DNA from: Nitrospirota bacterium
GTDB taxonomy: Bacteria > Nitrospirota > JACRHL01
Assembly (NCBI GenBank): GCA_016212085.1
Contig: JACRHL010000003.1
Coordinates: forward strand, 1-64,000
Reading direction: 5' to 3'
DNA: 64,000 bases
A program made the position numbers and the translations under genes. Shown piece after piece: positions 1-64,000 of the stretch (within the stretch, counting starts at the first letter, position 1; each line of letters starts with the position of its first letter). Under the pieces are notes generated by a model, which had not been told where the DNA came from, did not search any database, and was given only the letters and a program-made list of their open reading frames with translations.

Positions 1-688
1 ACCGCCCGCCGCGACGCCCCCCAAGCCCCAGGCGGCCCCCCGCGCCGGGGAACTGCCCCCCTGGCAGGGCCCGCCCCCCTCCGAGGGGGGGGGCGGCTGG
101 CTCACGGAGCCCCCCGGCGCCCGCACGGCGCCCCCGGCGGCTCCCGAGCGCGGCGCGTCGGCCCCGGCCGCTCAACAGGCGGCACCACCGGCGCCCGCCG
201 CCCCGCGATGGACCCCCGCTCCGGCGGCCGTGGACACGGCCCCGGCCGCCGCCGTTCCCGCGCGGCCGGTCCAGCACTTCGACAGCCCCAAGGAGATGTG
301 GCTGCACGTCCTGCACGAGGTGCGCAAGCGCCGCGCCGCCCTGGCCTCGTACCTGGAGCAGGGCACCCTGCGCGAGGCGACGGACACCCGCGTGGAGATC
401 GGCTTCCTGCCCGCCTACGAGGTGATGCGCGGCATGGTGAGCCGCCCGGAGAACGTGCAGTTCATCCACCGCCTGGCCCAGGAGGTGACCGGGCGCGACA
501 TCCAGGTGGTCTTTTCGGTGGTCCACGAAGGCCGCGACCAGGTGACCACCCTGGCCCAGGAGCACGAGGCGCGCACGGCCGCCGCCCACCGTCAGGAGGT
601 GGAAAAAACCATGGAGATGCCGTTCGTGAAGGACGTGCTCGACGCCTTCGGCGGCGAAATCATCTCCCTGCGCAAGCCCGAATCCTAA
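1..688 (+). CDS. dnaX: DNA polymerase III subunit tau/gamma, C-terminal part (5' end outside window)
   Basis: The reading frame is open from base 2 and ends at a TAA at 686-688, so only the last 228 codons are visible. The first 80 or so residues are a Pro/Ala-rich linker. They are followed by a conserved-looking helical region beginning near HFDSPKEMWLHVLHEVRKRR, which suits the tau C-terminal domain that contacts the polymerase alpha subunit. The AAA+ clamp-loader core lies upstream of the window. The call rests mainly on context: ybaB follows after 24 bases and then recR, which is the classic dnaX-ybaB-recR order. The internal ATG at 230 is not the start because the frame continues upstream. 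No gamma-type frameshift signal can be assessed because that region is missing. Confidence 0.85.
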   Translation, partial: PPAATPPKPQAAPRAGELPPWQGPPPSEGGGGWLTEPPGARTAPPAAPERGASAPAAQQAAPPAPAAPRWTPAPAAVDTAPAAAVPARPVQHFDSPKEMWLHVLHEVRKRRAALASYLEQGTLREATDTRVEIGFLPAYEVMRGMVSRPENVQFIHRLAQEVTGRDIQVVFSVVHEGRDQVTTLAQEHEARTAAAHRQEVEKTMEMPFVKDVLDAFGGEIISLRKPES

Positions 689-712
689 CCCGTTCCGATC
701 AGGAGATCGCCG

Positions 713-1051
713 ATGTCCAAGAAGATGATGGGCCAGCTCATGCGCCAGGCCCAGGAGATGCAGACCAGGATGGGCCAGCTTCAGGAGCAGGCCGCCCGGC
801 TCACCGTGTCCGCCAGCGCCGGGGGCGGCATGGTGACCGTCACCGCCAACGGCAAGCAGGAGGTGACCGCCCTCGCCATCGACCCCTCCGTGGTGAACCC
901 GGACGACGTGGAGATGTTGCAGGACCTGATCCTGGCCGCCATCGCCGAGGCGCAGCGCAAGTCCCGCGAGCAGCTCGACCTGGAGGTGCAAAAGCTCACC
1001 GGCGGCCTGAACATCCCGGGCCTGGGCGGTGGGCTGGGCGGGTTGTTCTAG
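713..1051 (+). CDS. ybaB: Nucleoid-associated protein YbaB/EbfC family
   Basis: This 112-residue protein is of normal length for YbaB/EbfC, a small dimeric DNA-binding protein. It starts MSKKMMGQLMRQAQEMQTRM, the amphipathic helix typical of the family. The beta-rich core follows (GGMVTVTANGKQEVTALAID), and the tail ends in a Gly-rich run (IPGLGGGLGGLF). A good ribosome site (AGGAG, about 701-705) precedes the ATG. It sits between dnaX and recR, with 23 bases to the recR start, and is probably co-transcribed with both. The family is known to bind DNA as a tweezer-like dimer; its exact role is unsettled. Confidence 0.95.
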   Translation: MSKKMMGQLMRQAQEMQTRMGQLQEQAARLTVSASAGGGMVTVTANGKQEVTALAIDPSVVNPDDVEMLQDLILAAIAEAQRKSREQLDLEVQKLTGGLNIPGLGGGLGGLF

Positions 1052-1074
1052 CGGGGTGCGGTGGCCCGCCGGCC

Positions 1075-1671
1075 GTGAAGCGCAAGGGGGTTTATGAGTC
1101 GCTGATCGGCGAGCTGGCGCGCCTGCCGGGGGTGGGGCGCAAGAACGCCCAGCGCCTCGCCTTCGCCATCATGCGCCTGGACCCGGAACGCGCCCGGCGC
1201 CTGGGCCAGTCGATCATCGACGCCCGCGCCAGCGTGCGCCCCTGCGCGCGCTGCAACAACGCCACCGACCAGGAGCTGTGCGAGATCTGCGCCAATCCCC
1301 GGCGCGACACCACGCGCATCATGGTGGTGGAGGATCCGGGCACCCTGCACCAGATCGAGCACACCCGCACCTATCGCGGCCTGTACCACGTGCTCACCGG
1401 CGTGCTGTCGCCCCTGGAGGTGGTGGGCCCCGAGGCGGTGGACCCGGGCCCCCTGAAGGCGCGCCTGGCCGACGGCGAGGTGCGCGAGGTGATCCTGGCC
1501 ACCAGCCCCACCGTGGAGGGGGAGGCCACCGCCCTGTTCGTCACCCGCGAACTCAAGCCCCTGGGCGTCGCCGTGTCGCGCATCGCCTATGGGGTGCCGG
1601 TGGGAATGGACCTGGAATTCGCCGACGAGGTGAGCCTGATCAAGGCCATCGAGGGGCGCCACGCCGTCTGA
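1075..1671 (+). CDS. recR: Recombination mediator protein RecR
   Basis: RecR works with RecF/RecO to load RecA at single-strand gaps. With the GTG at 1075 the protein has 198 residues, the usual RecR length; the frame is open further upstream but that part is shadow sequence of dnaX/ybaB. A helix-hairpin-helix lies near residues 15-30 (LARLPGVGRKNAQRL). The zinc finger cysteines are C57, C60, C69 and C72. The Toprim domain starts at IMVVEDPG (about 82-89) and contains HTRTYRGLYHVLTG. The start is chosen because family members begin with a basic residue run directly before the YESLIGELARLPG helix. Confidence 0.95.
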   Translation: MKRKGVYESLIGELARLPGVGRKNAQRLAFAIMRLDPERARRLGQSIIDARASVRPCARCNNATDQELCEICANPRRDTTRIMVVEDPGTLHQIEHTRTYRGLYHVLTGVLSPLEVVGPEAVDPGPLKARLADGEVREVILATSPTVEGEATALFVTRELKPLGVAVSRIAYGVPVGMDLEFADEVSLIKAIEGRHAV

Positions 1672-1729
1672 GTCCGCCCGCCTTGCGGCCCCGCCCGCCG
1701 CGCGCTAGGTTGAAGGAGGAGGTGACGCC

Positions 1730-2647
1730 ATGAAAATGCTGCTCGCCGTCGACGGTTCCCCCAACTCGAGCTGGGCGTGCGACACCGTGCGCCACATGTC
1801 GGGCCTCACCGACGTGACCGTGTACCTGGTACACGTGACCGTGCCCATTCCGGAGCCGGAGCTGCCGTTCCCGGACGTGTTCATGGAGTCGGACCTGCTG
1901 GCCCGCGAGCGGATCGAGGCGGAGCACGAGGCCGGCGCCACGGAGCGCCTGGAGGCCTGCCAGGCGGTGCTTCCCACCGCGTGGAGCGTGGTGCCGCGCC
2001 ACCGGGTGGGCAACCCGGCCCACGAGATCCTGACGGCCATCGAGGAGACCGGCGCGGAGCTGGCGGTGCTGGGGGCGCAGGGCATGGACCGGGCGCGCGG
2101 GGGTCTGGGCGGCGTGGCCCAGAAGGTGAGCCGGTACGCCCCCTGCCATGTGCTGATCGCGCGGGAGCAGGGCCCGCTGCTGCGCCACGCCCTGGTGGCG
2201 CTGGACGACGGCCCGGAGGGGCGCGAGGTGCTGGAGTTCGTGGTGGCCCAGCCGTGGCTGAAGGCCGCCACCCTCACCCTGACCCACGTGGTGGCCGACC
2301 GCTACCTGCAGGAGAGCCGCATCGCCGCATCCCAGTTCGCGGGCAGCGAGGCATACCTGGCGCGCCTGCAATCGGCGCTGGTGGGGCAGGGGCAGGCGTT
2401 CCTGGACCACGAGGCGGCCTTCGCCCGCGAGCGCGGCGCCCACGCGGACACCCTGCTGCTGGAGGGCGATCCGGCCCAGGTGCTGGAGGATCGGGCGCGC
2501 ACCGGCGGTTTCGACCTGCTGGTGATGGGCGCCAAGGGACGGCACGGCCTGGCGCGGTTCATCATGGGCAGCACCTCGCAACGGGTGCTGCCGCACGCCG
2601 CCACCTCGACCCTGCTGGTCCGCACCGGCCGCCGCCAGGGCCTGTGA
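1730..2647 (+). CDS. Tandem universal stress protein (two UspA domains)
   Basis: This 305-residue soluble protein has two Usp domains (about 1-145 and 155-305). The C-terminal domain carries the ATP-binding signature G-x2-G-x9-G-[S/T] as GAKGRHGLARFIMGSTS. The N-terminal copy has GAQG followed nine residues later by GV, without the Ser/Thr, so nucleotide binding there is doubtful. A strong ribosome site (AAGGAGGAGG) precedes the ATG, and a TAGGTT -10-like element is just upstream, suggesting its own promoter after recR. The gene converges on the YggX-like gene. The specific stress it answers cannot be read from sequence. Confidence 0.92.
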   Translation: MKMLLAVDGSPNSSWACDTVRHMSGLTDVTVYLVHVTVPIPEPELPFPDVFMESDLLARERIEAEHEAGATERLEACQAVLPTAWSVVPRHRVGNPAHEILTAIEETGAELAVLGAQGMDRARGGLGGVAQKVSRYAPCHVLIAREQGPLLRHALVALDDGPEGREVLEFVVAQPWLKAATLTLTHVVADRYLQESRIAASQFAGSEAYLARLQSALVGQGQAFLDHEAAFARERGAHADTLLLEGDPAQVLEDRARTGGFDLLVMGAKGRHGLARFIMGSTSQRVLPHAATSTLLVRTGRRQGL

Positions 2648-2650
2648 CAC

Positions 2651-2668
2651 AAAGGCCCCAAGGGGCCT
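2651..2668. terminator. Short inverted repeat between convergent genes, possible bidirectional terminator
   Basis: AGGCCCCAAGGGGCCT is a near-perfect palindrome lying between two convergent genes. On the minus strand it is followed by a T-rich TTTGTGT tract; on the plus strand there is no T-run. The hairpin is small, so this is a weak call. Confidence 0.35.
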
Positions 2669-2680
2669 GCTCCGGGCGGG

Positions 2681-2923
2681 CTACTTGCGCTCGGGCATGT
2701 CGAGGAACAGGCGCATCTGGATCATGAGCATCTGGATGTGATCCGGGTTGCGCATGCTGAGCTGCATCTCGTTGATCACCTTCACGCCGAAGCCGTTGAA
2801 CCACTCCAGCCAGCAGGCGTTGCACACCCGCTCCCTGAGTTCGCCGCCGATGGGGCCGCCGTAGGTCGGGCCAGAGATCGCGTCCTTCTCCTGACCGCAC
2901 TTGCAACACTGCACCGTGCTCAT
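2681..2923 (-). CDS. YggX-like (iron-trafficking family) protein with N-terminal zinc ribbon
   Basis: This 80-residue protein begins MSTVQCCKCGQEKDAI and has paired CxxC cysteines near the N-terminus. The rest (ELRERVCNACWLEWF, then VINEMQLSMRNPDHIQMLMI) lines up well with E. coli YggX, which has a GKRIYNEISKEAWAQW-type stretch followed by LINEKKLNMMNAEHRKLL. YggX is known to protect iron-sulfur proteins and to influence Fe(II) handling. An in-frame ATG lies six codons upstream at 2941, but GGACGGA sits six bases before the ATG at 2923, which I prefer. The zinc ribbon at the front and the cysteine pair in RVCNAC are not in E. coli YggX, so metal binding may differ. Confidence 0.72.
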   Translation of the reverse strand: MSTVQCCKCGQEKDAISGPTYGGPIGGELRERVCNACWLEWFNGFGVKVINEMQLSMRNPDHIQMLMIQMRLFLDMPERK

Positions 2924-3143
2924 GATATTCCGTCCATCCATTCCCTAGGGTGGTCGCGCCTTGCGGGGAGCCGCCACCGGTCTCCCCGTTCCTGGCGCGC
3001 GGCCAGGGGCTAGGATACGGCGCCCGCCGGCCCCTTGTCCACGCCGGAACCCGCTTGCCACGCCGCGCCGCTTCCCGCTAGAGTGGGCGGCATCGACCCG
3101 CCCCGGCCCGTCACGCGGCGGCCGGGCCCGCCATAAGGACGAC

Positions 3144-3842
3144 TTGTTGCTGTCCCGAGTCCTCAAGATGCTGTTCGAGGTGGTTCGGGACATCCTCCCC
3201 GTCGTCCTGGTGGTCACCTTCTTCCAGTTGGCCATCCTGCGCCAGCCGTTTCCCAACCTGTCCGGCGTGCTGGGCGGCATGGTGCTGGTGGTGATCGGCC
3301 TGTTCCTGTTCACCCAGGGCCTGCGCCTGGGGCTGTTCCCGCTGGGCGAGGCCATGGCCTTCCAGTTCGCCCGGCGCGGCAACGTGTGGTGGCTGCTGGT
3401 GTTCGCGTTCACCATCGGCTACGCCACCACGGTGGCCGAGCCCTCCCTGCTGGCGGTGGCGAACCGGGCCGCCCAGATCTCCGGCGGCCGGCTGACCCAG
3501 TTCGCCGTGCGCAGCGTGGTGGCCTTCGGGGTGGGTGTCGCCATCACCCTGGGGGTGATGCGCATCATCCTGGGGCATCCCATCCAGTACTACATCATCG
3601 GCGGCTACCTGCTGATCGTGGTGGTCACCCATTTCGCCCCCCAGGAGATCATCGGCCTCGCCTACGACTCCGGGGGCGTCACCACCAGCACCGTCACCGT
3701 GCCGCTGATCGCCGCGCTGGGGGTGGGGCTGGCGTCGTCCATCAAGGGGCGCAGCCCGCTCATCGACGGCTTCGGCCTGATCGCGTTCGCGTCGCTGGTG
3801 CCGATCCTCACGGTCATGTTGTACGGCATCTGGGTGTACTGA
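3144..3842 (+). CDS. DUF1538 membrane protein, first of pair
   Basis: This integral membrane protein of about 232 residues has roughly six hydrophobic segments. Two motifs are shared with the next gene: GYATTVAEPSLLAVAN and YDSGGVTTSTVTVPL, with Ser/Thr/Gly-rich re-entrant-looking stretches as in transporters. I start it at TTG 3144 (TTG 3147 is equally possible), because AAGGA at 3135-3139 is correctly placed and the ATG at 3168 has no ribosome site. It ends one base before the next gene. The pair plus the PII-like gene suggests a two-subunit transporter under PII control. The substrate is unknown. Confidence 0.82.
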   Translation: MLLSRVLKMLFEVVRDILPVVLVVTFFQLAILRQPFPNLSGVLGGMVLVVIGLFLFTQGLRLGLFPLGEAMAFQFARRGNVWWLLVFAFTIGYATTVAEPSLLAVANRAAQISGGRLTQFAVRSVVAFGVGVAITLGVMRIILGHPIQYYIIGGYLLIVVVTHFAPQEIIGLAYDSGGVTTSTVTVPLIAALGVGLASSIKGRSPLIDGFGLIAFASLVPILTVMLYGIWVY

Positions 3843-3843
3843 C

Positions 3844-4590
3844 GTGGACGACGTGCTGGCACAGGTGGTCACCGGCCTCATCAACACCACCATGGACGTG
3901 GTCCCGGTGGTGCTGGTGATCGGCCTGTTCCAGCTGGCCTATTTCCGGCGCGGCATCGAGGCGCCGGAGCGGGTGTTCCCCGGCCTGATGTTCGTGGTGA
4001 TCGGCCTCTACATGTTCGTGGAGGGGTTGTCCATCGGCCTGTTTCCCATGGGCGAGACGCTGGCGGCGCAGTTCTCGTCGCCGGAACACATACACTGGGT
4101 GTACGCCTTCGCCTTCCTGCTCGGCTATGCCACCACCATGGCCGAGCCGGCGCTGATCGCCGTGGCCATGAAGGCGGAGGAGATCACCTCCGGCGGCATC
4201 CGCCAGCGGCCGCTGCGCGCCGCCGTGGCGCTGGGCGTGGCCATCGGGCTGGCGGTGGGGGTGTTCCGCATCGTCCGGGGCGATCCGTTGCAGTGGTACA
4301 TCATCGCCGGCTACGTGGCGGTCATGATCCAGACCCGCTACGCCCCGCGCGAGATCATCGCCCTGGCCTACGACTCCGGCGGCGTCACCACCGGCACGAT
4401 CACCGTGCCGCTGGTTGCGGCGCTGGGCATCGGCCTGGCCACCAACATCCCCGGCCGCAACCCGATCATCGACGGTTTCGGCCTGATCGCGTTCGCGTCG
4501 CTGTTTCCCATGATCACGGTGATGGGCTACGCCACGCTGGCCCGTTACTGGGCCCGCCGGGGCACCCGCCCCGCCGGACCCCAGACCTGA
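3844..4590 (+). CDS. DUF1538 membrane protein, second of pair
   Basis: This 248-residue membrane protein starts with GTG one base after the stop of its paralogue, so translation is probably coupled. It has the same architecture as the upstream gene and repeats its key motifs as GYATTMAEPALIAVAM and YDSGGVTTGTITVPL. Close similarity over the full length points to an old duplication and a heterodimeric (or pseudo-symmetric) membrane complex. It is followed after 16 bases by the PII-like gene. Function is inferred from context only. Confidence 0.85.
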   Translation: MDDVLAQVVTGLINTTMDVVPVVLVIGLFQLAYFRRGIEAPERVFPGLMFVVIGLYMFVEGLSIGLFPMGETLAAQFSSPEHIHWVYAFAFLLGYATTMAEPALIAVAMKAEEITSGGIRQRPLRAAVALGVAIGLAVGVFRIVRGDPLQWYIIAGYVAVMIQTRYAPREIIALAYDSGGVTTGTITVPLVAALGIGLATNIPGRNPIIDGFGLIAFASLFPMITVMGYATLARYWARRGTRPAGPQT

Positions 4591-4606
4591 AGCTAAGGAG
4601 CCCCAG

Positions 4607-4954
4607 ATGGAATTCACGGCAATATTCGCAATGGTTCCGACCGCCAAGGAGACCAAGGTCATCAACGCCGCGCGGGCGGAGGGCGCCACCGGGGTGAGCA
4701 TCCTCAACACCCGCGGCGAGGGGGTGGAGGACAAGCGCTCGTTCTTCGGCCTCTCCCTCGATTCGCCCTACAACTGCCTGATCTTCCTGGTCAACCGCCT
4801 GCGCGCACCCAAGATACTGAAGGCCATCGAGGAGGCCGGCGAGATGATGAAGGACGGCAACGGGCTGTGCTTCTCCGTCCCGGTGGACCAGGTGAACGGG
4901 CTGAACAAGCAGCTCAAGATCTTGATGGAGGAGGTCCAGGAGGACTATTTCTAA
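4607..4954 (+). CDS. PII-like signalling protein linked to DUF1538 pair
   Basis: This 115-residue protein fits the PII superfamily ferredoxin-like fold: a beta strand MEFTAIFAMVP, then helix ETKVINAARAEGATG, then VSILNTRGEG at the place of the T-loop base. FSVPVDQVNGL lies in the last strand and helix. The loop region (RGEGVEDKRSFFGLSLDSP) is short and has no obvious Tyr matching the uridylylation site of GlnB, so GlnD in this genome is unlikely to modify it. A clear AAGGAG ribosome site precedes the ATG. PII-like proteins encoded beside transporters typically bind the transporter in response to a nucleotide; that role is inferred here. Confidence 0.82.
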   Translation: MEFTAIFAMVPTAKETKVINAARAEGATGVSILNTRGEGVEDKRSFFGLSLDSPYNCLIFLVNRLRAPKILKAIEEAGEMMKDGNGLCFSVPVDQVNGLNKQLKILMEEVQEDYF

Positions 4955-4990
4955 CACCATGGGCGGACCGACCGCCCGCGTTTGGGAGTA

Positions 4991-5401
4991 ATGCAGACCG
5001 TGAAAAGATTCGTGCGGGACATCATGGTGCGCGACGTGGCCACCGTGGACGGCATCGCCACCGTGCGCGAGGCGCTCACGCTGATGAAGCGGCGCCACAT
5101 CAAGAGCCTGGTGGTGAACCGCCGGTCGGAGACCGACGCCTACGGCATCGTGACGCTGTACGACATCGTCAACAAGGTCATCACCCAGGGCAGGCCGCTC
5201 GACATGACCAACGTGTGCGACATCATGAGCAAGCCGCTCATCACCGTCTCACAGGGGTTGCAGGTGAAGTACGCGGCGGGCCTGATGTCGCAGTTCAACG
5301 TGAAGCGGGCGGTGATCATCGAGAACGGCGAGCTGGTGGGCATCGTGTCCATGGAGGACATCGTCTACAGCATGCTCGACGCGGAGGTGGGCGACGGCTG
5401 A
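4991..5401 (+). CDS. Two-CBS-domain protein
   Basis: The 136-residue protein is almost entirely a CBS pair. The first domain starts VRDIMVRDVATVDG and ends YGIVTLYDIVNKVI; the second starts VCDIMSKPLITVSQG and ends LVGIVSMEDIVYSML. Such Bateman modules bind adenosyl nucleotides and often gate membrane transporters. It lies 36 bases after the PII-like gene, so the cluster holds two candidate nucleotide sensors. The ATG at 4991 is used; an in-frame TTG at 4982 and a GTG at 5000 are alternatives, and the GGGAG just upstream sits awkwardly for the ATG. Confidence 0.85.
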   Translation: MQTVKRFVRDIMVRDVATVDGIATVREALTLMKRRHIKSLVVNRRSETDAYGIVTLYDIVNKVITQGRPLDMTNVCDIMSKPLITVSQGLQVKYAAGLMSQFNVKRAVIIENGELVGIVSMEDIVYSMLDAEVGDG

Positions 5402-5416
5402 CGCCCGCCCCCCCCC

Positions 5417-6016
5417 TCAGCGCCGTGTGAGCACCCCCAGCCACTCCTGGCCCAGCCGCCGCGCGTGCGAGTGCGGCGTCACGGCCAGTGACGTGATATC
5501 GAACACCCCCGAAAACAGCGCCCGCACCTCGTCCGGCGAGGTGGTGAAGGGCGGGCCGTCGTCGCCGTTGCACGCGTAGAACAGGGCGACCAGGCGGCCG
5601 CCGGGGCGGAGCAGCCGCCCCACGGCGGTCACATAGTCCGCCCGGCGCGCCGGGGCGATGGCGCAGAAGCAGGTCTGCTCCAGCACCAGGTCGAAGGCTC
5701 CGTCCAGGCGGGCCGGCAGGTGGAACAGGTCGGCGTGGAGCAGTTCGGCCGCCACCCCGTCCGCCCCGAGGCGGCGGCCGGCGGCGGCAATGGCGCCGGG
5801 GGCGAAGTCGATCCCGGTGACCCGGTAGCCGGCCCGGGCCAGCCAGGCCACCTCCCAGCCGCTGCCGCAACCGGGCACCGCCACCCGGCACGGCGCGATC
5901 ACCCCGTCCTGGTGCAGGCGGACGAACGGGGGTGACGGCGCGCCCAGGTCCCATCCGGTGTCGGCGCTGGCGTAGCGCCCCTCCCAGAAGGCCGGGTCAT
6001 CCGGGCCGGCGGTCAC
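5417..6016 (-). CDS. SAM-dependent methyltransferase, TPMT-like
   Basis: This class I methyltransferase of 199 residues has the SAM-binding motif VAVPGCGSGWEVAWLA. It is preceded by FWEGRYASADTGWDLGAPSP, the opening typical of the thiopurine/halide methyltransferase-like group, and LEQTCFCAI sits at the motif IV region. The GTG start at 6016 overlaps the TGA of the upstream TPR lipoprotein gene (GTGA), so the two are translationally coupled. The longer open frame upstream is a shadow of the TPR gene. The substrate cannot be deduced. Confidence 0.8.
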   Translation of the reverse strand: MTAGPDDPAFWEGRYASADTGWDLGAPSPPFVRLHQDGVIAPCRVAVPGCGSGWEVAWLARAGYRVTGIDFAPGAIAAAGRRLGADGVAAELLHADLFHLPARLDGAFDLVLEQTCFCAIAPARRADYVTAVGRLLRPGGRLVALFYACNGDDGPPFTTSPDEVRALFSGVFDITSLAVTPHSHARRLGQEWLGVLTRR

Positions 6017-6696
6017 GGCTCGGCGCGCTTCCACCAGCCGCCCACCAGCTCCTGAAAACGCGGGTTGTCGTACAGCGGCGCGAAGTCCGGATCGGAGACG
6101 GCGGCGCGGGCGCCCGGCGGGTAGGTTTCCAGGGACTCGGCGAAGGCGCCCAGCGCCTGCTCCATCTCGCCCTTGAGCACATGGCTCGCCGCCAGGTGGT
6201 ACTTGACCACCCCGTGGCGGCGCCAGTTCTTCTCCGCCACGTCCAGGGCGGCGCCAAGCTCGGCGTCCGCCTCCCCGATCCGGCCCTGGCGGCGCAGGGC
6301 CAGGCTCAGGCTGCTGTGGAACTCGGGGGCGGTCTTCACCAGGCCGATGGCCTCGCGGAAGCGCGCCTCCGCCTCCGGGTAGCGCCCCATCCGGTACAGC
6401 AGCGAGCCGATCTCGGCGACGGTCACCGGCTCCCTGGGATCCAGCTCGACGGCCTTGGTGTAGGCCGCCAGGGCCTTGTCGTAAGCCTCCAGGCGCGTCA
6501 ACGCCACGCCCAGGTTGCCCCACACCACCGCGTCGTTGGGATTCATGTCGAGGGCCTTCTCGAAGCTGATCCGCGCGGCGTCGTAGCGGTCCTCGGCCAG
6601 CGCCTCGATGCCCTGGTCGTTATGAAACCCGGCCTCGCCCCCCCCCTGCTGGCAGGCTGCCAGCAGCAGGGCCAGAATGGCCACCGCGACACGCAT
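6013..6696 (-). CDS. TPR lipoprotein
   Basis: The 227-residue protein starts MRVAVAILALLLAACQQGGG, a short signal peptide with lipobox LAAC, so it should be a lipid-anchored envelope protein. Tetratricopeptide repeats follow (for example NPNDAVVWGNLGVALTRLEA). The frame is open to 6864, but the ATG at 6696 places the signal peptide at the N-terminus. Repeats of this kind are protein-protein scaffolds. It is coupled to the methyltransferase gene, whose role beside it is unclear. The 242-base gap to the divergent TPR gene should hold promoters for both, but no clear sigma-70 pair was found. Confidence 0.85.
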   Translation of the reverse strand: MRVAVAILALLLAACQQGGGEAGFHNDQGIEALAEDRYDAARISFEKALDMNPNDAVVWGNLGVALTRLEAYDKALAAYTKAVELDPREPVTVAEIGSLLYRMGRYPEAEARFREAIGLVKTAPEFHSSLSLALRRQGRIGEADAELGAALDVAEKNWRRHGVVKYHLAASHVLKGEMEQALGAFAESLETYPPGARAAVSDPDFAPLYDNPRFQELVGGWWKRAEP

Positions 6697-6938
6697 CGTT
6701 TTCACCCTGGTTCCCCTTCCGCGCGCCGCCGGCAGAACGCCGTGGCGCGGTTGTAACATATTGATTGCATAGCGCTTACACGGTGAGCGGCGGCGTGTTT
6801 CGGTAAGGGGTGGATTGTAGGCCGCCCCCGGAACACCTGTCAATTTTCCGGAACCGGGCCACACCTCAAGTCACCGCGGGCATGTACCGATGGGAACGTG
6901 ACAACCCATCGGGGGCCCCACGGGAGTTTGGGACAGAC

Positions 6939-9638
6939 ATGCCGCAGAATTTCACCGCCGTTTCCGAACTGGCCAAGCGCCACATGCTCAAGGGGCGCCA
7001 CGACAAGGCCATCGAGGTCTGGAACAGCTTCCTGGCCGAGGCCGGCAACCACGACGCCGCCAACGCCCTGAACAACCTGGGCGATCTGTGCCTGAAGAAG
7101 AAGGACGTGGTGGCCGCCATCGACCACTACCTGAAGGCCTCCGAGATGTTCGAGCGGGTCGGCTTCCCGTTGAAGGCCATCGCCACCCTGAAGAAGGTGC
7201 TGAAGAGCGAGCCGGACCGGCTGGAGGTCCACCTCCGCCTGGCCGAGCTGAACGCCCGCCGCGACATGATCGGCAACGCGGTGGAGGCCTATCTCACGGT
7301 GGTGCGCCTGATGACCCGGCGCGGCCACCGCGACGAGGCCATGAACCTGCTCAAGCACATCTGCATCCTGGACCCGGTCAACATCCGCCATCGCCTGGCG
7401 CTGGCGGCGGCGCTCTTCGAGCTGGGTTACCGGGACGAGGCCATGGCCGAAACCATCAACGCCGTCGATCTGTACGTGGAGGCCGGCAACCTGGAGGAGG
7501 CGGAGCGCTATTGCCGCCACCTGACCGGCCTCGATCCCGACTTTCAGCCGGCCCGCGAGCGCCTGGAACGCATCGCCACCGCCGGCCGCGAGGGCATCCA
7601 TGCGAGCGGCCTGCCGGTCGGCGAGTCGTCCATCGACGACCTGTTCGCCGAACTGGACGGCCTGTTGCCCGGCGACCCGCTCGAACCGGCCGCGGCGCCG
7701 GGCACGGACCACGCCGGAACCCCCTTCGGCGCCGGCGACGACATCTTTTCCCTGGACGGCCTCCTCGAACCCACCGGCCACCAGGCCGGCATGGAGGCGC
7801 CGGACCCCTTGCTGGGACTGGGCGGCGACCTGAACGACGCCCTCGCCGGACTGGCCGGCGCCCAGGTGGATTCGGAACCGGGCGACCTGCGCCAGGAGGC
7901 CTTCCGCCACCTGGAGCACGGCGACCTGGAAGCCGCCCTCGATATGCTCAGCCGTTTCGTCAACCGTTGCCTCGCCGACGGCAACCGCACGGAGGCGGAT
8001 GCGGCCCTCGGGGCATACCTGGCGGCGGACCCCGGCAACCCCGCCGCCCACGAGCTGCGCCTGCGCATCCACGAGGGCAACGATCCGGCGCTGGAGCAGG
8101 AGATCCTGGAGCGGCTGGTGTCCCTCTGGTCCGAGCTGGACCCGATGCACGCCGACCACTACCGGGAGCGGCTGGAACGCCTGCGCGGCGGCGCGGAGCC
8201 GGTGTTCGGCCGGGAGTCCGACACCCCCACCGGCTCCATGATGATCGACCTGGGAACGGTGGCGCTGGACGGCGGCGGCACGGAGCGGCCGGAATGGGCC
8301 ATCGCGGGCGCGGCCGCGCCCGACGCGGCGGCACACAGCCCGTTCTTCTCCTTCGACCTGAACCTCGCCGATGAGACCGATGGGCTCTCCCTGGCGGTGG
8401 ACGAGGCCCTGCGGGCGGTCACCGATGCCCACGAAAAACACCTGGTGACGCCGGCGGGCGACGCGCCGGCGGAAGCGCTGGACGACACCACGGATGCCGC
8501 GCCGGATCCGGCCGGGGCCGACGAGCGGCCCGCGGACTGGCTGATGGCCGGCGCCACCACGGCCGGGGCCACGCCCGAGACAGCCACCTGGAGCCTGGAT
8601 AGTGGCACCCCGGCAACGGACACGGCGCGGACGCCGGAGGTGTCCGCCTGGACGGAAGACGCCGCCCCGGCCGCCGACGCGGCGGAAAACGCCCCCCCCA
8701 GCGCCGTGGACGCCCTGCACCAGTTCCAGCGCACCTACGCCGAGGCGGTGGGCGAGCAGGACGACCTCGACCTGCGCGACGCCCTCGCGGAGGCCACCTT
8801 CTACCAGCACCAGAACCTCACCGACGCGGCCGTCCAGGTCTACCAACGGATCCTCGCCAGGCACCCGGGCCACGGGCAGGCGCTGGCGCAACTTGCGGAA
8901 CTGGGCGTGGCGGTGGAAACATCCGCCCCTGCGCCGCACGCGGCACCGGAACCCGGCGCGCCGCAGCCGGCACCCCGGATCACGGCGCCGGAAACGGCGT
9001 CCGAGCCCGCCCCGTGGCGGGCGGAACCGGTGGAGGCGGCACCCAGGGCCGCCTCCGGCCCCGTCGTCACGCCGCACGTTCCCGTCGGCAACAAGGCGGT
9101 GATGCGGGTGCGCGACGAGGGCGGTGAGGCCAGCGACGAGTTCCTGGATCTGGCCGCCGAGATCCGCGACGTGTTCGAGGACGCCGGCACCGAGGCCTGG
9201 AGCGAGGTTTCGGAGCAATCGCAACTGGGCGAGATCCTGTCCGCGTTCCGCGCCGGCATCCGCGAGCAGGTGGACGACGCCGACTCGGAAACCCACTACG
9301 ACCTGGGCGTGGCCTACCGCGAGATGGGCCTCACCGAGGAGGCGGTGGGCGAGTTCCAGATGGCCATCAAAGGCGTGGAGCGCTATGCCGACGCCTGCAT
9401 CGCCCTGGCCGAATGCTTTACCGACATGGGCCGCGAACACCTGGCCCTGGGCCACCTGCGCAAGGCCCTCGGGCGCCCCGACCTGGGGCCGGACCAGTGG
9501 ATGGCCCTGGCCTACGAGCTGGCGACGGCCCTGGAGCACACCGGCGAGACGGGTGAGGCCAAACGGCTCTACGAACAGGTGTACGCCCAGGACATCGGCT
9601 TCCGCAACGTGGCCAAGAGGCTTTCCGCGCTCGGCTGA
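6939..9638 (+). CDS. Large cytoplasmic TPR protein with acidic low-complexity centre
   Basis: With the ATG at 6939 this is an 899-residue soluble protein without signal peptide. Residues 1-210 are TPR units (LAKRHMLKGRHDKAIEVWNS, NALNNLGDLCLKKKDVVAAI). A long Ala/Pro/Asp/Glu-rich centre follows, broken by a second TPR-like block. A C-terminal TPR block contains THYDLGVAYREMGLTEEAV and FTDMGREHLALGHLRKAL. I rejected the earlier in-frame ATG at 6810, because residues before MPQNFTAV look non-coding and GGGA sits ahead of 6939. No catalytic domain was found. Similar proteins occur in motile and developmental proteobacteria, but no function can be assigned. Confidence 0.8.
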   Translation: MPQNFTAVSELAKRHMLKGRHDKAIEVWNSFLAEAGNHDAANALNNLGDLCLKKKDVVAAIDHYLKASEMFERVGFPLKAIATLKKVLKSEPDRLEVHLRLAELNARRDMIGNAVEAYLTVVRLMTRRGHRDEAMNLLKHICILDPVNIRHRLALAAALFELGYRDEAMAETINAVDLYVEAGNLEEAERYCRHLTGLDPDFQPARERLERIATAGREGIHASGLPVGESSIDDLFAELDGLLPGDPLEPAAAPGTDHAGTPFGAGDDIFSLDGLLEPTGHQAGMEAPDPLLGLGGDLNDALAGLAGAQVDSEPGDLRQEAFRHLEHGDLEAALDMLSRFVNRCLADGNRTEADAALGAYLAADPGNPAAHELRLRIHEGNDPALEQEILERLVSLWSELDPMHADHYRERLERLRGGAEPVFGRESDTPTGSMMIDLGTVALDGGGTERPEWAIAGAAAPDAAAHSPFFSFDLNLADETDGLSLAVDEALRAVTDAHEKHLVTPAGDAPAEALDDTTDAAPDPAGADERPADWLMAGATTAGATPETATWSLDSGTPATDTARTPEVSAWTEDAAPAADAAENAPPSAVDALHQFQRTYAEAVGEQDDLDLRDALAEATFYQHQNLTDAAVQVYQRILARHPGHGQALAQLAELGVAVETSAPAPHAAPEPGAPQPAPRITAPETASEPAPWRAEPVEAAPRAASGPVVTPHVPVGNKAVMRVRDEGGEASDEFLDLAAEIRDVFEDAGTEAWSEVSEQSQLGEILSAFRAGIREQVDDADSETHYDLGVAYREMGLTEEAVGEFQMAIKGVERYADACIALAECFTDMGREHLALGHLRKALGRPDLGPDQWMALAYELATALEHTGETGEAKRLYEQVYAQDIGFRNVAKRLSALG

Positions 9639-9674
9639 CCGGCGCCCCCCCCCCGGAACGGGAGCCGCTCCCCC

Positions 9675-9704
9675 TTGAACCCCGGGGGGCCGGAGCGGTA
9701 CGAT
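9675..9704 (+). promoter_or_regulatory. Probable sigma-70-type promoter of the aromatic operon
   Basis: TTGAAC (9675-9680) and TACGAT (9699-9704) are separated by 18 bases. The expected start of transcription is only a few bases ahead of the pheA ATG at 9715, so the leader would be extremely short. There is no room for an attenuator leader peptide. Confidence 0.5.
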
Positions 9705-9714
9705 TTCGGGTTCC

Positions 9715-10794
9715 ATGGAAGCCCTGACCCCCCTACGCAAGCGCATCGACGAAATCGACGAGGCGATCCTGCGCCTGCTCAACGAGCGCGCCGGCGTCGT
9801 GCTCGAGGTCGGCCGCGTCAAGCACCGCACCAACGCGGCGGTGCACGTGCCGGAGCGCGAGGCCGCCATCCTCCAGCGCCTCACCGGCGCCAACCCCGGG
9901 CCGTTCCCCAACGACGCGGTGCGCGCCGTGTTCAAGGAGATCATCTCCTACTGCCTGAACATGGAAGGCCCCATCCGCGTGGCCTACCTGGGGCCCGAGG
10001 CCACCTACACCCACCTGGCGGCGCGGCGCTATTTCGGCTCCGGCTGCCAGTTCGTGCCGTGCGAAACCATTGCCGACGTGGTGCAGGCCGTCGCCAAGGG
10101 CGACGCCATCTACGGCATGGTGCCGGTGGAAAACTCCACCCAGGGCAGCGTGGCCCTCACCCTCGACGAGATGGCCGTTTCCGACCTGACCGTGTGCGGC
10201 GAGGTGGTGGAACGCATCCACCACTGCCTGATGGCCAACGGCACCGACATGGCGGGCATCACCGAGGTGTTCTCCCACCCCCAGTCGCTGGCCCAGTGCC
10301 GCCATTGGCTGCACACCCACCTGCCCGGCACCGTGCTCACCGAGGTGGCATCCAATGCCCGCGCGGCGCAGCTCGCGGCGCGCAAGCGCGGCACGGCGGC
10401 GGTGGCGGCCCGGCTGGCGGCGGAGGTGTACGGCCTGGATGTGCTGGTGGAAAACATCGAGGACAACGCCCGCAACCGCACCCGCTTCTGGGTGGTGTCG
10501 CGGGAGTCGCACAAGGCCTCCGGCAACGACAAGACCTCGCTGCTCATCTCCGTCAAGCACGAGCCGGGCTCGCTCTACACCATGCTGGCCGCGTTCGAGC
10601 GCAACGGCGTCAACCTCATCAAGATCGAGTCGCGCCCGTCCAAGATGGAGGCCTGGGAATACCTGTTCTTCATCGACGTGCTGGGCCACCCGGACCAGGC
10701 GCCGCTGCGCGCGGCGCTGGAGGAGGTGCGGGCGTCGTGCCTGTGGGTGCGGGTGCTGGGCAGCTATCCGGTGCCGCGCGAGCCCCTGGCCTGA
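9715..10794 (+). CDS. pheA: Bifunctional chorismate mutase / prephenate dehydratase (P-protein)
   Basis: This 359-residue protein converts chorismate through prephenate to phenylpyruvate. An AroQ chorismate mutase domain covers about 1-85 (LRKRIDEIDEAILRLLNERA). The prephenate dehydratase domain starts at VAYLGPEATYTHLAARRYFG and ends with NRTRFWVVS, holding the catalytic TRF motif. The ACT regulatory domain follows (LLISVKHEPGSLYTMLAAF) with the ESRP motif that takes part in phenylalanine feedback binding. It heads an operon with hisC, tyrA and aroA. Confidence 0.97.
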   Translation: MEALTPLRKRIDEIDEAILRLLNERAGVVLEVGRVKHRTNAAVHVPEREAAILQRLTGANPGPFPNDAVRAVFKEIISYCLNMEGPIRVAYLGPEATYTHLAARRYFGSGCQFVPCETIADVVQAVAKGDAIYGMVPVENSTQGSVALTLDEMAVSDLTVCGEVVERIHHCLMANGTDMAGITEVFSHPQSLAQCRHWLHTHLPGTVLTEVASNARAAQLAARKRGTAAVAARLAAEVYGLDVLVENIEDNARNRTRFWVVSRESHKASGNDKTSLLISVKHEPGSLYTMLAAFERNGVNLIKIESRPSKMEAWEYLFFIDVLGHPDQAPLRAALEEVRASCLWVRVLGSYPVPREPLA

Positions 10795-10834
10795 CAAGGC
10801 CGACCATCACCCCCGTGGAGCGTGTGACCGTCCC

Positions 10835-11926
10835 GTGATTACCGTTCAAGACCACATCGCCGGCATCACCCCCTACAAGCCCGGCAAGCCCGCCAAGGAG
10901 CTGGAGCGGGAGCTGGGCGTCTCGCCGGTCATCAAGCTGGCCTCCAACGAGAACCCGCTGGGTCCTTCGCCCCTGGCCGTCCGGGCCCTGCGCGCGGCCC
11001 TCGACGAGGGGCAGCTCAACCGCTACCCGGACGGCGGCGGCTATTACCTTAAAGCGGCCCTGGCGCAAAAGTGGGGCATCGGGCCGGAGCACTTCATCCT
11101 CGGCAACGGCTCCAACGAGGTGATCGAGCTGTTGCTGCGCACCTTCCTCGCCCCCGGCGACGAGGTGCTGGCGGCGGACCTCACCTTCGTGGTCTACCGC
11201 CTCATCACCACCGCCGCCGGACGCACCATCCGCGAGGTGCCGCTGAAGGACCACGTGCACGACCTGGAGGGGCTGGCGGACGCGGTGGGCCCCCGCACCC
11301 GGCTGCTGTTCGTGTGCAACCCCAACAACCCCACCGGCACCTACAACACCGCCGGCCAGGTGGCGTCCATGCTCAAGCGGGTGCCGGACGACGTGATCGT
11401 GGTGTTCGACGAGGCCTACGCCGAATACGCGACGGCAAACGACTACCCGGACACCCTGGAGATCCTGCGGCGCCGCCCCAACACGGTGATCCTGCGCACC
11501 TTCTCCAAGGTGTACGGCCTGCCCGCCCTGCGCATCGGCTACGGCATCACGGTGCCGGAGCTGGTGGACTACATGAACCGGGTGCGCCAGCCGTTCAACA
11601 CCAACGAGCTGGCCCAGCGCGCCGCCCTGGCCGCCCTGGCGGACCACGCGCACGTGGCGCAAAGCATCGCCATCAACGAGGCGGGCAAGGGGCAGCTCGC
11701 CGCCCTGTTCGACCGCATGGGGCTCCCCCACCTGCCCACCCAGGCCAACTTCGTCTACGTGAACGTGGGGATGGACGGGGCCCCGGTGTTCCAGGAGTGC
11801 CTCAAGCACGGCATCATCCTGCGCCACATCCACGGCGACTGGCTCCGCGTCACCGTCGGCCTGGAGCACGAGTTGACCCGCTTCGGCCAGGTGCTGGAGC
11901 AGGTCCTTCCCATCCTCAAGGGGTAA
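10835..11926 (+). CDS. hisC: Histidinol-phosphate / aromatic aminotransferase, HisC family
   Basis: This 363-residue PLP-dependent aminotransferase of fold type I has the substrate-side motif KLASNENPLGPSP, the NPNNPTGT motif and FDEAYAEY. The Schiff-base lysine is K225 in RTFSKVYGLPALRIGYG. The start is the GTG at 10835; the frame is open upstream only as a shadow of pheA. HisC in a pheA-tyrA-aroA operon commonly transaminates phenylpyruvate and hydroxyphenylpyruvate as well as imidazole acetol phosphate, so a role in Phe/Tyr synthesis is likely. Confidence 0.93.
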   Translation: MITVQDHIAGITPYKPGKPAKELERELGVSPVIKLASNENPLGPSPLAVRALRAALDEGQLNRYPDGGGYYLKAALAQKWGIGPEHFILGNGSNEVIELLLRTFLAPGDEVLAADLTFVVYRLITTAAGRTIREVPLKDHVHDLEGLADAVGPRTRLLFVCNPNNPTGTYNTAGQVASMLKRVPDDVIVVFDEAYAEYATANDYPDTLEILRRRPNTVILRTFSKVYGLPALRIGYGITVPELVDYMNRVRQPFNTNELAQRAALAALADHAHVAQSIAINEAGKGQLAALFDRMGLPHLPTQANFVYVNVGMDGAPVFQECLKHGIILRHIHGDWLRVTVGLEHELTRFGQVLEQVLPILKG

Positions 11927-11930
11927 GCCC

Positions 11931-12824
11931 ATGTTCTTCGCTTCCAAGGTCAAGGCCGACGCACCGCAGAAGAACCCAAAAAAACTGGGCACGGTGGTCA
12001 TCGTCGGGGTGGGCATGATCGGCGGCTCCGTCGGCTGCGGCCTGCGCGCGGCCGGCGCCTGCAACGAGGTGATCGGGGTCGAGCGGCACCCCATCAAGGA
12101 GGCCATCGGGGTGGGCGCCGTGGACCGGGGGCTGCCCCTGGCCGAGGCGGTGGCCAAGGCCGACGTGCTGGTGTTCAGCACCCCGGTGGGGGTGATGGGC
12201 GCCCTGGCGGAGCAGGCGGCGCCATACCTGAAGCCGGGCGCCGTGGTGACCGACACGGGCAGCGTGTCCGGCCATGTGGCCGAGCGCCTGCAACCCATCT
12301 TCGGCTCCCGCTACGTGGCCGGCCACCCCATCGCCGGCAAGGAGCTGCACGGCGTCCACGCCGCCGATCCGGACCTGTTCCAGGACAAGGCGGTGATCCT
12401 CAGCCCCGACGCCCGCTCCGACCAGGACGCCATCGACAAGGTGACCGCCCTGTGGCACTGGCTGGGGGCCCACACCATCACCATGAGCGCGCGCGATCAC
12501 GACCGGGTGTTCGCCTGCGTGTCGCACCTGCCGCACCTGGCGGCCTTCGCCCTCATGGGCGCGGTGAGCGCCGCCCGCACCGCCGAGCTGGACCCGGCCG
12601 CGTTCGCCGCCGGCGGCCTGCGCGACTTCACCCGCGTGGCCGCGTCGGACCCGCTCATGTGGCGCGACATCTGCCTCACCAACAAGGCGGCCCTGCTGGA
12701 AATGCTCGACCTGTACGGCGCGCAGCTCGGCATCGTGCGCCGCGCCATCGAGACCGGCGACGGCCAAGCCCTCACCGACCTGTTCGCGCACGCCAACACC
12801 GTGCGCGCCAGAATGGCCCAGTGA
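11931..12824 (+). CDS. tyrA: Prephenate dehydrogenase (TyrA)
   Basis: This 297-residue enzyme oxidatively decarboxylates prephenate (or arogenate) to the tyrosine precursor. The dinucleotide-binding motif is VVIVGVGMIGGSVGCGLRA, followed by VFSTPVGVMGALAEQ and the GHPIAGKE segment of the active site. No C-terminal ACT domain is present, so feedback control is not obvious. It starts four bases after the hisC stop and is followed by aroA after 11 bases. Confidence 0.95.
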   Translation: MFFASKVKADAPQKNPKKLGTVVIVGVGMIGGSVGCGLRAAGACNEVIGVERHPIKEAIGVGAVDRGLPLAEAVAKADVLVFSTPVGVMGALAEQAAPYLKPGAVVTDTGSVSGHVAERLQPIFGSRYVAGHPIAGKELHGVHAADPDLFQDKAVILSPDARSDQDAIDKVTALWHWLGAHTITMSARDHDRVFACVSHLPHLAAFALMGAVSAARTAELDPAAFAAGGLRDFTRVAASDPLMWRDICLTNKAALLEMLDLYGAQLGIVRRAIETGDGQALTDLFAHANTVRARMAQ

Positions 12825-12835
12825 GGGGCGGCCCC

Positions 12836-14143
12836 GTGACACCTCGCCTCGTCACCCGCCAGAGCGGGCCCCTGTCCGGTAGCGTGCGGGTGCCGGGCGA
12901 CAAGTCCATCACCCACCGCTCGGTGATCTTTGGCGCCATGGCGGCGGGCACCACCGTGGTGCACGGCTACCTGCCGTCGGAGGACTGCCAGGCCACCGCC
13001 GAGGCGTTCCGCATGATGGGGGCGTCCATCACCGTGGACGGCGCCACCATGACCATCATCTCCCCCGGCTGGAACGCCCTGACCGAACCGGCCGACGTGA
13101 TCGATTGCGGCAACTCGGGCACCACCGCCCGGCTGCTCACCGGCCTGCTCGCCGGCCTGCCCCTGTTCGCCTGCCTCACCGGCGACGCCAGCCTGCGCCG
13201 CCGTCCCATGAAGCGGGTGGCCGAGCCCCTGGCCGCCATGGGCGCGCACATCGACGGGCGCGGCGGCGGCGCGCTCCTGCCGCTGGCCATCTCCGGCCGG
13301 CAACTGAACGCCATCGACTACCGTTCGCCGGTGGCCTCGGCCCAGGTGAAGACCGCCCTGCTGCTGGCGGGCCTCACCGCCCGGGGCACCACCTCGGTGA
13401 CCGAGCCCGCCCCGTCCCGCGACCACACGGAACGCATGCTGCCCGCCTTCGGGGTGCGCCTGGAGGTGGCGGGCAGCCGGGTGGCCATTGCCGGAGGGCA
13501 GGCCATGACGGCCCCCGCCGGTCCCATCACCGTGCCGGGCGATATCTCCAGCGCCGCCTTCCTGATCGCCGCCGCCACCCTGGTGCCCGGGTCGGAGGTG
13601 ACCATCCAGAACGTGGGCCTGAACCCCACCCGCACCGGATTGTTGACCATTCTCGACCGCATGGGCGCCGCCATCGAGCGCACCAACCGGCGCGAGGCGG
13701 GGGGCGAGCCGGTGGCCGACCTGATCGTGCGCCACGCGCCCCTCAAGGGCATCGAGATCGAGCCGGCCCTGGTGCCCAGCGCCATCGACGAGTTCCCCAT
13801 CCTGTTCGCCCTGGCCACCCAGGCGGCGGGCACCACGCGGGTGCGCGGCGCCGATGAGCTGCGCGTGAAGGAATCGGACCGCATCGCCGCCATGGCGCGG
13901 GAGCTGGCCCGCGTGGGCGCCACCGTGCGCGAGCACCCGGACGGGCTCGAGGTGACCGGCCGCACCCCGGTGAAGGGCGCCGAATGCCAGGCCTACGGCG
14001 ACCACCGGCTGGCCATGTCCATGGCCGTGCTGGGCCTGGTGGCGGAGGGTGACATGGTGGTGGACCCGGGCCCCATCGCCACCTCCTTTCCCGGCTTCGC
14101 CGGCCTGCTGGCGGGGGTGGGCGCCGCGCTGGCGGATGCCTGA
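12836..14143 (+). CDS. aroA: 3-phosphoshikimate 1-carboxyvinyltransferase (EPSP synthase)
   Basis: EPSP synthase, 435 residues from the GTG at 12836, catalyses the sixth step of the shikimate pathway. Visible motifs are VPGDKSITHRSVIFGAMAAG, CGNSGTTARLLTGLLAG, RRPMKRVAEPLAAMGAHID, ELRVKESDRI and GDHRLAMSMAV. The SAQVKTALLLAGL segment resembles the class II type rather than the enterobacterial class I enzyme; that is a motif-level impression only. The frame upstream of the GTG is a tyrA shadow. Its end overlaps the next gene by eight bases. Confidence 0.96.
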   Translation: MTPRLVTRQSGPLSGSVRVPGDKSITHRSVIFGAMAAGTTVVHGYLPSEDCQATAEAFRMMGASITVDGATMTIISPGWNALTEPADVIDCGNSGTTARLLTGLLAGLPLFACLTGDASLRRRPMKRVAEPLAAMGAHIDGRGGGALLPLAISGRQLNAIDYRSPVASAQVKTALLLAGLTARGTTSVTEPAPSRDHTERMLPAFGVRLEVAGSRVAIAGGQAMTAPAGPITVPGDISSAAFLIAAATLVPGSEVTIQNVGLNPTRTGLLTILDRMGAAIERTNRREAGGEPVADLIVRHAPLKGIEIEPALVPSAIDEFPILFALATQAAGTTRVRGADELRVKESDRIAAMARELARVGATVREHPDGLEVTGRTPVKGAECQAYGDHRLAMSMAVLGLVAEGDMVVDPGPIATSFPGFAGLLAGVGAALADA

Positions 14144-15299
14144 CACCACCGTGAACGGGCCGCTCACGCACCTGGGGGGCCTGAGCGCCGGGGAGTTCCT
14201 GGCGGAATACTGGCAAAAGCGCCCGCTGCTGATCCGCGGCGCCTTTCCCGGCTGGCAATCGCCCCTGGAGCCGGAGGAGCTGGCGGGCCTGGCCCTGGAG
14301 CCGGACGTGCAGTCGCGCATCGTGCGCGAGACCGGCTCCCGGCCGCCCTGGGAGCTGCGCCACGGCCCGTTCGCCGAAAGGGACTTCACCTCCCTCCCCG
14401 CCACCCGCTGGACGGTGCTGGTGCAGGGGGTGAACCATCACCTCCCCGAGGTGGCGGCGCTGCTCGACCCCTTCCGCTTCATCCCCAACTGGCGCCTGGA
14501 CGACGTGATGGTGAGCTACGCCGCCCCCGGCGGCTCGGTGGGGCCGCACACGGACAGTTATGACGTGTTCCTGCTGCAGGGCCTGGGCCGCCGCCGCTGG
14601 GCCATCGCCGAACCCGGTCCGGCACGCCTGATCCCGGATCTGGAGTTGCAGGTGCTGGCCGATTTCACCCCCACCCAGGAGTGGGTGCTGGAGCCGGGCG
14701 ACATGCTCTACCTCCCCCCCAACGTGCCTCACCACGGCGTGGCGGAGGACGCCTGCATGACCTATTCGGTGGGCTTTCGCGCGCCCACCGACCAGGAACT
14801 GATGGCCGGCGTGTTCGGCGAGATCATCGCCCATGCCGACCCGGCCGCCCGTTACGGCGACCCCGACCTGGCCCCCGCCGCCAGCCCCGGCCGCATCGAT
14901 CCCGCCGTGTTGGCGCGGGCGCGCGCCATGTTGCGCGCCACCCTGGCGGACGACCGGGCGCTGGACGACTGGTTCGGCCGCCACGTCACCACCCCCGGCG
15001 CCGACCTGGCGCCGGACCCGGACGAACCGGGCCCGGACGCCGCCGCCATCCGCGCCCATCTGGACGCGGGCGGCGTGCTGGAGCGCAGCGGCTGGAGCCG
15101 CTGGGCCTATGCGGAGGGCCCGCCCTGCCGGCTGTTCGTGAACGGAGCCGCGATCCCCGTGGACGGCCCGAGGCTTGCTGCCCTGCTGTGCGACGGCGCC
15201 GCGCTGGACGGCGCCGCCCTGGCCCCCTTCCTGCGCCGCCCGGCCACCGCCGCGCTGCTCGCAACGCTGACGGGGATGGGCGCCCTGGAGCCCGCTTGA
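14136..15299 (+). CDS. JmjC/cupin oxygenase, RoxA (YcfD)-like ribosomal-protein hydroxylase
   Basis: The 387-residue protein belongs to the Cupin_4 2-oxoglutarate/Fe(II) oxygenases. The N-terminal part has FLAEYWQKRPLLIRGAF, a hallmark of YcfD/RoxA (uL16 arginine hydroxylase). Iron ligands H and D are in GPHTDSYDVFLLQ, and the distal His lies in VPHHGVAEDACMTYSVGFR. The C-terminus carries the winged-helix-like tail of this group. The ATG at 14136 overlaps aroA by eight bases; earlier in-frame ATGs are aroA shadow. Its place in the aromatic operon appears to be simple coupling. Confidence 0.86.
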   Translation: MPDTTVNGPLTHLGGLSAGEFLAEYWQKRPLLIRGAFPGWQSPLEPEELAGLALEPDVQSRIVRETGSRPPWELRHGPFAERDFTSLPATRWTVLVQGVNHHLPEVAALLDPFRFIPNWRLDDVMVSYAAPGGSVGPHTDSYDVFLLQGLGRRRWAIAEPGPARLIPDLELQVLADFTPTQEWVLEPGDMLYLPPNVPHHGVAEDACMTYSVGFRAPTDQELMAGVFGEIIAHADPAARYGDPDLAPAASPGRIDPAVLARARAMLRATLADDRALDDWFGRHVTTPGADLAPDPDEPGPDAAAIRAHLDAGGVLERSGWSRWAYAEGPPCRLFVNGAAIPVDGPRLAALLCDGAALDGAALAPFLRRPATAALLATLTGMGALEPA

Positions 15300-15727
15300 G
15301 CGGCGCGCCCGCGGTCCTGCCGGTCACCTGGGCGGCGCGGCGCGGGGAGCTGGCCGCCATCCGCCGGGCCGTGTTCGTGGACGAACAGCACGTGCCCGAG
15401 AACCTGGAGTGGGACGGCCTGGACGAGGCGGCGCGCCACGTGCTGGCGCTGGCGCCCGGCGGCGCCCCCATCGGCTGCGGGCGCCTGCTGGCAGACGGCC
15501 ACATCGGCCGCATGGCGGTGCTGGCGGCGCACCGGGGGCGGGGCGTGGGCACGGCGCTATTGAACGCCCTGCTCGGCCTGGCCCGCGCCGACGGCCACCG
15601 AACCGTGTTCCTGGACGCCCAGGTGCACGCCATCGGCTTCTACCGGCGCCTCGGCTTCATACCCGACGGGCCGGAATTCATGGACGCGGGCATCCCCCAC
15701 CGCCACATGACGCGCCCGCTCCCCTGA
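15296..15727 (+). CDS. GNAT-family N-acetyltransferase
   Basis: This 143-residue protein has the acetyl-CoA-binding motif MAVLAAHRGRGVGTALLNAL (R/Q-x-x-G-x-G/A type). FLDAQVHAIGFYRRLGF follows, as in ElaA-like GNATs that act on small molecules or protein N-termini. A TTG start at 15296 overlaps the stop of the preceding gene (TTGA), and GGAG lies five bases upstream. No other start is near VTWAARRGELAAIRR. Substrate unknown. Confidence 0.82.
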   Translation: MSGAPAVLPVTWAARRGELAAIRRAVFVDEQHVPENLEWDGLDEAARHVLALAPGGAPIGCGRLLADGHIGRMAVLAAHRGRGVGTALLNALLGLARADGHRTVFLDAQVHAIGFYRRLGFIPDGPEFMDAGIPHRHMTRPLP

Positions 15728-15746
15728 GCGGCGGCCACCGGGGCGC

Positions 15747-15764
15747 TACAATGGGTACAGGAGG
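15747..15764 (+). promoter_or_regulatory. -10 element and ribosome site of the pncA-pncB pair
   Basis: TACAAT (15747-15752) looks like a -10 hexamer, and AGGAGG (15759-15764) is a strong ribosome site six bases before the pncA ATG. No good -35 was found. Confidence 0.45.
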
Positions 15765-15770
15765 CAGGGA

Positions 15771-16376
15771 ATGCCCCAGCCCGACCGCCATATCACCCCG
15801 CACGACGCCTTGTTGGTGGTGGACGTGCAGAACGACTTCCTGCCCGGCGGCGCCCTGGCCGTGGCCGACGGCAACCGGGTGGTGCCGTCCCTCAACCGGC
15901 ACATCGCCGCCTTCGTGAAGGCGGGCGCCCTGGTGGTGGCCACCCGCGACTGGCACCCCCCCGGACACGGTTCGTTCACGGCGCGGGGCGGGCCGTGGCC
16001 GCCCCACTGCGTGGCGGGAACGGCTGGCGCCGCGTTCGCGCCGGGCCTCGCCCTGCCGCCGGGGTGCCTCGTCGTGTCGAAGGGCGAAAGGCCGGACGGG
16101 GACGCCTACTCGGGCTTCGACGGCACCGGCCTGGCCGCCACGCTGCGGGAACGGGGCGTGCAACGGGTGTTCGTGGGGGGCCTCGCCACCGACTACTGCG
16201 TGCAGGCCACGGTGCTGGACGCCATCAAGGCCGGCTTTGCCACCTTTGTGCTTTCCGACTCGGTGCGCGCGGTGAACGCCCACCCCGGTGACGGCCGGGC
16301 CGCCACCTTGGCGATGCAATCCGCCGGCGCCGTGGCCACCGACCTGCGCGGCTGGGCGGGCGGGGGAACCCCATGA
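15771..16376 (+). CDS. pncA: Nicotinamidase
   Basis: This 201-residue isochorismatase-fold amidohydrolase converts nicotinamide to nicotinate. The catalytic triad is visible as Asp in LLVVDVQNDFLPGGAL, Lys in LVVSKGERPDG and Cys in ATDYCVQATVLDA. The metal site appears as ATRDWHPPGHGSF, with its Asp and two His. It overlaps pncB by an ATGA, so both steps of nicotinamide salvage are co-translated. Confidence 0.95.
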   Translation: MPQPDRHITPHDALLVVDVQNDFLPGGALAVADGNRVVPSLNRHIAAFVKAGALVVATRDWHPPGHGSFTARGGPWPPHCVAGTAGAAFAPGLALPPGCLVVSKGERPDGDAYSGFDGTGLAATLRERGVQRVFVGGLATDYCVQATVLDAIKAGFATFVLSDSVRAVNAHPGDGRAATLAMQSAGAVATDLRGWAGGGTP

Positions 16377-17695
16377 CCGGCGCGCTGCTCACCGACCTGT
16401 ATCAACTGACCATGATGAAGAGCTACTACGACCACGGCATGGAGGATGTCGCCGTGTTCGAGTTCTTCTGCCGCAAGCTGCCGGAGGAGCGCGGCTTCCT
16501 GATGGCCGCCGGCCTGGAGCAGGTGCTCGACTATCTGGAAAACCTGGCCTTCACCCCGGAGGAGCTGGCGTGGGTGGAACGCTCGGGCCGCTTCGACGCG
16601 CGCTTCGTCCAGCGGCTGGAGCGGCTGCGCTTCACCGGCGAGGTGGTGGCCATGCCCGAGGGCACCGTGTGCTTCGGCAACGAGCCGCTGCTCCGGGTGG
16701 TGGCGCCGCTGCCCGAGGCCCAGCTGGCCGAAACGCGCATCATCAACCTGCTGCACTTCCAGACCCTCATCGCCAGCAAGGCGGCGCGCATGGTACTGGC
16801 GGCGCCGGGCAAGCTGCTGGTGGACTTCGGCCTGCGCCGCGCCCACGGCGCCGAGGCGGGGCTGCTGGCGGCCCGCGCCGGCTACCTGGCCGGGCTGTCC
16901 GGCACCTCGACGGTGGCCGCGGCGGCGCGCTTCGGCGTGCCCGTGTTCGGCACCATGGCGCACAGCTACATCCAGGCCCACGTGGACGAGGCCCGGGCGT
17001 TCGCCCACTTCGCCCGCTCCCACCCGCGCAACACGGTCCTGCTCATCGACACCTACGACACGGAGGAGGGCGCGCGCAAGGTGGCCAAGCTGGCGCCGGA
17101 GCTGGCGGCGGAGGGCATCACCATCCTGGGCGTGCGCCTGGACAGCGGCGACCTGGGCGACCACGCCCGCAAGGTGCGGCGCATCCTGGACGACGCAGGG
17201 CTGGGCGAGATCACCATCTTCGCCAGCGGCAACATCGACGAGTACGAGCTGGAGGCGCTGGCCGCCGCCCCCATCGACGGCTTCGGCATCGGCACGCGCA
17301 TGGACACCTCCGCCGACGCCCCCTACCTGGATTGCGCCTACAAGCTCATGGAGTATGGCGGCGCCCCCAAGCGCAAGCGCTCCGAGGGCAAGGCCACCTG
17401 GCCGGGGCGCAAGCAGGTGTTCCGCGAGATGGGCGCCGACGGCCGCATCGCCGGCGACACGCTGGCCCTGGAGGACGACCGTCCGCCGGGCACGCCCCTG
17501 CTGGTGCCGGTGATGGCCGGGGGCAAGCGCATCCACCCCAGCCCGCCCCTGGTCCAGGGGCGGGAGCACGCGGCGGCGCAGCTTGCCTTGCTGCCGGACG
17601 CGGCGCGCCGCCTGCACGGGCCCAGGCCGGTGGCCGTGGCCGTGGCGCCGTCCCTGCCCGCCCTGGCGGAGCGGGCGGACCGGGGAACGCGGTAG
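16373..17695 (+). CDS. pncB: Nicotinate phosphoribosyltransferase
   Basis: This 440-residue enzyme forms nicotinate mononucleotide from nicotinate and PRPP. Family motifs include LLTDLYQLTMMKSYYDHGM at the N-terminus, FGLRRAHGAEAG near the middle, GTMAHSYIQAH and LLIDTYDTEEGARKV. GVRLDSGDLGDHARKVRRIL is next, and the PRPP-side motif FGIGTRMDTSADAPYLD completes the set. The start overlaps the pncA stop. The next gene begins ten bases on. Confidence 0.96.
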   Translation: MTGALLTDLYQLTMMKSYYDHGMEDVAVFEFFCRKLPEERGFLMAAGLEQVLDYLENLAFTPEELAWVERSGRFDARFVQRLERLRFTGEVVAMPEGTVCFGNEPLLRVVAPLPEAQLAETRIINLLHFQTLIASKAARMVLAAPGKLLVDFGLRRAHGAEAGLLAARAGYLAGLSGTSTVAAAARFGVPVFGTMAHSYIQAHVDEARAFAHFARSHPRNTVLLIDTYDTEEGARKVAKLAPELAAEGITILGVRLDSGDLGDHARKVRRILDDAGLGEITIFASGNIDEYELEALAAAPIDGFGIGTRMDTSADAPYLDCAYKLMEYGGAPKRKRSEGKATWPGRKQVFREMGADGRIAGDTLALEDDRPPGTPLLVPVMAGGKRIHPSPPLVQGREHAAAQLALLPDAARRLHGPRPVAVAVAPSLPALAERADRGTR

Positions 17696-17705
17696 GATAT
17701 GTCCC

Positions 17706-17912
17706 ATGAACGTGTCGCGCCTGCTCATCACCGTGGGGATCGCGCTGCTGGCCCTGGGCCTGCTCTGGCCGGTGCTGGCGCGCCTGGGCCTGGGCCGCCT
17801 GCCCGGCGACATCGCCATGCAGCGCGACGGTTTCCGGTTCTACTTTCCCATCACCACGTGTATCCTGGTCAGCGTGGGGGTGTCGCTGCTGTTCTGGCTG
17901 ATGCGGCGCTGA
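17706..17912 (+). CDS. DUF2905 small membrane protein
   Basis: The 68-residue protein has two hydrophobic segments (ITVGIALLALGLLWPVL and ITTCILVSVGVSLLFWLM) around the conserved LGLGRLPGDIAMQRDGFRFY motif that defines DUF2905. Function is unknown for the family. It follows pncB closely and may be in its operon. The ATG at 17706 is chosen over the longer in-frame stretch, which is a pncB shadow. Confidence 0.85.
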   Translation: MNVSRLLITVGIALLALGLLWPVLARLGLGRLPGDIAMQRDGFRFYFPITTCILVSVGVSLLFWLMRR

Positions 17913-17946
17913 CCGCACCCGGCAACGTCCCAAGGAGGTTTCAACC

Positions 17947-18513
17947 ATGACCCAGCACCACCGTTCGACCGCGCTGATGGCGGCCACGACCCTCGCCGCC
18001 ACACTGTTCCTGCTGACCGGAACGGACGTTCTCGCCCAGACGGCCACCCACCCGGGCCCCCACCCGCCCCGCCCCATGATGGGTGGAATGGACCCCGGCA
18101 TGATGGGCGCGGGCGGCATGATGGGCATGATGGGCACGGGCGGCATGGCGGGCATGCATGGCGACATGTCCGGCGGCAAGGGGCACGACATGGGCCCCCA
18201 CAACGCCGCCAGCCACTTCCTCCAGATGGCCGACAAGCTGAATCTGGACGACGCGCAGATCGCGCAGCTGAAAACCCTGCGCGACGCCTACATCACCGCC
18301 CACGCCACCGACACGGAGCGCCTCAAGGCGGCCCGGGCCGACCTTGCGACCGCGCTGCACGCGGACGTCATCGACACGGACGCGGTGAACCGCATCCTGA
18401 AGGAGGTCGACACCCTGGAGGACAAGCTCTGGCCCGCCTTCGTCAACCAGCTGCGCGACATCAAGGCGCTGCTCACGGCGGACCAGCGGCAGCGCCTGGG
18501 CGCCATGCGCTGA
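17947..18513 (+). CDS. Periplasmic Met-rich Spy/CpxP/ZraP-like protein
   Basis: The 188-residue precursor has a signal peptide (MAATTLAATLFLLTGTDVLA, cleavage near AQT). A Met/Gly/His-rich stretch follows with repeated GGMMGMM-type units (about residues 43-82). The helical rest (LQMADKLNLDDAQIAQLK, then LTADQRQRLGAMR) has the LTxxQ pattern of the Spy/CpxP/ZraP family. AGGAGG precedes the ATG. The Met- and His-rich tract suggests copper or zinc binding in the periplasm. Met-rich LTxxQ proteins are often metal- or envelope-stress-responsive; the regulator is not visible here. Confidence 0.75.
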   Translation: MTQHHRSTALMAATTLAATLFLLTGTDVLAQTATHPGPHPPRPMMGGMDPGMMGAGGMMGMMGTGGMAGMHGDMSGGKGHDMGPHNAASHFLQMADKLNLDDAQIAQLKTLRDAYITAHATDTERLKAARADLATALHADVIDTDAVNRILKEVDTLEDKLWPAFVNQLRDIKALLTADQRQRLGAMR

Positions 18514-18554
18514 GGGGCCGCGTGCGGGGTGGACGACGCGGGCATGCTTGCGCC

Positions 18555-18881
18555 ATGAGCACCGCCGCCACTCACGCCTGCGACACCTGCGGCAAGGCTT
18601 TCGACCCGGCCCGGCACCCCACGGTCTTCGAGAGCGCGTACCTGATGCTGCACGTCTGCCCGGACTGCATCGGCGGCTACGTGGCGCGCCACGGCACCCC
18701 CTGCGTCAACTGCCAGGGGCACATCGTGCCGCACACCCAGGTGGCGGTGTACAAGGGCGACCACGGCGAGGACCTGTTCGGCCACACCACCGTGGCCTGC
18801 AACCCGGCGGGCAACACCTTTTACGGCTATTGGGGAAAGGGCCGGCTGGAATCGGCGTTCCGCTGCATCGAGCAGTGCTGA
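18555..18881 (+). CDS. Small Cys-rich protein, probable zinc binder
   Basis: The 108-residue protein has four CxxC-like pairs or single cysteines: CDTCGKAF, VCPDCIGGY, CVNCQGHIV, then AFRCIEQC at the end. The first two form a treble-clef or zinc-ribbon pattern. A GTG 11 codons upstream (18522) is possible, but the ATG gives the cleaner N-terminus. I do not recognise the family. It lies between the Met-rich periplasmic gene and a convergent RNA methyltransferase. Confidence 0.7.
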   Translation: MSTAATHACDTCGKAFDPARHPTVFESAYLMLHVCPDCIGGYVARHGTPCVNCQGHIVPHTQVAVYKGDHGEDLFGHTTVACNPAGNTFYGYWGKGRLESAFRCIEQC

Positions 18882-18888
18882 GCCCCTT

Positions 18889-19692
18889 CTAACCCCCCTC
18901 CGCCAGGGCACGGGCGAACAGCAACAGGCTGCCCGCCACCGCCACGTTGAGGGACTCCACTCCGGCCGCCATGGGGATGGCCACGCTCACGTCCGCCCGG
19001 GCCCGCAGGCCGGCGCACACGCCGCCCCCCTCCGCCCCCAGCACCCACGCCACGCGGCCGGCCGCCGCCACCCGCGCCGGCGGCTCCGCCCCGTCCGCCC
19101 GCGCCACGGCCAGGCGGCATCCGGCCGCCTTCAGGCGATCGGCCAGCACCTCCGGGGCGTCGTGCCACGCCACGAACGGCAGCCGCAGCAGGCAACCGGC
19201 GGCGGAACGCACCGCCTTGGGCTGGGTGGGGTCGGCACATCCGCCGGCCAGCACCACCCCCGCCGCGCCCGCCGCCGCCGCGCTGCGCAACAGGGCACCC
19301 ACGTTGCCGGGATCCTGCACGCCGTCCAGCACCAGCACGTCGCCGGGGCGGGCGAGCAGCGCCTCCAGATCGGCCGGGGCGCAGCGCACCACGGCGATCA
19401 CCCCCTGGGGGGTGCGGGTGTCGGCCATGGCGTCCAGCACGTGCGGCGCCACCTCCGTGAGCGGCACCCCGGCCCGGCCCAGGGCGTCGAGCAGCGCCGT
19501 CCCCTCCGGGCGCCCGGCGCAGGTTTCGGACCAGAACACGGCCACCACCCGCGCCGGGTCGGCGGCCAGCTCCGCCACCGCCTTGATGCCCTCCGCCACA
19601 GCCACCCCCTCGGCCCGGCGCTGCCTGGCCTGGTGCAGCCCCTTCACCCAGCGCACGCGCGGGTTGGCGGTGCTGGTGAGCCGGTCAGCCAC
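18889..19692 (-). CDS. TrmH/SpoU-family RNA 2'-O-methyltransferase
   Basis: This 267-residue SPOUT enzyme has an N-terminal substrate-binding region (TSTANPRVRWVKGLHQARQR) as in TrmH-family rRNA methyltransferases such as RlmB and RlmH-like SpoU proteins. The catalytic domain contains VLVLDGVQDPGNVGALLRSA (motif 1), WVLGAEGGGV (motif 2) and IPMAAGVESLNVAVAGSLLL (motif 3, knot). It methylates a ribose in rRNA or tRNA, but the exact target is not clear. The next gene in the same direction is 35 bases upstream. Confidence 0.9.
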   Translation of the reverse strand: MADRLTSTANPRVRWVKGLHQARQRRAEGVAVAEGIKAVAELAADPARVVAVFWSETCAGRPEGTALLDALGRAGVPLTEVAPHVLDAMADTRTPQGVIAVVRCAPADLEALLARPGDVLVLDGVQDPGNVGALLRSAAAAGAAGVVLAGGCADPTQPKAVRSAAGCLLRLPFVAWHDAPEVLADRLKAAGCRLAVARADGAEPPARVAAAGRVAWVLGAEGGGVCAGLRARADVSVAIPMAAGVESLNVAVAGSLLLFARALAEGG

Positions 19693-19727
19693 GGAAAATG
19701 GAAAAGCGGGAACGGCGCAAGGGGAAC

Positions 19728-20078
19728 CTACAGGATCGCCAGCACCGCTTCCGGCGGGCGGCCGATGGCGGCCTTGCCGTTCCGGGTCACCACCGGCCGC
19801 TCCATCAGCATGGGGGTGGCGGCGATGGCGGCGATGAGCTGGTCGTCCGTCAGGCTCGGGTCGTCCAGCCCCAGGGCGGTGTATGCGTCCTCCTTGGCGC
19901 GCATCAGGTCGCGCGGGCGCAGGCCGAGCTGCCTCAGCAGCGCCTTGAGCCGGGCGGCGTCCAGGGGGGTCTTGAGGTATTCCACCACGGTGGGCTCGAT
20001 GCCCTGCTGGCGCAGCAGGTCGAGGGTCTGGCGGCTCTTGCCGCAGCGCGGGTTGTGGTAGATGGTCACGTCGGTCAT
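19728..20078 (-). CDS. ArsC/Spx-family arsenate reductase-like protein
   Basis: This 116-residue thioredoxin-fold protein has the active-site Cys C12 in IYHNPRCGKSRQTLDLL. The family residues VVEYLKTPLD and LIAAIAATPMLMERPVV match glutaredoxin-dependent ArsC. No ars regulator or efflux pump is adjacent, so it may be a YfgD-like housekeeping member rather than true arsenate resistance. The long frame upstream of the ATG at 20078 is a shadow of the transporter gene. Confidence 0.86.
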   Translation of the reverse strand: MTDVTIYHNPRCGKSRQTLDLLRQQGIEPTVVEYLKTPLDAARLKALLRQLGLRPRDLMRAKEDAYTALGLDDPSLTDDQLIAAIAATPMLMERPVVTRNGKAAIGRPPEAVLAIL

Positions 20079-20134
20079 GGCGCCTCCCAAATCGGTCGGG
20101 GCAAGGAGGGCGATTCTACACCGCCCCTTCCGGT

Positions 20135-21988
20135 TCACGGCTGGAACGGCCAGACCACCGGCACCAGGAACATGGTGACCAGGAAGATCAGCACCACCAG
20201 CGGCCCGCCCACGCGCGCGTAGTCCAAGAAGCGGTAGTTGCCGGGGCCGTATACCAGGATGTTGGCCGCATGGCTCACCGGCGTGACGAACGACGCCGAC
20301 GCGGCGATGGCGATGGTCATCAGGAACGGGTAAGGTGACACCCCCATGCCCTCCGCGGCGGCCACGGCGATGGGCGCCACCAGCACCGCCGCCGCCGCGT
20401 TCGAAATGAGCTGGGTGACCGCCGTGGTGCAGAGGAAGAAGCCCATCATCACCCCCAGCGGACCGAACGCGCCCATCCCGTTCAGGACGCCGTTCGCCAC
20501 CCACGTGGCGGTGCCCGTGTGCTCCATGGCGGTGGCCAGGGGCAACATGCCGGCGATCAGGAACACCGCCTTCCAGTCCACGGCGCGGTAGGCCTCGGGC
20601 ATGTTGACGCAGCGCAACAGCACCATGAGCACCGCGCCCAGGGTACCGGCCACGGCGATGTGCAGCAGCCCGAAGGCGGCGCAGGCGATCACCAGCGCCA
20701 TCACCGCCACGGCGCCCCAGGCGCGGTGGGTGCGCAGGCCCTCCACCTCCACCTCCTCCAGCACCAGGAAATGGCGCTCGTCGCGCAGGCGCCGCAGGGC
20801 GTCGCGGGTGCCCTGCACCAGCAGCACGTCGCCCCCCTTGATGGCGATGCGGCCAAGCTTGTCGTGCAGCATCTCGCCGTGCCGGTAGATGCCCAGCGCG
20901 GTCACCTGGAAGTGGTTGCGGAAGTCCAACTCCTTCAAGGTCTTGCCGATGATCCACGACTGGGGCGAAATGACCACCTCCAGCAGGCCGATGTCATCCG
21001 AGGTGATGGTCTCGGGCTTGGCGGAAAGCTCGGCCTTGATCTGCACGCCGCGGGTGTTGCGCATCTCCAGGATCTTTTCCACGTGGGCCTCCACCAGCAG
21101 GTGGTCGCCCTGCTTCAGCACCTCGTGGGGCAACGGCGAGAGGATGCGGATCTGGCGCTCCGTGGGAGGCGGTCCGGGCCCCTCGTGGGGGGTGCCCTCG
21201 GGCACCTTGTGGCGGCGGATGATGCCCAGCACGGCGATCTCGAAGTCGCGCCCCAGGCGGCTCTCCTCCAGGGTGCGGCCGACGAGGGGCGAGCCGGGCA
21301 GGATCACCAGCTCGGTCAGGTAGGTGCGGATGAACTCGCCGATTCTCGCCCGCGCCGTGGCGCGCGCCGGCAGCAGGCGCCGCCCCACGGTGGCCATGAA
21401 CAGCACGCCCACCAGCAGGATCGGGATGCCCGTGGGCGCGAAGTCGAAGATCTTGAACCCCGCGTAGCCGTTCGCCTCCAGCGCCATGCTCACCAGCAGG
21501 TTGGGCGGCGTGCCGACGAGGGTGATCAGGCCGCCCATGAGCGACCCGAACGACAGGGGAATGAGCAGCTTGGACGGCGAGACGTTCGCCTGCCGCGAGA
21601 TGCCCATCACCGCCGGGAACAGAATGGCGGTGGCGCCGATGTTGTTCATGAAGGCGCTCATGGTGCCCACGGTGACCATGATGCCCACCACCAGCAGCGG
21701 CTCGCTGTCGCCGGTCACCTTGAACAGCATCTTGCCGATGGCCTGGGTGACGCCGGTCTGGCTGAGGCTCGCCCCCAGCACGTACATGGCCACCACGGTG
21801 ACCACGGCGGGGTTGGAAAAGCCGGCGAAGGCCTCCTCGGTGCTCACCAGGCCGGTGAGCACCACGCACAGCAGCACCAGCACCGCCGTCACGTCGACGC
21901 GGATCCACTCGGTGGCGAACAACACCATCGCCACCGTCAATATGCCGAGGACCAACGGGATTTCCATCGCCGACTCGATTTCAGCCAC
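20135..21988 (-). CDS. SLC13/DASS-type permease with two TrkA-C (RCK_C) domains
   Basis: This 617-residue transporter has an N-terminal permease half starting with MVLFATEWIRVDVTAVLVLL. It also has MNNIGATAILFPAVMGISRQ and GTPPNLLVSMALEANGYAGF, the SNTNP-like loops of the DASS/ArsB superfamily. About 170 residues of two TrkA_C-type domains are inserted in the middle (TLEESRLGRDFEIAVLGIIR and IIGKTLKELDFRNHFQVTAL). The permease then resumes with LISNAAAAVLVAPIAVAAAE. Such proteins move sulfate or dicarboxylates with Na+ in known members. The substrate here is unknown. An alternative ATG lies seven codons in. Confidence 0.88.
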   Translation of the reverse strand: MAEIESAMEIPLVLGILTVAMVLFATEWIRVDVTAVLVLLCVVLTGLVSTEEAFAGFSNPAVVTVVAMYVLGASLSQTGVTQAIGKMLFKVTGDSEPLLVVGIMVTVGTMSAFMNNIGATAILFPAVMGISRQANVSPSKLLIPLSFGSLMGGLITLVGTPPNLLVSMALEANGYAGFKIFDFAPTGIPILLVGVLFMATVGRRLLPARATARARIGEFIRTYLTELVILPGSPLVGRTLEESRLGRDFEIAVLGIIRRHKVPEGTPHEGPGPPPTERQIRILSPLPHEVLKQGDHLLVEAHVEKILEMRNTRGVQIKAELSAKPETITSDDIGLLEVVISPQSWIIGKTLKELDFRNHFQVTALGIYRHGEMLHDKLGRIAIKGGDVLLVQGTRDALRRLRDERHFLVLEEVEVEGLRTHRAWGAVAVMALVIACAAFGLLHIAVAGTLGAVLMVLLRCVNMPEAYRAVDWKAVFLIAGMLPLATAMEHTGTATWVANGVLNGMGAFGPLGVMMGFFLCTTAVTQLISNAAAAVLVAPIAVAAAEGMGVSPYPFLMTIAIAASASFVTPVSHAANILVYGPGNYRFLDYARVGGPLVVLIFLVTMFLVPVVWPFQP

Positions 21989-22098
21989 CCCTCACGGTTG
22001 AGGCGCCGCGGCACGCGGCACCGGCCGGGTACCATACCACAACGGCAGGGACCACCCTGAACACACCTGTTTTCCCGGTTTTTTTCGGTCGCGTCCGC

Positions 22099-22890
22099 TC
22101 AGAACTCCAGCGGCGCGTCCGGATCGGCGCTCCACTCCCACCAGGAGCCGTCGTAGTTGCGCAGGCGCGGATAGCCCAGGGTGTGCAGCACGAAGAAGAA
22201 CCACGCGGAGCGCACGCCGCCGGTGCAGTACGGCACGATCTCCCGGTCCGGGGTGATGCCGGCGGCGCGCAGCATGGCGCGCAGCTCCGCCTCGGGCTTC
22301 AGGCGCCCCTCCTCGTCGTAGAGGGTCAGCCACGACAGGTTGACGGCGCCGGGCAGGTGCCCCTCCTTCACGTATTCGTCGTGGCTGCGGGCGTCCACCA
22401 CCACCGTTTCCGGTGATTCGTTGAGACAATCCACCACCCCCGCCTTGTCGATCAGGGCGTTGACGCGGATCATGGGCGTGAACGCGGCGGGCCGGGGGCG
22501 GCTGGGCAGGAAGGCCACCTCGCGCCCCTGCTTCCGCCACATGGGAAAGCCGCCGTCCAGCACGCGCACGTCGTCGTGCCCCAGGTAGTGGAGCATCCAG
22601 AAGAAGCGCCCCTCGGCGCCCCAGTTCTCGAACGGCTCCGAATAGACCACCACCGGCCGGTCGTTGCTCACGCCCAGGGCCCCGAAGCGCTCCGCCAGCA
22701 CCCGGCTGTCCGGGTGCAGCATGCCCTTGATCCGGGTGTCCGGATCGGTAAAGTCCTGCCAGCGGGTGGCCGCCGCGCCGGGGATGTGCCCCTTCAGGTA
22801 GGCGGCGGTGCCGCGCACGTCGAGCACCGTCGCCGCGCCGTGGGCGAGCAGGTCGGCGAACGCCTCGGTGGAAATCAGGCCGGATGCCAT
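22099..22890 (-). CDS. Tandem-rhodanese sulfurtransferase (TST/MST type)
   Basis: This 263-residue protein of two rhodanese domains transfers sulfane sulfur from thiosulfate or 3-mercaptopyruvate to an acceptor thiol. Only the C-terminal domain has the catalytic loop, C222 in PYCTGGVRS. The N-terminal copy has VVYSEPFENWGAE and no Cys at that place, the normal arrangement in this family. The CTGGVRS loop is closer to the thiosulfate-type (CxxGxR) than to the CG[S/T]GVT of mercaptopyruvate enzymes. It ends one base before the next gene in the same direction. Confidence 0.9.
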   Translation of the reverse strand: MASGLISTEAFADLLAHGAATVLDVRGTAAYLKGHIPGAAATRWQDFTDPDTRIKGMLHPDSRVLAERFGALGVSNDRPVVVYSEPFENWGAEGRFFWMLHYLGHDDVRVLDGGFPMWRKQGREVAFLPSRPRPAAFTPMIRVNALIDKAGVVDCLNESPETVVVDARSHDEYVKEGHLPGAVNLSWLTLYDEEGRLKPEAELRAMLRAAGITPDREIVPYCTGGVRSAWFFFVLHTLGYPRLRNYDGSWWEWSADPDAPLEF

Positions 22891-22891
22891 G

Positions 22892-23707
22892 TCAGCCCCC
22901 TTTTCCGGGATGCATCAGGGTGTCCACCATGGCCTGGTGGATGCGGCCGTTGGAGGCCACCACCTGGGCGCCGTCCAGGGTGTGCGGCAAGCCGTCGAAG
23001 CGGCTTACCCGGCCGCCCGCCTCGGTCACCGCCAGCACGCCGGCGGCCACGTCCCACGGTTTCAGGCCCATCTCCCAGAAGCCGTCAAAGCGGCCGCAGG
23101 CCACGTAGCACAAGTCCAGGGCGGCGGAGCCGGTGCGGCGCGTGGCGCGGGCGCGGCGGGTGAAGTCGGCGAAGTGGTCCAGGTTGTCGTCCGCCGCCTG
23201 GTGCACGTTGTAGGCGAAGCCGGTGACCAGCATGGAGCGCACCAGGGCGTCGGTCTCCGACACGGCGACGGGGGTGCCGTTGAGCGTCACGCCCGCGCCC
23301 TTCCGGGCCACGAACAGCTCGTCGAGCATGGGGGCGTAGACCACGCCCAGGGTGGGAGTTCCCGCCACCACCAGGCCGATGGACACACAGAAGAACGGAA
23401 ACTTGTGGGCAAAATTGGTGGTGCCGTCCAGCGGGTCGACGATCCACTCGCAGGGGTGGTCGGCCGCATGCCCGCCCCCCTCCTCCGCCAGGATGCCGTG
23501 CTCGGGGAAGTGCTCGGTGAGGCCCTTCACCACCAGTTCCTCGCAGGCCTGGTCCACCTCGGTGACCAGGTCGATGGTGCCCTTCATGCGCACCGCCACC
23601 TTGCGGCCGTAAGCCTCGCGCTGGATGGCCCCGGCACGGCGCGCCAGGTCGATGGCCACCGCGCGGCAGGCGGCAAGTTGGGATGGTTCCACGGGGGTGG
23701 CCGGCAC
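22892..23707 (-). CDS. suhB: Inositol-1-monophosphatase / SuhB-like phosphatase
   Basis: This 271-residue Mg-dependent phosphatase has the motifs GTIDLVTEVDQACEELV, ILAEEGGG, WIVDPLDGTTNFAHKFPFF (the DPiDGT/T motif) and KPWDVAAGVLAVTEAGG. The nearest upstream GTG with a good ribosome site (GGAG seven bases ahead) is at 23707; a second GTG lies at 23692. The frame is open further upstream, but that part looks non-coding. It sits one base upstream of the sulfurtransferase and is likely co-transcribed with it. The suhB symbol is by family; the physiological substrate may be another sugar phosphate. Confidence 0.9.
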   Translation of the reverse strand: MPATPVEPSQLAACRAVAIDLARRAGAIQREAYGRKVAVRMKGTIDLVTEVDQACEELVVKGLTEHFPEHGILAEEGGGHAADHPCEWIVDPLDGTTNFAHKFPFFCVSIGLVVAGTPTLGVVYAPMLDELFVARKGAGVTLNGTPVAVSETDALVRSMLVTGFAYNVHQAADDNLDHFADFTRRARATRRTGSAALDLCYVACGRFDGFWEMGLKPWDVAAGVLAVTEAGGRVSRFDGLPHTLDGAQVVASNGRIHQAMVDTLMHPGKGG

Positions 23708-23924
23708 CGGTCGTCTCCATGCAAGAATAACCGCGCCGGACGGGGGGCTTTTTTCCACCCCGGCCCGGCGATTCCATGCTCTCAAGACACAGGGTAACAC
23801 GGCATCCGGGCCCCTGTCCGTCCCCCAGAAAACCGCATGGTTCGACGGTTTTGGCCACCCCGGCTAGACTGAATGGATGGCCTCCCTGGCGTGTGTGACG
23901 CCGGGGCGATACACTCTTTCGACC

Positions 23925-24425
23925 ATGAAGATCGGCGTCATATCCGACACCCACGGCCGCATGCACCCGCGCGTGTTCGAGCTGTTCGACGGCGTGGACC
24001 ACATCCTCCACGCGGGCGACATCGGCGCGGAGGAGGTGCTCATCGACCTGTGCGCCCTGGCCCCGGTCACGGTGGTGCGCGGCAACGTGGACGCCTTCGG
24101 CCCGTGCTCCCGCTACCCGGAGCAGGCGGCGGTCACCCTGGATGGCGTGCGCATCCATCTGGTGCACCAGGTGGCGCCCGTGCTGGATGCCCTGGGACGG
24201 GGCGCCTGGCCGGGCCCGGCGCCGGACGTGGTGGTGTACGGCCACAGCCACCAGGGGGCGGCGGAGCGGCTGCGCGGCACCCTGGTGTTCAATCCCGGCA
24301 GCGCGGGGCCCCGGCGCTTCCGGCTCATCCCGTCGGTGGGGTTCCTGATGATCGACAACGGCCGCGTGGCGCCGCGCCTGGTGGCACTTGAGGAAGCGGA
24401 ACAACATGCCCTGCCGGCCCTTTAG
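23925..24425 (+). CDS. YfcE/MJ0936-type metallophosphodiesterase
   Basis: This 166-residue calcineurin-like phosphoesterase starts MKIGVISDTHGRMHPRVF. It carries the motifs ILHAGDIGAEE, VVRGNVDAFG (the GN[H/V]D block), HLVHQVAP and VVYGHSHQGA, all metal-binding positions of the YfcE group. Members hydrolyse model phosphodiesters; the natural substrate is unknown. A weak promoter (TTCGAC at 23841, TAGACT at 23865) lies upstream. The 217-base gap on its 5' side holds only promoter-like sequence. Its last codons overlap the next gene by 20 bases in another frame. Confidence 0.88.
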   Translation: MKIGVISDTHGRMHPRVFELFDGVDHILHAGDIGAEEVLIDLCALAPVTVVRGNVDAFGPCSRYPEQAAVTLDGVRIHLVHQVAPVLDALGRGAWPGPAPDVVVYGHSHQGAAERLRGTLVFNPGSAGPRRFRLIPSVGFLMIDNGRVAPRLVALEEAEQHALPAL

Positions 24426-25605
24426 GCCCTTTCTCGCGGCTTTGCTACTCACCCTCGCCACCGGCTGCGGGGGCGGGGGCGGCGCCGGCGGCGCGGGTGC
24501 CATGATCGACACCCACACCACCGGCGACGACCCGCGCGACGTGGTGTTTGGTGACTTCGACGGCGACGGCAACCAGGACGTGGCCGTGGCCCCCTACAAG
24601 GGCGATTCCAGCAACAACGAGGTGGTCAGCCTGTTGCTGAGCGACGGGATCGGCGGCCTGGGGGCGCGCATCGCCGTGCCGCCCACCAATCCGGGCCTGG
24701 TGCTGCTGGGCTCCATCTCCCTGGCGGTGGGGCGGCTGAACGGCGACGCCATCGACGACCTGGTGGTGGTGTACAACGACAACGACAGCTACGCGGTGGT
24801 GCTGGGCAACGCCACCCCGGCGAGCATGACCGCATCGGCACCGGTGGCGCTGGCGGCGGGCGGCTTTCCGCGCGCGGCGGTGATCGCCTCCCTCAACCCC
24901 GCCACGGACCCCCTGGCCGACCTGGCCATCGCCAACTCCCGGACCGACCAGGTGGTGATCCACGCGGGCAACGGCGACGGCACCTTTGCCGCCGCCCCCC
25001 TGGCCACCCTGGACCTGGGGGCCAACACCTCCCCCTGGGACCTGGCCGCCGGCGACCTGAATGGCGACACCTTCGCCGACCTGGCGGTGGTGGTCCTGCA
25101 ACCGAACGGCGGCGGCACGGAAACCCTGCACCGGGTACGCGGCTTCCTGAACGACGGATCGGGCGCCTTCTCCCCCGCCGCCGGCGAGGATGGCGCCGCC
25201 ACCGTGCAAGCGGACGCGGACATCGCCCTGGCCGACCTGAACGGCGACGGCCGGGCGGACGCGGTGCGCACCCTGGCGGGCACGGACCAGGTGGCCGTGT
25301 TCCTGGCCGGGCAAAACGGCGAGCTGACCAGCCACACCACTTACGCCGTGGGCACCGGCCCGTCCGGCGTGGCCATCGCCGACGCCACCGGCGACGGACA
25401 CTTCGACATCGTGACCGCCAACGCCGCCGACGCCACCCTGTCCATCCTGCCCGGCGATGGAATCGGCGGCTTTGGCGCCGGGGAGACCGTCTCCATCCCC
25501 GCCGCCCCCGGCGCCGTGGCGGCGGGCGACCTGGACGGCACACCGGGCGCCGATCTGGCGGCGGTCCATCCGGCCACGGACGCGCTGACGGTGGTGCGCC
25601 GCTAA
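24406..25605 (+). CDS. FG-GAP/VCBS-repeat lipoprotein (putative beta-propeller)
   Basis: The 399-residue precursor has a signal peptide and lipobox (LLLTLATGCGGGGGAGGAG). It is followed by about seven repeats with Ca-binding D-x-D/N-G-D loops: GDFDGDGNQDVAVAPY, GDLNGDTFADLAVVV, ADLNGDGRADAVRT and DATGDGHFDIVTANA are clear. This is the integrin-alpha-like seven-bladed propeller pattern. It is likely an outer-membrane or surface-tethered protein. The ATG at 24406 is preferred to a TTG at 24388; it overlaps the previous gene's end. Confidence 0.85.
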   Translation: MPCRPFRPFLAALLLTLATGCGGGGGAGGAGAMIDTHTTGDDPRDVVFGDFDGDGNQDVAVAPYKGDSSNNEVVSLLLSDGIGGLGARIAVPPTNPGLVLLGSISLAVGRLNGDAIDDLVVVYNDNDSYAVVLGNATPASMTASAPVALAAGGFPRAAVIASLNPATDPLADLAIANSRTDQVVIHAGNGDGTFAAAPLATLDLGANTSPWDLAAGDLNGDTFADLAVVVLQPNGGGTETLHRVRGFLNDGSGAFSPAAGEDGAATVQADADIALADLNGDGRADAVRTLAGTDQVAVFLAGQNGELTSHTTYAVGTGPSGVAIADATGDGHFDIVTANAADATLSILPGDGIGGFGAGETVSIPAAPGAVAAGDLDGTPGADLAAVHPATDALTVVRR

Positions 25606-25634
25606 CCCTTGTGCGTAAGCCCCCGACCGACCGA

Positions 25635-25666
25635 TATAATTGAATGGCGGGGCGATCGGTCGCCCC
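25635..25666 (+). promoter_or_regulatory. TATAAT -10 element with short leader hairpin upstream of adenine deaminase
   Basis: A perfect TATAAT lies at 25635-25640. A 7-bp stem GGGGCGA / TCGCCCC with a UCGG loop follows at 25649-25666, ahead of the GGGAG ribosome site (25684) and the ATG at 25699. A possible -35 (TTGTGC, 25609-25614) is spaced by 20 bases, longer than usual. The hairpin is too small for a purine riboswitch. Confidence 0.5.
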
Positions 25667-25698
25667 ATTTCCGGTTTTGCGGTGGGAGCTTGTGTGCG

Positions 25699-27441
25699 AT
25701 GACGGACAACCCCGTCACACCCGGCCGGCTGGCGCGCCTCATCGAGGTGGCCCGCGGCCTGGCCCCGGCGGATCTGCTGATCGCCGGGGGTAAGCTCGTG
25801 AACGTGGCGTCCGGCGAGGTGTACCCCGCCAATGTCGCCATCTGCGGCGACCAGATCGCCGCCATCGGCCCGGAATACACCGAGGCACGCGAGGTGATCG
25901 ACGCCACCGGCCAGTTTGTCCTGCCGGGGCTCATCGACGCGCACATGCACATCGAGAGCTCCATGCTCACCCCGCCGGAGTTCGCCCGTGCGGTGGTGCC
26001 CCACGGCACCACGGCCATCATCATCGATCCGCACGAGATCGCCAACGTGCTGGGCCTGGCCGGCGTGCGCTACATCCTCGACGCCAGCCGCGACCTGCCG
26101 CTGGACCTGTACGTCATGGCCTCGTCCTGCGTGCCCGCCACCGACATGGAGACCGCCGGCGCCGCCTTCGGCAGCGGCGAGATCGGCGAGCTGCTCGGCT
26201 GGGAACGGGTGATCGGCCTGGCGGAGATGATGAACGTGCCCGCCGTGCTGGGCGGCGCCCAGGACACCTTGGCCATGCTCGCCGCCGCCCACCGCCGGGG
26301 CGTTCCCATCGATGGCCACGCCCCCGGCCTGACCGGCAAGGACATCGTGGCCTACGCCGCCGCCGGGGTGCGCTCGGACCACGAGTGCACCACCGCCGCC
26401 GAGGCGCTGGAGAAGCTGCGCCTGGGCATGTATCTGATGATCCGCGAGGGCTCCGCCGCCAAGAACATGGAAGACCTGCTGCCGGTGGTGACCGACGCCA
26501 ACTACCGGCGCTGCCTGCTGGTATCGGACGACACCCACCCCGCCGACCTGGTGGCGCGCGGCCACGTGGACCACTCCCTGCGCAAAGCGGTGCGCCTCGG
26601 GCTGGACCCGGTGCGCGCGGTGCAGATGGTCACCATCAACGCGGCGCACGCCTTCGGCCTGAAAAACCGCGGCGCCGTGCTGCCCGGCTACCAGGCCGAC
26701 GTGGTGTGCGTGGCCGACCTGGCCGACTTCGCCGTGCAAACGGTGGTCAAGGGCGGCCGCCCGGTGGTGCGGGATGGCGCCCTGTGCACCCGGATCGAAT
26801 CCATCGCCGACCCGTCGGTCTACAAGAGCATCCGCACCGGCAGCGTGACCGAGGCCAGCTTTGCCATTCCGTTCACGGCGGAGAAGGCCCACGTGATCGG
26901 TCTCACCGGCAGCCAGCTGGTCACCCGCAAGCTGGTGGAGCCGGTCACCATCCGTGACGGCCACGCGGTGGCCGACGTGGCGCGCGACATCCTCAAGCTG
27001 GCGGTGGTGGAGCGCCACACGGCCAGCGGCAACATCGGCCTGGGGCTGGTGAAGGGGTTGGGGCTCAAGAAGGGGGCCATCGCCTCGTCCGTGTCCCACG
27101 ACTCCCACAACGTGATCGTGGTGGGCACCAACGACCGCGACATGGTGGGCTGCGTGGACGCCCTGCGCGACATGGGCGGCGGCTTCGTGGTGGTGGTGGA
27201 CGGCCAGGTGGTCGCGGCGCTGCCGCTGCCGGTGGCCGGGCTCATGTCCGACCGGCCGCTGGAGGAGGTGTGCGCCAAGGGCATGCGCCTGCGCGAGGTG
27301 GCGCGGGAGCTGGGCGTGCCCCACCCGGCCCCGTTCATCACCCTGTCGTTCCTGGCGCTGCCGGTGATCCCGGAACTGAAGCTGACGGATCACGGCCTGG
27401 TGGACGTGATCCGTTTCCGGCTGATCGACCTGGCCGCCTGA
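25699..27441 (+). CDS. ade: Adenine deaminase
   Basis: This 580-residue amidohydrolase converts adenine to hypoxanthine. Its N-terminal metal-binding motif is LPGLIDAHMHIESSMLTPPE. IIDPHEIANVLG and RSDHECTTAAEALEKL follow, and the C-terminal Ade domain contains SHDSHNVIVVGTNDRDM and MGGGFVVVVDGQVVA. Length and order match the family (about 570-600 residues). The ATG at 25699 has GGGAG upstream; the frame to 25609 is open but is leader sequence. Confidence 0.95.
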   Translation: MTDNPVTPGRLARLIEVARGLAPADLLIAGGKLVNVASGEVYPANVAICGDQIAAIGPEYTEAREVIDATGQFVLPGLIDAHMHIESSMLTPPEFARAVVPHGTTAIIIDPHEIANVLGLAGVRYILDASRDLPLDLYVMASSCVPATDMETAGAAFGSGEIGELLGWERVIGLAEMMNVPAVLGGAQDTLAMLAAAHRRGVPIDGHAPGLTGKDIVAYAAAGVRSDHECTTAAEALEKLRLGMYLMIREGSAAKNMEDLLPVVTDANYRRCLLVSDDTHPADLVARGHVDHSLRKAVRLGLDPVRAVQMVTINAAHAFGLKNRGAVLPGYQADVVCVADLADFAVQTVVKGGRPVVRDGALCTRIESIADPSVYKSIRTGSVTEASFAIPFTAEKAHVIGLTGSQLVTRKLVEPVTIRDGHAVADVARDILKLAVVERHTASGNIGLGLVKGLGLKKGAIASSVSHDSHNVIVVGTNDRDMVGCVDALRDMGGGFVVVVDGQVVAALPLPVAGLMSDRPLEEVCAKGMRLREVARELGVPHPAPFITLSFLALPVIPELKLTDHGLVDVIRFRLIDLAA

Positions 27442-27472
27442 GGGCGGCCCGCGCCGCCAGCCGGCCCCCTGA

Positions 27473-27760
27473 TTACGCCTGAATCTCCTCGGCGATCAGC
27501 CGGCCGTTGTCCTCCGTGTAGCGGATCACCACATGGGCGTTGGGCCGCAGCGCCTGGGCCTGGGCTTCGGTGATCTCGAGGGTGAGGGGCTGGCCGGTCT
27601 GGGCGTCCATCAGCACCAGGGTGCCCGCCGCGGCATCCACCTTGGCCACCGTGCCCATGTGGGTCATGCCGGCCGGGTCGCCGCAGGCCAGCGCCAGCCC
27701 CGCCGACAGCGCCACCGCGGCCAGGGCGCCGATCATGCCGTTCATCGTCCGCTTGCTCAT
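27473..27760 (-). CDS. Small exported protein with OB-like domain, unknown function
   Basis: This 95-residue precursor has a signal peptide (MNGMIGALAAVALSAGLALA) and a probable cut after ALA, leaving CGDPAGM at the N-terminus. The mature part has beta strands (MGTVAKVDAAAGTLVLMDA and AHVVIRYTEDNGRLIAEEI) that resemble the small OB-like periplasmic proteins of the DUF1344/CusF kind. The Cys at +1 could also make it a lipoprotein, though the -3 residue is Ala. GGGAG lies ten bases before the ATG at 27760. The long frame upstream is not used. Confidence 0.65.
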   Translation of the reverse strand: MSKRTMNGMIGALAAVALSAGLALACGDPAGMTHMGTVAKVDAAAGTLVLMDAQTGQPLTLEITEAQAQALRPNAHVVIRYTEDNGRLIAEEIQA

Positions 27761-27809
27761 TGTCCGGTATCTCCCGTCAGGGGTGGTGTGGGTCGCGATA
27801 CGATTTTCC

Positions 27810-27897
27810 ATTATATCGCGGACCGGCGCCACGGGCCCATGCAACCGGGACGCGGATTCCGCACCGAGTTTTATCCCGGCGCGCCATGGCGTACAAT
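27810..27897. promoter_or_regulatory. Divergent -10 elements between exported protein and TraT-like gene
   Basis: A TATAAT lies on the minus strand (ATTATA at 27810-27815 on the plus strand) for the 95-residue exported protein. TACAAT on the plus strand (27892-27897) serves the TraT-like gene. Neither has a recognisable -35. Confidence 0.4.
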
Positions 27898-27971
27898 TGG
27901 AAGTCGGGATTAACCTGCCGCATCGGGACGCCTTATCGCCGCGCCCCGTGCCATGTTGGAGGGACGGGACC

Positions 27972-28787
27972 ATGCGAATCCGTGCAACCTTTTCCGCGCT
28001 GGCCGCCCTGGCCGCCGTATTGCTCGCCACCGGCTGCGCCACCATGGACAAGGCCTACGTGGGCACCGTCAAGGCGGTGGACCCGGACCAGCTCCGCCTC
28101 AAGCAGGAAAGCCGCTGGCTCAACCCGCACCCGAACTTCCGCCTGGTCGGCGAGGACAAGATGAAGGTCTACGTGCGCGTGCGCGACAGCTCCGGCTCCG
28201 ACCTGGACATCAGCCGCGAGGTGCGCATGGCGCTTGAGGACCAGGGCTACACCCTCACCCGCAACCTGGACGATGCCCAATACGTGCTGAGCGCCGACAT
28301 CCGCTATTACGGCGAGAACTCCCACGTGGACGGCGGCCGCGCCACCATGACCGCCGGGGTGGGTGGCGCCGTCATCGGCGGCATCATCGGCAAGCAGTCC
28401 AACCGCACCACCGGGGGCGCCATGGTGGGTGGCCTGGTCACCGGCCTGCTGTTCGACACCCTGGCCCAGCGCAACAAGGTGCGCGAGTTCGACGTGGTGG
28501 TGGACACCCGCATCGGCGAGCGCGTGCCCGGCGGCGTGCACACCATCCGCCGCAGCGAGGATGACAGCAGCCTGTCCCATTCCGGGCGCGCCGCCGCCGG
28601 CGGCGGCGACTCGGGCTGGGCGGCGGGTGAGCTGGAGGAAAGCCAGCGGGCGTCCTTCGAGGAGGACTTCCTTTACTCCCAGAACCGCCTGGTGGTGTTC
28701 GTGCAGAAGCTCAACCTGCAACCGGAGGAGGCCGCGCCGGTGCTTCAGGAGCGCATGATCCGGGCCCTCTCCAACGTGCTCCCGTAA
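27972..28787 (+). CDS. TraT-like outer-membrane lipoprotein
   Basis: The 271-residue precursor starts MRIRATFSALAALAAVLLAT with the lipobox TGC next. Clear TraT-family features are KVYVRVRDSSGSDLDI, the Gly-rich membrane segment ATMTAGVGGAVIGGIIGKQS and GGLVTGLLFDTLAQRN, with RLVVFVQKLNLQPEEA near the C-terminus. TraT on F-type plasmids blocks mating-pair stabilisation (surface exclusion) and complement. Chromosomal versions are common and their role is unclear. No plasmid transfer genes are nearby. Confidence 0.87.
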   Translation: MRIRATFSALAALAAVLLATGCATMDKAYVGTVKAVDPDQLRLKQESRWLNPHPNFRLVGEDKMKVYVRVRDSSGSDLDISREVRMALEDQGYTLTRNLDDAQYVLSADIRYYGENSHVDGGRATMTAGVGGAVIGGIIGKQSNRTTGGAMVGGLVTGLLFDTLAQRNKVREFDVVVDTRIGERVPGGVHTIRRSEDDSSLSHSGRAAAGGGDSGWAAGELEESQRASFEEDFLYSQNRLVVFVQKLNLQPEEAAPVLQERMIRALSNVLP

Positions 28788-28817
28788 CCCCGGCGGCGCA
28801 TTCCGACGGGACCGCTC

Positions 28818-29927
28818 ATGGGCAGCAGCTTCGGCAGGATGTTCTGTATCTCCACCTGGGGTGAATCCCACGGCGGCGCCGTGGGCGTGAACCTGGAGGG
28901 CTGCCCGCCGGGGCTGGAACTGTCCGAGAAGGACATCCAGCACGAGCTGGACCGGCGCCGCCCCGGCCAGAGCCGCATCGCCACCCCGCGCGACGAGGCG
29001 GACCGCTGCGAAATCCTGTCCGGCGTGTTCGAGGGCAGGACCCTGGGCACCCCCATCGCCATCCTGGTACGCAACCAGGACCAGCGCTCGGCCGCCTATG
29101 CGGACTTTGCCCGCGTCTACCGCCCGTCCCACGCCGATTTCACCTACGACGCCAAATACGGCCACCGCGCCTGGGCCGGCGGCGGGCGCGCCTCGGCCCG
29201 GGAGACCATCGGCCGGGTGGCGGCGGGCGCCGTGGCCCGGAAGGTGCTCAGGGAGGCCCTTGGCATCGAGATCCTGGCCTGGGTGGAGCGGGTGCACGAC
29301 GTGACCGCGCACGTGGACCCGGACACGGTCTCCCTGGCGGCGGTGGAGGCCAACATGGTGCGCTGCCCCGACACCGCGGCCGCCCCCCGCATGATCCAGG
29401 CCATCGAGGCGGCCCGGGACGCGGGCGACTCGCTGGGCGGCATCGTGCGCTGCGTGGCGCGCGGCGTGCCCGCCGGCCTGGGCGACCCCGTGTTCGACAA
29501 GCTGGATGCGGAGCTGGCCAAGGGGATCATGAGCATCCCCGCCTGCAAGGGGGTGGAGAACGGCTCCGGCTTTGCCGGCGTGGCCCTCACCGGCCGCCAG
29601 CACAACGACCCGTTCTACCTGGAGGGCGGCCGGGTGCGCACCCGCACCAACCACTCCGGCGGCATCCAGGGCGGCATCTCCAACGGCGAGCCGATCCTGC
29701 TTGCCGCCGCCTTCAAACCCACCGCCACCATCGCCCACCCGCAGGAAACGGTGGACGAGGACGGCCACACCGTGACGCTCAAGGCCAAGGGCCGGCACGA
29801 CCCGTGCGTGCTGCCGCGCGCGGTGCCGGTGGTGGAGGCCATGGTGGCCCTGGTGCTGTGCGACCACTACCTGCGGCAGCGCGGCCAGTGCGGGGAGGTT
29901 ACACCACCACCCCGCCGTGCCCGGTGA
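28818..29927 (+). CDS. aroC: Chorismate synthase
   Basis: This 369-residue FMN-dependent enzyme is the last step of the shikimate pathway. Diagnostic segments are [20 protein letters not shown] at the N-terminus, [39 protein letters not shown] and [20 protein letters not shown]. It is 14 kb from pheA-aroA, so the pathway is spread along this stretch. Its last 29 bases overlap the end of convergent glnD. Confidence 0.97.
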
Positions 29928-32562
29928 CCACCTCCAGCAGCCGGGCGCGGATCGCCTCCACCCGCTCCGGATCCTCCACCTTCCCGCCCTCCAGGTCCTT
30001 CACGTAGAAAACGTCCACCACCCGGTCGGCCTTGGTGGCGATGCGCGAGAAGAACACGCTCAGGCCCAGCCCGGCGATGGCGCGGGTGATGGCGTAGAGC
30101 AGGCCCTGGCGGTCGGCGGCGAACACGTCGATGATACTGAACGAGGCGGAGGTCTCGTTGTCGATCCTCACCATGGGCTCCGTGTGGGAGAACGCGATGT
30201 GCTCGTGCGACTTGCGGCCGCGCCCCCCCACGAACAGGCTTTCCACCTCCACCCGGCCCAGAAGCACGTCGAGCAGCGCGTTGCGGATGCGGCCCCAGCG
30301 GTCGTGGTCGATGAAGCTGCCCATGTTCGGGTCCTTCACCCGGAACTCGTCGAGCACCACGTCGTCGCGGAAGGTGGTGATGCGCGCGTCGTAGATTTGC
30401 AGGTCCTTGGCGCTCAGGGTGCCGGCGATCTTGGAGAACAGGGCCGGCACCAGCCGGTCGTGGGCGCACACGGTGATGTCGGCGCTGCCATCCTCCTGGG
30501 GGACGATCTCCACCAGCGCCGGGTTGTCCTTGAGCTTGCGGATCATCCCCAGGTGGCGGCATATGTCGTCCACCGAGTGCGCCACCAGGTAACGGCCCGG
30601 CGCCTGGCGCAGGATCTCGTCGGACCAGTCCTTGGCGTCGGGGCCCAGGACCGCGTGCACCTTCTCGCGCAGCCTGCCGATCTCCCTGGCCATGTCCACC
30701 ACCATGCGGCGGCCGGCGAGGATCTCGATGGAACGGGCGTACAGCTCCGTGAGCAGCCCCTCCTTCCAGCCGTTCCAGGTGCCCGGCCCCACCGCGCGGA
30801 TGTCCACGTGGGTGAGCACGAACAGCATCTTGAGCCGCTCCGGGGTTTCGGTGTGGCGGGCGAACTGGGTGAGCACCGTGTCGTCCGACAGGTCGCGGCG
30901 GAAGGCGATGTGGCTCATTTCCAGATGGTTGCGCACCAGGAAGCGGAGCAGGTCCGTGTCCTTCGGCACCAGGGCGAAGCGCTCCGCCACGGCGCCGGCC
31001 AGCTCCTCGCCCACCTCGCAGTGGTCGCGGTGCAGGCCCTTGCCCGCGTCGTGCAGCAGCACCGCCAGGTACAGGATCTCCTTGCGGCGGATCTCGCGGA
31101 ACACCTTGCCGAACACGTCGTCGGCACCGGCAAGCTGCTCCAGCAATTCCACCGCGTACAGGGTGTGGGCATCGACCGTGAACTTGTGGTACTGGCTGAA
31201 GGTGACCAGCCGGTCCACGCGGGCGAACTCGGGCAGCACCCGGCCGAGAATCCTCAGGCGGTGCATGCGACCGAGGGTTTCGGCCACCCCCGAGTCCCAG
31301 CGCAGGATGTCCAGGAACACCCGCATGGCATCGGGCTGGCGCAGGACGCGGCGCGGGATGCGTGCGTGGCTGAGCATCTCCACCGTGTCCGGGTGGATGC
31401 GCAGGCCATAGGCCTGGGCCAGGTGGAACAGGTTCAGGATACCCATGCCGTCCGCCAGGAACGCCGCCTCGTGGCGGGCGTCCACCCGGATCTCGCGGCT
31501 GGTGAGGACGAAATAGGGGGCCACCTTGCGCGAGAAGATCATGGTGGAGAGGGTCTTGGACAGGGGCCGGGTGGTGGCCCGGTCCACGAACCGCGAGCAG
31601 ATGTCCAGCACCCGCGAGGCGTGCAGGTAGTAGCGCCGCATGAAGCGCTCCACGTCGCGGCTGGTCCGGGTCTCGTGGAACCCGAAGAAGCGGCACAGGC
31701 GCAGCTGCTCCTCGAAGGTGAGCACGTCCACCGACTTGCCGCGCTCGAAGTGCAGCTCGTTGCGGATGTGCCAGAAGAAGCCGCGCGCGTTGACCAGCGC
31801 CTTGTAGTCGTTCGGGTCGAGCAGCCCCTTCTCCAGGAGGCCCCGCAGCTTGCCGATGCCGTAACGGGCGATGGCCACCCAGAGCAGGTAGTGGATGTCG
31901 CGCAGGCCGCCGGAGCTCTCCTTCACGTTGGGCTGTTGCAGGAACACGGTGGCGCCGAAGCGCTGGTGGCGGGTGCGTTGCTCCTCCGCCTTGCGGTAGA
32001 GGAACGACATCACGTCCTTCTTCGCCACCTTGGCGGTGAACTCCCTCACGAAACGCTGGTACAGCTCCTTGTCGCCGGCCAGCAGCCGCGTCTCGATCAT
32101 GCTGGTGTGGGCGGTCAGGTCGGCCAGGCCCACCTCGACGCAGTCGGCCACGGTGCGCACGCTGTGGCCGACGGTGAGGCGCAGATCCCACAGGGGGTAC
32201 AGCACATCGTTGGACACCGCCTTGGCGGCGTCCGCCTGACGCGGGTCGTACAGGAACAGCAGGTCCACGTCCGAATGGGGGTTGAGCTCGCCCCGGCCAT
32301 AGCCGCCCACGGCCACCAGGGCCAGCCCCGGCACGTCCTTCCCGGCCACGTGACGCGCCACCGCGTTGGCGTAAAGCGTGAGCAGCACGTCGTCGGTCAG
32401 GCGCGTCAGCCGGTCCACCACCTTGCGGCCGGAGGCCCCCTCCCGGTGCGCCTGCATGATGGCCGCGCGACGCTCGTCCCACGCCACCTTGAGGTTGGGA
32501 GAGCCGGGGGCGCTGCGATCCAGCGCCCCCGCGTCGCGGATGATATCGTCGATCTCGACCAT
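29899..32562 (-). CDS. glnD: Bifunctional [protein-PII] uridylyltransferase / uridylyl-removing enzyme
   Basis: This 887-residue nitrogen sensor uridylylates PII when glutamine is low. The nucleotidyltransferase domain has [20 protein letters not shown] with both Asp residues. The GlnD central segment follows ([20 protein letters not shown]), then an HD hydrolase domain ([20 protein letters not shown]). Two C-terminal ACT domains bind glutamine ([20 protein letters not shown] and [20 protein letters not shown]). The ATG at 32562 ([12 protein letters not shown]) fits the family length; the frame further upstream is a pstS shadow. A TACAAT lies 6 bases ahead of the ATG, so the message could be almost leaderless. 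Confidence 0.95.
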
Positions 32563-32644
32563 CGCTATATTGTACTGGGAGAAGGCGGATGCCGCCATGC
32601 CCGTGCCGCATCGCCCGGCAGGGCGGCATCCGCCCGGAACGAGC

Positions 32645-32676
32645 AAAAAGGGCCGACCCGGTGTCGGGTCGGCCCT
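32645..32676 (-). terminator. Rho-independent terminator after pstS
   Basis: A perfect 12-bp stem (AGGGCCGACCCG with CGGGTCGGCCCT, loop GTGT, 32649-32676) is followed on the minus strand by TTTTTGCTC. It is oriented to end the porin-pstS transcript. Confidence 0.9.
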
Positions 32677-32753
32677 GGGTGAGGTGTGGGGCCGGGGCGC
32701 CCTGGGCGGGCGTCCCCGGCCCCGGCCGTTCGCTAAGTGAGGACAGGGATGTC

Positions 32754-33797
32754 TTAGCGGACGGGCCACAGGGCCGCGCCCGTGCTGTCCTTCACCTGCC
32801 GGGCCCAGGTGGCGCGCACCATGTCCGCCACCGGGGCCGGCATGGGCACGTAGTTCAGCTCGAGCGCGGCCTGGTCGCCGTTGCGGTAGCTCCAATCGAA
32901 GAACTTCATCACCTGGCGGGCGGCGGCGGCGTTCTTCTGGTCCTTGTAGATCAGGATGAACGAGGCGCCGGTGATGGGCCACGACTTGGCGCCGGGCTGG
33001 TTGGTCAGCACCACGTAGTAACCCTCGGCGTGCGCCCAGTCCGCACCGGCGGCGGCGGCCTGGAAGGACTCGGCGGTGGGGGTCACGTAGTTGCCGTCGG
33101 CGTTCTTCAGCATCACGCTGGTCATGTTGTTCTGGAGGGCGTAGGCGTACTCCACGTAGCCGATGGCGCCGTTCATCTTCTTCACGAAGGCGGCCACGCC
33201 CTCGTTGCCCTTGCCGCCGATGCCCACCGGCCACTCGACGCTCGAGCCGTTGCCGACGAAGTCCGTCCAGGACTTGCTGACCTTGGTCAGGTAGTTGGTG
33301 AAGATCCAGGTGGTGCCGGAGCCGTCGGCCCGGTGCACCACGGTGATGCTCTTGGCCGGCAGGGTGACGCCGGGGTTCAGGGCGGCGATGCGGGCGTCGT
33401 TCCACTTCTTGATCTTGCCCAGGAAGATGTCGGCCAGGGTGCCCGCGTCCAGCCTGAGCTGATTGGCGGCCACGCCGTCCAGGTTCACCACCGGCACCAC
33501 GCCGCCCATGATCATGGGGAACTGGATCAGGCCGTGCTCGTTCAGCTCCACCGGCTTCATGGGCGCGTCGGAGGCGCCGAAGTCGACGGTCCTGGCCTTG
33601 ATCTGCTTGATGCCGCCGCCGGAGCCGATGGACTGGTAGTTGAGCTTCACGCCGGTCTCGGCGTTGTAGGTGTGCGCCCACTTGCCATAGATCGGGTACG
33701 GGAAGGTGGCGCCGGCGCCGGTGATGGTGTCACCGGCGTGGGCGGTGCCGGCGGCCAGCAGCGCGCCGGCGGCCAGGGCGAAAAGGGTGCGTTTCAT
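32754..33797 (-). CDS. pstS: Phosphate ABC transporter substrate-binding protein PstS
   Basis: The 347-residue precursor has a signal peptide MKRTLFALAAGALLAAGTA and a typical PstS start (ITGAGATFPYPIYGKWAHTY). Next come the phosphate-loop motif GSGGGIKQIKARTVDFGASD, the LNLP-like stretch HRADGSGTTWIFTNYLTKVS and a C-terminal FFDWSYRNGDQAAL. It lacks pstC/A/B neighbours in this window. It follows the porin gene in the same direction after 40 bases, and both sit below Pho-box-like repeats. A strong terminator follows it. Confidence 0.95.
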   Translation of the reverse strand: MKRTLFALAAGALLAAGTAHAGDTITGAGATFPYPIYGKWAHTYNAETGVKLNYQSIGSGGGIKQIKARTVDFGASDAPMKPVELNEHGLIQFPMIMGGVVPVVNLDGVAANQLRLDAGTLADIFLGKIKKWNDARIAALNPGVTLPAKSITVVHRADGSGTTWIFTNYLTKVSKSWTDFVGNGSSVEWPVGIGGKGNEGVAAFVKKMNGAIGYVEYAYALQNNMTSVMLKNADGNYVTPTAESFQAAAAGADWAHAEGYYVVLTNQPGAKSWPITGASFILIYKDQKNAAAARQVMKFFDWSYRNGDQAALELNYVPMPAPVADMVRATWARQVKDSTGAALWPVR

Positions 33798-33837
33798 GGG
33801 TCGATATCCTTTAACTTGAAGCGATCGTGCGTTCGGC

Positions 33838-34836
33838 CTAGAACTTGAACTGGCCGTACACGGCCACGGTGGTCTCGGTGGCGGTGCCGGTGTCCTTGTT
33901 CTTGTAGGTCGGGGCCAGGGTGATGCCCGGCGCGGCGGCGAACTCGACGCCGGCGACGGTCAGGGTGGTCGGGTCCAGGTCGGTGTCCTTGTACTCCATG
34001 CTGTCGTAGCGCACGAAGCCCACGGCCTTGTTGCCCACCGGCAGGTTCACGTTGGCCTGCACCGAGTAGCCGGTGCCGTCGTTGAACTTGGTGGCGTCGG
34101 AGTCGTTGGCGGTCAGGTACTGGCCACCCACCTCGAAGGCGTCGGCCTGGTAGTAGGCATAGCCCAGGTAGCGCTCGCGGTTCGGGGTGAAGACGGCCGG
34201 CGTGGGGCCGGAGGCCGCGGTCTTGAGGTGCTCGGTTTCCACATAGCCGAACGCCCCCACGTGGATGCCGGCGGTGGTGTACTCGACGCGGCCCGAGTAG
34301 GCGTAGCCATTGCCGTCGGCGGCGTGGCCGTAGCCCTCGCCGTTCTGGATCGACAGGTGATAGTCCACGTGCTTGTCCAGGGCGTTGCCCATGAGGCTCA
34401 CGCCGGAATCGGACGAGGTCTGGGCGCCCACGTGGTCGGTGAAGGCCTTCTCCACGTAGCGGTGGCCCCACACCTTCTCCTGGTCGTAGTCCACCAGCGG
34501 GGTGTGGTGCAGGCCCGCGCGGGTCTTCGTGGAGCCGTTGATCTTGTGCTCCCAGTAGGCGTATTTGAGGCCCGTGGCGCTTTCCAGCGCCTTGGTGTCC
34601 AGGGTGATGCGGACGGAGTCGTCCTCCCACACCTTGGCCTTCACCTCGAAGTAGTTGCGGGTGCTGTGGAAACCGGCGTTCTTGTCGTCCTCCGCCGAGA
34701 CGGTCCAGTCGGCGAACAGCTTGCCGTTGACCTCGAAGGTGTCGCTCACCTTGTAGGCGTGGGCCGGGGTGGCGGCCAGGGCAACGGCGGCGGCGATGCC
34801 GGCGGCGCTGCGGGTCAGGGTACGAAACAGGGTCAT
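33838..34836 (-). CDS. Outer-membrane porin-like beta-barrel protein upstream of pstS
   Basis: The 332-residue precursor has a signal peptide ending ALAATPAHA. It is followed by alternating amphipathic strands rich in Tyr/Gly and a C-terminal Phe (VAVYGQFKF), the BAM-recognised end of outer-membrane barrels. An excellent ribosome site (GGAGGA, CACC, ATG) fixes the start at 34836, since the upstream TTG codon overlaps that site. Position directly before pstS and under the repeats suggests a phosphate- or anion-selective porin (OprO/OprP role). The family itself is not recognised from memory. Confidence 0.75.
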   Translation of the reverse strand: MTLFRTLTRSAAGIAAAVALAATPAHAYKVSDTFEVNGKLFADWTVSAEDDKNAGFHSTRNYFEVKAKVWEDDSVRITLDTKALESATGLKYAYWEHKINGSTKTRAGLHHTPLVDYDQEKVWGHRYVEKAFTDHVGAQTSSDSGVSLMGNALDKHVDYHLSIQNGEGYGHAADGNGYAYSGRVEYTTAGIHVGAFGYVETEHLKTAASGPTPAVFTPNRERYLGYAYYQADAFEVGGQYLTANDSDATKFNDGTGYSVQANVNLPVGNKAVGFVRYDSMEYKDTDLDPTTLTVAGVEFAAAPGITLAPTYKNKDTGTATETTVAVYGQFKF

Positions 34837-34925
34837 GGTGTCCTCCAAAAGACCGGGTCACATCCGCCTCCCGGTCCATCCGGGAATGGCGTCACGTTGT
34901 ATGGAACGGAAGTCTACGGGGCCCC

Positions 34926-34987
34926 TGTTAGCCTTGCGTTCACGCCCGGTAAGGGGATGTTTAGGTTTCCGTTAGAAACGCGTTAGG
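34926..34987. promoter_or_regulatory. Period-11 GTTA-type repeats resembling tandem Pho boxes
   Basis: Short repeats TGTTAG (34926), CGTTCA (34937), TGTTTAG (34958), CGTTAG (34970) and CGTTAG (34981) lie in register with an 11-base period; the best pair reads CCGTTAG-AAAC-GCGTTAG. PhoB sites are 7-bp direct repeats spaced by 4 bp, usually with GTCA rather than GTTA. They sit between the porin-pstS pair and a divergent secreted-protein gene and could serve either. Confidence 0.45.
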
Positions 34988-35108
34988 CGTGCGCCGCCAG
35001 GTGTTTTTTCGGAGATCAGCCGGGACCGGGGCCGGTGGAAACGCCCGCTCCCGTGCGGTAGAGTTGCCGCATGGGGGGGTTCATTCATCTAACATGGGGG
35101 GAGACGTG

Positions 35109-35693
35109 ATGACCAGCAAACCATGGATGGTCTGTGCACTGGCCGCGGCGCTGCTGGCGCCGCCCGTTGCGGCGTGGGCGGCGGAGGGTGGCGATCCCGC
35201 CGCTCCGGCGCTGCTGGCGCAGTCCGGCGACGCGGACATGGACCCGGATCGGACCATGGACCAGGACATGGACCGGACCCGCGACCGCGACGCGGAACGG
35301 CTCATGGAGCGGATGCACCACGACGTGGGCATCTCCGCCTCCGAGCAGCATCAGTTGCAGGTGGCGACGTCGCACTACCTGAGCAACGGCGGTGACGAAA
35401 AAAACCTGCGCGAGGTGCTTCAGCTCGCCCTGCGCAACAACTGCCGCGATACCTGCATGGAGGACGCGGTGCGCGCCATGAACCGCGAGATGCACCAGGG
35501 GGCGACCGGCGCCCAGGCGCGGGAGCGCGTGGAGGACGCCATCCGCTACGCCGCCAGCCAGGGCGGCGGCGCGGATGACATGGGCGACCGCCTGCGCGAC
35601 CGGCTGAACCTGCGCGACCGCGACGCGGGCATGCCCATGCACCCCATGGACGGCAGCGGCATGGGTGGCGGCATGGGCGGCGGGCGCCGCTAG
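35109..35693 (+). CDS. Secreted acidic/basic Asp-Arg-Met-rich protein, unknown
   Basis: The 194-residue precursor has a signal peptide ending PPVAAWAAEGGD. The mature N-terminus is a run of charged MD/DR repeats (DMDPDRTMDQDMDRTRDRDA). A helical central part follows (LREVLQLALRNNCRDTCMED) holding two cysteines, and the tail is Met/Gly-rich (GSGMGGGMGGGRR). GGGGGAG precedes the ATG. I do not recognise the family. The Pho-box-like repeats lie upstream. Confidence 0.7.
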   Translation: MTSKPWMVCALAAALLAPPVAAWAAEGGDPAAPALLAQSGDADMDPDRTMDQDMDRTRDRDAERLMERMHHDVGISASEQHQLQVATSHYLSNGGDEKNLREVLQLALRNNCRDTCMEDAVRAMNREMHQGATGAQARERVEDAIRYAASQGGGADDMGDRLRDRLNLRDRDAGMPMHPMDGSGMGGGMGGGRR

Positions 35694-35702
35694 CGGGAAG
35701 GC

Positions 35703-36356
35703 CTAATCGAACTGGGTGCGGAAGGCTGCGAAGGTCTCCCGGAGCGCGCCCAGTTCATCGCGCAGGGCCGCCACCTCCCGCTCCAGCGCCGCTAGGCGCT
35801 CGTCCTCGCCGCGCACGGTGAGCACGGCCCGCTCCAGCGGCAGCTCGGGATCGGGCAAATCCGGCATGCCGCACAGCAGGTGCGCGTAGCGGCACTCCTT
35901 GCGCCCCGGCTCGCGGGGCAGTTGCACCACCACCGGCTCCGCGCGGCCCGCCAAGGCCTCCAGCACCGCCTGCACCCCCTCCAGGGAGGGGAATTCGTGC
36001 ATGCGCGCGGCACGGCCGCGCAGCTCGCCCACGGTTTGCGGCCCACGCAGCATCAGCTCGCACATCAGGGCCAGCTCCGCGTCGTCCAGCGGCACCTTTT
36101 CCAGCAGCACGTGGCGGTATTTGGGCACCTTGCTGCCCGCCATGATGGTACGCACCAGCACCCCCTTGTCCTGCAACCGCTCCAGCCCGCGTGCCACGGC
36201 GGTATCGTCCAGGGCCATGAGCGGGTGGCGGTTGTTCTTCTGGTTGCAGGCGTGGGTGAGGGCGTTCAGGGTCATCGGATAGTATTCCGGGGTGGTGATC
36301 GATTTCTCGATCAGGCCGCCGATGATGCGCGCCTCGATGTCGGTCAGTTGCAGCAA
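35703..36356 (-). CDS. yceH: DUF480 protein YceH
   Basis: This 217-residue protein is close in length and sequence to E. coli YceH (215 residues): LTDIEARIIGGLIEKSITTP, ACNQKNNRHPLMALDD and MLRGPQTVGELRGRAARMHE match well. The family has winged-helix folds and an unknown role. The start is a TTG at 36356 with GGAGGGGG ahead of it; the in-frame region upstream to 36479 lacks coding character. The C-terminus is a coiled coil (LAALEREVAALRDELGALRE). Confidence 0.92.
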   Translation of the reverse strand: MLQLTDIEARIIGGLIEKSITTPEYYPMTLNALTHACNQKNNRHPLMALDDTAVARGLERLQDKGVLVRTIMAGSKVPKYRHVLLEKVPLDDAELALMCELMLRGPQTVGELRGRAARMHEFPSLEGVQAVLEALAGRAEPVVVQLPREPGRKECRYAHLLCGMPDLPDPELPLERAVLTVRGEDERLAALEREVAALRDELGALRETFAAFRTQFD

Positions 36357-36410
36357 CGTTTCCCCCTCCAGGATGGGTGCCGGTTTCCGCCCGGTGCGGA
36401 TCGCACACCC

Positions 36411-36416
36411 ATTATA
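36411..36416 (-). promoter_or_regulatory. TATAAT -10 element upstream of yceH
   Basis: On the minus strand TATAAT lies 54 bases before the yceH TTG. No -35 of good quality is visible. Confidence 0.4.
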
Positions 36417-36562
36417 CGGTCCGGCCGCGGCCGGATCCGCCCGCAAGGTGGAAATCCCGCCCCGATTCCCGCCGTTCACCCGGAAATGCGCTAGAATCCG
36501 CCATCTCCGCGCCCCGCCGGGGGCGGCTCGGTTGTTTCAACCACGGTGTTCGGGGAGGTTCC

Positions 36563-38209
36563 ATGGCCGGCGGCCGCAAGGCGTCGTCTGGGCGCTATTC
36601 CACCACCCTCCTCAAGGGCGACCTGTTCGGCGGCGTGACCGCCGCGGTGGTGGCCCTGCCGCTGGCGCTCGCGTTCGGCGTGGCGTCGGGCCTGGGGCCG
36701 GTGGCGGGGCTGTATGGGGCCATCATCGTCGGCTTCTTCGCCGCCGTGTTCGGCGGCACCGCCGTGCAGGTGTCGGGCCCCACCGGGCCGATGACCGTGG
36801 TCATGGCCGCCACCGTCACCCAGTTCGCGCACAACCCGGCGCTGGCGTTCACCGCCGTGTTCCTGGGCGGTCTGCTGCAAATCCTGTTCAGCCGCCTGCG
36901 CCTGGGGCGCTACATCACCTACATCCCCGCCCCGGTCATCTCCGGCTTCATGAGCGGCGTGGGCTGCATCATCATCATCCTCCAGGTCGCCCCCCTGTTC
37001 GGCCACCCCAACCCCGACGCGGGGGTGTACAAGACATTGGTGGACCTGCCGGGTTCCGTGCTCTCGCCCCACCGGGGGCCCCTGGCGGTGGGCCTGGTCA
37101 CCCTGCTCATCACCATCTACTGGCCGCAACGCCTGCGCCGCGCGCTGCCCGCGCCGCTGGTGGGGCTGGCGGCGGGCGCGGTGCTGGCGCTGCTGGCATT
37201 TCCGGCGGCGCCGGTGATCGGGCCGATCCCCCACGCGCTGCCCGTCTTGCGGATGCCCGACCTGGAGTTCGGCTACATCCCCGACGTGCTGCGCGCCGCG
37301 TTCACGCTGGCCTTGCTGGGCAGCATCGACAGCCTGTTGACCTCGCTCATCGCCGACAGCGTGACCCGCAGCCAGCACCACTCGGACCGCGAGCTCATGG
37401 GCCAGGGCATCGGCAACGCCCTGGCGGGGCTGTTCGGCGCCGTCCCCGGCGCCGGCGCCACCATGCGCACCATGGTCAACATCGGCGCCGGCGGCCGCAC
37501 GCGCGTGTCCGGCGCCGTGCACGCGGCGGTGCTGCTGGTGCTGATGCTGGGCCTTTCGCCGCTGGTGGAGCACATTCCGCTGGCGGCGCTGGCGGCCATC
37601 CTGCTCCGGGTGGGGTGGGAAATCATCGACTGGCCGTTCCTGCGCCTGCTCGGCCGGGCCGACAAGGAGGAGATGTTCGTCGCCCTCCTGGTGGCCCTGC
37701 TCACCATCGCCGTGGACCTCATCACGGCGGTGGGGGTGGGTATCATCGTCGCCAACCTGATCTCGGCCAGGGCCCTTTCCGCCCAGCAGCTGGCACAGCT
37801 CAAGATGGTGTCGTCGGACGCGGACATCGCCCCCCTCTCGGAGACGGAGCGCGCCCTGCTGCGCGAGGCGAACGGCTCGGTCCTGCTGTTGCACCTGTCG
37901 GGGCCGTTCTCGTTCTGCTCCGCCAAGGACATGGTCCGGCGCCTGCCGGTCATCGGCGGCACCCACCACCGGGCACTGGTGGTGGACCTGGGCGATGTGA
38001 CCATGGTGGACAGCTCCGCAGCCCTGGCCATCCGCGAGATGCTGGAAACCTTCCTGGAGCGCGGCGCCCCGGTGTTCGTGTCCGGCGAGGGGGAGGCGGT
38101 GGCCCGGCTGGCGCGCATGGAGGCCCTCAAGGCGCTGCCCACCGGCAACCGGGTGGCCACGCGCGCGGAGGCCATCCGCCTGGCGGTGGCCGCCGTCCGC
38201 GACGGCTGA
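36563..38209 (+). CDS. SulP-family anion transporter with STAS domain
   Basis: The 548-residue protein has the SulP core: LLKGDLFGGVTAAVVALPLA at the start, VSGPTGPMTVVMAATVTQFA, and IPAPVISGFMSGVGCIIIIL. GSIDSLLTSLIADSVTRSQH is next, and the C-terminal STAS domain has VVDLGDVTMVDSSAALAIRE with the Asp-Ser pair of anti-sigma antagonists. Such carriers move sulfate, bicarbonate or other anions. GGGGAGG precedes the ATG. The substrate is not assigned. A terminator follows 220 bases later. Confidence 0.93.
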   Translation: MAGGRKASSGRYSTTLLKGDLFGGVTAAVVALPLALAFGVASGLGPVAGLYGAIIVGFFAAVFGGTAVQVSGPTGPMTVVMAATVTQFAHNPALAFTAVFLGGLLQILFSRLRLGRYITYIPAPVISGFMSGVGCIIIILQVAPLFGHPNPDAGVYKTLVDLPGSVLSPHRGPLAVGLVTLLITIYWPQRLRRALPAPLVGLAAGAVLALLAFPAAPVIGPIPHALPVLRMPDLEFGYIPDVLRAAFTLALLGSIDSLLTSLIADSVTRSQHHSDRELMGQGIGNALAGLFGAVPGAGATMRTMVNIGAGGRTRVSGAVHAAVLLVLMLGLSPLVEHIPLAALAAILLRVGWEIIDWPFLRLLGRADKEEMFVALLVALLTIAVDLITAVGVGIIVANLISARALSAQQLAQLKMVSSDADIAPLSETERALLREANGSVLLLHLSGPFSFCSAKDMVRRLPVIGGTHHRALVVDLGDVTMVDSSAALAIREMLETFLERGAPVFVSGEGEAVARLARMEALKALPTGNRVATRAEAIRLAVAAVRDG

Positions 38210-38234
38210 CCCACCCCGCGCGCCGCCCCATGGG

Positions 38235-38430
38235 CAATCGTGGCACCGGCAACCCGGTGCGAAAGGGTGACCGGCACCCTCCTGGACGGCGGCCGGCCCG
38301 CCATCACTCCGGCGCGCGGGTTGCCGGAGGCCCTGAAGCCGCGTACCATCGAGATCGGCGGCGGTCCTCCGGCCGATGAACGGTACGGAGGGCGCCGCCG
38401 CCTGACGCGGCGCGGAGCGGACAACGCAAC
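38235..38430 (+). other. Candidate structured RNA (run of hairpins) between SulP gene and protease gene
   Basis: No gene fits in this 343-base gap. On one strand it contains consecutive perfect stems: GCACCGG/CCGGTGC (38243-38260), GGGTG/CACCC (38265-38279), GGCGG/CCGCC (38288-38302) and CTCCGGC/GCCGGAG (38307-38329). A two-part stem CGTACC/GGTACG with inner ATCGGC/GCCGAT (38342-38387) follows, then GCGCCGC/GCGGCGC (38392-38413) and a terminator. It may be a structured 3' UTR, a riboswitch-like element or a small RNA. It matches no class I could recall. High GC makes chance hairpins common. Confidence 0.4.
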
Positions 38431-38472
38431 GCGGGCCGGGTTTCCCACGGCGGAGCCCGGCCCGCCTTTTTT
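38431..38472 (+). terminator. Rho-independent terminator before protease gene
   Basis: A perfect 10-bp stem (GCGGGCCGGG at 38431-38440 with CCCGGCCCGC at 38456-38465) with a 15-base loop is followed by CTTTTTT on the plus strand. It would end the SulP transcript or a small RNA. The next gene starts 80 bases downstream. Confidence 0.88.
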
Positions 38473-38552
38473 CCTGGGAGCCGGGGGTACCGTCCACGTG
38501 GTGCCACCAGGAGACGGCGGCCCGGACAACTTCGCACATGAGGTGATTTGCC

Positions 38553-39923
38553 ATGACACGATGGCGTGCTTCCCTGCCCCTTCTGGCGACGGCCGCCCTG
38601 GTCGCCCTGCTGGCGCCCGGCCGGGCCCTGCCCTCGGTCCCCGAGGAGACCATTCCCACCCTGGCCCCCATGCTGGAACGGGTGATGCCGGGGGTGGTCA
38701 ACATCTCCACCCGCTCGCGGGTGCGGATGCCCCAGAACCCCCTGTTCAGCGACCCGTTCTTCCGGCGTTTCTTCAACGTCCCCGACATGCCCCAGGAGCA
38801 GGAGCGGCAGAACCTCGGCTCCGGCGTGGTGGTGGACGCGGCGGGCGGCCACATCCTCACCAACAACCACGTGATCGCCGGCGCCGACGAGGTGACCGTG
38901 ACCCTGCGCGACGGCCGCACCCTGAACGCCAGGATCGTCGGCGCCGACGCGGAGGCGGACGTGGCGGTGATCCAGGTGGAGGCGGACAACCTCAGTGCCG
39001 TGCCGCTGGCCAACTCGGACGCACTGCGGGTGGGCGACTACGTGGTGGCCATCGGCAACCCGTTCGGCCTGGGGCAGACGGTCACCTCGGGCATCGTCAG
39101 CGCCCTGGGCCGCTCGGGCCTGGGCATCGAGGGGTACGAGGACTTCATCCAGACCGACGCCTCCATCAACCCCGGCAACTCCGGCGGCGCGCTGGTGAAC
39201 CTGAAGGGCGAACTGGTGGGCATCAACACCGCCATCGTCGGCCCCAGCGGCGGCAACGTGGGCATCGGCTTCGCCATCCCCACCAACATGGCCCGCTCCA
39301 TCATGGGCCAGCTCATCGAGTTCGGCGAGGTGCGGCGCGGCAAGCTGGGGGTGCTCATCCAGGAGCTCACGCCGGAGCTGGCCGACATGTTCGGCATCCC
39401 GCCCGGCAGCGGCGTGGTGGTCAGCCAGGTGGTGGAGGGCGGGCCCGCCGCCCAAGCCGGCGTGCTCGCCGGCGACGTGATCACCCGCATCAACGGCCAG
39501 CCGGTGCCCAGCGTGACCGCCCTGCGCAACGCCATCGGCCTGCAACGGGTGGGCACCGAGGTGCAGGTTCTGGTGCTGCGCGACGGCAAGGAACAGGCCT
39601 TCAAGATGGTGGTCAGCGGCGAGGAGGCGCGCGTCAAGGGCGCCGCACCCGCCGACGTGCCGGCCCTGGCGGGCGCGACGCTGGGCCCCATTCCCAACGA
39701 CCATCCCCTGCGCGGGGAGGTGGAGGGGGTGGCGGTGCTCCAGGTCATGGCCGACAGCAACGCGGCGGCGGCGGGCCTGCGCCAGGGCGACATCATCACC
39801 GCGGTGAACCGGCAACCGGTCGTATCCGTGCAGGACGTGGAACGCGCCGCGAAGCAGGGCGACCGTGGCCTGCTCATCCACCTCAGGCGCGGCAACGCGG
39901 CCCTGTTCATCGTGATCCGGTAG
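38553..39923 (+). CDS. degQ: HtrA/DegQ-type periplasmic serine protease
   Basis: The 456-residue precursor has a signal peptide (LPLLATAALVALLAPGRALP). The catalytic triad of S1C proteases is visible: H106 in LTNNHVIAGAD, D136 in GADAEADVAVIQVEAD and S210 in SINPGNSGGALVNL. Two PDZ domains follow (about 260-345 and 370-455), with VVSQVVEGGPAAQAGVLAGD and VAVLQVMADSNAAAAGLRQG. It degrades or refolds damaged envelope proteins. The symbol degQ is by family; DegP and DegS cannot be told apart with certainty, but two PDZ domains exclude DegS. Confidence 0.92.
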   Translation: MTRWRASLPLLATAALVALLAPGRALPSVPEETIPTLAPMLERVMPGVVNISTRSRVRMPQNPLFSDPFFRRFFNVPDMPQEQERQNLGSGVVVDAAGGHILTNNHVIAGADEVTVTLRDGRTLNARIVGADAEADVAVIQVEADNLSAVPLANSDALRVGDYVVAIGNPFGLGQTVTSGIVSALGRSGLGIEGYEDFIQTDASINPGNSGGALVNLKGELVGINTAIVGPSGGNVGIGFAIPTNMARSIMGQLIEFGEVRRGKLGVLIQELTPELADMFGIPPGSGVVVSQVVEGGPAAQAGVLAGDVITRINGQPVPSVTALRNAIGLQRVGTEVQVLVLRDGKEQAFKMVVSGEEARVKGAAPADVPALAGATLGPIPNDHPLRGEVEGVAVLQVMADSNAAAAGLRQGDIITAVNRQPVVSVQDVERAAKQGDRGLLIHLRRGNAALFIVIR

Positions 39924-39979
39924 GACACCGGCGCGCCGGCGGGCCCGCCCCACGCGGCCCGCCGGCGCGGACCCGCCCC

Positions 39980-40894
39980 ATGAACCCGACCCCCCTTGCC
40001 GACCGGCTGCGGGACCACGTGCGCTTCCTGGCGGACGGCGTGGGCCCGCGCGGCCTGTTCGCGCCGGATGCGCTGGCGGCCGCGGCCGACGGCCTGGCCA
40101 CGCGCCTGGAAGGCATGGGCTACCCGGTGCGCCGCGAGGCGGCGCACGCGGCGGAGGGCCTCTCCCACAACCTGGTGGCGGAACGCGCCGGCGCGGGGCA
40201 CAACCCGGACGTGTGGCTGGTGGGCGCCCACTACGACACGGTGCCCACCACCCCCGGCGCCGACGACAACGCCAGCGGCGTGGCGGTGCTGCTCGAAATC
40301 GCCCGCGCGTTCGGCGCCAGCGCGCCCTGGGACACGGTGCGCTTCGTGTGCTTCACCAACGAGGAGATGCCCTACTTCAGCACCAACTCCCAGGGGGCGA
40401 TGGTACACGCCAAGGGGTGCCGGGCACGGGGCGAGCGGGTGCGGCTGATGCTGTCCCTGGAGATGCTGGGGTTCTACAGCGGCGCGCCGGACAGCCAGCG
40501 CTACCCCCTGGGGGTGGGGCTGTGCCGCCCCAGGCAGGGCAACTTCGTGGCCATGGTGGGCAGCCGCCGCCACGGCCGGGTGCTGCGCGACCTGGTGGCC
40601 GGATTCCAGGCGGCCAGCGACTTTCCGGTGCAGCACCTGGCCACGCCGGTGTGGATGCCCGCCCTGGTACGCAGCGACCACTTCGCCTTCTGGCTGAACG
40701 GCTACCCGGCGGTGATGGTCACCGACACCGCCGACTTCCGCAACCCCCACTACCACGGCCCGGCGGACACGCCGGACACCCTGGACTACGATGCCATGGC
40801 GCGGGTGACGACGGGCCTGGCCGGGGCACTCATGCGCCTGGCCGGGGTGCCTCTCCACCCGATAGCTACGGCATCAGCGTCACGTCGGCGCTAA
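39980..40894 (+). CDS. M28-family zinc peptidase
   Basis: This 304-residue metallopeptidase domain has the zinc-binding residues in VWLVGAHYDTVPTTPGADDN (His, Asp). The catalytic Glu pair is in FVCFTNEEMPYFSTN, and the distal His is in FRNPHYHGPADTPDTLDYDA. The ATG at 39980 is used; the open frame upstream is a shadow of the protease gene. No signal peptide is evident, so it may be cytoplasmic. Its last 29 bases overlap the end of the convergent surface-protein gene. Confidence 0.88.
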   Translation: MNPTPLADRLRDHVRFLADGVGPRGLFAPDALAAAADGLATRLEGMGYPVRREAAHAAEGLSHNLVAERAGAGHNPDVWLVGAHYDTVPTTPGADDNASGVAVLLEIARAFGASAPWDTVRFVCFTNEEMPYFSTNSQGAMVHAKGCRARGERVRLMLSLEMLGFYSGAPDSQRYPLGVGLCRPRQGNFVAMVGSRRHGRVLRDLVAGFQAASDFPVQHLATPVWMPALVRSDHFAFWLNGYPAVMVTDTADFRNPHYHGPADTPDTLDYDAMARVTTGLAGALMRLAGVPLHPIATASASRRR

Positions 40895-43886
40895 TGCCGG
40901 CGGCGCCGCCGGCGCCGTTCTGGCCGGGCACGCCCGCGCCGGCGCCCTGGCCGCCCGCGCCGCCGCTGCCGCCCGCGCCGCCGGCCCCCACCGTGACCGT
41001 GTTGCCGGAGAGCGTCGGGTTCGAGGCCACGCCGCCGAGGGCGACGCCCAGCACGCCGTGGGAGCGCCCTCCCGCGCCGCCACCGCCACCGCCGCCGCCG
41101 GAACCATCACCCCCCGCGCCGCCGTTGCCGCCGGAGGCGGTGCCCGCCGCAAGGCCTGCCAGGCCGCCGGACGCCCCCAGGGCGCCGTCACCACCCGGTC
41201 CGCCGTTGCCGCCCGCGCCGCCGCCGGCGCTTTCGAGGGCGTTGGCGGTGATCACCGGCGCGGTCCCGATCAGGTAGATCGCGTAACTGCCGCCGCCGCC
41301 GCGTCCGCCATATCCGGCAAAGCCGCCGCAGCCGCCCGCGCCGCCCCCGCCGCCACCGGAGCCCGTGTCCCGCTGGGTGGGGCTGGCGGCGATGGTGCCG
41401 CCGCCCGCGCCGCCACCACCACCGCCCCCACCGTGGCCCCCCACGCCGCCCCCGGCGCCCGGTGCGGCGACAAACTGCCCGGAAGCGGTGTTCACCGCGC
41501 CGTCGGAGCCCGCCGCGCCGCCCACTCCGGCGGCACCCGGCGCGCCATCCGCGCCGTCCTGGCCGGGGCCGGCGGCGATGGCCTGGGTCTCGTCACCCGC
41601 CGCGCCGCCCAGGCCGCCGTTGCCGCCCACGGCGCCGATGCCGTCGCCACCCTCCCCCCCGGCCAGCCCCTGGACGCCGCCCCCGCCCGCGCCGCCGGTG
41701 GCACCGTTGCAGGAGGGGTTCAGACCCGCCACGCCCGCGTTGCCGGCCATGCCGTCCACCACCCCGGCGCCGCCATTGCCCCCCGCGCCGCCGGCGGTGG
41801 CGTTGCCGCCCCCGGCACCGGACGCACCGGGAGCACCGGCCCCGGCGCGGATGCGATTGTCGGCAATGGTCAGGGCGCCCGCCTGGCCGCCCTTCACCTC
41901 GATGCCGATGGCGGTTTCGCCGGCGATGCCGCCGGAGCCAGCGCCCGCCGCGCCCCGCAAGTCGAGCCGGGTGATGCCCGTGGCGGTGTTGATGGCGTTG
42001 GCGCGCATGGCCACCGGCGCGCTGACGGTCACCGGCGTGCGCGCCGACGCCTCACGCTCCCAGCGCCAGGCGCCGGCCTGCACGCTGACGGAAAAACCGC
42101 CGTGGATGCTGGTGCCGTCCGGCACCAGGATGGTCGCCCCCAGGTTCAGCGGGCTGGTGCTCAGGTAGATGTCCTTGCCGCCACCGGCCACCAGCAAGGC
42201 ACCGCCGATGCTGTCCTTCGGGGAGTCGGCGGCGCCGCTGTTGCCCGACGCGCCGTGGGCGGAATCGACGAAGACCGCCGCCGCCCGGTCCTCCACCGCC
42301 ACCACCACCAGGTCGTCGGAACCGCTGTTGCCGCCGGAGTCGGTCACGGTGAGGGTGAAGCGGTAGCTGTTCACGCCGGACGGTGCCGTGAACGACGCCA
42401 CCGCGCCGTCCGCGTTGGTAATGGTCACGCCGCTGGCGGTGGTCCAGGCATAGGCGAGGGTGCCCGCGGGCTGCTCCCGGTCCCAGCTGGCGCTGCCGTC
42501 CAGGGTCACCACCGTGCCCTCGTCCACCAGCAGGTCCGCCCCCACGTCCGCCACCGGCGCCATGTCCGGCAGGGTGGTCCAGCTCCAGGCGGCGGGGTGG
42601 GCGGCGTCGGCGGTGAGCGCCAGCCCCGCCCGGTTCCTGGCGCCGGTGGTCACGTGCACCGTGTACTGGGTGGCGGCGGCCAGCAGGCTGGCGGGCACCA
42701 GGGTCGCGCGCTGCTGGGCGGCGTCGTAGCTGAGCAGGGTGGGCACCACGGCGGCGCCGGGGCCGGCCAGGTACACCGTGGCGGCGGTGAGGGTGGCCGC
42801 GTCCATCGGGTCGCCGAAGGTGACCTGGATGGTGGGCTGGAAGCCCACGTTGTTGGCGTTGGCCTGGGGGCTCTTGGCAACCACCAGGGGCGGCGTGGCG
42901 TCCGGCGGCCACACGGTGACGGACACCTGGTCCGTGTGGCTGGCGGCGCCGTCGCTGAGGGTCAGGCTGAAGCTGTACACCACGTCCACGGCATGCATGG
43001 GGGCGTCGAAACCGGCCACGGCGCCGGTTGCGCCGGTGAGCGCCGGGGTGGGGGCGCCGGGCACGTCGGCCCCCAGGTACAGCCACTGGTAGGTGGCGGT
43101 GGCACCGGGGTTGGCGTTGTCCGTGTCGGGCCCGCCCAGCACCACCGCGTCACCGCCGATGACGGTCTGGTCGTCGCCCGCGTCCGCCACCAGGGCATAG
43201 GGGGGCCGGGTGGCGGGGCGCACGCCGATGGCCACCGTGTCGCCGGCGCTGGCGGTGCCGTCGCCGGCGGTCAGGGCGAAGGTGAGGGTGTCGCCCTTCG
43301 GCAACCGGGGCGCGGTGAAGCCGGCGGTGGCGGTGCCCGCGCCGGACAAGGCCCCCGCCGGCAGCGGGTAGCCGCCGGTCTGCACCCAGGAGAAGGTCAT
43401 GGCATCGCCATCCGGGTCCATGGTGCCGGAGCCGTCCAGGGTCACCGGGTCGCCCCCCTCCACCGGGCGGTCGGGGCCCGCGTCGGTGAGGGGGGCGTGG
43501 TTGCCGGCGGCGCCGGACAGCACCACAACCGTCACCGGGTCCGTGGCGCTGGCGCCGCCGCCCCGCACGGTCAGCTCGAACACCAGCACCTGGTCCGTGG
43601 CGGCGGCGGGCGCGGTGAAGGTGACCACCGCCGTGTGGGTGGCGGACAGGGTCACCGCCGGGCCGGAAAGCTGCGCCCAGGCATGGCTGTCCGGCGGGTG
43701 GATTCCGTCCGGCGCCACGCTGGCGGAGCCGTCCAGGGTAACGATCTGTCCGGGCGTGGCGGTCCGGTTCAGGCCGGCGTCGGCGGTGGGCGGCTTGGAC
43801 ACCACCCCGCTGCCGGACCCACCACAGGCGGAAACCACCAGCGCCGCCACCAGGGCGATCCACACCCGACCCGCCGAACCCCGCAT
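40866..43886 (-). CDS. Very large surface lipoprotein: PKD-like domains, Big_5 domain and Gly-rich repeats
   Basis: The 1006-residue precursor has a lipobox at C21 (LVAALVVSACGGSGSG). Four or five PKD/REJ-type Ig-like domains follow, each starting near TADAGLNRTATPGQIVTLDG or PLTDAGPDRPVEGGDPVTLD. A Big_5-type domain comes next (PPLVVAKSPQANANNVGFQP, VQVTFGDPMD-like), then another PKD unit. The last 340 or so residues are almost pure Gly/Ala/Asn runs (GGAGGNGGAG style) with a few aromatic breaks. This layout suggests a long, outer-surface stalk with a polyglycine-type tip, used for adhesion or matrix contact. Codon composition is extreme (glycine codons GGC/GGT/GGG). Confidence 0.85.
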   Translation of the reverse strand: MRGSAGRVWIALVAALVVSACGGSGSGVVSKPPTADAGLNRTATPGQIVTLDGSASVAPDGIHPPDSHAWAQLSGPAVTLSATHTAVVTFTAPAAATDQVLVFELTVRGGGASATDPVTVVVLSGAAGNHAPLTDAGPDRPVEGGDPVTLDGSGTMDPDGDAMTFSWVQTGGYPLPAGALSGAGTATAGFTAPRLPKGDTLTFALTAGDGTASAGDTVAIGVRPATRPPYALVADAGDDQTVIGGDAVVLGGPDTDNANPGATATYQWLYLGADVPGAPTPALTGATGAVAGFDAPMHAVDVVYSFSLTLSDGAASHTDQVSVTVWPPDATPPLVVAKSPQANANNVGFQPTIQVTFGDPMDAATLTAATVYLAGPGAAVVPTLLSYDAAQQRATLVPASLLAAATQYTVHVTTGARNRAGLALTADAAHPAAWSWTTLPDMAPVADVGADLLVDEGTVVTLDGSASWDREQPAGTLAYAWTTASGVTITNADGAVASFTAPSGVNSYRFTLTVTDSGGNSGSDDLVVVAVEDRAAAVFVDSAHGASGNSGAADSPKDSIGGALLVAGGGKDIYLSTSPLNLGATILVPDGTSIHGGFSVSVQAGAWRWEREASARTPVTVSAPVAMRANAINTATGITRLDLRGAAGAGSGGIAGETAIGIEVKGGQAGALTIADNRIRAGAGAPGASGAGGGNATAGGAGGNGGAGVVDGMAGNAGVAGLNPSCNGATGGAGGGGVQGLAGGEGGDGIGAVGGNGGLGGAAGDETQAIAAGPGQDGADGAPGAAGVGGAAGSDGAVNTASGQFVAAPGAGGGVGGHGGGGGGGGAGGGTIAASPTQRDTGSGGGGGGAGGCGGFAGYGGRGGGGSYAIYLIGTAPVITANALESAGGGAGGNGGPGGDGALGASGGLAGLAAGTASGGNGGAGGDGSGGGGGGGGAGGRSHGVLGVALGGVASNPTLSGNTVTVGAGGAGGSGGAGGQGAGAGVPGQNGAGGAAGISADVTLMP

Positions 43887-44061
43887 CGTCCGTCACCTCC
43901 CGGAATGGTCCCACGCCACGCGGACCAAGAAAGACGCAATTGGACGCACCAGGATAGCCGCTTTCGGGCCGGAAACAAACCGTTACGCGGCCCAGGGGCG
44001 CGTGGCGCGCAAGCGCTTGAAATCCGGAGCAGCCGGAGAACCACGCCTGTCCGGCATCCCG

Positions 44062-46785
44062 CTACACCCGGCGCGCCGCCCAGCGGCGCAGCAGCGCCTT
44101 TTCGATCTCCACCAGGATCAGCACCGACGCCGAGACCAGCATGATGCGGCCCCAGGCGCCGGCGCCGATGGCCGCCGTGCCGAACAGCGCCTGGGCCGGG
44201 GGCAGGTAGGTCATGCCCATCTGGAACAGCAGCAGGACCGCCACCGCCACCAGGGCGTAGGGGTTGCCGAACAGGCCCGCCCGGTTGAGCACCGGCGCGG
44301 TGAGGTAGCGCGTGTTGAACAGGTAGAACACCTCGAACATCACCAGGGTGTTGACGGCCACGGTGCGCGCCGCCGCGATGGAACCCCCCACGGCGCGCTC
44401 CCACAGGAACAGCCCGAAGGCGCCGGCCACCAGGATGAGCGACACGAACACGATGCGCCAGATGAGCAGGCGGCTCAGCAGCGGCTCGCCCGGGTCACGC
44501 GGCGGCCGCCGCATCACGTCGCCCTCGGCGGGCTCGAAGGCCAGCGCCAGCGCCAGGGTGACGGCGGTGATCATGTTGATCCAGAGAATCTGCACCGGCG
44601 TGATGGGCAGCATGCGGCCCATGGCGATGGCGGCGATCAGGGTCAACGCCTCGCCGCCGTTGGTGGGCAGGATGAACAGGATCGCCTTGCGCAGGTTGTC
44701 GTAAACGGTGCGCCCCTCCTCCACCGCGTTGGCGATGGAGGCGAAGTTGTCATCCGCCAGCACCACCTCGGCCGCCTCCTTGGACACCTCGGTGCCCTTG
44801 AGCCCCATGGCGATCCCCACATCGGCCCGCTTCAGGGCCGGGGCGTCGTTGACGCCATCGCCGGTCATGGCGACCACCTCCCCCTGGGCCTGAAGGGCGG
44901 TCACCAGGCGCAGCTTGTGCTCGGGGCTGGTGCGGGCGAACACGTCGGTGCGGCGGACGGTCTCGGCCAGCCCGCGCTCGTCCATGGCATCCAGGGCGTG
45001 GCCGGTGACGGCCGCACCGCCCGCGCCGATGCCCAGTTGCGCCGCCACCGCCGCCGCCGTGCGGGCGTGGTCGCCGGTGATCATCTTCACCCGGATACCC
45101 GCCGCGCGGCACTGGCCGACCGCGCGGATGGCCTCCTCCCTGGGCGGATCGATGATGCCCACCAGGCCCAGCAGGGTGAGCCCCTCCTCCAGGTCCGCCG
45201 GCGTCAGCATCCGGTGGTGGTCGCCGGTGGCCCGGAAGGCGATGGCCAGCAGGCGCTCCCCCTGCGCGGCCATGCGGTCGAGGTGGTGTTCCCAGTAGGG
45301 AGCGTCGAGCGGGTGATCCTCCCCGTGCTCGCGCTGGCGGGAGCACAGGCGCAGCAGCTCCTCGGGCGCGCCCTTCACGTACACGAACCCGCGCCCCGCC
45401 CGATCGTGGTGCAGGGTGGCCATGTAGCGGTTCTCCGATGCGAACGGGATCACGTCGGTACGGGGCCAGCGCTCCCGCTCCAGCGCCGGGTCCAGGCCGG
45501 CCTTGAGGGCCATCACCACCAGGGCCGCCTCGGTGGGGTCGCCCTTCGGTATCCAGTGGCCCGCCTCCATCTCCACGTGCGCGTCGTTGCACAACAGGGC
45601 GGCGCGGGTCAGCTCGCCCAGGACCGGGTGGGCGTCCCGCGTCACGTCGCGGTCCTCGAACCGGAAGCTGCCGTGGGGGTCGTAGCCCACGCCCGTCACC
45701 TGGAACGGCCCCCTGCCGGTGGCGACGGAACGGACCGTCATCTCGTTGCGGGTGAGGGTGCCGGTCTTGTCGGAACAGATGACGGTGACCGATCCAAGGG
45801 TTTCCACCGCCGGCAGCCGGCGGATGATGGCGTTGCGCCGGGCCATGCGCTGCACGCCGATGGCCAGGGTGATGGTCATGATGGCCGGCAACCCCTCGGG
45901 GATGGCGGCCACCGCCAGCCCCACCGCCGCGATGAACATGTCGCCGGACGTATAGCCGCGGAACAGCACGCCGAACAGAAAGGTGGCCGACGCCACGGCC
46001 ACGATGGCGGCGGTGAGCCACCGGCTGAAACGGGCCACCTGCCTGAGCAGGGGCGTGCTGAGGGTCTGCACCGCGCGCAGCAGGGCGCTGATGCGGCCGA
46101 TCTCGGTGCCGTCGCCGGTCGCGACCACCAGGGCGGTGCCCTGCCCTCCGGTGACCAGGGTGCCGGAGTAGGCCATGCAGGTGCGGTCCGCCAGCATCGC
46201 GTCGGCCGCCACCGCCGCGACGCCCTTCTCCACGGGCGCCGACTCGCCGGTGAGCACGGCCTCGTCCACCCGCAGGTTCCTCACCTGCAACAGGCGGAGG
46301 TCGGCGGGAACCCGGTCCCCCGGCTGCAACATCACCACGTCACCGGGCACCAGGCCCTCGGCCGGAATCACCTGGTAACGCCCGTCGCGCCACACGGCGG
46401 CCTGGGGCGACAGCATCTCGCGGATGGCGTCGATGGCGCGCTCCGCCTTGCCTTCCTGCATGAAGCCGATCAGCGCGTTCACCAGCACCACGCCCAGGAT
46501 CACGCCGGAATCCACCCAGTGGCCCAGGGCGATGGTGACCGCGCCGGCCACCAGGAGCACATAGATGATCACGTTGTGGAACTGGGTCGCGAACCGCCCC
46601 AGCGGGCCCCGCCGCTGGGGCGGGCGCAGGCGGTTGGCGCCGTGCCGCGCCAGACGCGCCGCCGCCTCGGCGCCGGACAGCCCTCCGGGCTGGCTGTGCA
46701 ACGCATCCAGCGCCGCGTCCGGCGCCTGCGCGTGCCAGCTTGCGGCCTCGGGCCGCGAACCGGTTATCGTGGGGCGCGCATCCAC
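44062..46785 (-). CDS. P2-type cation-transporting ATPase (Ca2+-like)
   Basis: This protein of about 907 residues pumps cations at the cost of ATP. The N-terminal cation ATPase domain ([18 protein letters not shown]) is followed by the membrane core with [20 protein letters not shown] (TM4 PEGLP). The phosphorylated Asp is D339 in [26 protein letters not shown] lies in the nucleotide domain, then [20 protein letters not shown]. The C-terminal ATPase domain ends in [11 protein letters not shown]. The start is taken at GTG 46785 (GGAGGG upstream), with GTG 46836 as the alternative. It is closest to the bacterial SERCA-like P2A group, although metal selectivity is not certain. Confidence 0.9.
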
Positions 46786-47205
46786 CTGCCGTTCACCCTC
46801 CCGCCGTCTGGCATCGCTCCCACCGGGGAGCCCCACGGACCGTCAGGACCCTGTTACATGTTAGCTGAGATATCCACCTGCGTGCCGCCGGCGGGGGACG
46901 CGGGGCCTGGGGGAGTGGGCTTGCGCGGCCCGGCAGGGAAGCTTTTCGCTGCCGCCCGGCGCGGGACGCGGACGAAGGTCCGGCTCCGCATCGTCCGGGC
47001 GCATCGGGTTGGCGATGTCGTGGCGGTGGGTTATCGTCCGGTCAGCCATCGTCTCGCGGCCGCGGGTCCCTTCCCGGGAAAGATTATCCCTTGCACCGCT
47101 TGCAGTCCGTCTAGCAGCGAGCTACATTGACTTACAAGCGCGTGCGAACGGCACCGATCGTATCCTGCGGTAATGGCCGTTCCACCGAAACAGGAGGGGG
47201 GGACG
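46786..47205. other. Intergenic region between divergent ATPase and cytochrome-porin genes
   Basis: About 420 bases without a convincing gene. The only distinct elements are a perfect 10-bp palindrome TTCCCGGGAA (47071-47080) and the ribosome site CAGGAGGGGGG just before 47206. Promoters for both divergent genes should be here, but I could not locate a good -35/-10 pair. Confidence 0.5.
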
Positions 47206-48519
47206 ATGTCCAGTTTCGATCCAGTGGCAATGCGGGTGGGGATGGCCTGGCAAGGGGGAGCGCGGTCCGCCGTGGCCCTGCTGGCGATGGGGATGATGTT
47301 CGTCGGGGGCGTGATCGCCCTGGCGTGGCCCGAGCAGGCCGGCGCCACGGCCCAGTGGTCGCGCAAGTACCAGGTCCCGTGCGGGACCTGCCACACGGTG
47401 TTCCCGCGCCTGAACCCCTACGGCGAGCGGTTCATGCGCAACGGCTACCAGAACCCGGACGCCGAGTCGCCGGACGGCGACGAGAAGAAGCGCCGGATCG
47501 GCCAGAACCTGGTGCTCGACGACGTTTCGAACCTGCTCGGCTTCCGCCTGAGCCTCACGCCCCTCAAGGTGCAGGAGAACGGCACCACCGTCGCCGGCGA
47601 CAAGCGCTCCCAGCTCACCATCGGCGACGCCAACTGGATCCAGTTCTTCGTGGCCGGCTCCATCTTCAAGGACGTCTCGTTCTTCACGGAGATGGAGTTC
47701 GAGGACGACGCCTTCGGGTTCACCTGGTGGAAGCTGGGCTTCCACAACCTGGGCGGCACCACGGCCGCCAACGTGACGATGGGGAACGTCTCGCCCATCG
47801 AGTTCTCCAGCCACTCCAACCGGCTGCGCATCGTGGTTCCGGTCTCGAACGCCGTGTACGCGGTACGCACCGCCAACGGCAGCGGCGATGACGACCTGAG
47901 CGTGAGCGGCTCCCTGCCCGGCATCCAGTATTACGGCTACAAGGGCCCGGCGATCTGGTGGGCGGGGGTGAGCCCCGGCAGTTCGTCCGCCGACGTGAAC
48001 GACAGCCGGTACTACTGGGCGGGCGGGCGCCTGGAGGTGAGCGAGGCGCAGGCATCCCCCTTCGAGGGCAGCAACGTCAGCCTGTGGGCCATGACCGGCG
48101 AGGACGGCAACGACACCGCCGCCCCGACCACCGTGAACCGCACCTCCAACACCACCCGCTACCAGGTGGCGGGCAACCTGCGCCACGGCGCCCTGGACGT
48201 GCAGGGCTCCTATGTCTGGGGCGAGGACGACGACGGCAACCTGGCCACCGCCGCCCAGGACAAGTTCGAGTTCGACGGCGTGGCGTTCCAGGCCGCCTAC
48301 CGGCTGACCGACCGCTGGTACCCGGCGATCTCCTACGACAACGTGAGCAAGCAGTTGGCCGGCGTGGCGCTGGAGGACGTGCGCACCATCACCCCCTCCA
48401 TCTCCTACCTGCCGCGGGACAACATGCGCCTGGGGCTGTACGCCACCCTGGACCTGAACAACGACACCGGGCACGATGGCACCAGCAGCCTGCTGATCAA
48501 CCTGCGCACCATGTTCTAG
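47206..48519 (+). CDS. Cyc2-like fused monoheme cytochrome-porin
   Basis: This 437-residue protein has an N-terminal signal segment (LLAMGMMFVGGVIALAWPEQ) and one heme motif C59xxCH63 in WSRKYQVPCGTCHTVFPRLN. The following PYGERFMRNGYQNPD matches the pattern after the heme in Cyc2 fused cytochrome-porins (CH, P-x-L-x-P-F/Y-G, then F..NGY). The rest is beta-rich with a terminal Phe (LLINLRTMF), as expected for a barrel. Cyc2 oxidises Fe(II) at the cell surface in neutrophilic and acidophilic iron oxidisers. A cytochrome c gene follows after 12 bases. Function in this organism is inferred. Confidence 0.72.
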   Translation: MSSFDPVAMRVGMAWQGGARSAVALLAMGMMFVGGVIALAWPEQAGATAQWSRKYQVPCGTCHTVFPRLNPYGERFMRNGYQNPDAESPDGDEKKRRIGQNLVLDDVSNLLGFRLSLTPLKVQENGTTVAGDKRSQLTIGDANWIQFFVAGSIFKDVSFFTEMEFEDDAFGFTWWKLGFHNLGGTTAANVTMGNVSPIEFSSHSNRLRIVVPVSNAVYAVRTANGSGDDDLSVSGSLPGIQYYGYKGPAIWWAGVSPGSSSADVNDSRYYWAGGRLEVSEAQASPFEGSNVSLWAMTGEDGNDTAAPTTVNRTSNTTRYQVAGNLRHGALDVQGSYVWGEDDDGNLATAAQDKFEFDGVAFQAAYRLTDRWYPAISYDNVSKQLAGVALEDVRTITPSISYLPRDNMRLGLYATLDLNNDTGHDGTSSLLINLRTMF

Positions 48520-48531
48520 GGGGAGGGGACC

Positions 48532-48885
48532 ATGCATCACCTGACACGGATCGCGGCCGGGCTGGCCGTGGCCGGCTGCATCACCCATGCCCCGGCGGCG
48601 TGGGCCCAGGCGCCGGAGGCCTTCTCCCGCTACGGCTGCGACGGCTGCCACACGGTAAGCGCCTACGGCATCGGCACGGCGCCTACGGCCGACGCCGGGG
48701 GCCCGCCGGACCTGTCCGACGTGGGCACCCGCCGGGACGCCGCGTTCATCCAGGGCTTCCTGAAGAAACAGGTGGCCCTGGACGGCCGCAAGCACATGCT
48801 GCGCTTCCCCGGCTCCGACGCGGAGCTGAGCGCCCTGGCCGGCTGGCTGGTCACCCTCGACCGGCCCCCGGCCCCGGCGCCGTGA
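48532..48885 (+). CDS. Small class I cytochrome c
   Basis: The 117-residue precursor has a signal peptide ending APAAWAQ. Heme motif C36xxCH40 is in FSRYGCDGCHTVSAYGIG, a Met in RKHMLRFPGSDAELSALAG may be the sixth ligand, and the terminal helix is LAGWLVTLDRP. The size suits a periplasmic electron shuttle. It starts 12 bases after the cytochrome-porin and is probably its redox partner. Confidence 0.88.
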   Translation: MHHLTRIAAGLAVAGCITHAPAAWAQAPEAFSRYGCDGCHTVSAYGIGTAPTADAGGPPDLSDVGTRRDAAFIQGFLKKQVALDGRKHMLRFPGSDAELSALAGWLVTLDRPPAPAP

Positions 48886-49140
48886 CCGGCCGCCCGGGAA
48901 GGGCGGGCGGAATGAGGGCGTGGCAAGCCCGACAACTTGGTGGGCCGTTCCAGCCGATCCGCGTCCGGCCGGTTGACGCCGGACTGCATTGCATGCGGCT
49001 CAACCCATGGGGCCGTCCTCGCCGGACTCGAACCGGACATCGCCGCTTCCCGCTCGTTATTTCGCTTCGCCACACCTCGGGAACACCGGCTTTCCCGACA
49101 GTCTGAAACCCCAGCCGGCGCCGACGTTCCGGCGCCGACC

Positions 49141-49716
49141 TTGATAACGAGGCGAGCCATTCGGTACAGCGCAAACCGATTGACTGGAACTCGCCACCTG
49201 CTCTGCGGCGTGGGAGCGTTGGTCTTTTTGGGCGGCTGTGTCCCGAAGATCGAATCCATTCGCTATATTTCCCTGGATGGGTACGCAAAAAACAACGCGG
49301 ACGCCCGCGTGGTTGAGCGCGCACGGGGCACGTGGGCAAGACCCCATTTTTTCATCGGTAAAATCCCTACCCGCTACGAGGTCGCACGGAAGGACTATAC
49401 CCTTGTCTTCGAGGTGCGCCCCAGCCACAGCAGGCCGGGTATCATTCTCAACGTACTCCCCTATCCGGAATACCGTATTGGCTTCCACACCACGGTGGAA
49501 TTGCGGCCCGAGCCATGCGTCAGGTGGACTTGGGACGAAAATAAACCCGGTGAGTGGTTTTTCAGTTACTGGTGTGACAAGAAGGACAGCGACGGCCACA
49601 TCGACATGCACCTGCTCTTTACGGTGTTCGATCAAGGCGGTGCCGTGGTGGCGGAGGAGGCCATCCCTTATACGGTTGAGTGGAACGGCTTTTTCGGGTA
49701 CGTCGATGCGATTTAG
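49141..49716 (+). CDS. Orphan lipoprotein, unknown function
   Basis: The 191-residue precursor (TTG at 49141; TTG at 49180 also possible) has a lipobox at LVFLGGCVPKIESIRYISLD. The mature domain is beta-rich with many aromatics (PSHSRPGIILNVLPYPEYRI, RWTWDENKPGEWFFSYWCDK), unlike the GC-rich neighbours. No start has a clean ribosome site, so the boundary is uncertain. It begins the lower-GC region. Family not recognised. Confidence 0.6.
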   Translation: MITRRAIRYSANRLTGTRHLLCGVGALVFLGGCVPKIESIRYISLDGYAKNNADARVVERARGTWARPHFFIGKIPTRYEVARKDYTLVFEVRPSHSRPGIILNVLPYPEYRIGFHTTVELRPEPCVRWTWDENKPGEWFFSYWCDKKDSDGHIDMHLLFTVFDQGGAVVAEEAIPYTVEWNGFFGYVDAI

Positions 49717-49778
49717 TCTCACGCCCCAAGCAAGGCGCGTGACCCCTTGTAATATCTTCATCGCCACCCTCACCACGG

Positions 49779-50108
49779 GTGGACGATGCCAAACGGGTGC
49801 TGGAGTCCGGCACCACGGCGGAGCTGCGGAACCTTAAGTGCCAGGTGCGGTCCATATTCGAGCAGCGCGACGCCGAAATTGCCGGTCTGGCGCGCGAGAA
49901 CGCCCGCCTAAGGGCCGAGGTCGCGGGCCATGCCGCCGCGTTGCTTGAATCGGCTGTGCGGCGTTCCCGCCTCCTGTCCGTACACCGACCGACCGACGCG
50001 CTGACGTTGTTGTTGAATGACGCCCTGGTGGCCCTGGACATGGGCGCCATCAAGATGGTTCACGACGAATGCCACCTCGAGCGGTTCCGCGACAGGGTGA
50101 CGCCATGA
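49779..50108 (+). CDS. Short coiled-coil protein, phage/plasmid-type cassette
   Basis: The 109-residue protein starts with GTG (MDDAKRVLESGTTAELRNLK). It has a coiled-coil-like middle (IAGLARENARLRAEVAGHAA) and a basic linker (VRRSRLLSVHRP). No family was recognised. Its stop overlaps the next start (ATGA). With the two following genes it forms a cassette typical of prophage or integrated-element DNA. Confidence 0.55.
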   Translation: MDDAKRVLESGTTAELRNLKCQVRSIFEQRDAEIAGLARENARLRAEVAGHAAALLESAVRRSRLLSVHRPTDALTLLLNDALVALDMGAIKMVHDECHLERFRDRVTP

Positions 50109-50323
50109 GCCACCTGGACGGCTTCATCCAGCTCATTGCCCTCCGAGAGCTGGCCGCCGCCAGTGCCCCGCCGCACGTAAACCCAACCACCACGCACGCC
50201 TGGATCGTCACCGATGCGTGCGTGCGTGGTGCGGGCCGAGCCGTCGCGGAACATGCGCCGGAGCGGGTAGGCGAGTACTTGCAGCGCGCACGCCATGCTG
50301 TTCTAGTGGAGCTTGGCCTGTGA
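50105..50323 (+). CDS. Small hypothetical protein, coupled cassette
   Basis: The 72-residue protein (MSHLDGFIQLIALRELAAAS) starts at an ATG that overlaps the upstream stop, and its own stop overlaps the next start (GTGA). It is helical with Ala/Arg-rich character (HAPERVGEYLQRARHAVLVE). No function can be named. Confidence 0.5.
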   Translation: MSHLDGFIQLIALRELAAASAPPHVNPTTTHAWIVTDACVRGAGRAVAEHAPERVGEYLQRARHAVLVELGL

Positions 50324-50634
50324 GGAACGGCCAGGGAAGGTTCCTCAAGGGCTTTTCAGGTAACGCGGGAGGCCGCCCCGCCGTCTTGAGGGGAGTGCGC
50401 GAGCTTGCCCAACAGCACGGCCCGGAAGCCATCGCCGCCATGGTGGACCTGATGCGGTCTGCAAAACTGGAAGCCGTCCGTCTAGCCGCCGCCGAGGCGC
50501 TACTGTCTCGCGGCTACGGCAAGCCGGCCGTTCAGATCGGCGATGGGCCGGACACCCCGCCGTTGACCGTCATCGTCACGAGATACGACGATCCGGAACG
50601 CACCCTGACCAGTCAAATGGAGGCCAACCCCTAG
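50320..50634 (+). CDS. DUF5681-type protein (phage/plasmid cassette)
   Basis: The 104-residue protein starts with GTG at 50320 and opens with GRFLKGFSGNAGGRP, the GRFxKGxSGNxxGRP pattern of DUF5681, a small domain common near terminase and other genes of phages and mobile elements. A helical repeat-like middle (AIAAMVDLMRSAKLEAVRLA) and the tail VIVTRYDDPERT complete it. No terminase follows, so this is a remnant cassette. Confidence 0.65.
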   Translation: MRNGQGRFLKGFSGNAGGRPAVLRGVRELAQQHGPEAIAAMVDLMRSAKLEAVRLAAAEALLSRGYGKPAVQIGDGPDTPPLTVIVTRYDDPERTLTSQMEANP

Positions 50635-50679
50635 GAACGCTGAGATCACGAGCCCTCACGCCGTTTTTTGGCGGCCCGT

Positions 50680-50734
50680 GTTACCTACAGCGTTACCTAA
50701 AAGCAACAAGGGGCTAGGCCTAACCGACCTAACC
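50680..50734. repeat. Short direct repeats beside the mobile-type cassette
   Basis: GTTACCTA occurs at 50680-50687 and 50692-50699 (12-base period), and CCTAACC at 50719-50725 and 50728-50734. They sit in the 266-base gap after the DUF5681 gene, which holds no other feature. They could be arm-type integrase or replication sites, but no integrase is present. Confidence 0.3.
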
Positions 50735-50900
50735 CATTGTTTTAATTGGCTCCCCTCTGTTGCCAGGTGTAGAACCGGGGCAGGTGTGGCGTCAATGGAG
50801 GTCTGGTTCCGAACGAAGGAAGGCGGGTGTCAGGGGAATACGGTCACTGTACACACGGCCCCGGTACACCTGAGCGTCGGGTAAATGCGACCCTTCCACA

Positions 50901-51746
50901 TTAGAACGGACCATCAAGGTCTTCTGAATACTCCTCCACCGGCATTCCGCCAAGGTTGCTGACCGCCACCGCGGCCTCGATAGCCGGCCCGAACCTATCG
51001 TTGGCGCGGGACGTGTCGATGGACACAATTTGGCGAGTCAGGCTGAACCCTCCGACCAGAGTAGCGCCACCAAGGTATCCCAAAGTCCGGCATACGAAGT
51101 TTCCGAGCGTGCCATCCATCGGCACGACAATGTTACATTCGAACGCCGCCTTGTCGATACGCAGGGGGTAAATATCGCTCCTATACCCCCGTTTTCGCAG
51201 CATCCCAGAAATCTTCTCGGCGTCGTCCAAGCTCTGGTCGACCAACCTCAAATATCCCCTTTCGTTGTCCGCGGCAAGCACACCAATTACAGGCTCGACC
51301 CCAAGCGCTTCACAGATCTTTGCCGCTTGGGTGGCAAGATAGGACCTGCCCGCGACGGATGTGGCGTCGTGCTGAACTACGGGCGTTAGAAACCACTCGT
51401 TTCCGCAAATATCCTCAATTAGACAAGGGCACATCACATCCCGAGGAATATTGAATTGCTCCCTAAAAGCATCATGATAGTAAGAGTAATAGAGTTGCCC
51501 ACGAACTACACCATCAACTTGTCCAGATGCTGCCAATGCGATCAGCTGGTCGGCAGTCGCTTCTTCTCCTCCCGTCGCCGGCACACATTCGTAGCCATCG
51601 ACTTCGGCCCCAACAACAATAACGTCGGCGACACAAGCGCCTTCTCTTAGACTGTCGCGAAATTTTTCCGTGACCTCAACCGCACCAATCCCGATCCGCC
51701 GACGCCTTTTACATGCACTCTGAATCGCGTCACGCAGCCCCCTCAT
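50901..51746 (-). CDS. Phosphotransacetylase/MtxX-like protein, last gene of the ABC-fusion operon
   Basis: This 281-residue soluble protein shows IGIGAVEVTEKFRDSLREGA and VDGVVRGQLYYSYYHDAF (the position of the DG/AFV-K/RG motif in phosphate acyltransferases). A C-terminal LGNFVCRTLGYLGGATLVGG ends in SNLGGMPVEE. This pattern resembles the PTA_PTB fold and its archaeal relative MtxX, which is annotated as a methyltransferase-related marker protein. The match is weak and the enzymatic role is unproven. The ATG at 51746 directly abuts the stop of the upstream fusion gene, so it is translated from the same message. Confidence 0.5.
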   Translation of the reverse strand: MRGLRDAIQSACKRRRRIGIGAVEVTEKFRDSLREGACVADVIVVGAEVDGYECVPATGGEEATADQLIALAASGQVDGVVRGQLYYSYYHDAFREQFNIPRDVMCPCLIEDICGNEWFLTPVVQHDATSVAGRSYLATQAAKICEALGVEPVIGVLAADNERGYLRLVDQSLDDAEKISGMLRKRGYRSDIYPLRIDKAAFECNIVVPMDGTLGNFVCRTLGYLGGATLVGGFSLTRQIVSIDTSRANDRFGPAIEAAVAVSNLGGMPVEEYSEDLDGPF

Positions 51747-54686
51747 CTAGGCCTCCTGTTCGTAGCCACCTACCGAAACAATGGACACTTCTTTTGCAAG
51801 CTTGCCGTCGTCTGCAACTATTACGAATTTCTCCTTTCCATCTGCCTCGCCCCTGACCTCTTTGCGACAAATAACCAGCGAAAAAGAGCCATCGCGAGAT
51901 CTTTTCACACGCAATGACATGTACCCACGAGCTGCCATGTTGTCGCCTCCTGGCCGGTTTTGTTTGTCAGCGCCGATTGACGCAGCGCAAACACACTGGA
52001 CCTTAATCCCGCGATCTTGCGCGCGCGGAGGGGTGAAAGGAATACAATCCGGTAGGTGACCGTGACCCGCTAGAGCGATGGATACGCCTGCCGCATGTAT
52101 GGCTTCCACAACTTCGGTCGCGTTTTCGAGAAAATCAAGTCTGGCCCTCCGTTCCCCCACACTCTCCATCGGGACAGCATTATGGTGCCACACCGCTAAG
52201 CGGACTTTTGCAGTAGTTCCTCTTAACTCTTCACAACCTTCTGTTAGACATTTTGGGTCGATAAACCCCCCATGTTCCGTACTGGATTCACGGTGGGCCG
52301 AGTCAAACGCGATCACGGCGAGTCCGAGGGGGTCACTGAAGTCATGAAGCATCCAGTTCTGGCTGATATCCCACGTTTTTTTTCGCCTGTAGAACTTGTT
52401 GGCAAATTTAGCAAAATGGTAGAGCCTTGTTCCTGGCAGCGCGTTTCCTGCTCGTTCTGAGTCTGCGGTTTCTCGGTTCACGTCATGATTTCCGGGGACA
52501 AGGACCACGCGATCCCGGCTAACCCCATGGCCGTGGGCCTCAAGCTTTTCAAGCAGCGCTTCAAGAAACCTGCCCGCGACTACGTATCCCGTCTCCATTC
52601 CCCTGTTCGTCAGATCTCCTGATACAATGATTACGGACGGTTTCACGGTCCGCCCCCTTTTGATATCCTGTGCCACATCGTCGGCGAGTAACTGGGCGAC
52701 CTTCTTGGCATCGTCTTCGGTCTTAATGACTTGCTGCCCGGCTTGAATGTCCGAGAGGTGCAAAATGCCGACCTGTTCTTCGCCCTGGCCCAATTCCTCA
52801 CGTTTGACAGATGCTTCGGGTGTCGTAAGGAATATTTCCTCCACATACTCGTTAAAAAACAAATCGACAAAATTCCACAAGAAGTCCTCCGTCGAGTCCG
52901 GTAGCCGATTGCGCGCGGCAATCAAAAGGCCGAAGGGGTCCCCCTTCTGCCGGTCCGACCGTAGAGGGGCAGCGAACACATAGATGACAGGTGGCGAATC
53001 AACGTCAGCATGAACGAGCGGCGATGCCTTCACGAACCGTGAAAGTGCCAGACAAAAGGCTTTGTGTGCCTCGAAATCGAACGAGAGGATGCCGGGGTTA
53101 ACGATCTCCTTTTGCACGAACCCAAACAACGGTCCTTCAGTCGCTAGCGCGGTTTGTATGAACTCGTTCCCTCTGTCACCGTCAGGGGCATTGTTGAGAA
53201 TGTCATAGACTTCTCCACGAATCCGGATGTGGTGGATGGCCGGGTGAACGTGAGCCCGATGCTCGGACGAGAGGTTTCCGTCTCCCTCTTTGTCGCCTCC
53301 ATTGGCCGCGGAGCCATCAAACGAGAGGAGGAATGGCTCGGAGGACTCCAAGTTCGAGGCGAGATTTGACCACTGTCTTTCTAGTTCCGCACACAAATCG
53401 CTCTGTTGATCCTGGTAGGTCCTTTCCGAAACCTCTTGGTCTTCAAAGGGTGCGTACGCGTAGGCCGCAAAAATTTTCTCACTTCCCTGCAGACCCGTCT
53501 CGCAAAATGGGATGGAGAGCGCTCCGCTCTTGGACGTATGCATGCGCTCCCACGTCTTGCGAAAGAGACGGCCCCACAACGTCTTTGGATTGTATGTGGG
53601 GTCGAGGCGACGTCTCCACCTTCTCCCAACGGTGTCCCTCGCGACGTCAAGCAGCAGGCGGTCAGCCTTGGAGGCTGAGAGGTCTTTTCGGTCTCCGGAA
53701 GGACGGGTCAACGTTCGAGCTTGTAGGTGAAATTCCGGGCTCCACGTGTAGTTTGAGTTGATACCATGACAACGATGCTCATAGAGCCGTTCGAGCTCGG
53801 CCGCCACCCTTTGAAACGCTTCCGAAGCCTTTTGGTCATCAGGAAAAAGCCTCGTGTTGGTGAACGCGCGTTTCCGAACAACGAGATCAATCAAAGTTCC
53901 GAGTTTAAACGGATGTACCCAATCGTCCTTTTCCCTGCACGTTTGTGGAGACTCCCAGCCAAGCGCTTCGAACATCTGGTCAACACGCTTGTCCACAACG
54001 AGACTTCCTAGTCGATGACGCGGTACAAGCACGGAGGCATTTCCAAATAGGTTGTTGGCTATCGCCTGGTGCCGTGCAAGGACGTCCATCCAGAATTGCC
54101 GGATATATCCGTCCGTGACCGCTGCAACATTGCCGTCGATCGCATCGTAAAGTTCGGACGTTTCTTTGAAGAGAAAGATCATCCCTTTGTCGGAGAGAAC
54201 CCTATCCAGAGCATAAATAGCCACACGCCAGTCCGACATCACATGGAACACCCAATGCGCAAGTACGGCGTCGTACTTACAGTCAGTAGCGTTAAGATCG
54301 CGAATATCCTTTCGGGCGGTTTCAAATATTACGAGTTCCTTCATGGGAACCTGATGGTTACGCCATGTCTCTTTCTTCTGGGAGCAACGCTTCAGCATCG
54401 GCTCGGAGCAGTCGAGACACGTAATGTGGAGACGCGGCGGGGCCTTCACGGTGGTTGCAGCGGTGCAATAGCGATCTGCAAACTGGTAGGCGATCCGACC
54501 GGTTCCAGAACCCGCATCGAGCAGTGAAATTTTATCTGCCCCACGGAAACGTTCCAGTAGTTGCTTGCAAAGGTCCGTGATCGCTGGAGAATCGCTGCCC
54601 AGTTTTGGGAAAGGGCGTGTCTTCTCATAAATGTCTGCTATATCTTCGCCGAAATAGACTCGGTTATCTTGAGAGATCTGCGTCAT
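51747..54686 (-). CDS. SAM methyltransferase - metallophosphoesterase fusion protein
   Basis: This 979-residue protein has a class I methyltransferase at about 1-310, with SAM loop LLDAGSGTGRIAYQFADRY (55-73) and CLDCSEPMLKRC after it. Residues 320-640 have no domain I recognise. The calcineurin-like phosphoesterase at about 641-925 has D646 in ILHLSDIQAG, D691 in VIIVSGDLTNRG, N733-H734-D735 in LVPGNHDVNRE, H834/H835 in AVWHHNAV and H875/H877 in ALAGHGHLPD, so all metal ligands are present. The ATG at 54686 overlaps the permease stop (ATGA). Codon use is much lower in GC than the backbone. This domain pairing is unfamiliar to me. Confidence 0.85.
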   Translation of the reverse strand: MTQISQDNRVYFGEDIADIYEKTRPFPKLGSDSPAITDLCKQLLERFRGADKISLLDAGSGTGRIAYQFADRYCTAATTVKAPPRLHITCLDCSEPMLKRCSQKKETWRNHQVPMKELVIFETARKDIRDLNATDCKYDAVLAHWVFHVMSDWRVAIYALDRVLSDKGMIFLFKETSELYDAIDGNVAAVTDGYIRQFWMDVLARHQAIANNLFGNASVLVPRHRLGSLVVDKRVDQMFEALGWESPQTCREKDDWVHPFKLGTLIDLVVRKRAFTNTRLFPDDQKASEAFQRVAAELERLYEHRCHGINSNYTWSPEFHLQARTLTRPSGDRKDLSASKADRLLLDVARDTVGRRWRRRLDPTYNPKTLWGRLFRKTWERMHTSKSGALSIPFCETGLQGSEKIFAAYAYAPFEDQEVSERTYQDQQSDLCAELERQWSNLASNLESSEPFLLSFDGSAANGGDKEGDGNLSSEHRAHVHPAIHHIRIRGEVYDILNNAPDGDRGNEFIQTALATEGPLFGFVQKEIVNPGILSFDFEAHKAFCLALSRFVKASPLVHADVDSPPVIYVFAAPLRSDRQKGDPFGLLIAARNRLPDSTEDFLWNFVDLFFNEYVEEIFLTTPEASVKREELGQGEEQVGILHLSDIQAGQQVIKTEDDAKKVAQLLADDVAQDIKRGRTVKPSVIIVSGDLTNRGMETGYVVAGRFLEALLEKLEAHGHGVSRDRVVLVPGNHDVNRETADSERAGNALPGTRLYHFAKFANKFYRRKKTWDISQNWMLHDFSDPLGLAVIAFDSAHRESSTEHGGFIDPKCLTEGCEELRGTTAKVRLAVWHHNAVPMESVGERRARLDFLENATEVVEAIHAAGVSIALAGHGHLPDCIPFTPPRAQDRGIKVQCVCAASIGADKQNRPGGDNMAARGYMSLRVKRSRDGSFSLVICRKEVRGEADGKEKFVIVADDGKLAKEVSIVSVGGYEQEA

Positions 54687-55453
54687 TGCCCACTCCAGTG
54701 AATCGCAAGCCGCTCGATAACGGACCCCAAGACTGCGGCAACGTAGCCGAGGAGGCCGACAACGACTATGGCACCGTACATTGTTGATGTGTCGAACACG
54801 GCAAGCGCATCCATGATGATCTTTCCGATTCCGGCGTCGGTCGCGATCAACATGTCGGCTGCCACGGCAACGATGAGCGCGATGGGGATTGCAGCCTTCA
54901 AAGCGACCGCCATGTGCGACACGGCTGCAGGGAGAAGAAAGTGCGCCACCGTCTGCCACCAGGATGCTCGCCAGGCGATCGCTAGCCGGAGATGTGCCTG
55001 GCTCGCGGAGCGAAGTGCCGTCCCAGCGGTCGATACCAAAAGGGCGGCGACCACGATGGCGGAACACGCGAGGCGGGAGGACGCGCCGACGCCGAGAAAG
55101 AGGCTAACGAGCGGGACGAGAACCACCGATGGCAACGCACGTAGGAACTCAACCCATGGCTCAACCGCGGCCCATACGAAACGGTTGACGCCAACCAATA
55201 TTCCCGTCGTAGCGCCAACAAGTGTCCCAACGAGTATCCCAGCCAGCCACGTCCACACAGTCGCGGTTAGGTTCTGCCAGAACCCCGCACTCCCTGCCAA
55301 ACGCACCAAGGCTTGCCCCACATCCAAGGGGGATGGAAGCAGGATCGCCGGAACTAGGTTGAGTACGATGACTCCCTTCCAAAACAGTACAAGTAACACC
55401 CCCCCGGCCAGTACCGAAAGCGCACGTTGCCACCATGGGAGGGAGCTATACAT
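54683..55453 (-). CDS. ABC transporter permease, SsuC/TauC type
   Basis: This 256-residue membrane protein has about six segments. The BPD_transp_1 hallmark is AWRASWWQTVAHFLLPAAVS followed by ALKAAIPIALIVAVAADMLI, the EAA-type loop that contacts the ATPase. The N-terminus (LPSPLDVGQALVRLAGSAGF) matches the SsuC/TauC/ThiX style. It overlaps the ATPase gene by eight bases and the fusion gene by four. Confidence 0.92.
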   Translation of the reverse strand: MYSSLPWWQRALSVLAGGVLLVLFWKGVIVLNLVPAILLPSPLDVGQALVRLAGSAGFWQNLTATVWTWLAGILVGTLVGATTGILVGVNRFVWAAVEPWVEFLRALPSVVLVPLVSLFLGVGASSRLACSAIVVAALLVSTAGTALRSASQAHLRLAIAWRASWWQTVAHFLLPAAVSHMAVALKAAIPIALIVAVAADMLIATDAGIGKIIMDALAVFDTSTMYGAIVVVGLLGYVAAVLGSVIERLAIHWSGQ

Positions 55454-56108
55454 GATTGCCCAGCACCTTTTCTGCGCGGCCCCGGTCGACCTCCTCCAAG
55501 CAGCCGCCGTTTATGGCGAAGAACCGGGTAAATGGAAGGTCGAGGTCGTCGGGATCGTGCGTGACCACGATCGCGGTCCGCTCCTCGAGCCACTCGGTCA
55601 GTACCTGCTTTGCGATGGACCGCAGATCATGGTGAAGCGATGTGAGAATTTCATCGATGAGGGCAAGCGAGCAGGGTGTGCAGATGGCGCGAATAAGGTT
55701 GACAGCCTGTTTTTCCCCCCCGCTCAGCTTGTACGGAAAGTCGTGCATGCGGCCGGCTAGTCGAAGGGACTTCAGAAGGTCCTGCGATCGGGCTACAAGC
55801 CCATCGTCAGCCGCATCGTTGAGTCGGGCCGGAAAAAGGATGTTCTCGGCAACAGTCCGCCATGGCAAGAGTCCGCTCGCGGAATCCTGGACCGCATACG
55901 CCACCGGTTGGTCCGGATGCCGGCGAACGAGCGTTCCTGCGGAGAGGGGCCGCACGCCGGCGACAACGTCGAGGAGCGTCGTCTTGCCTGATCCGTTGGG
56001 CCCGACCAGGAGAGCGACATCGCCGCACTCCAGGCGTAACGTGAGATCCAAACGCCTCTCACCGTCACGGGCAAGGGCCACCTGTCCGTGGTCGATGGTG
56101 AGCATCAT
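55446..56108 (-). CDS. ABC transporter ATP-binding protein
   Basis: This 220-residue ATPase has Walker A in LLVGPNGSGKTTLLDVVAG, the Q-loop in AYAVQDSASGLLPWRTVAEN, and the signature KLSGGEKQAVNLIRA. Walker B is LALIDEILTSL (Ile replaces the usual first Asp-flanking Leu, but D and E are present), and the H-loop is VVTHDPDDLDLP. The start overlaps the substrate-binding gene's stop (ATGATG). It is one half-transporter ATPase with a single permease, so it probably works as a homodimer pair. Confidence 0.93.
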   Translation of the reverse strand: MMLTIDHGQVALARDGERRLDLTLRLECGDVALLVGPNGSGKTTLLDVVAGVRPLSAGTLVRRHPDQPVAYAVQDSASGLLPWRTVAENILFPARLNDAADDGLVARSQDLLKSLRLAGRMHDFPYKLSGGEKQAVNLIRAICTPCSLALIDEILTSLHHDLRSIAKQVLTEWLEERTAIVVTHDPDDLDLPFTRFFAINGGCLEEVDRGRAEKVLGNHV

Positions 56109-57088
56109 CTCCCGTAAAGCCCCGGCGGGAAGAAGTCAGACAGGTCGATCTGTTCGTCCAAGAGGCCCGCGGATACCAGCGCATCCACGGTGGCACCTAT
56201 TCCCTCCAGCGGAACGACCTCGTTACTCCTCGGGAAATAGTAGCCACCCATCTGCGAGGCCACCTTCTCGTCAATGCCCAGTCGCTTTGCGAGTACGCGG
56301 TGTGCCGATTCTGGATCCGCTTGGATGCGGGCGAGAGCATCGTCAACAGCTTCCATCACTCGGACCAGATCATCATGTCGCTCGTTCCACCGCTCCCGGG
56401 TAACCGCGCCCGCGCCGCTCCAGTAAGGCGAGCCGATGTGGCGTGCACGGGGATTCGCCTCGAGCAACCGGTAGTCTCCCGACGCCAGCGCGACGGCAAG
56501 CGCGGGCTGATCCATGATCGCGGCCTGTGCCGTACCGTCGGCGACAGCGCCGAGGGCCGCTTCTCGGCTTGCCACACGAATCTCAGGCCATTCGTTTCGC
56601 GGGATGCCCGCCGAAGTCAGGATAGTGCGGATGTTGACCTGGGTGTACGGGTTGATCGCCATGACAGTACGGCGACGAAGGCCATCAAGGCCATCACCAC
56701 CAAAATCTTTGCGAACAATGAAGCCATAAACCGTTGGGCCGTTAAGTATCTCCGCACCGGGAAATACGGCATATACAGCCCCGGGATGTTGACGCATCAC
56801 CCCAAAGAGGACTGGAAACGACGTAGGGCTCAGGATGTCCACGCGTCCCGATAGAAGCGCCGGCATATGGTCTCCCGGGGGCACTTCCACCAGCTCGACT
56901 CGCACATTGTGGGGCTTGAACAAGTGAAATTCGTCCGCGATGTAGATGGGAAGTGAGCTTTCATGTTTAAGAACACCGATCCGAACGACATCAACGACTG
57001 TGGAGGAAGGGCGTATGAAGAAGTAGGCACCCACCATAAGCCCAATAACCAGGGCTGCGGAGATAACGATGGAGATGCGTCGATTCAT
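56105..57088 (-). CDS. ABC transporter substrate-binding protein, NMT1/TauA/SsuA type
   Basis: The 327-residue protein has an uncleaved-looking N-terminal anchor (MNRRISIVISAALVIGLMVG). Typical family segments follow: VVRIGVLKHESSLPIYIADE, FHLFKPHNVRVELVEVPPGD, LLSGRVDILSPTSFPVLFG and DGTAQAAIMDQPALAVALAS. Such proteins bind aliphatic sulfonates, taurine, thiamine precursors or similar ligands. There is no lipobox. It heads the five-gene operon. The ligand is not predictable from these motifs. Confidence 0.87.
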   Translation of the reverse strand: MNRRISIVISAALVIGLMVGAYFFIRPSSTVVDVVRIGVLKHESSLPIYIADEFHLFKPHNVRVELVEVPPGDHMPALLSGRVDILSPTSFPVLFGVMRQHPGAVYAVFPGAEILNGPTVYGFIVRKDFGGDGLDGLRRRTVMAINPYTQVNIRTILTSAGIPRNEWPEIRVASREAALGAVADGTAQAAIMDQPALAVALASGDYRLLEANPRARHIGSPYWSGAGAVTRERWNERHDDLVRVMEAVDDALARIQADPESAHRVLAKRLGIDEKVASQMGGYYFPRSNEVVPLEGIGATVDALVSAGLLDEQIDLSDFFPPGLYGR

Positions 57089-57180
57089 TTGCCTTCTCTT
57101 TCCGTTCTCGGCCGATCCTAAGTCTGCGGTGGACCAGTTTTTCAGAGGACGTCAGCCCACGAGACTCTCCACGCAACAGC

Positions 57181-57444
57181 CTACTGCGCTTCGTTTACTT
57201 CTGGCGCCCTTGCTGACGGGTACGTCACCCCAAATATGGTATCCGTCAACCACTTCCGCGAAAAAGCGCAAAAAGGGACACCACCCTTTCTTGGGCCCTT
57301 CCCGAAATCCTCCACGGACATGAGGGCTGCCAGCACCGAAGACGTGATGCGCCGCTCCTTCGAGCCGTTCGCGACGGACGGGATCATCCGGGCCCGCTCC
57401 CCCTGCCTGAGAAACCTCGGAAGGTCCGGGGAAGCTTGTGCCAT
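57181..57444 (-). pseudogene. Truncated gene remnant at junction of the operons
   Basis: An open frame of 87 codons starts MAQASPDLPRFLRQGERARM. Its first 50 or so residues (continuing SKERRITSSVLAALMSVEDF) read like the N-terminus of a family of restriction-associated nucleases, but that is recall, not a search. From about 57300 the sequence changes character and the frame ends in an unrelated tail. It follows the dcm gene in the same direction after 96 bases, so the last gene of the defence operon was probably cut off here. The 57089-57180 stretch holds no gene. Confidence 0.5.
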
Positions 57445-57540
57445 CGGGGCCCCATGCTGGAAGGACTGCCCGAACGGATATCATTTTCTGGGGGCGGAAA
57501 TCAAGCAGGGGGCAGGCAATGCGGCCTGCCGGGCCGGAAG

Positions 57541-58563
57541 TCAGCCGAGGACGGAGGTGATCTCGGAATCCTCGGATTCTGGCTCCGGCAGCATTTCGCC
57601 ACCCGTGAGAGTCTCCACCACGGCCTTCATTACCGGCGCACACACGCCGTTGCCGAGCAGCTTGATCTGGTCGCGGCGGGATCCGTGCCGCATCACATAG
57701 TCGGCGCTGAACCCCATCGCCTTCCGGAGCTCCGGCACCTGCAGCATCCTCAGGGTGGGGGTCTTCCCGTCCCACCGGACCAGGCCGAACCGGTCGAGCG
57801 TGGTCATGGTGCGCAGCGGCCGGCCAAGCGGCTGCCAACCGCCGGACCCGTCGCTGCCGTAGTAGACGATCAGGAACGGCTCGCCCTTCCCGATCTGGGC
57901 GATGGCACGTTCGGCCCGCTCCAGCGTCGGAGTCGCTCGGCGGGGGTGATAAAGGGGGCCGGCATGCCATGAGCCACTCCAGTCGATCACCCTCCGGGCG
58001 GGCACGCCCCCACCCGGCCCGACGACCGGTGGCACCTCACGTTCCCGGTCGCAGACGATGAACAGGCGCCGCCGCGTCTGCGGCACGCCGAAGTCGGCGG
58101 CGTCCAGAACCATGTCCTTTACCGAGTAGTCACGCCCAAGCCACTCCAGGAGCCCCGCAAACCCTTCCCAGCTCCGCATCTGGATGACGTTCTCGATCAC
58201 CACCCAGCGCGGTTTGAACGCCTCGACGAAGTCCAGGACGTAGAGGGCGGTCCGCCGGCTCTCCTCGTCCCTCTCCCGGCTCCCGCGGGCGCAGGTGTGG
58301 TTGGTGCACTCCGGGGACGCGATGATAAGATCGATCGGGCCCGCGCCGTCCAGGCTGTCGGGTCCCGTACCAGCCCCGAGCTTGGCGGTGACGGCCAGCG
58401 CCTCGGGGAAATTGTCCTGGAAGGTCTCGGTCGCCACCTCCCACATGTCGACGCCGCACACGATCTCGGCCCCGGCCAAGCGGGCGCCGTAGCTACTGCC
58501 GCCCCCGCCGCAGAAGAGGTCGAGGGTCCTCGGCCGCACGATTTTCTTCCCCGATCCGGTCAA
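57541..58563 (-). CDS. dcm: C5-cytosine DNA methyltransferase
   Basis: This 340-residue enzyme transfers a methyl group to cytosine C5. Motif I is LDLFCGGGGSSYGARLAG, motif VI is VVIENVIQMRSWEG, motif VIII is QTRRRLFIVCDRER and motif X is LLGNGVCAPVMKAV. The motif IV nucleophile is C86 in ASPECTNHT, where the usual Pro before Cys is Glu. Start and Vsr stop overlap (ATGA). The target recognition region is short (residues 185-260). It is part of the defence cluster. Confidence 0.9.
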   Translation of the reverse strand: MTGSGKKIVRPRTLDLFCGGGGSSYGARLAGAEIVCGVDMWEVATETFQDNFPEALAVTAKLGAGTGPDSLDGAGPIDLIIASPECTNHTCARGSRERDEESRRTALYVLDFVEAFKPRWVVIENVIQMRSWEGFAGLLEWLGRDYSVKDMVLDAADFGVPQTRRRLFIVCDREREVPPVVGPGGGVPARRVIDWSGSWHAGPLYHPRRATPTLERAERAIAQIGKGEPFLIVYYGSDGSGGWQPLGRPLRTMTTLDRFGLVRWDGKTPTLRMLQVPELRKAMGFSADYVMRHGSRRDQIKLLGNGVCAPVMKAVVETLTGGEMLPEPESEDSEITSVLG

Positions 58564-59021
58564 GTCGCATCCTCCCCCGGCGCCCGCCCGGCCCCCGGAC
58601 TGGGATTCTGCCAGGTTTCACCCCCCGGCGCCAGGTCCGAGCGCAAAAAAATCCGGCGAAGGCAGCCCTCGGCGTCCCGGTCAAGCTGGTGCTCCCAGAT
58701 CCGGACTACACGCCACCCCATCCGCCGCAGCTTGCGGTGGTTGCGCGCATCCCTCCTGCGGTTCCGCTCGATCTTCTCCTCCCATTTCAGGGAGAGCTTG
58801 TCCCGCCAGACCGGGAAGCGCCAGCCGTGCCAGAAATCGCCGTCCACGAACACGGCCACCTTCTGCTCGCGGAAGACGAAATCCGGCCGGCCCGGCAGGT
58901 CCCGCGAGTGCGACTCCCACTCGAGCCCGTGTTCCCGCAGACCGGCGGCAACGGTGCGCTCGGGACCGGTGTCCTTCCCCCGGATCCGGCTCATCACGGC
59001 GCTCCGGGTCTCGGGCGACAT
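58560..59021 (-). CDS. vsr: Very short patch repair endonuclease Vsr
   Basis: The 153-residue protein opens with MSPETRSAVMSRIRGKDTGP, the conserved Vsr N-terminus. It holds DLPGRPDFVF with the catalytic Asp D47, VAVFVDGDFWHGWRFP with H65, and the C-terminal WRVVRIWEHQLDRD. It nicks beside T:G mismatches made by deamination of 5-methylcytosine, which fits the adjacent dcm. An earlier in-frame GTG at 59096 is possible, but the ATG at 59021 matches the family. Confidence 0.92.
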   Translation of the reverse strand: MSPETRSAVMSRIRGKDTGPERTVAAGLREHGLEWESHSRDLPGRPDFVFREQKVAVFVDGDFWHGWRFPVWRDKLSLKWEEKIERNRRRDARNHRKLRRMGWRVVRIWEHQLDRDAEGCLRRIFLRSDLAPGGETWQNPSPGAGRAPGEDAT

Positions 59022-59117
59022 GATGTCCCCGCGGTGACGACGGGGGCGTTGTGGGCTATCGTCCCGGCGCGTCCCAGTGGTGGTGTGGTCGGCCACTGTC
59101 AGGGCACCCGGCGACCT

Positions 59118-61187
59118 CTACCCACCCTGGAACCCTTCGGTTTCCATGCGGTCCCGGATTTCCAGGAGCGCGGCGCTCTGCCGGTCAGTCGGGATCGATG
59201 CCGGCATCCGCGCCGCAACGCCGACGAGGCTTTCGTCCCGGCCGGACAGGAGGTTCCTCTGCCGGGCCCAGGCATCGAGCGTCGACCAGTATTCCGCCCC
59301 CAGGTTGACCACCTCCGTCTGTGCCTCGATTCCCGAATCGACCCGCTGCCGGGCCCTGGCCTCCCTCCTCACGGCTCGGACCTCGTCCTGTCCCGCCAGT
59401 TCCCCGATGAGTTCCTCGACAAGGCGCACGTCGCTCTCGCATACGCGTTGCCAGCAGATCTCCTTCTTGCACCATTCGGTCACGTTCTGGAAGCCGTGCT
59501 GCGGCGCGACAATGACATCGAAGACTGCCCCGGCCACGACGGCGAGCTGCGCATCCAGGGCAGGCGTCACATCCTGTCTCGCCCAGATGGCCCGCAGGTC
59601 GAGCGCCCTGCCGGGAGCCCAGGTTTCGATCAGCGAGACGAGCCGCGCCACCGTATAGGCGACGATGTTCGCCCGGTAGCCCCCCTGGTACCAGGGCTGG
59701 CGGCTCACCAGCCGCTCCGTGTGGCGGAAGATGATCGCCCTCGCCACCGCGTTCTTGAAGAACTCCTCGTTGAAGTCGGTCGGAGATTGCGTCCACCTCT
59801 TTCCGACCCACTCGGCGAATTTCAGGAAGTTCTTCTGGGCCCCGAGGCTGACGGTGTGGGGAAGCCCCCGCCATGCATTCTCGTACTTGGCCAGGTCGGT
59901 CTTCGTGATCACCTGTTGCCGCGGGTTCTGGTGCACGAACCTTCTTTTCTCTGCCGGCGTGAGCGTCACCTGGGCGTTCAGGTACTGCCCGCGGGCCCGC
60001 TCGTAGAACCAATGGGTCTCGTGTTGCGCTCCGCCTGTCGCCGGCGCCCAGATCCTCCTCGATATGTCCTCGATCCGCACATGGAATGGATGGTTGGAGA
60101 AGAAATCGGCGTCACTGACCTTGTTCTGACTGTTGGCGCAGTAGGCGATCCGGGGTATGACCTCCTCGGCCCGGGCTGGTGTGACGACTGACAGCTTCAT
60201 CTGGATGAAGATGCCTGCCAGCTCGGCCCGGTCCTTGCGCCGCGCCGCCGCGAGGGACACTGTCGTCTGGCCTCCATTGACGATCTGCAAATCGGTCGCG
60301 CGCAACAGTCGCAGACCATGGGGAACGCGCTCGGCCGTCGCGTTGGTCGCGGTCGCGGCGATCCCGTTGTTGTACACGAAGAACATTCCGGGCTCGTTCA
60401 GGATGCTGGTCCGGATGTTCTTGTTGACCTTCCCCCTGGTGCTGAGGAACGACCGGACGTTCCCCTCGAGAAGCCGGCTTCCGTAGCGATCGTAGATGTC
60501 GGAAAGGACCCCGCCCGGGATCACGCAGAGGTATGCATCGTACTCGCCATCCGCTTGGCTGGCATCGAGGCACGGGATGCCGCCCTCGACGAACTCCGTG
60601 AAATCGACCTCGAGCTCGTCACGGCCGACCCCGGACTCGAAGACGCGGTGGAAGCGGGCCACATCCCATATGTGGAACTCCACGGGCCGCCCCACCATGG
60701 CGTCTTCCGGCCAGTCCTTCACGCGGCTGCTCAGCACGGCATCCGTCAGGAGAAACGCGCGGAAGCGCGTAATCTCCTGTTGCCGGAGGTGAAGATCGAT
60801 TGCGAGACCGTAGCCGGGCGAACTCTCCTCGATCGTCTGGTGCAGCCTGCCGGACACGGCGTCCTCGACAAATGTCCTCAGCAGGCCGAATGATCTCGTG
60901 GCGTCCGTCTGGGTAAGTGCCGGCGCCGCGTCGCTCCCTGAATAGTCGGCCACCACCAGCGAGACCGAGCCATCGACGTCATCGAAACCGAACCCGTCGA
61001 TGCGCATCTTCCGGCTCCTGCTGCCGGTCCCCTGGAAGTGGCACGGTTCGAAGTCGGCCAGTTCCTCGGCTTCGACTAGTCTTCTGCAGGCCTCCGCAAC
61101 GAACGAGGCCTCCTCGAAGTCGCCCTCCGCCGCCGCGAGGGCAAGCACCGTTTCCAGGAAGTCCTTCCTGAAGTCTTGCAGTTCCAT
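59118..61187 (-). CDS. AIPR (abortive-infection phage resistance) family protein
   Basis: This 689-residue protein has the AIPR hallmark ATDLQIVNGGQTTVSLAA near residues 298-313 and FFVYNNGIAATATNATA just before it (about 269-285). The N-terminal 100 residues resemble the DUF-type front of these proteins. AIPR members are linked to phage resistance and to Z1/DUF4420 restriction systems. The ATG at 61187 (MELQDFRKDF) has GGGAAGG upstream; the frame open further is leader. It lies eight bases after the DUF4420 gene. Confidence 0.86.
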   Translation of the reverse strand: MELQDFRKDFLETVLALAAAEGDFEEASFVAEACRRLVEAEELADFEPCHFQGTGSRSRKMRIDGFGFDDVDGSVSLVVADYSGSDAAPALTQTDATRSFGLLRTFVEDAVSGRLHQTIEESSPGYGLAIDLHLRQQEITRFRAFLLTDAVLSSRVKDWPEDAMVGRPVEFHIWDVARFHRVFESGVGRDELEVDFTEFVEGGIPCLDASQADGEYDAYLCVIPGGVLSDIYDRYGSRLLEGNVRSFLSTRGKVNKNIRTSILNEPGMFFVYNNGIAATATNATAERVPHGLRLLRATDLQIVNGGQTTVSLAAARRKDRAELAGIFIQMKLSVVTPARAEEVIPRIAYCANSQNKVSDADFFSNHPFHVRIEDISRRIWAPATGGAQHETHWFYERARGQYLNAQVTLTPAEKRRFVHQNPRQQVITKTDLAKYENAWRGLPHTVSLGAQKNFLKFAEWVGKRWTQSPTDFNEEFFKNAVARAIIFRHTERLVSRQPWYQGGYRANIVAYTVARLVSLIETWAPGRALDLRAIWARQDVTPALDAQLAVVAGAVFDVIVAPQHGFQNVTEWCKKEICWQRVCESDVRLVEELIGELAGQDEVRAVRREARARQRVDSGIEAQTEVVNLGAEYWSTLDAWARQRNLLSGRDESLVGVAARMPASIPTDRQSAALLEIRDRMETEGFQGG

Positions 61188-61195
61188 GCCTTCCC

Positions 61196-62146
61196 TCAAG
61201 CCGTCGCCGGCCGGGACTCGAATGGCAAAATCGCCCGGAGCTCGAGCTCCCACGTGACCTTTCCGATGCCTGCGGGAAGCAGCGAACGGCGGATGGCCGG
61301 AAACCCCTCCACCAAACGGAAAGTCCTGAACCGTTCGAACACGTAGGCGCGCTCGCCATACTCCCCGCGCGCCACGAAACCCGCTTCCATGAGCCTGCCC
61401 TCGAACGTCTCCAGCGCAACGGGATCGTGCTCCACGACCTGTCTTACCCTCTCCACGATCCCGAGCGGCGTGAACGCCTCCGGATGGCTGCGGGGATCGG
61501 CCTCATCCAGCACGACGATGACGAGGTCGAGCGACCCTTCCGGTACGTCGAGCTGCTCTTCTGACGAAATCAGCACGCGGTCAGCGCCGGTGAGAATGGT
61601 CTTGATCTCGCACTCGTGCCCCGGGAACCTGAAGTCCCGGTCCGCTCCTGCCGGTCCGACCCATCCGGCCACTGCTTCCCGCAGCCCTCTCGACGGAATC
61701 GCCTGTCTCTCCAGGAAAAGGAGCTCCCCGATCAGGCCCTTCAGCGCGGCCTCGCCGAGAAGTCCCGAGTGGCCAAGCTCCAGGAGCCGCTGCCAGCGGG
61801 CGAATCTCGCCAGCACGTAGGATGCCGAACGTGCCGGATCCGGGATGTTGCGACTCGCTTCGACCAGATCCTCGCAGAGGAGCGCGAACAGCTTCCCGAG
61901 CTCCGGCCGAACCAGACGGAACAGCAGCGCCCACCGGTCATCGTTGCGCTGGCGCCGTATCACATGGATCGCCTGGTACTCCCGCGACGAGATCGGCTGC
62001 TCCTGGGTGACGAGGAGGAGCGCCCATTCCCCCGACGCCTCCTTGCCGAGGTAGAAGTCCAGGGGGTGGGATTCGTCGACGCGCTGGAAAGCCGCTCCTT
62101 CGGGATGTGTCGGCATCTCCCGCCACCGGGCCTCAAATGCCATCAT
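61196..62146 (-). CDS. DUF4420 PD-(D/E)XK nuclease-like protein
   Basis: This 316-residue protein carries a probable nuclease core: GLIGELLFLERQAIPSRG with E141, then GADRDFRFPGHECEIKTILT with D169/D171 and the E180-x-K182 pair. DUF4420 proteins are predicted PD-(D/E)XK nucleases in restriction systems. The start at ATG 62146 has GGAGGCGG ahead and overlaps the Z1 gene's last codons (ATGATGGCATTTGAG). Confidence 0.85.
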   Translation of the reverse strand: MMAFEARWREMPTHPEGAAFQRVDESHPLDFYLGKEASGEWALLLVTQEQPISSREYQAIHVIRRQRNDDRWALLFRLVRPELGKLFALLCEDLVEASRNIPDPARSASYVLARFARWQRLLELGHSGLLGEAALKGLIGELLFLERQAIPSRGLREAVAGWVGPAGADRDFRFPGHECEIKTILTGADRVLISSEEQLDVPEGSLDLVIVVLDEADPRSHPEAFTPLGIVERVRQVVEHDPVALETFEGRLMEAGFVARGEYGERAYVFERFRTFRLVEGFPAIRRSLLPAGIGKVTWELELRAILPFESRPATA

Positions 62147-64000
62147 CTTCCGCCTCCGGTTCGTCATCAACCTCCATGTCGAACATGTTCCGGAAGGCGA
62201 CCAGATTGATGTCGTACCGGACGCGCCTCGCCACGCTGGTGTCGTCGAAGCGGGGGAAGCTGAGCCCGAGCGCTACCAGCGGCTGCCCGCCCGTATCCAC
62301 ACGGTTCCCTTCCTCGGTCGGGGCGATGAGGTGGATCAGCAGAAGCGGGCGCTCCCTGTGCCTGCGGTACTCACTGTCCGGAATGCTCTTGCCGCCGCTG
62401 GCGACCCGGTATTCCTCCGCTATGCGGTGAACGTCCTCGGTCCGCAGGCCTTCCCGCTCGATCCCGCGAGAACCCACGCGCCTGCTTCGGCCAGACACGA
62501 GGATGGACCTGGTGGCCGCATTGACCGTCACCTTCCGCCTCTGCAGTCGGCAGCGTACCCCGGCGAACTCCGTCTCCTCCTCCTTGCCGCTGGGCAGGAG
62601 GACATCCCAGGACGCGAGGCACGGCTCGTCCGTATTCTCCAGGAAGGCGGCGAGAAAATCCTGCTGGAACACGAAATCCAGCGGGTGGCTGAGGAACCGC
62701 CGCAGCATCGAGGCAACGGAGGTCTTCGGGACACCGTGCCATATCGTGTTTCCCCACGGCGACGTCTCGTGCGGGATGCCGGCGGTGGCGAGTCCGTCGA
62801 GGAATTCCGCGGCGGCCTTGGCGTTCGCGAGAATGGTAGCGACATCCGACCGCAGCTGCGGTGTCTCCAGTCCCTCGCCGCTCACCGAGATCACCCGTTC
62901 GATTTCCGTGGCCATGCGCATCTTGTTCCTTGCGGTGACCAGCAGGGAGTCGGGATGCGACCGTACCTTCAGGCCGAAGTCCTTCGGCGTGAGGTCGAAG
63001 GCCCGCATCCGGCGGATCTCATCCCTCAGTTCGTCTGTTGCGTTGGCGATGTGCGCATACCAGTGGACCGCCTCGTCGGTGAGCCAGACCCGGCAGAGGT
63101 CGCCGTACCCGTCGCGGTAGCCGAACCAGCGCCCCATCTGCAGGAGGGTGTCGTACATCTGGGTGTTGCGGAAGAAGTAGCTGACACAAAGGCCCTCCAG
63201 CGTGAGACCGCGCGAGAGGCTGTTTCCGCCCACGGCCACCACCCGAAGCCCGGAATGGCGGTGCGCCGCGAAATCGAGGCTGGCGGTCCCGGTCCGCTGG
63301 TTGACAGCCTTCACGACTACGGGGAGTGCCGCGTCGACGAGCGCGGACTGGATCGCATGCCAGTCGGGGCCTGCATCGGCAAACTCCCGCCCCCAGGTCT
63401 CCTGCAGCAGCAGGATATTCCGATTACGCATGGCTTGGTCCACGGGGAGGCGGCTGTAGTTGCGGATATCCTGCTGCATCTGCCGGACTTCCTGGTCCAG
63501 CAGCTCGGCCACCTGATCCTGCACGTTGGTGAACCGACTCACGTTCACGAGCATCGAGCGATGGCTCGGTCCCTCTCCGCGAAGATCCCGGACCGCATTG
63601 GCCAAGACGAACGTCCTCAGGGCCTCGTAGAGGCTGCACGGCAACTCGTCCACCACGTACCCGGAGCGATGGCTGGCCGGGAAGTGCGACTCGGCGTCAT
63701 CGATCTCGCGCAGGCAGTCCAGCCGCGGGTCGTCGCCGAAAACCTCCCGGGGACCGACATAGTTGGTGGGTGGCTCGAGCGCGTAAATGAAGTCCCTCGG
63801 AAACAGGTCATTTCCGCGCATCTCGTCCTCGGTGTCCGGATCGATGAAGATGTTCGCGAACGGCGTGGCCGTGAAGCCCACGTAGCTTGTCCTGGTGAAG
63901 AGCCGGAGCAGGGCCCGGACACGCTCATTGATCGCCGTGGGATCCCGCGTGTTCGGGTTCGTGTTCACGGATGCGTTGTCCGCCTCGTCGTCGATCAGCA
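62133..64000 (-). CDS. Z1-domain SF2 helicase-like protein (5' part outside window)
   Basis: The frame runs off the right edge of the window, so the N-terminal Walker A part is missing. The visible part begins LIDDEADNASVNT (Walker B, DEAD), then SYVGFTATPFANIFID (motif III). The Z1-type C-terminal segment contains GGNSLSRGLTLEGLCVSYFF, MYDTLLQMGRWFGYRDGYGD (motif VI Q-x-x-G-R) and WLTDEAVHWYAHI. Z1 domains occur in restriction and stress systems with MORC/MutL-like ATPases. The GTG at 63968 is not the start because the DEAD motif lies just ahead of it. Confidence 0.87.
   Translation of the reverse strand, partial: LIDDEADNASVNTNPNTRDPTAINERVRALLRLFTRTSYVGFTATPFANIFIDPDTEDEMRGNDLFPRDFIYALEPPTNYVGPREVFGDDPRLDCLREIDDAESHFPASHRSGYVVDELPCSLYEALRTFVLANAVRDLRGEGPSHRSMLVNVSRFTNVQDQVAELLDQEVRQMQQDIRNYSRLPVDQAMRNRNILLLQETWGREFADAGPDWHAIQSALVDAALPVVVKAVNQRTGTASLDFAAHRHSGLRVVAVGGNSLSRGLTLEGLCVSYFFRNTQMYDTLLQMGRWFGYRDGYGDLCRVWLTDEAVHWYAHIANATDELRDEIRRMRAFDLTPKDFGLKVRSHPDSLLVTARNKMRMATEIERVISVSGEGLETPQLRSDVATILANAKAAAEFLDGLATAGIPHETSPWGNTIWHGVPKTSVASMLRRFLSHPLDFVFQQDFLAAFLENTDEPCLASWDVLLPSGKEEETEFAGVRCRLQRRKVTVNAATRSILVSGRSRRVGSRGIEREGLRTEDVHRIAEEYRVASGGKSIPDSEYRRHRERPLLLIHLIAPTEEGNRVDTGGQPLVALGLSFPRFDDTSVARRVRYDINLVAFRNMFDMEVDDEPEAEDDGI

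What the first reader, a model, noticed from the sequence alone, without database searches (positions are those of the whole stretch)
50901..57088. Five-gene operon pairing an NMT1-type ABC transporter with a methyltransferase-phosphoesterase fusion and a PTA/MtxX-like protein
Every junction overlaps or abuts (8, 4, 4 and 0 bases), so five proteins are made from one message: substrate-binding protein, ATPase, permease, a 979-residue SAM methyltransferase/metallophosphoesterase, and a phosphate-acyltransferase-like protein. I know no system with this set. It sits between a mobile-type cassette and a defence operon and is lower in GC than the backbone, so it was probably acquired. Possible readings are uptake and remodelling of a small metabolite, or signalling through a phosphodiester messenger.
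Basis: partly seen in the sequence, partly recalled or inferred. Interest (0 to 1): 0.78.

Follow-up and report, generated by a model that had tools for sequence, protein, structure and literature searches.

The report
ABC-importer operon with MtxX-like protein
Five tightly packed, acquired genes combine a nutrient-type membrane importer, a two-enzyme fusion protein and a relative of a mysterious methanogen protein; a rearranged version beside another antiviral system in an unrelated bacterium suggests an undescribed system of unknown function.

Summary
Five intact minus-strand genes (50901-57088) overlap or abut by 4, 8, 4 and 0 bases and lie between terminator-like hairpins. The operon is lower in GC than the backbone and than the neighbouring MZA defence operon, and lies at the edge of a prophage/defence region. 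The last gene is homologous to MtxX/Mmp4, a methanogen marker with a phosphotransacetylase-type fold, but belongs to its own bacterial subfamily with a changed putative active site. The fusion protein (methyltransferase, unknown middle, metallophosphoesterase) has no full-length homologue in anything searched; its phosphoesterase is nearest to that of the anti-phage system DS-9. The exact five-gene set does not recur, but the plan does. In a Phycisphaerae genome, the only close MtxX-like relative found (about 64% identical) ends an operon of SBP, permease, ATPase, a 777-aa orphan and a haem-oxygenase-fold protein, with the same 4/8/4/0 junctions, convergent with a type III CBASS. The importer there is of another family. 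The constant part is therefore importer + large soluble protein + MtxX-like protein, not the fusion. Best reading: a rare modular system carried in defence islands, coupling a ligand at the membrane to cytosolic small-molecule chemistry; anti-phage function is plausible but unproven, and metabolic cargo is the main rival.

The parts
56105..57088 (-). Substrate-binding protein, NMT1/SsuA type, with an uncleaved-looking N-terminal membrane anchor (hydrophobic residues 7-25, no lipobox)
   Evidence: PF09084 24.1 bits (cut-off 20.5); SsuA_fam 3.3e-10, below its cut-off; hydropathy (printed before the script stopped)
55446..56108 (-). ABC importer ATPase; Walker A GPNGSGKTT, signature LSGGE, Walker B and H-loop present
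   Evidence: PF00005 6e-20; best NCBIfam matches SaoA/TauB-type importers; motifs read in the sequence
54683..55453 (-). ABC importer permease, TauC/SsuC type
   Evidence: PF00528 3.5e-12; TauC/SsuC 5e-19 to 7e-19; several hydrophobic segments
51747..54686 (-). Fusion protein, 979 aa: class I SAM methyltransferase (motif LLDAGSGTGR, residues 55-64), middle region about 290-635 with no family, calcineurin-like metallophosphoesterase (residues 641-910; motifs SDIQ 645, GDLTN 690, GNHD 732, WHH 833, GHGH 874)
   Evidence: Pfam; NF053862 DS9_1 anti-phage phosphoesterase 3.1e-27, below its cut-off; motif positions; middle region without a Pfam match even at E 10
50901..51746 (-). MtxX/Mmp4-like protein (Pta-type fold family), bacterial subfamily
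   Evidence: TIGR03270 1.4e-23; PDB 9nzy MTH_231 3.8e-12; about 64% identical to the Phycisphaerae relative
57270..57291 (-). Terminator-like hairpin between the MZA/Dcm unit and the SBP gene
   Evidence: consensus scan only; 13 such sites found against 8.1 expected
50711..50735 (-). Terminator-like hairpin after the MtxX-like gene (10-pair stem)
   Evidence: consensus scan only
57541..64000 (-). Neighbour, not part of the unit: MZA defence operon (MzaB, MzaC, MzaD, MzaE) with Dcm-type methylase and Vsr; runs on to about 66.3 kb of the contig
   Evidence: PADLOC; Pfam AIPR, Vsr, DNA_methylase

Best explanation
It is one acquired transcription unit and the second-found version of a rare, modular system carried in defence islands. 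A membrane ABC importer with an anchored binding protein captures a small ligand. In the cytosol that ligand, or the signal of its capture, meets a large soluble protein (here methyltransferase + phosphodiesterase) and an MtxX-like protein of Pta-type fold, which is the constant component. The phosphoesterase most likely cleaves a phosphodiester small molecule such as a cyclic or linear nucleotide, as proposed for the anti-phage proteins DS-8 and DS-9. The MtxX-like protein most likely binds a phosphorylated or CoA-like ligand and supplies or regulates that chemistry. I think a role in conflict with phages or other mobile DNA somewhat more likely than plain nutrition. Shown by sequence: the gene set, intact catalytic motifs, foreign base composition, the recurring plan and the defence neighbours. 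Inferred: single message, ligand chemistry, order of steps, defence role.
For: Gene set, junctions and motifs. Foreign base composition, different even from the adjacent MZA operon. Same plan in Phycisphaerae OFTM250 (L040): SBP, permease, ATPase, 777-aa orphan, haem-oxygenase-fold protein, MtxX-like protein 178/274 residues identical, with 4/8/4/0 junctions. The MtxX-like pair is under purifying selection: counts pN 0.22 against pS 0.72. It forms a fully supported pair 2.85 changes per column from the rest and replaces residues invariant in archaeal MtxX while keeping RG and DGxxGNxxxR. Defence neighbours in both loci: MZA here, type III CBASS with HORMA and TRIP13 there. Phosphoesterase nearest to DS9_1; its catalytic residues are needed for defence in DS-9 (PMC13092281).
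Against: Only two loci are known; one is a metagenome-assembled genome. The importers are of different families, and the large proteins are not detectably homologous. ABC importer operons are common, so one of the two could carry an importer by coincidence. Defence islands also carry other cargo. The phosphoesterase match to DS9_1 is far below the family cut-off (95.6 of 420 bits), and the HAD partner of DS-9 is absent. No experimental data exist.
Confidence: 0.42

Rival explanations
1. Metabolic cargo: the operon imports a small organic compound (sulfonate, amine, amino-acid or nucleoside analogue) and modifies it by methylation, phosphoester cleavage and a Pta-like step. It merely travels with mobile DNA.
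For: The SBP and permease are of the SsuA/TauC family. The Phycisphaerae version has an amino-acid/ectoine-type importer and a haem-oxygenase-fold protein related to 4-aminobenzoate synthase/CADD. The own genome has no PTA_PTB gene, so the MtxX-like protein is not redundant.
Against: The enzyme partners differ completely between the two loci while the MtxX-like protein stays about 64% identical. The phosphoesterase is nearest to a defence clade. Both loci touch a defence system. A 979-aa enzyme fusion is unusual for a catabolic operon.
Confidence: 0.35
2. Chance adjacency: separate genes (an ordinary importer, a DS-9-like defence protein, an MtxX-like gene) brought together by transposition in a defence island, with no joint function.
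For: No full-length homologue of the fusion; different partners in the second locus.
Against: Overlapping junctions throughout, similar composition across the unit, hairpins at both ends, and the same plan and junction pattern in another phylum.
Confidence: 0.13
3. Cofactor or methyl-transfer pathway related to the methanogen role of MtxX (C1 or corrinoid chemistry), with the importer bringing a C1 substrate or cofactor precursor.
For: MtxX is a methanogen marker, co-transcribed with mtxA and mtxH in some methanogens (PMC3087415); the fusion has a SAM methyltransferase.
Against: The archaeal invariants GIDEG and SGGRxxDxGR are replaced here. No mtxA, mtxH or corrinoid gene was seen in either operon. 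The importer and the other gene products do not match between the two loci.
Confidence: 0.1

Closest known systems
MtxX / methanogenesis marker protein 4 (TIGR03270; MTH_231, PDB 9nzy)
   Same: Homologous over most of the protein; keeps RG near residue 82, DGxxGNxxxR at 211-220 and DTSR at 244-247
   Different: Bacterial, about 26-35% identical to the archaeal ones, below the family cut-off; putative pocket motifs replaced (VVQHD for VGIDE, AADNERGY for SGGRxGDxGR); importer operon instead of methanogen context
Phosphotransacetylase/phosphotransbutyrylase (PF01515)
   Same: MtxX family alignment matches Pta-type proteins over 239 columns (probability 97, E 1e-10)
   Different: No Pfam PTA_PTB match; the Pta loop GPLAFDNAIS has no counterpart in the family alignment; no acetate kinase partner seen
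Anti-phage systems DS-8 and DS-9 (metallophosphatase; PMC13092281; NF053862)
   Same: The phosphoesterase domain of the fusion is nearest to DS9_1 (3e-27); motif residues present
   Different: No HAD phosphatase partner, no NACHT; methyltransferase fused in front; ABC importer genes in the operon; score far below cut-off
SsuABC/TauABC (NMT1-type) importers
   Same: SBP, ATPase and permease of this class, one gene each
   Different: Anchored SBP; linked enzymes are not desulfonating oxygenases; scores far below the equivalog cut-offs

Membership tests
MtxX/Mmp4 (TIGR03270) | Match above the curated cut-off (190 bits) | tested here: not met
   83.3 bits, E 1.4e-23
MtxX/Mmp4 (TIGR03270) | Residues invariant in archaeal MtxX | tested here: not met
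   RG and DGxxGNxxxR kept, but GIDEG and SGGRxxDxGR replaced
MtxX/Mmp4 (TIGR03270) | Methanogen or alkanotroph genome and context | tested here: not met
   Bacterial loci; no mtr or mtx genes seen alongside
Phosphate acyltransferase (PTA_PTB, PF01515) | Pfam PTA_PTB match | tested here: not met
   No match at E up to 10 for the window protein
Phosphate acyltransferase (PTA_PTB, PF01515) | Common fold family | tested here: met
   hhalign of 81 MtxX-type sequences with Pta-type proteins: probability 97, E 1e-10; the bacterial pair alone only E 0.003
Phosphate acyltransferase (PTA_PTB, PF01515) | Catalytic loop with Asp (GPxxxDxAxS) | tested here: not met
   Loop falls in an alignment gap for the MtxX family; the role of the loop is from established knowledge
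DS-9 anti-phage system | DS9_1 phosphoesterase above cut-off (420 bits) | tested here: not met
   95.6 bits, E 3.1e-27
DS-9 anti-phage system | HAD phosphatase partner gene | tested here: not met
   None among the five genes
DS-9 anti-phage system | Metal-binding catalytic residues present | tested here: met
   SDIQ, GDLTN, GNHD, HH, GHGH present; the His-to-Gln variant in the first motif also occurs in the hits L010 and L015
DS-9 anti-phage system | Protects against phage | not testable with these tools
   Needs experiment
NMT1/SsuABC-type ABC importer | SBP, permease and ATPase of the class, with working motifs | tested here: met
   PF09084, PF00528 and PF00005 over their cut-offs
Known defence systems of PADLOC 2.0 | Hallmark protein match | tested here: not met
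   Only weak phosphoesterase, methyltransferase or generic ABC matches

The most novel reading that the evidence does not exclude
A new class of bacterial conflict system in which a ligand-specific ABC importer acts as sensor or supplier for an MtxX-like Pta-fold switch protein that drives exchangeable cytosolic effectors (phosphodiesterase-methyltransferase here, an orphan 777-aa protein plus haem-oxygenase-fold protein elsewhere).
Probability: 0.25. Interest if true: 0.85.

Novelty: categorically new. Interest (0 to 1): 0.6.

Why it matters
No described system that I could find joins a nutrient-type ABC importer to an MtxX-like protein. MtxX is itself an old puzzle: present in nearly all methanogens, function unknown. 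A bacterial subfamily with a fixed operon plan and exchangeable partners gives a handle on what this fold does and can be tested in ordinary laboratory bacteria. If the unit is defensive, it would tie small-molecule uptake at the membrane to immunity and to the phosphodiesterase branch opened by DS-8 and DS-9. The novelty rating is provisional: it rests on two loci and on the absence of a matching description in the libraries and papers searched.

Tried and rejected
Close relatives by exact peptides of the window's MtxX-like protein or fusion in viral and genome contigs: none. Motif patterns from an MtxX alignment: nothing in viral contigs; the genome scan gave 309 relatives, of which the best 80 were kept: one bacterial, 79 archaeal by title. 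The motif alignments held hand-made rows, used only to widen the pattern. ABC genes beside archaeal MtxX: in Jordarchaeia these are opposite-strand ABC-2-type exporter genes, judged unrelated. MtxX-like gene in G353: stands before a PEP-utilising-type protein, no importer. More carriers in the order and phylum of the Phycisphaerae genome: none in 113 and 391 other genomes. My by-eye idea that the C-terminus of the 777-aa protein is a diadenylate-cyclase domain was not supported by HMM or hhalign. AlphaFold2 of that region and of the fusion's middle gave pLDDT 36 and was not used. Prophage att repeats: only chance 12-15-mers, so the left prophage border is not placed. A first Pta extraction read the wrong frames and was redone. 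A first reading of L010/L015 as the DS-9 type was not kept: they have a receiver-like N-terminus and a different upstream gene, while DS-9 is phosphatase + HAD.

Full report
Observation. The five genes are real, intact and on the minus strand: SBP 56105-57088, ATPase 55446-56108, permease 54683-55453, fusion 51747-54686 and MtxX-like 50901-51746. Junctions are overlaps of 4, 8 and 4 bases and one exact abutment. Terminator-like hairpins lie on both sides (57291-57270 and 50735-50711); these are consensus matches only (13 found, 8.1 expected by shuffling). One message for all five is therefore likely but inferred.

Domains. Pfam gives NMT1, BPD_transp_1 and ABC_tran for the importer, and Methyltransf_12 (56-170) and Metallophos (641-877) for the fusion; the region between has no match even at E 10. 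NCBIfam gives DS9_1 anti-phage phosphoesterase (3e-27, 95.6 bits, cut-off 420) for the C-terminus and MtxX/Mmp4 (1.4e-23, 83 bits, cut-off 190) for the last gene. The only solved relative of the last gene found by sequence is MTH_231, PDB 9nzy. Catalytic motifs of the methyltransferase, phosphoesterase and ATPase are present.

Setting. Upstream on the same strand is an MZA operon (MzaB, C, D, E) with Dcm and Vsr. Beyond it lies a lambda-like prophage with terminase, capsid, head protease, tail protein J, repressor and a large serine integrase at 102650-104236 of the contig. The prophage's left border could not be placed, so the operon may lie inside or just outside it. GC3 of the five genes is 0.58-0.72, MZA 0.80-0.88, backbone 0.94-0.96: a separate, foreign acquisition.

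Distribution. The window's class holds only four genomes in the collection, and the other three lack the MtxX-like gene. Of 396 genomes of the phylum, two have an MtxX-type protein: this one and G353, where it stands before a PEP-utilising-type gene. None of the other 395 has the fusion; hits there are isolated phosphoesterase or methyltransferase domains. A motif scan of about 85,000 species genomes found 309 MtxX relatives and kept the best 80: 79 are archaeal by their titles, at 26-35% identity, and one is bacterial, at 63%. In the Planctomycetota genomes searched afterwards no second carrier appeared.

The second locus. That bacterial relative, in Phycisphaerae bacterium OFTM250 (L040), ends an operon of SBP_bac_3 protein 3716-4579, permease 4576-5256, ATPase 5249-5932, a 777-aa orphan 5929-8262, a haem-oxygenase-fold protein 8263-8937 and the MtxX-like protein 9001-9831. 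The junctions are 4, 8, 4, 0 and then a 63-base gap. The importer is of the amino-acid/ectoine type and its subunit order differs from the window's; the 777-aa protein shows no convincing similarity to the fusion (E 0.02 over 85 residues). It converges on a type III CBASS with cyclase, SAVED nuclease, HORMA and TRIP13. The MtxX-like pair shares 178 of 274 aligned residues, 94 of them with different codons; pS 0.72 (near saturation), pN 0.22.

The constant component. The two bacterial proteins form a fully supported pair, 2.85 changes per column from the rest (long branches, placement among MtxX uncertain). They keep RG(82-83), DGxxGNxxxR(211-220) and DTSR(244-247) but replace archaeal invariants GIDEG and SGGRxxDxGR with QHD and AADNERGY. 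The MtxX family as a whole matches Pta-type proteins by profile comparison (probability 97, E 1e-10, 239 columns), but the Pta loop GPLAFDNAIS falls in a gap, so ordinary acyl-phosphate chemistry should not be assumed. The host genome has no PTA_PTB gene. MtxX function in methanogens is unknown (PMC3087415).

Function. DS-8 and DS-9 show that metallophosphatases of this broad type can be essential for phage defence, probably by cleaving an unidentified phosphodiester (PMC13092281). This, and the defence neighbours of both loci, make a conflict role plausible. The importers and the haem-oxygenase-fold enzyme keep a metabolic role open. I put the conflict-linked small-molecule reading at 0.42 and metabolic cargo at 0.35. 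Literature searches found no description of an importer-MtxX system; the library is open-access only.

Verdict. Observation confirmed; interpretation partly supported, with the emphasis moved from the fusion to the MtxX-like protein and the operon plan. The main weakness is two loci only, one of them a metagenome-assembled genome.

Noticed in passing
contig G000:C15 66853-104236 (right of the window): Lambda-like prophage with serine integrase; between capsid (L037 10944-11960) and tail protein J (L037 2017-3720), where tail-assembly genes would normally lie, plus-strand genes for a HerA-like ATPase, a DNA methyltransferase and two unknowns occupy the stretch, probably a second defence insertion.
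   Followed up: partly
window 57541-64000, on to about 66300 of the contig: MZA defence operon (MzaB-E) with a Dcm-type methylase (close to the DISARM DrmMII model in PADLOC) and Vsr on the same strand.
   Followed up: yes
L040:5929-8262: 777-aa orphan protein of the Phycisphaerae operon; by eye its C-terminus has diadenylate-cyclase-like motifs (DGAIVL, GTKARTA), but HMM and hhalign did not support this.
   Followed up: partly
L010:1039-2481 and L015:937-2406: Receiver-like domain fused to a metallophosphoesterase, preceded in both genomes by a long gene whose C-terminus looks like a degenerate histidine-kinase ATPase; a possible two-component-like defence pair.
   Followed up: partly
L035:4560-6817 (G353): Isolated MtxX-like gene overlapping a PEP-utilising-type gene, absent from the other 176 genomes of its order that were searched.
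   Followed up: partly
window 50218-50634: Plus-strand 138-aa ORF matching phrog_15261 (6e-11) and weakly a phage terminase small subunit (3e-4), next to the low-GC operon.
   Followed up: no
window 50901-51746 and L040:9001-9831: The bacterial MtxX-like pair shares cysteines at residues 12, 106, 108, 145 and 204 (MCPC motif); a metal or cluster site is possible.
   Followed up: no
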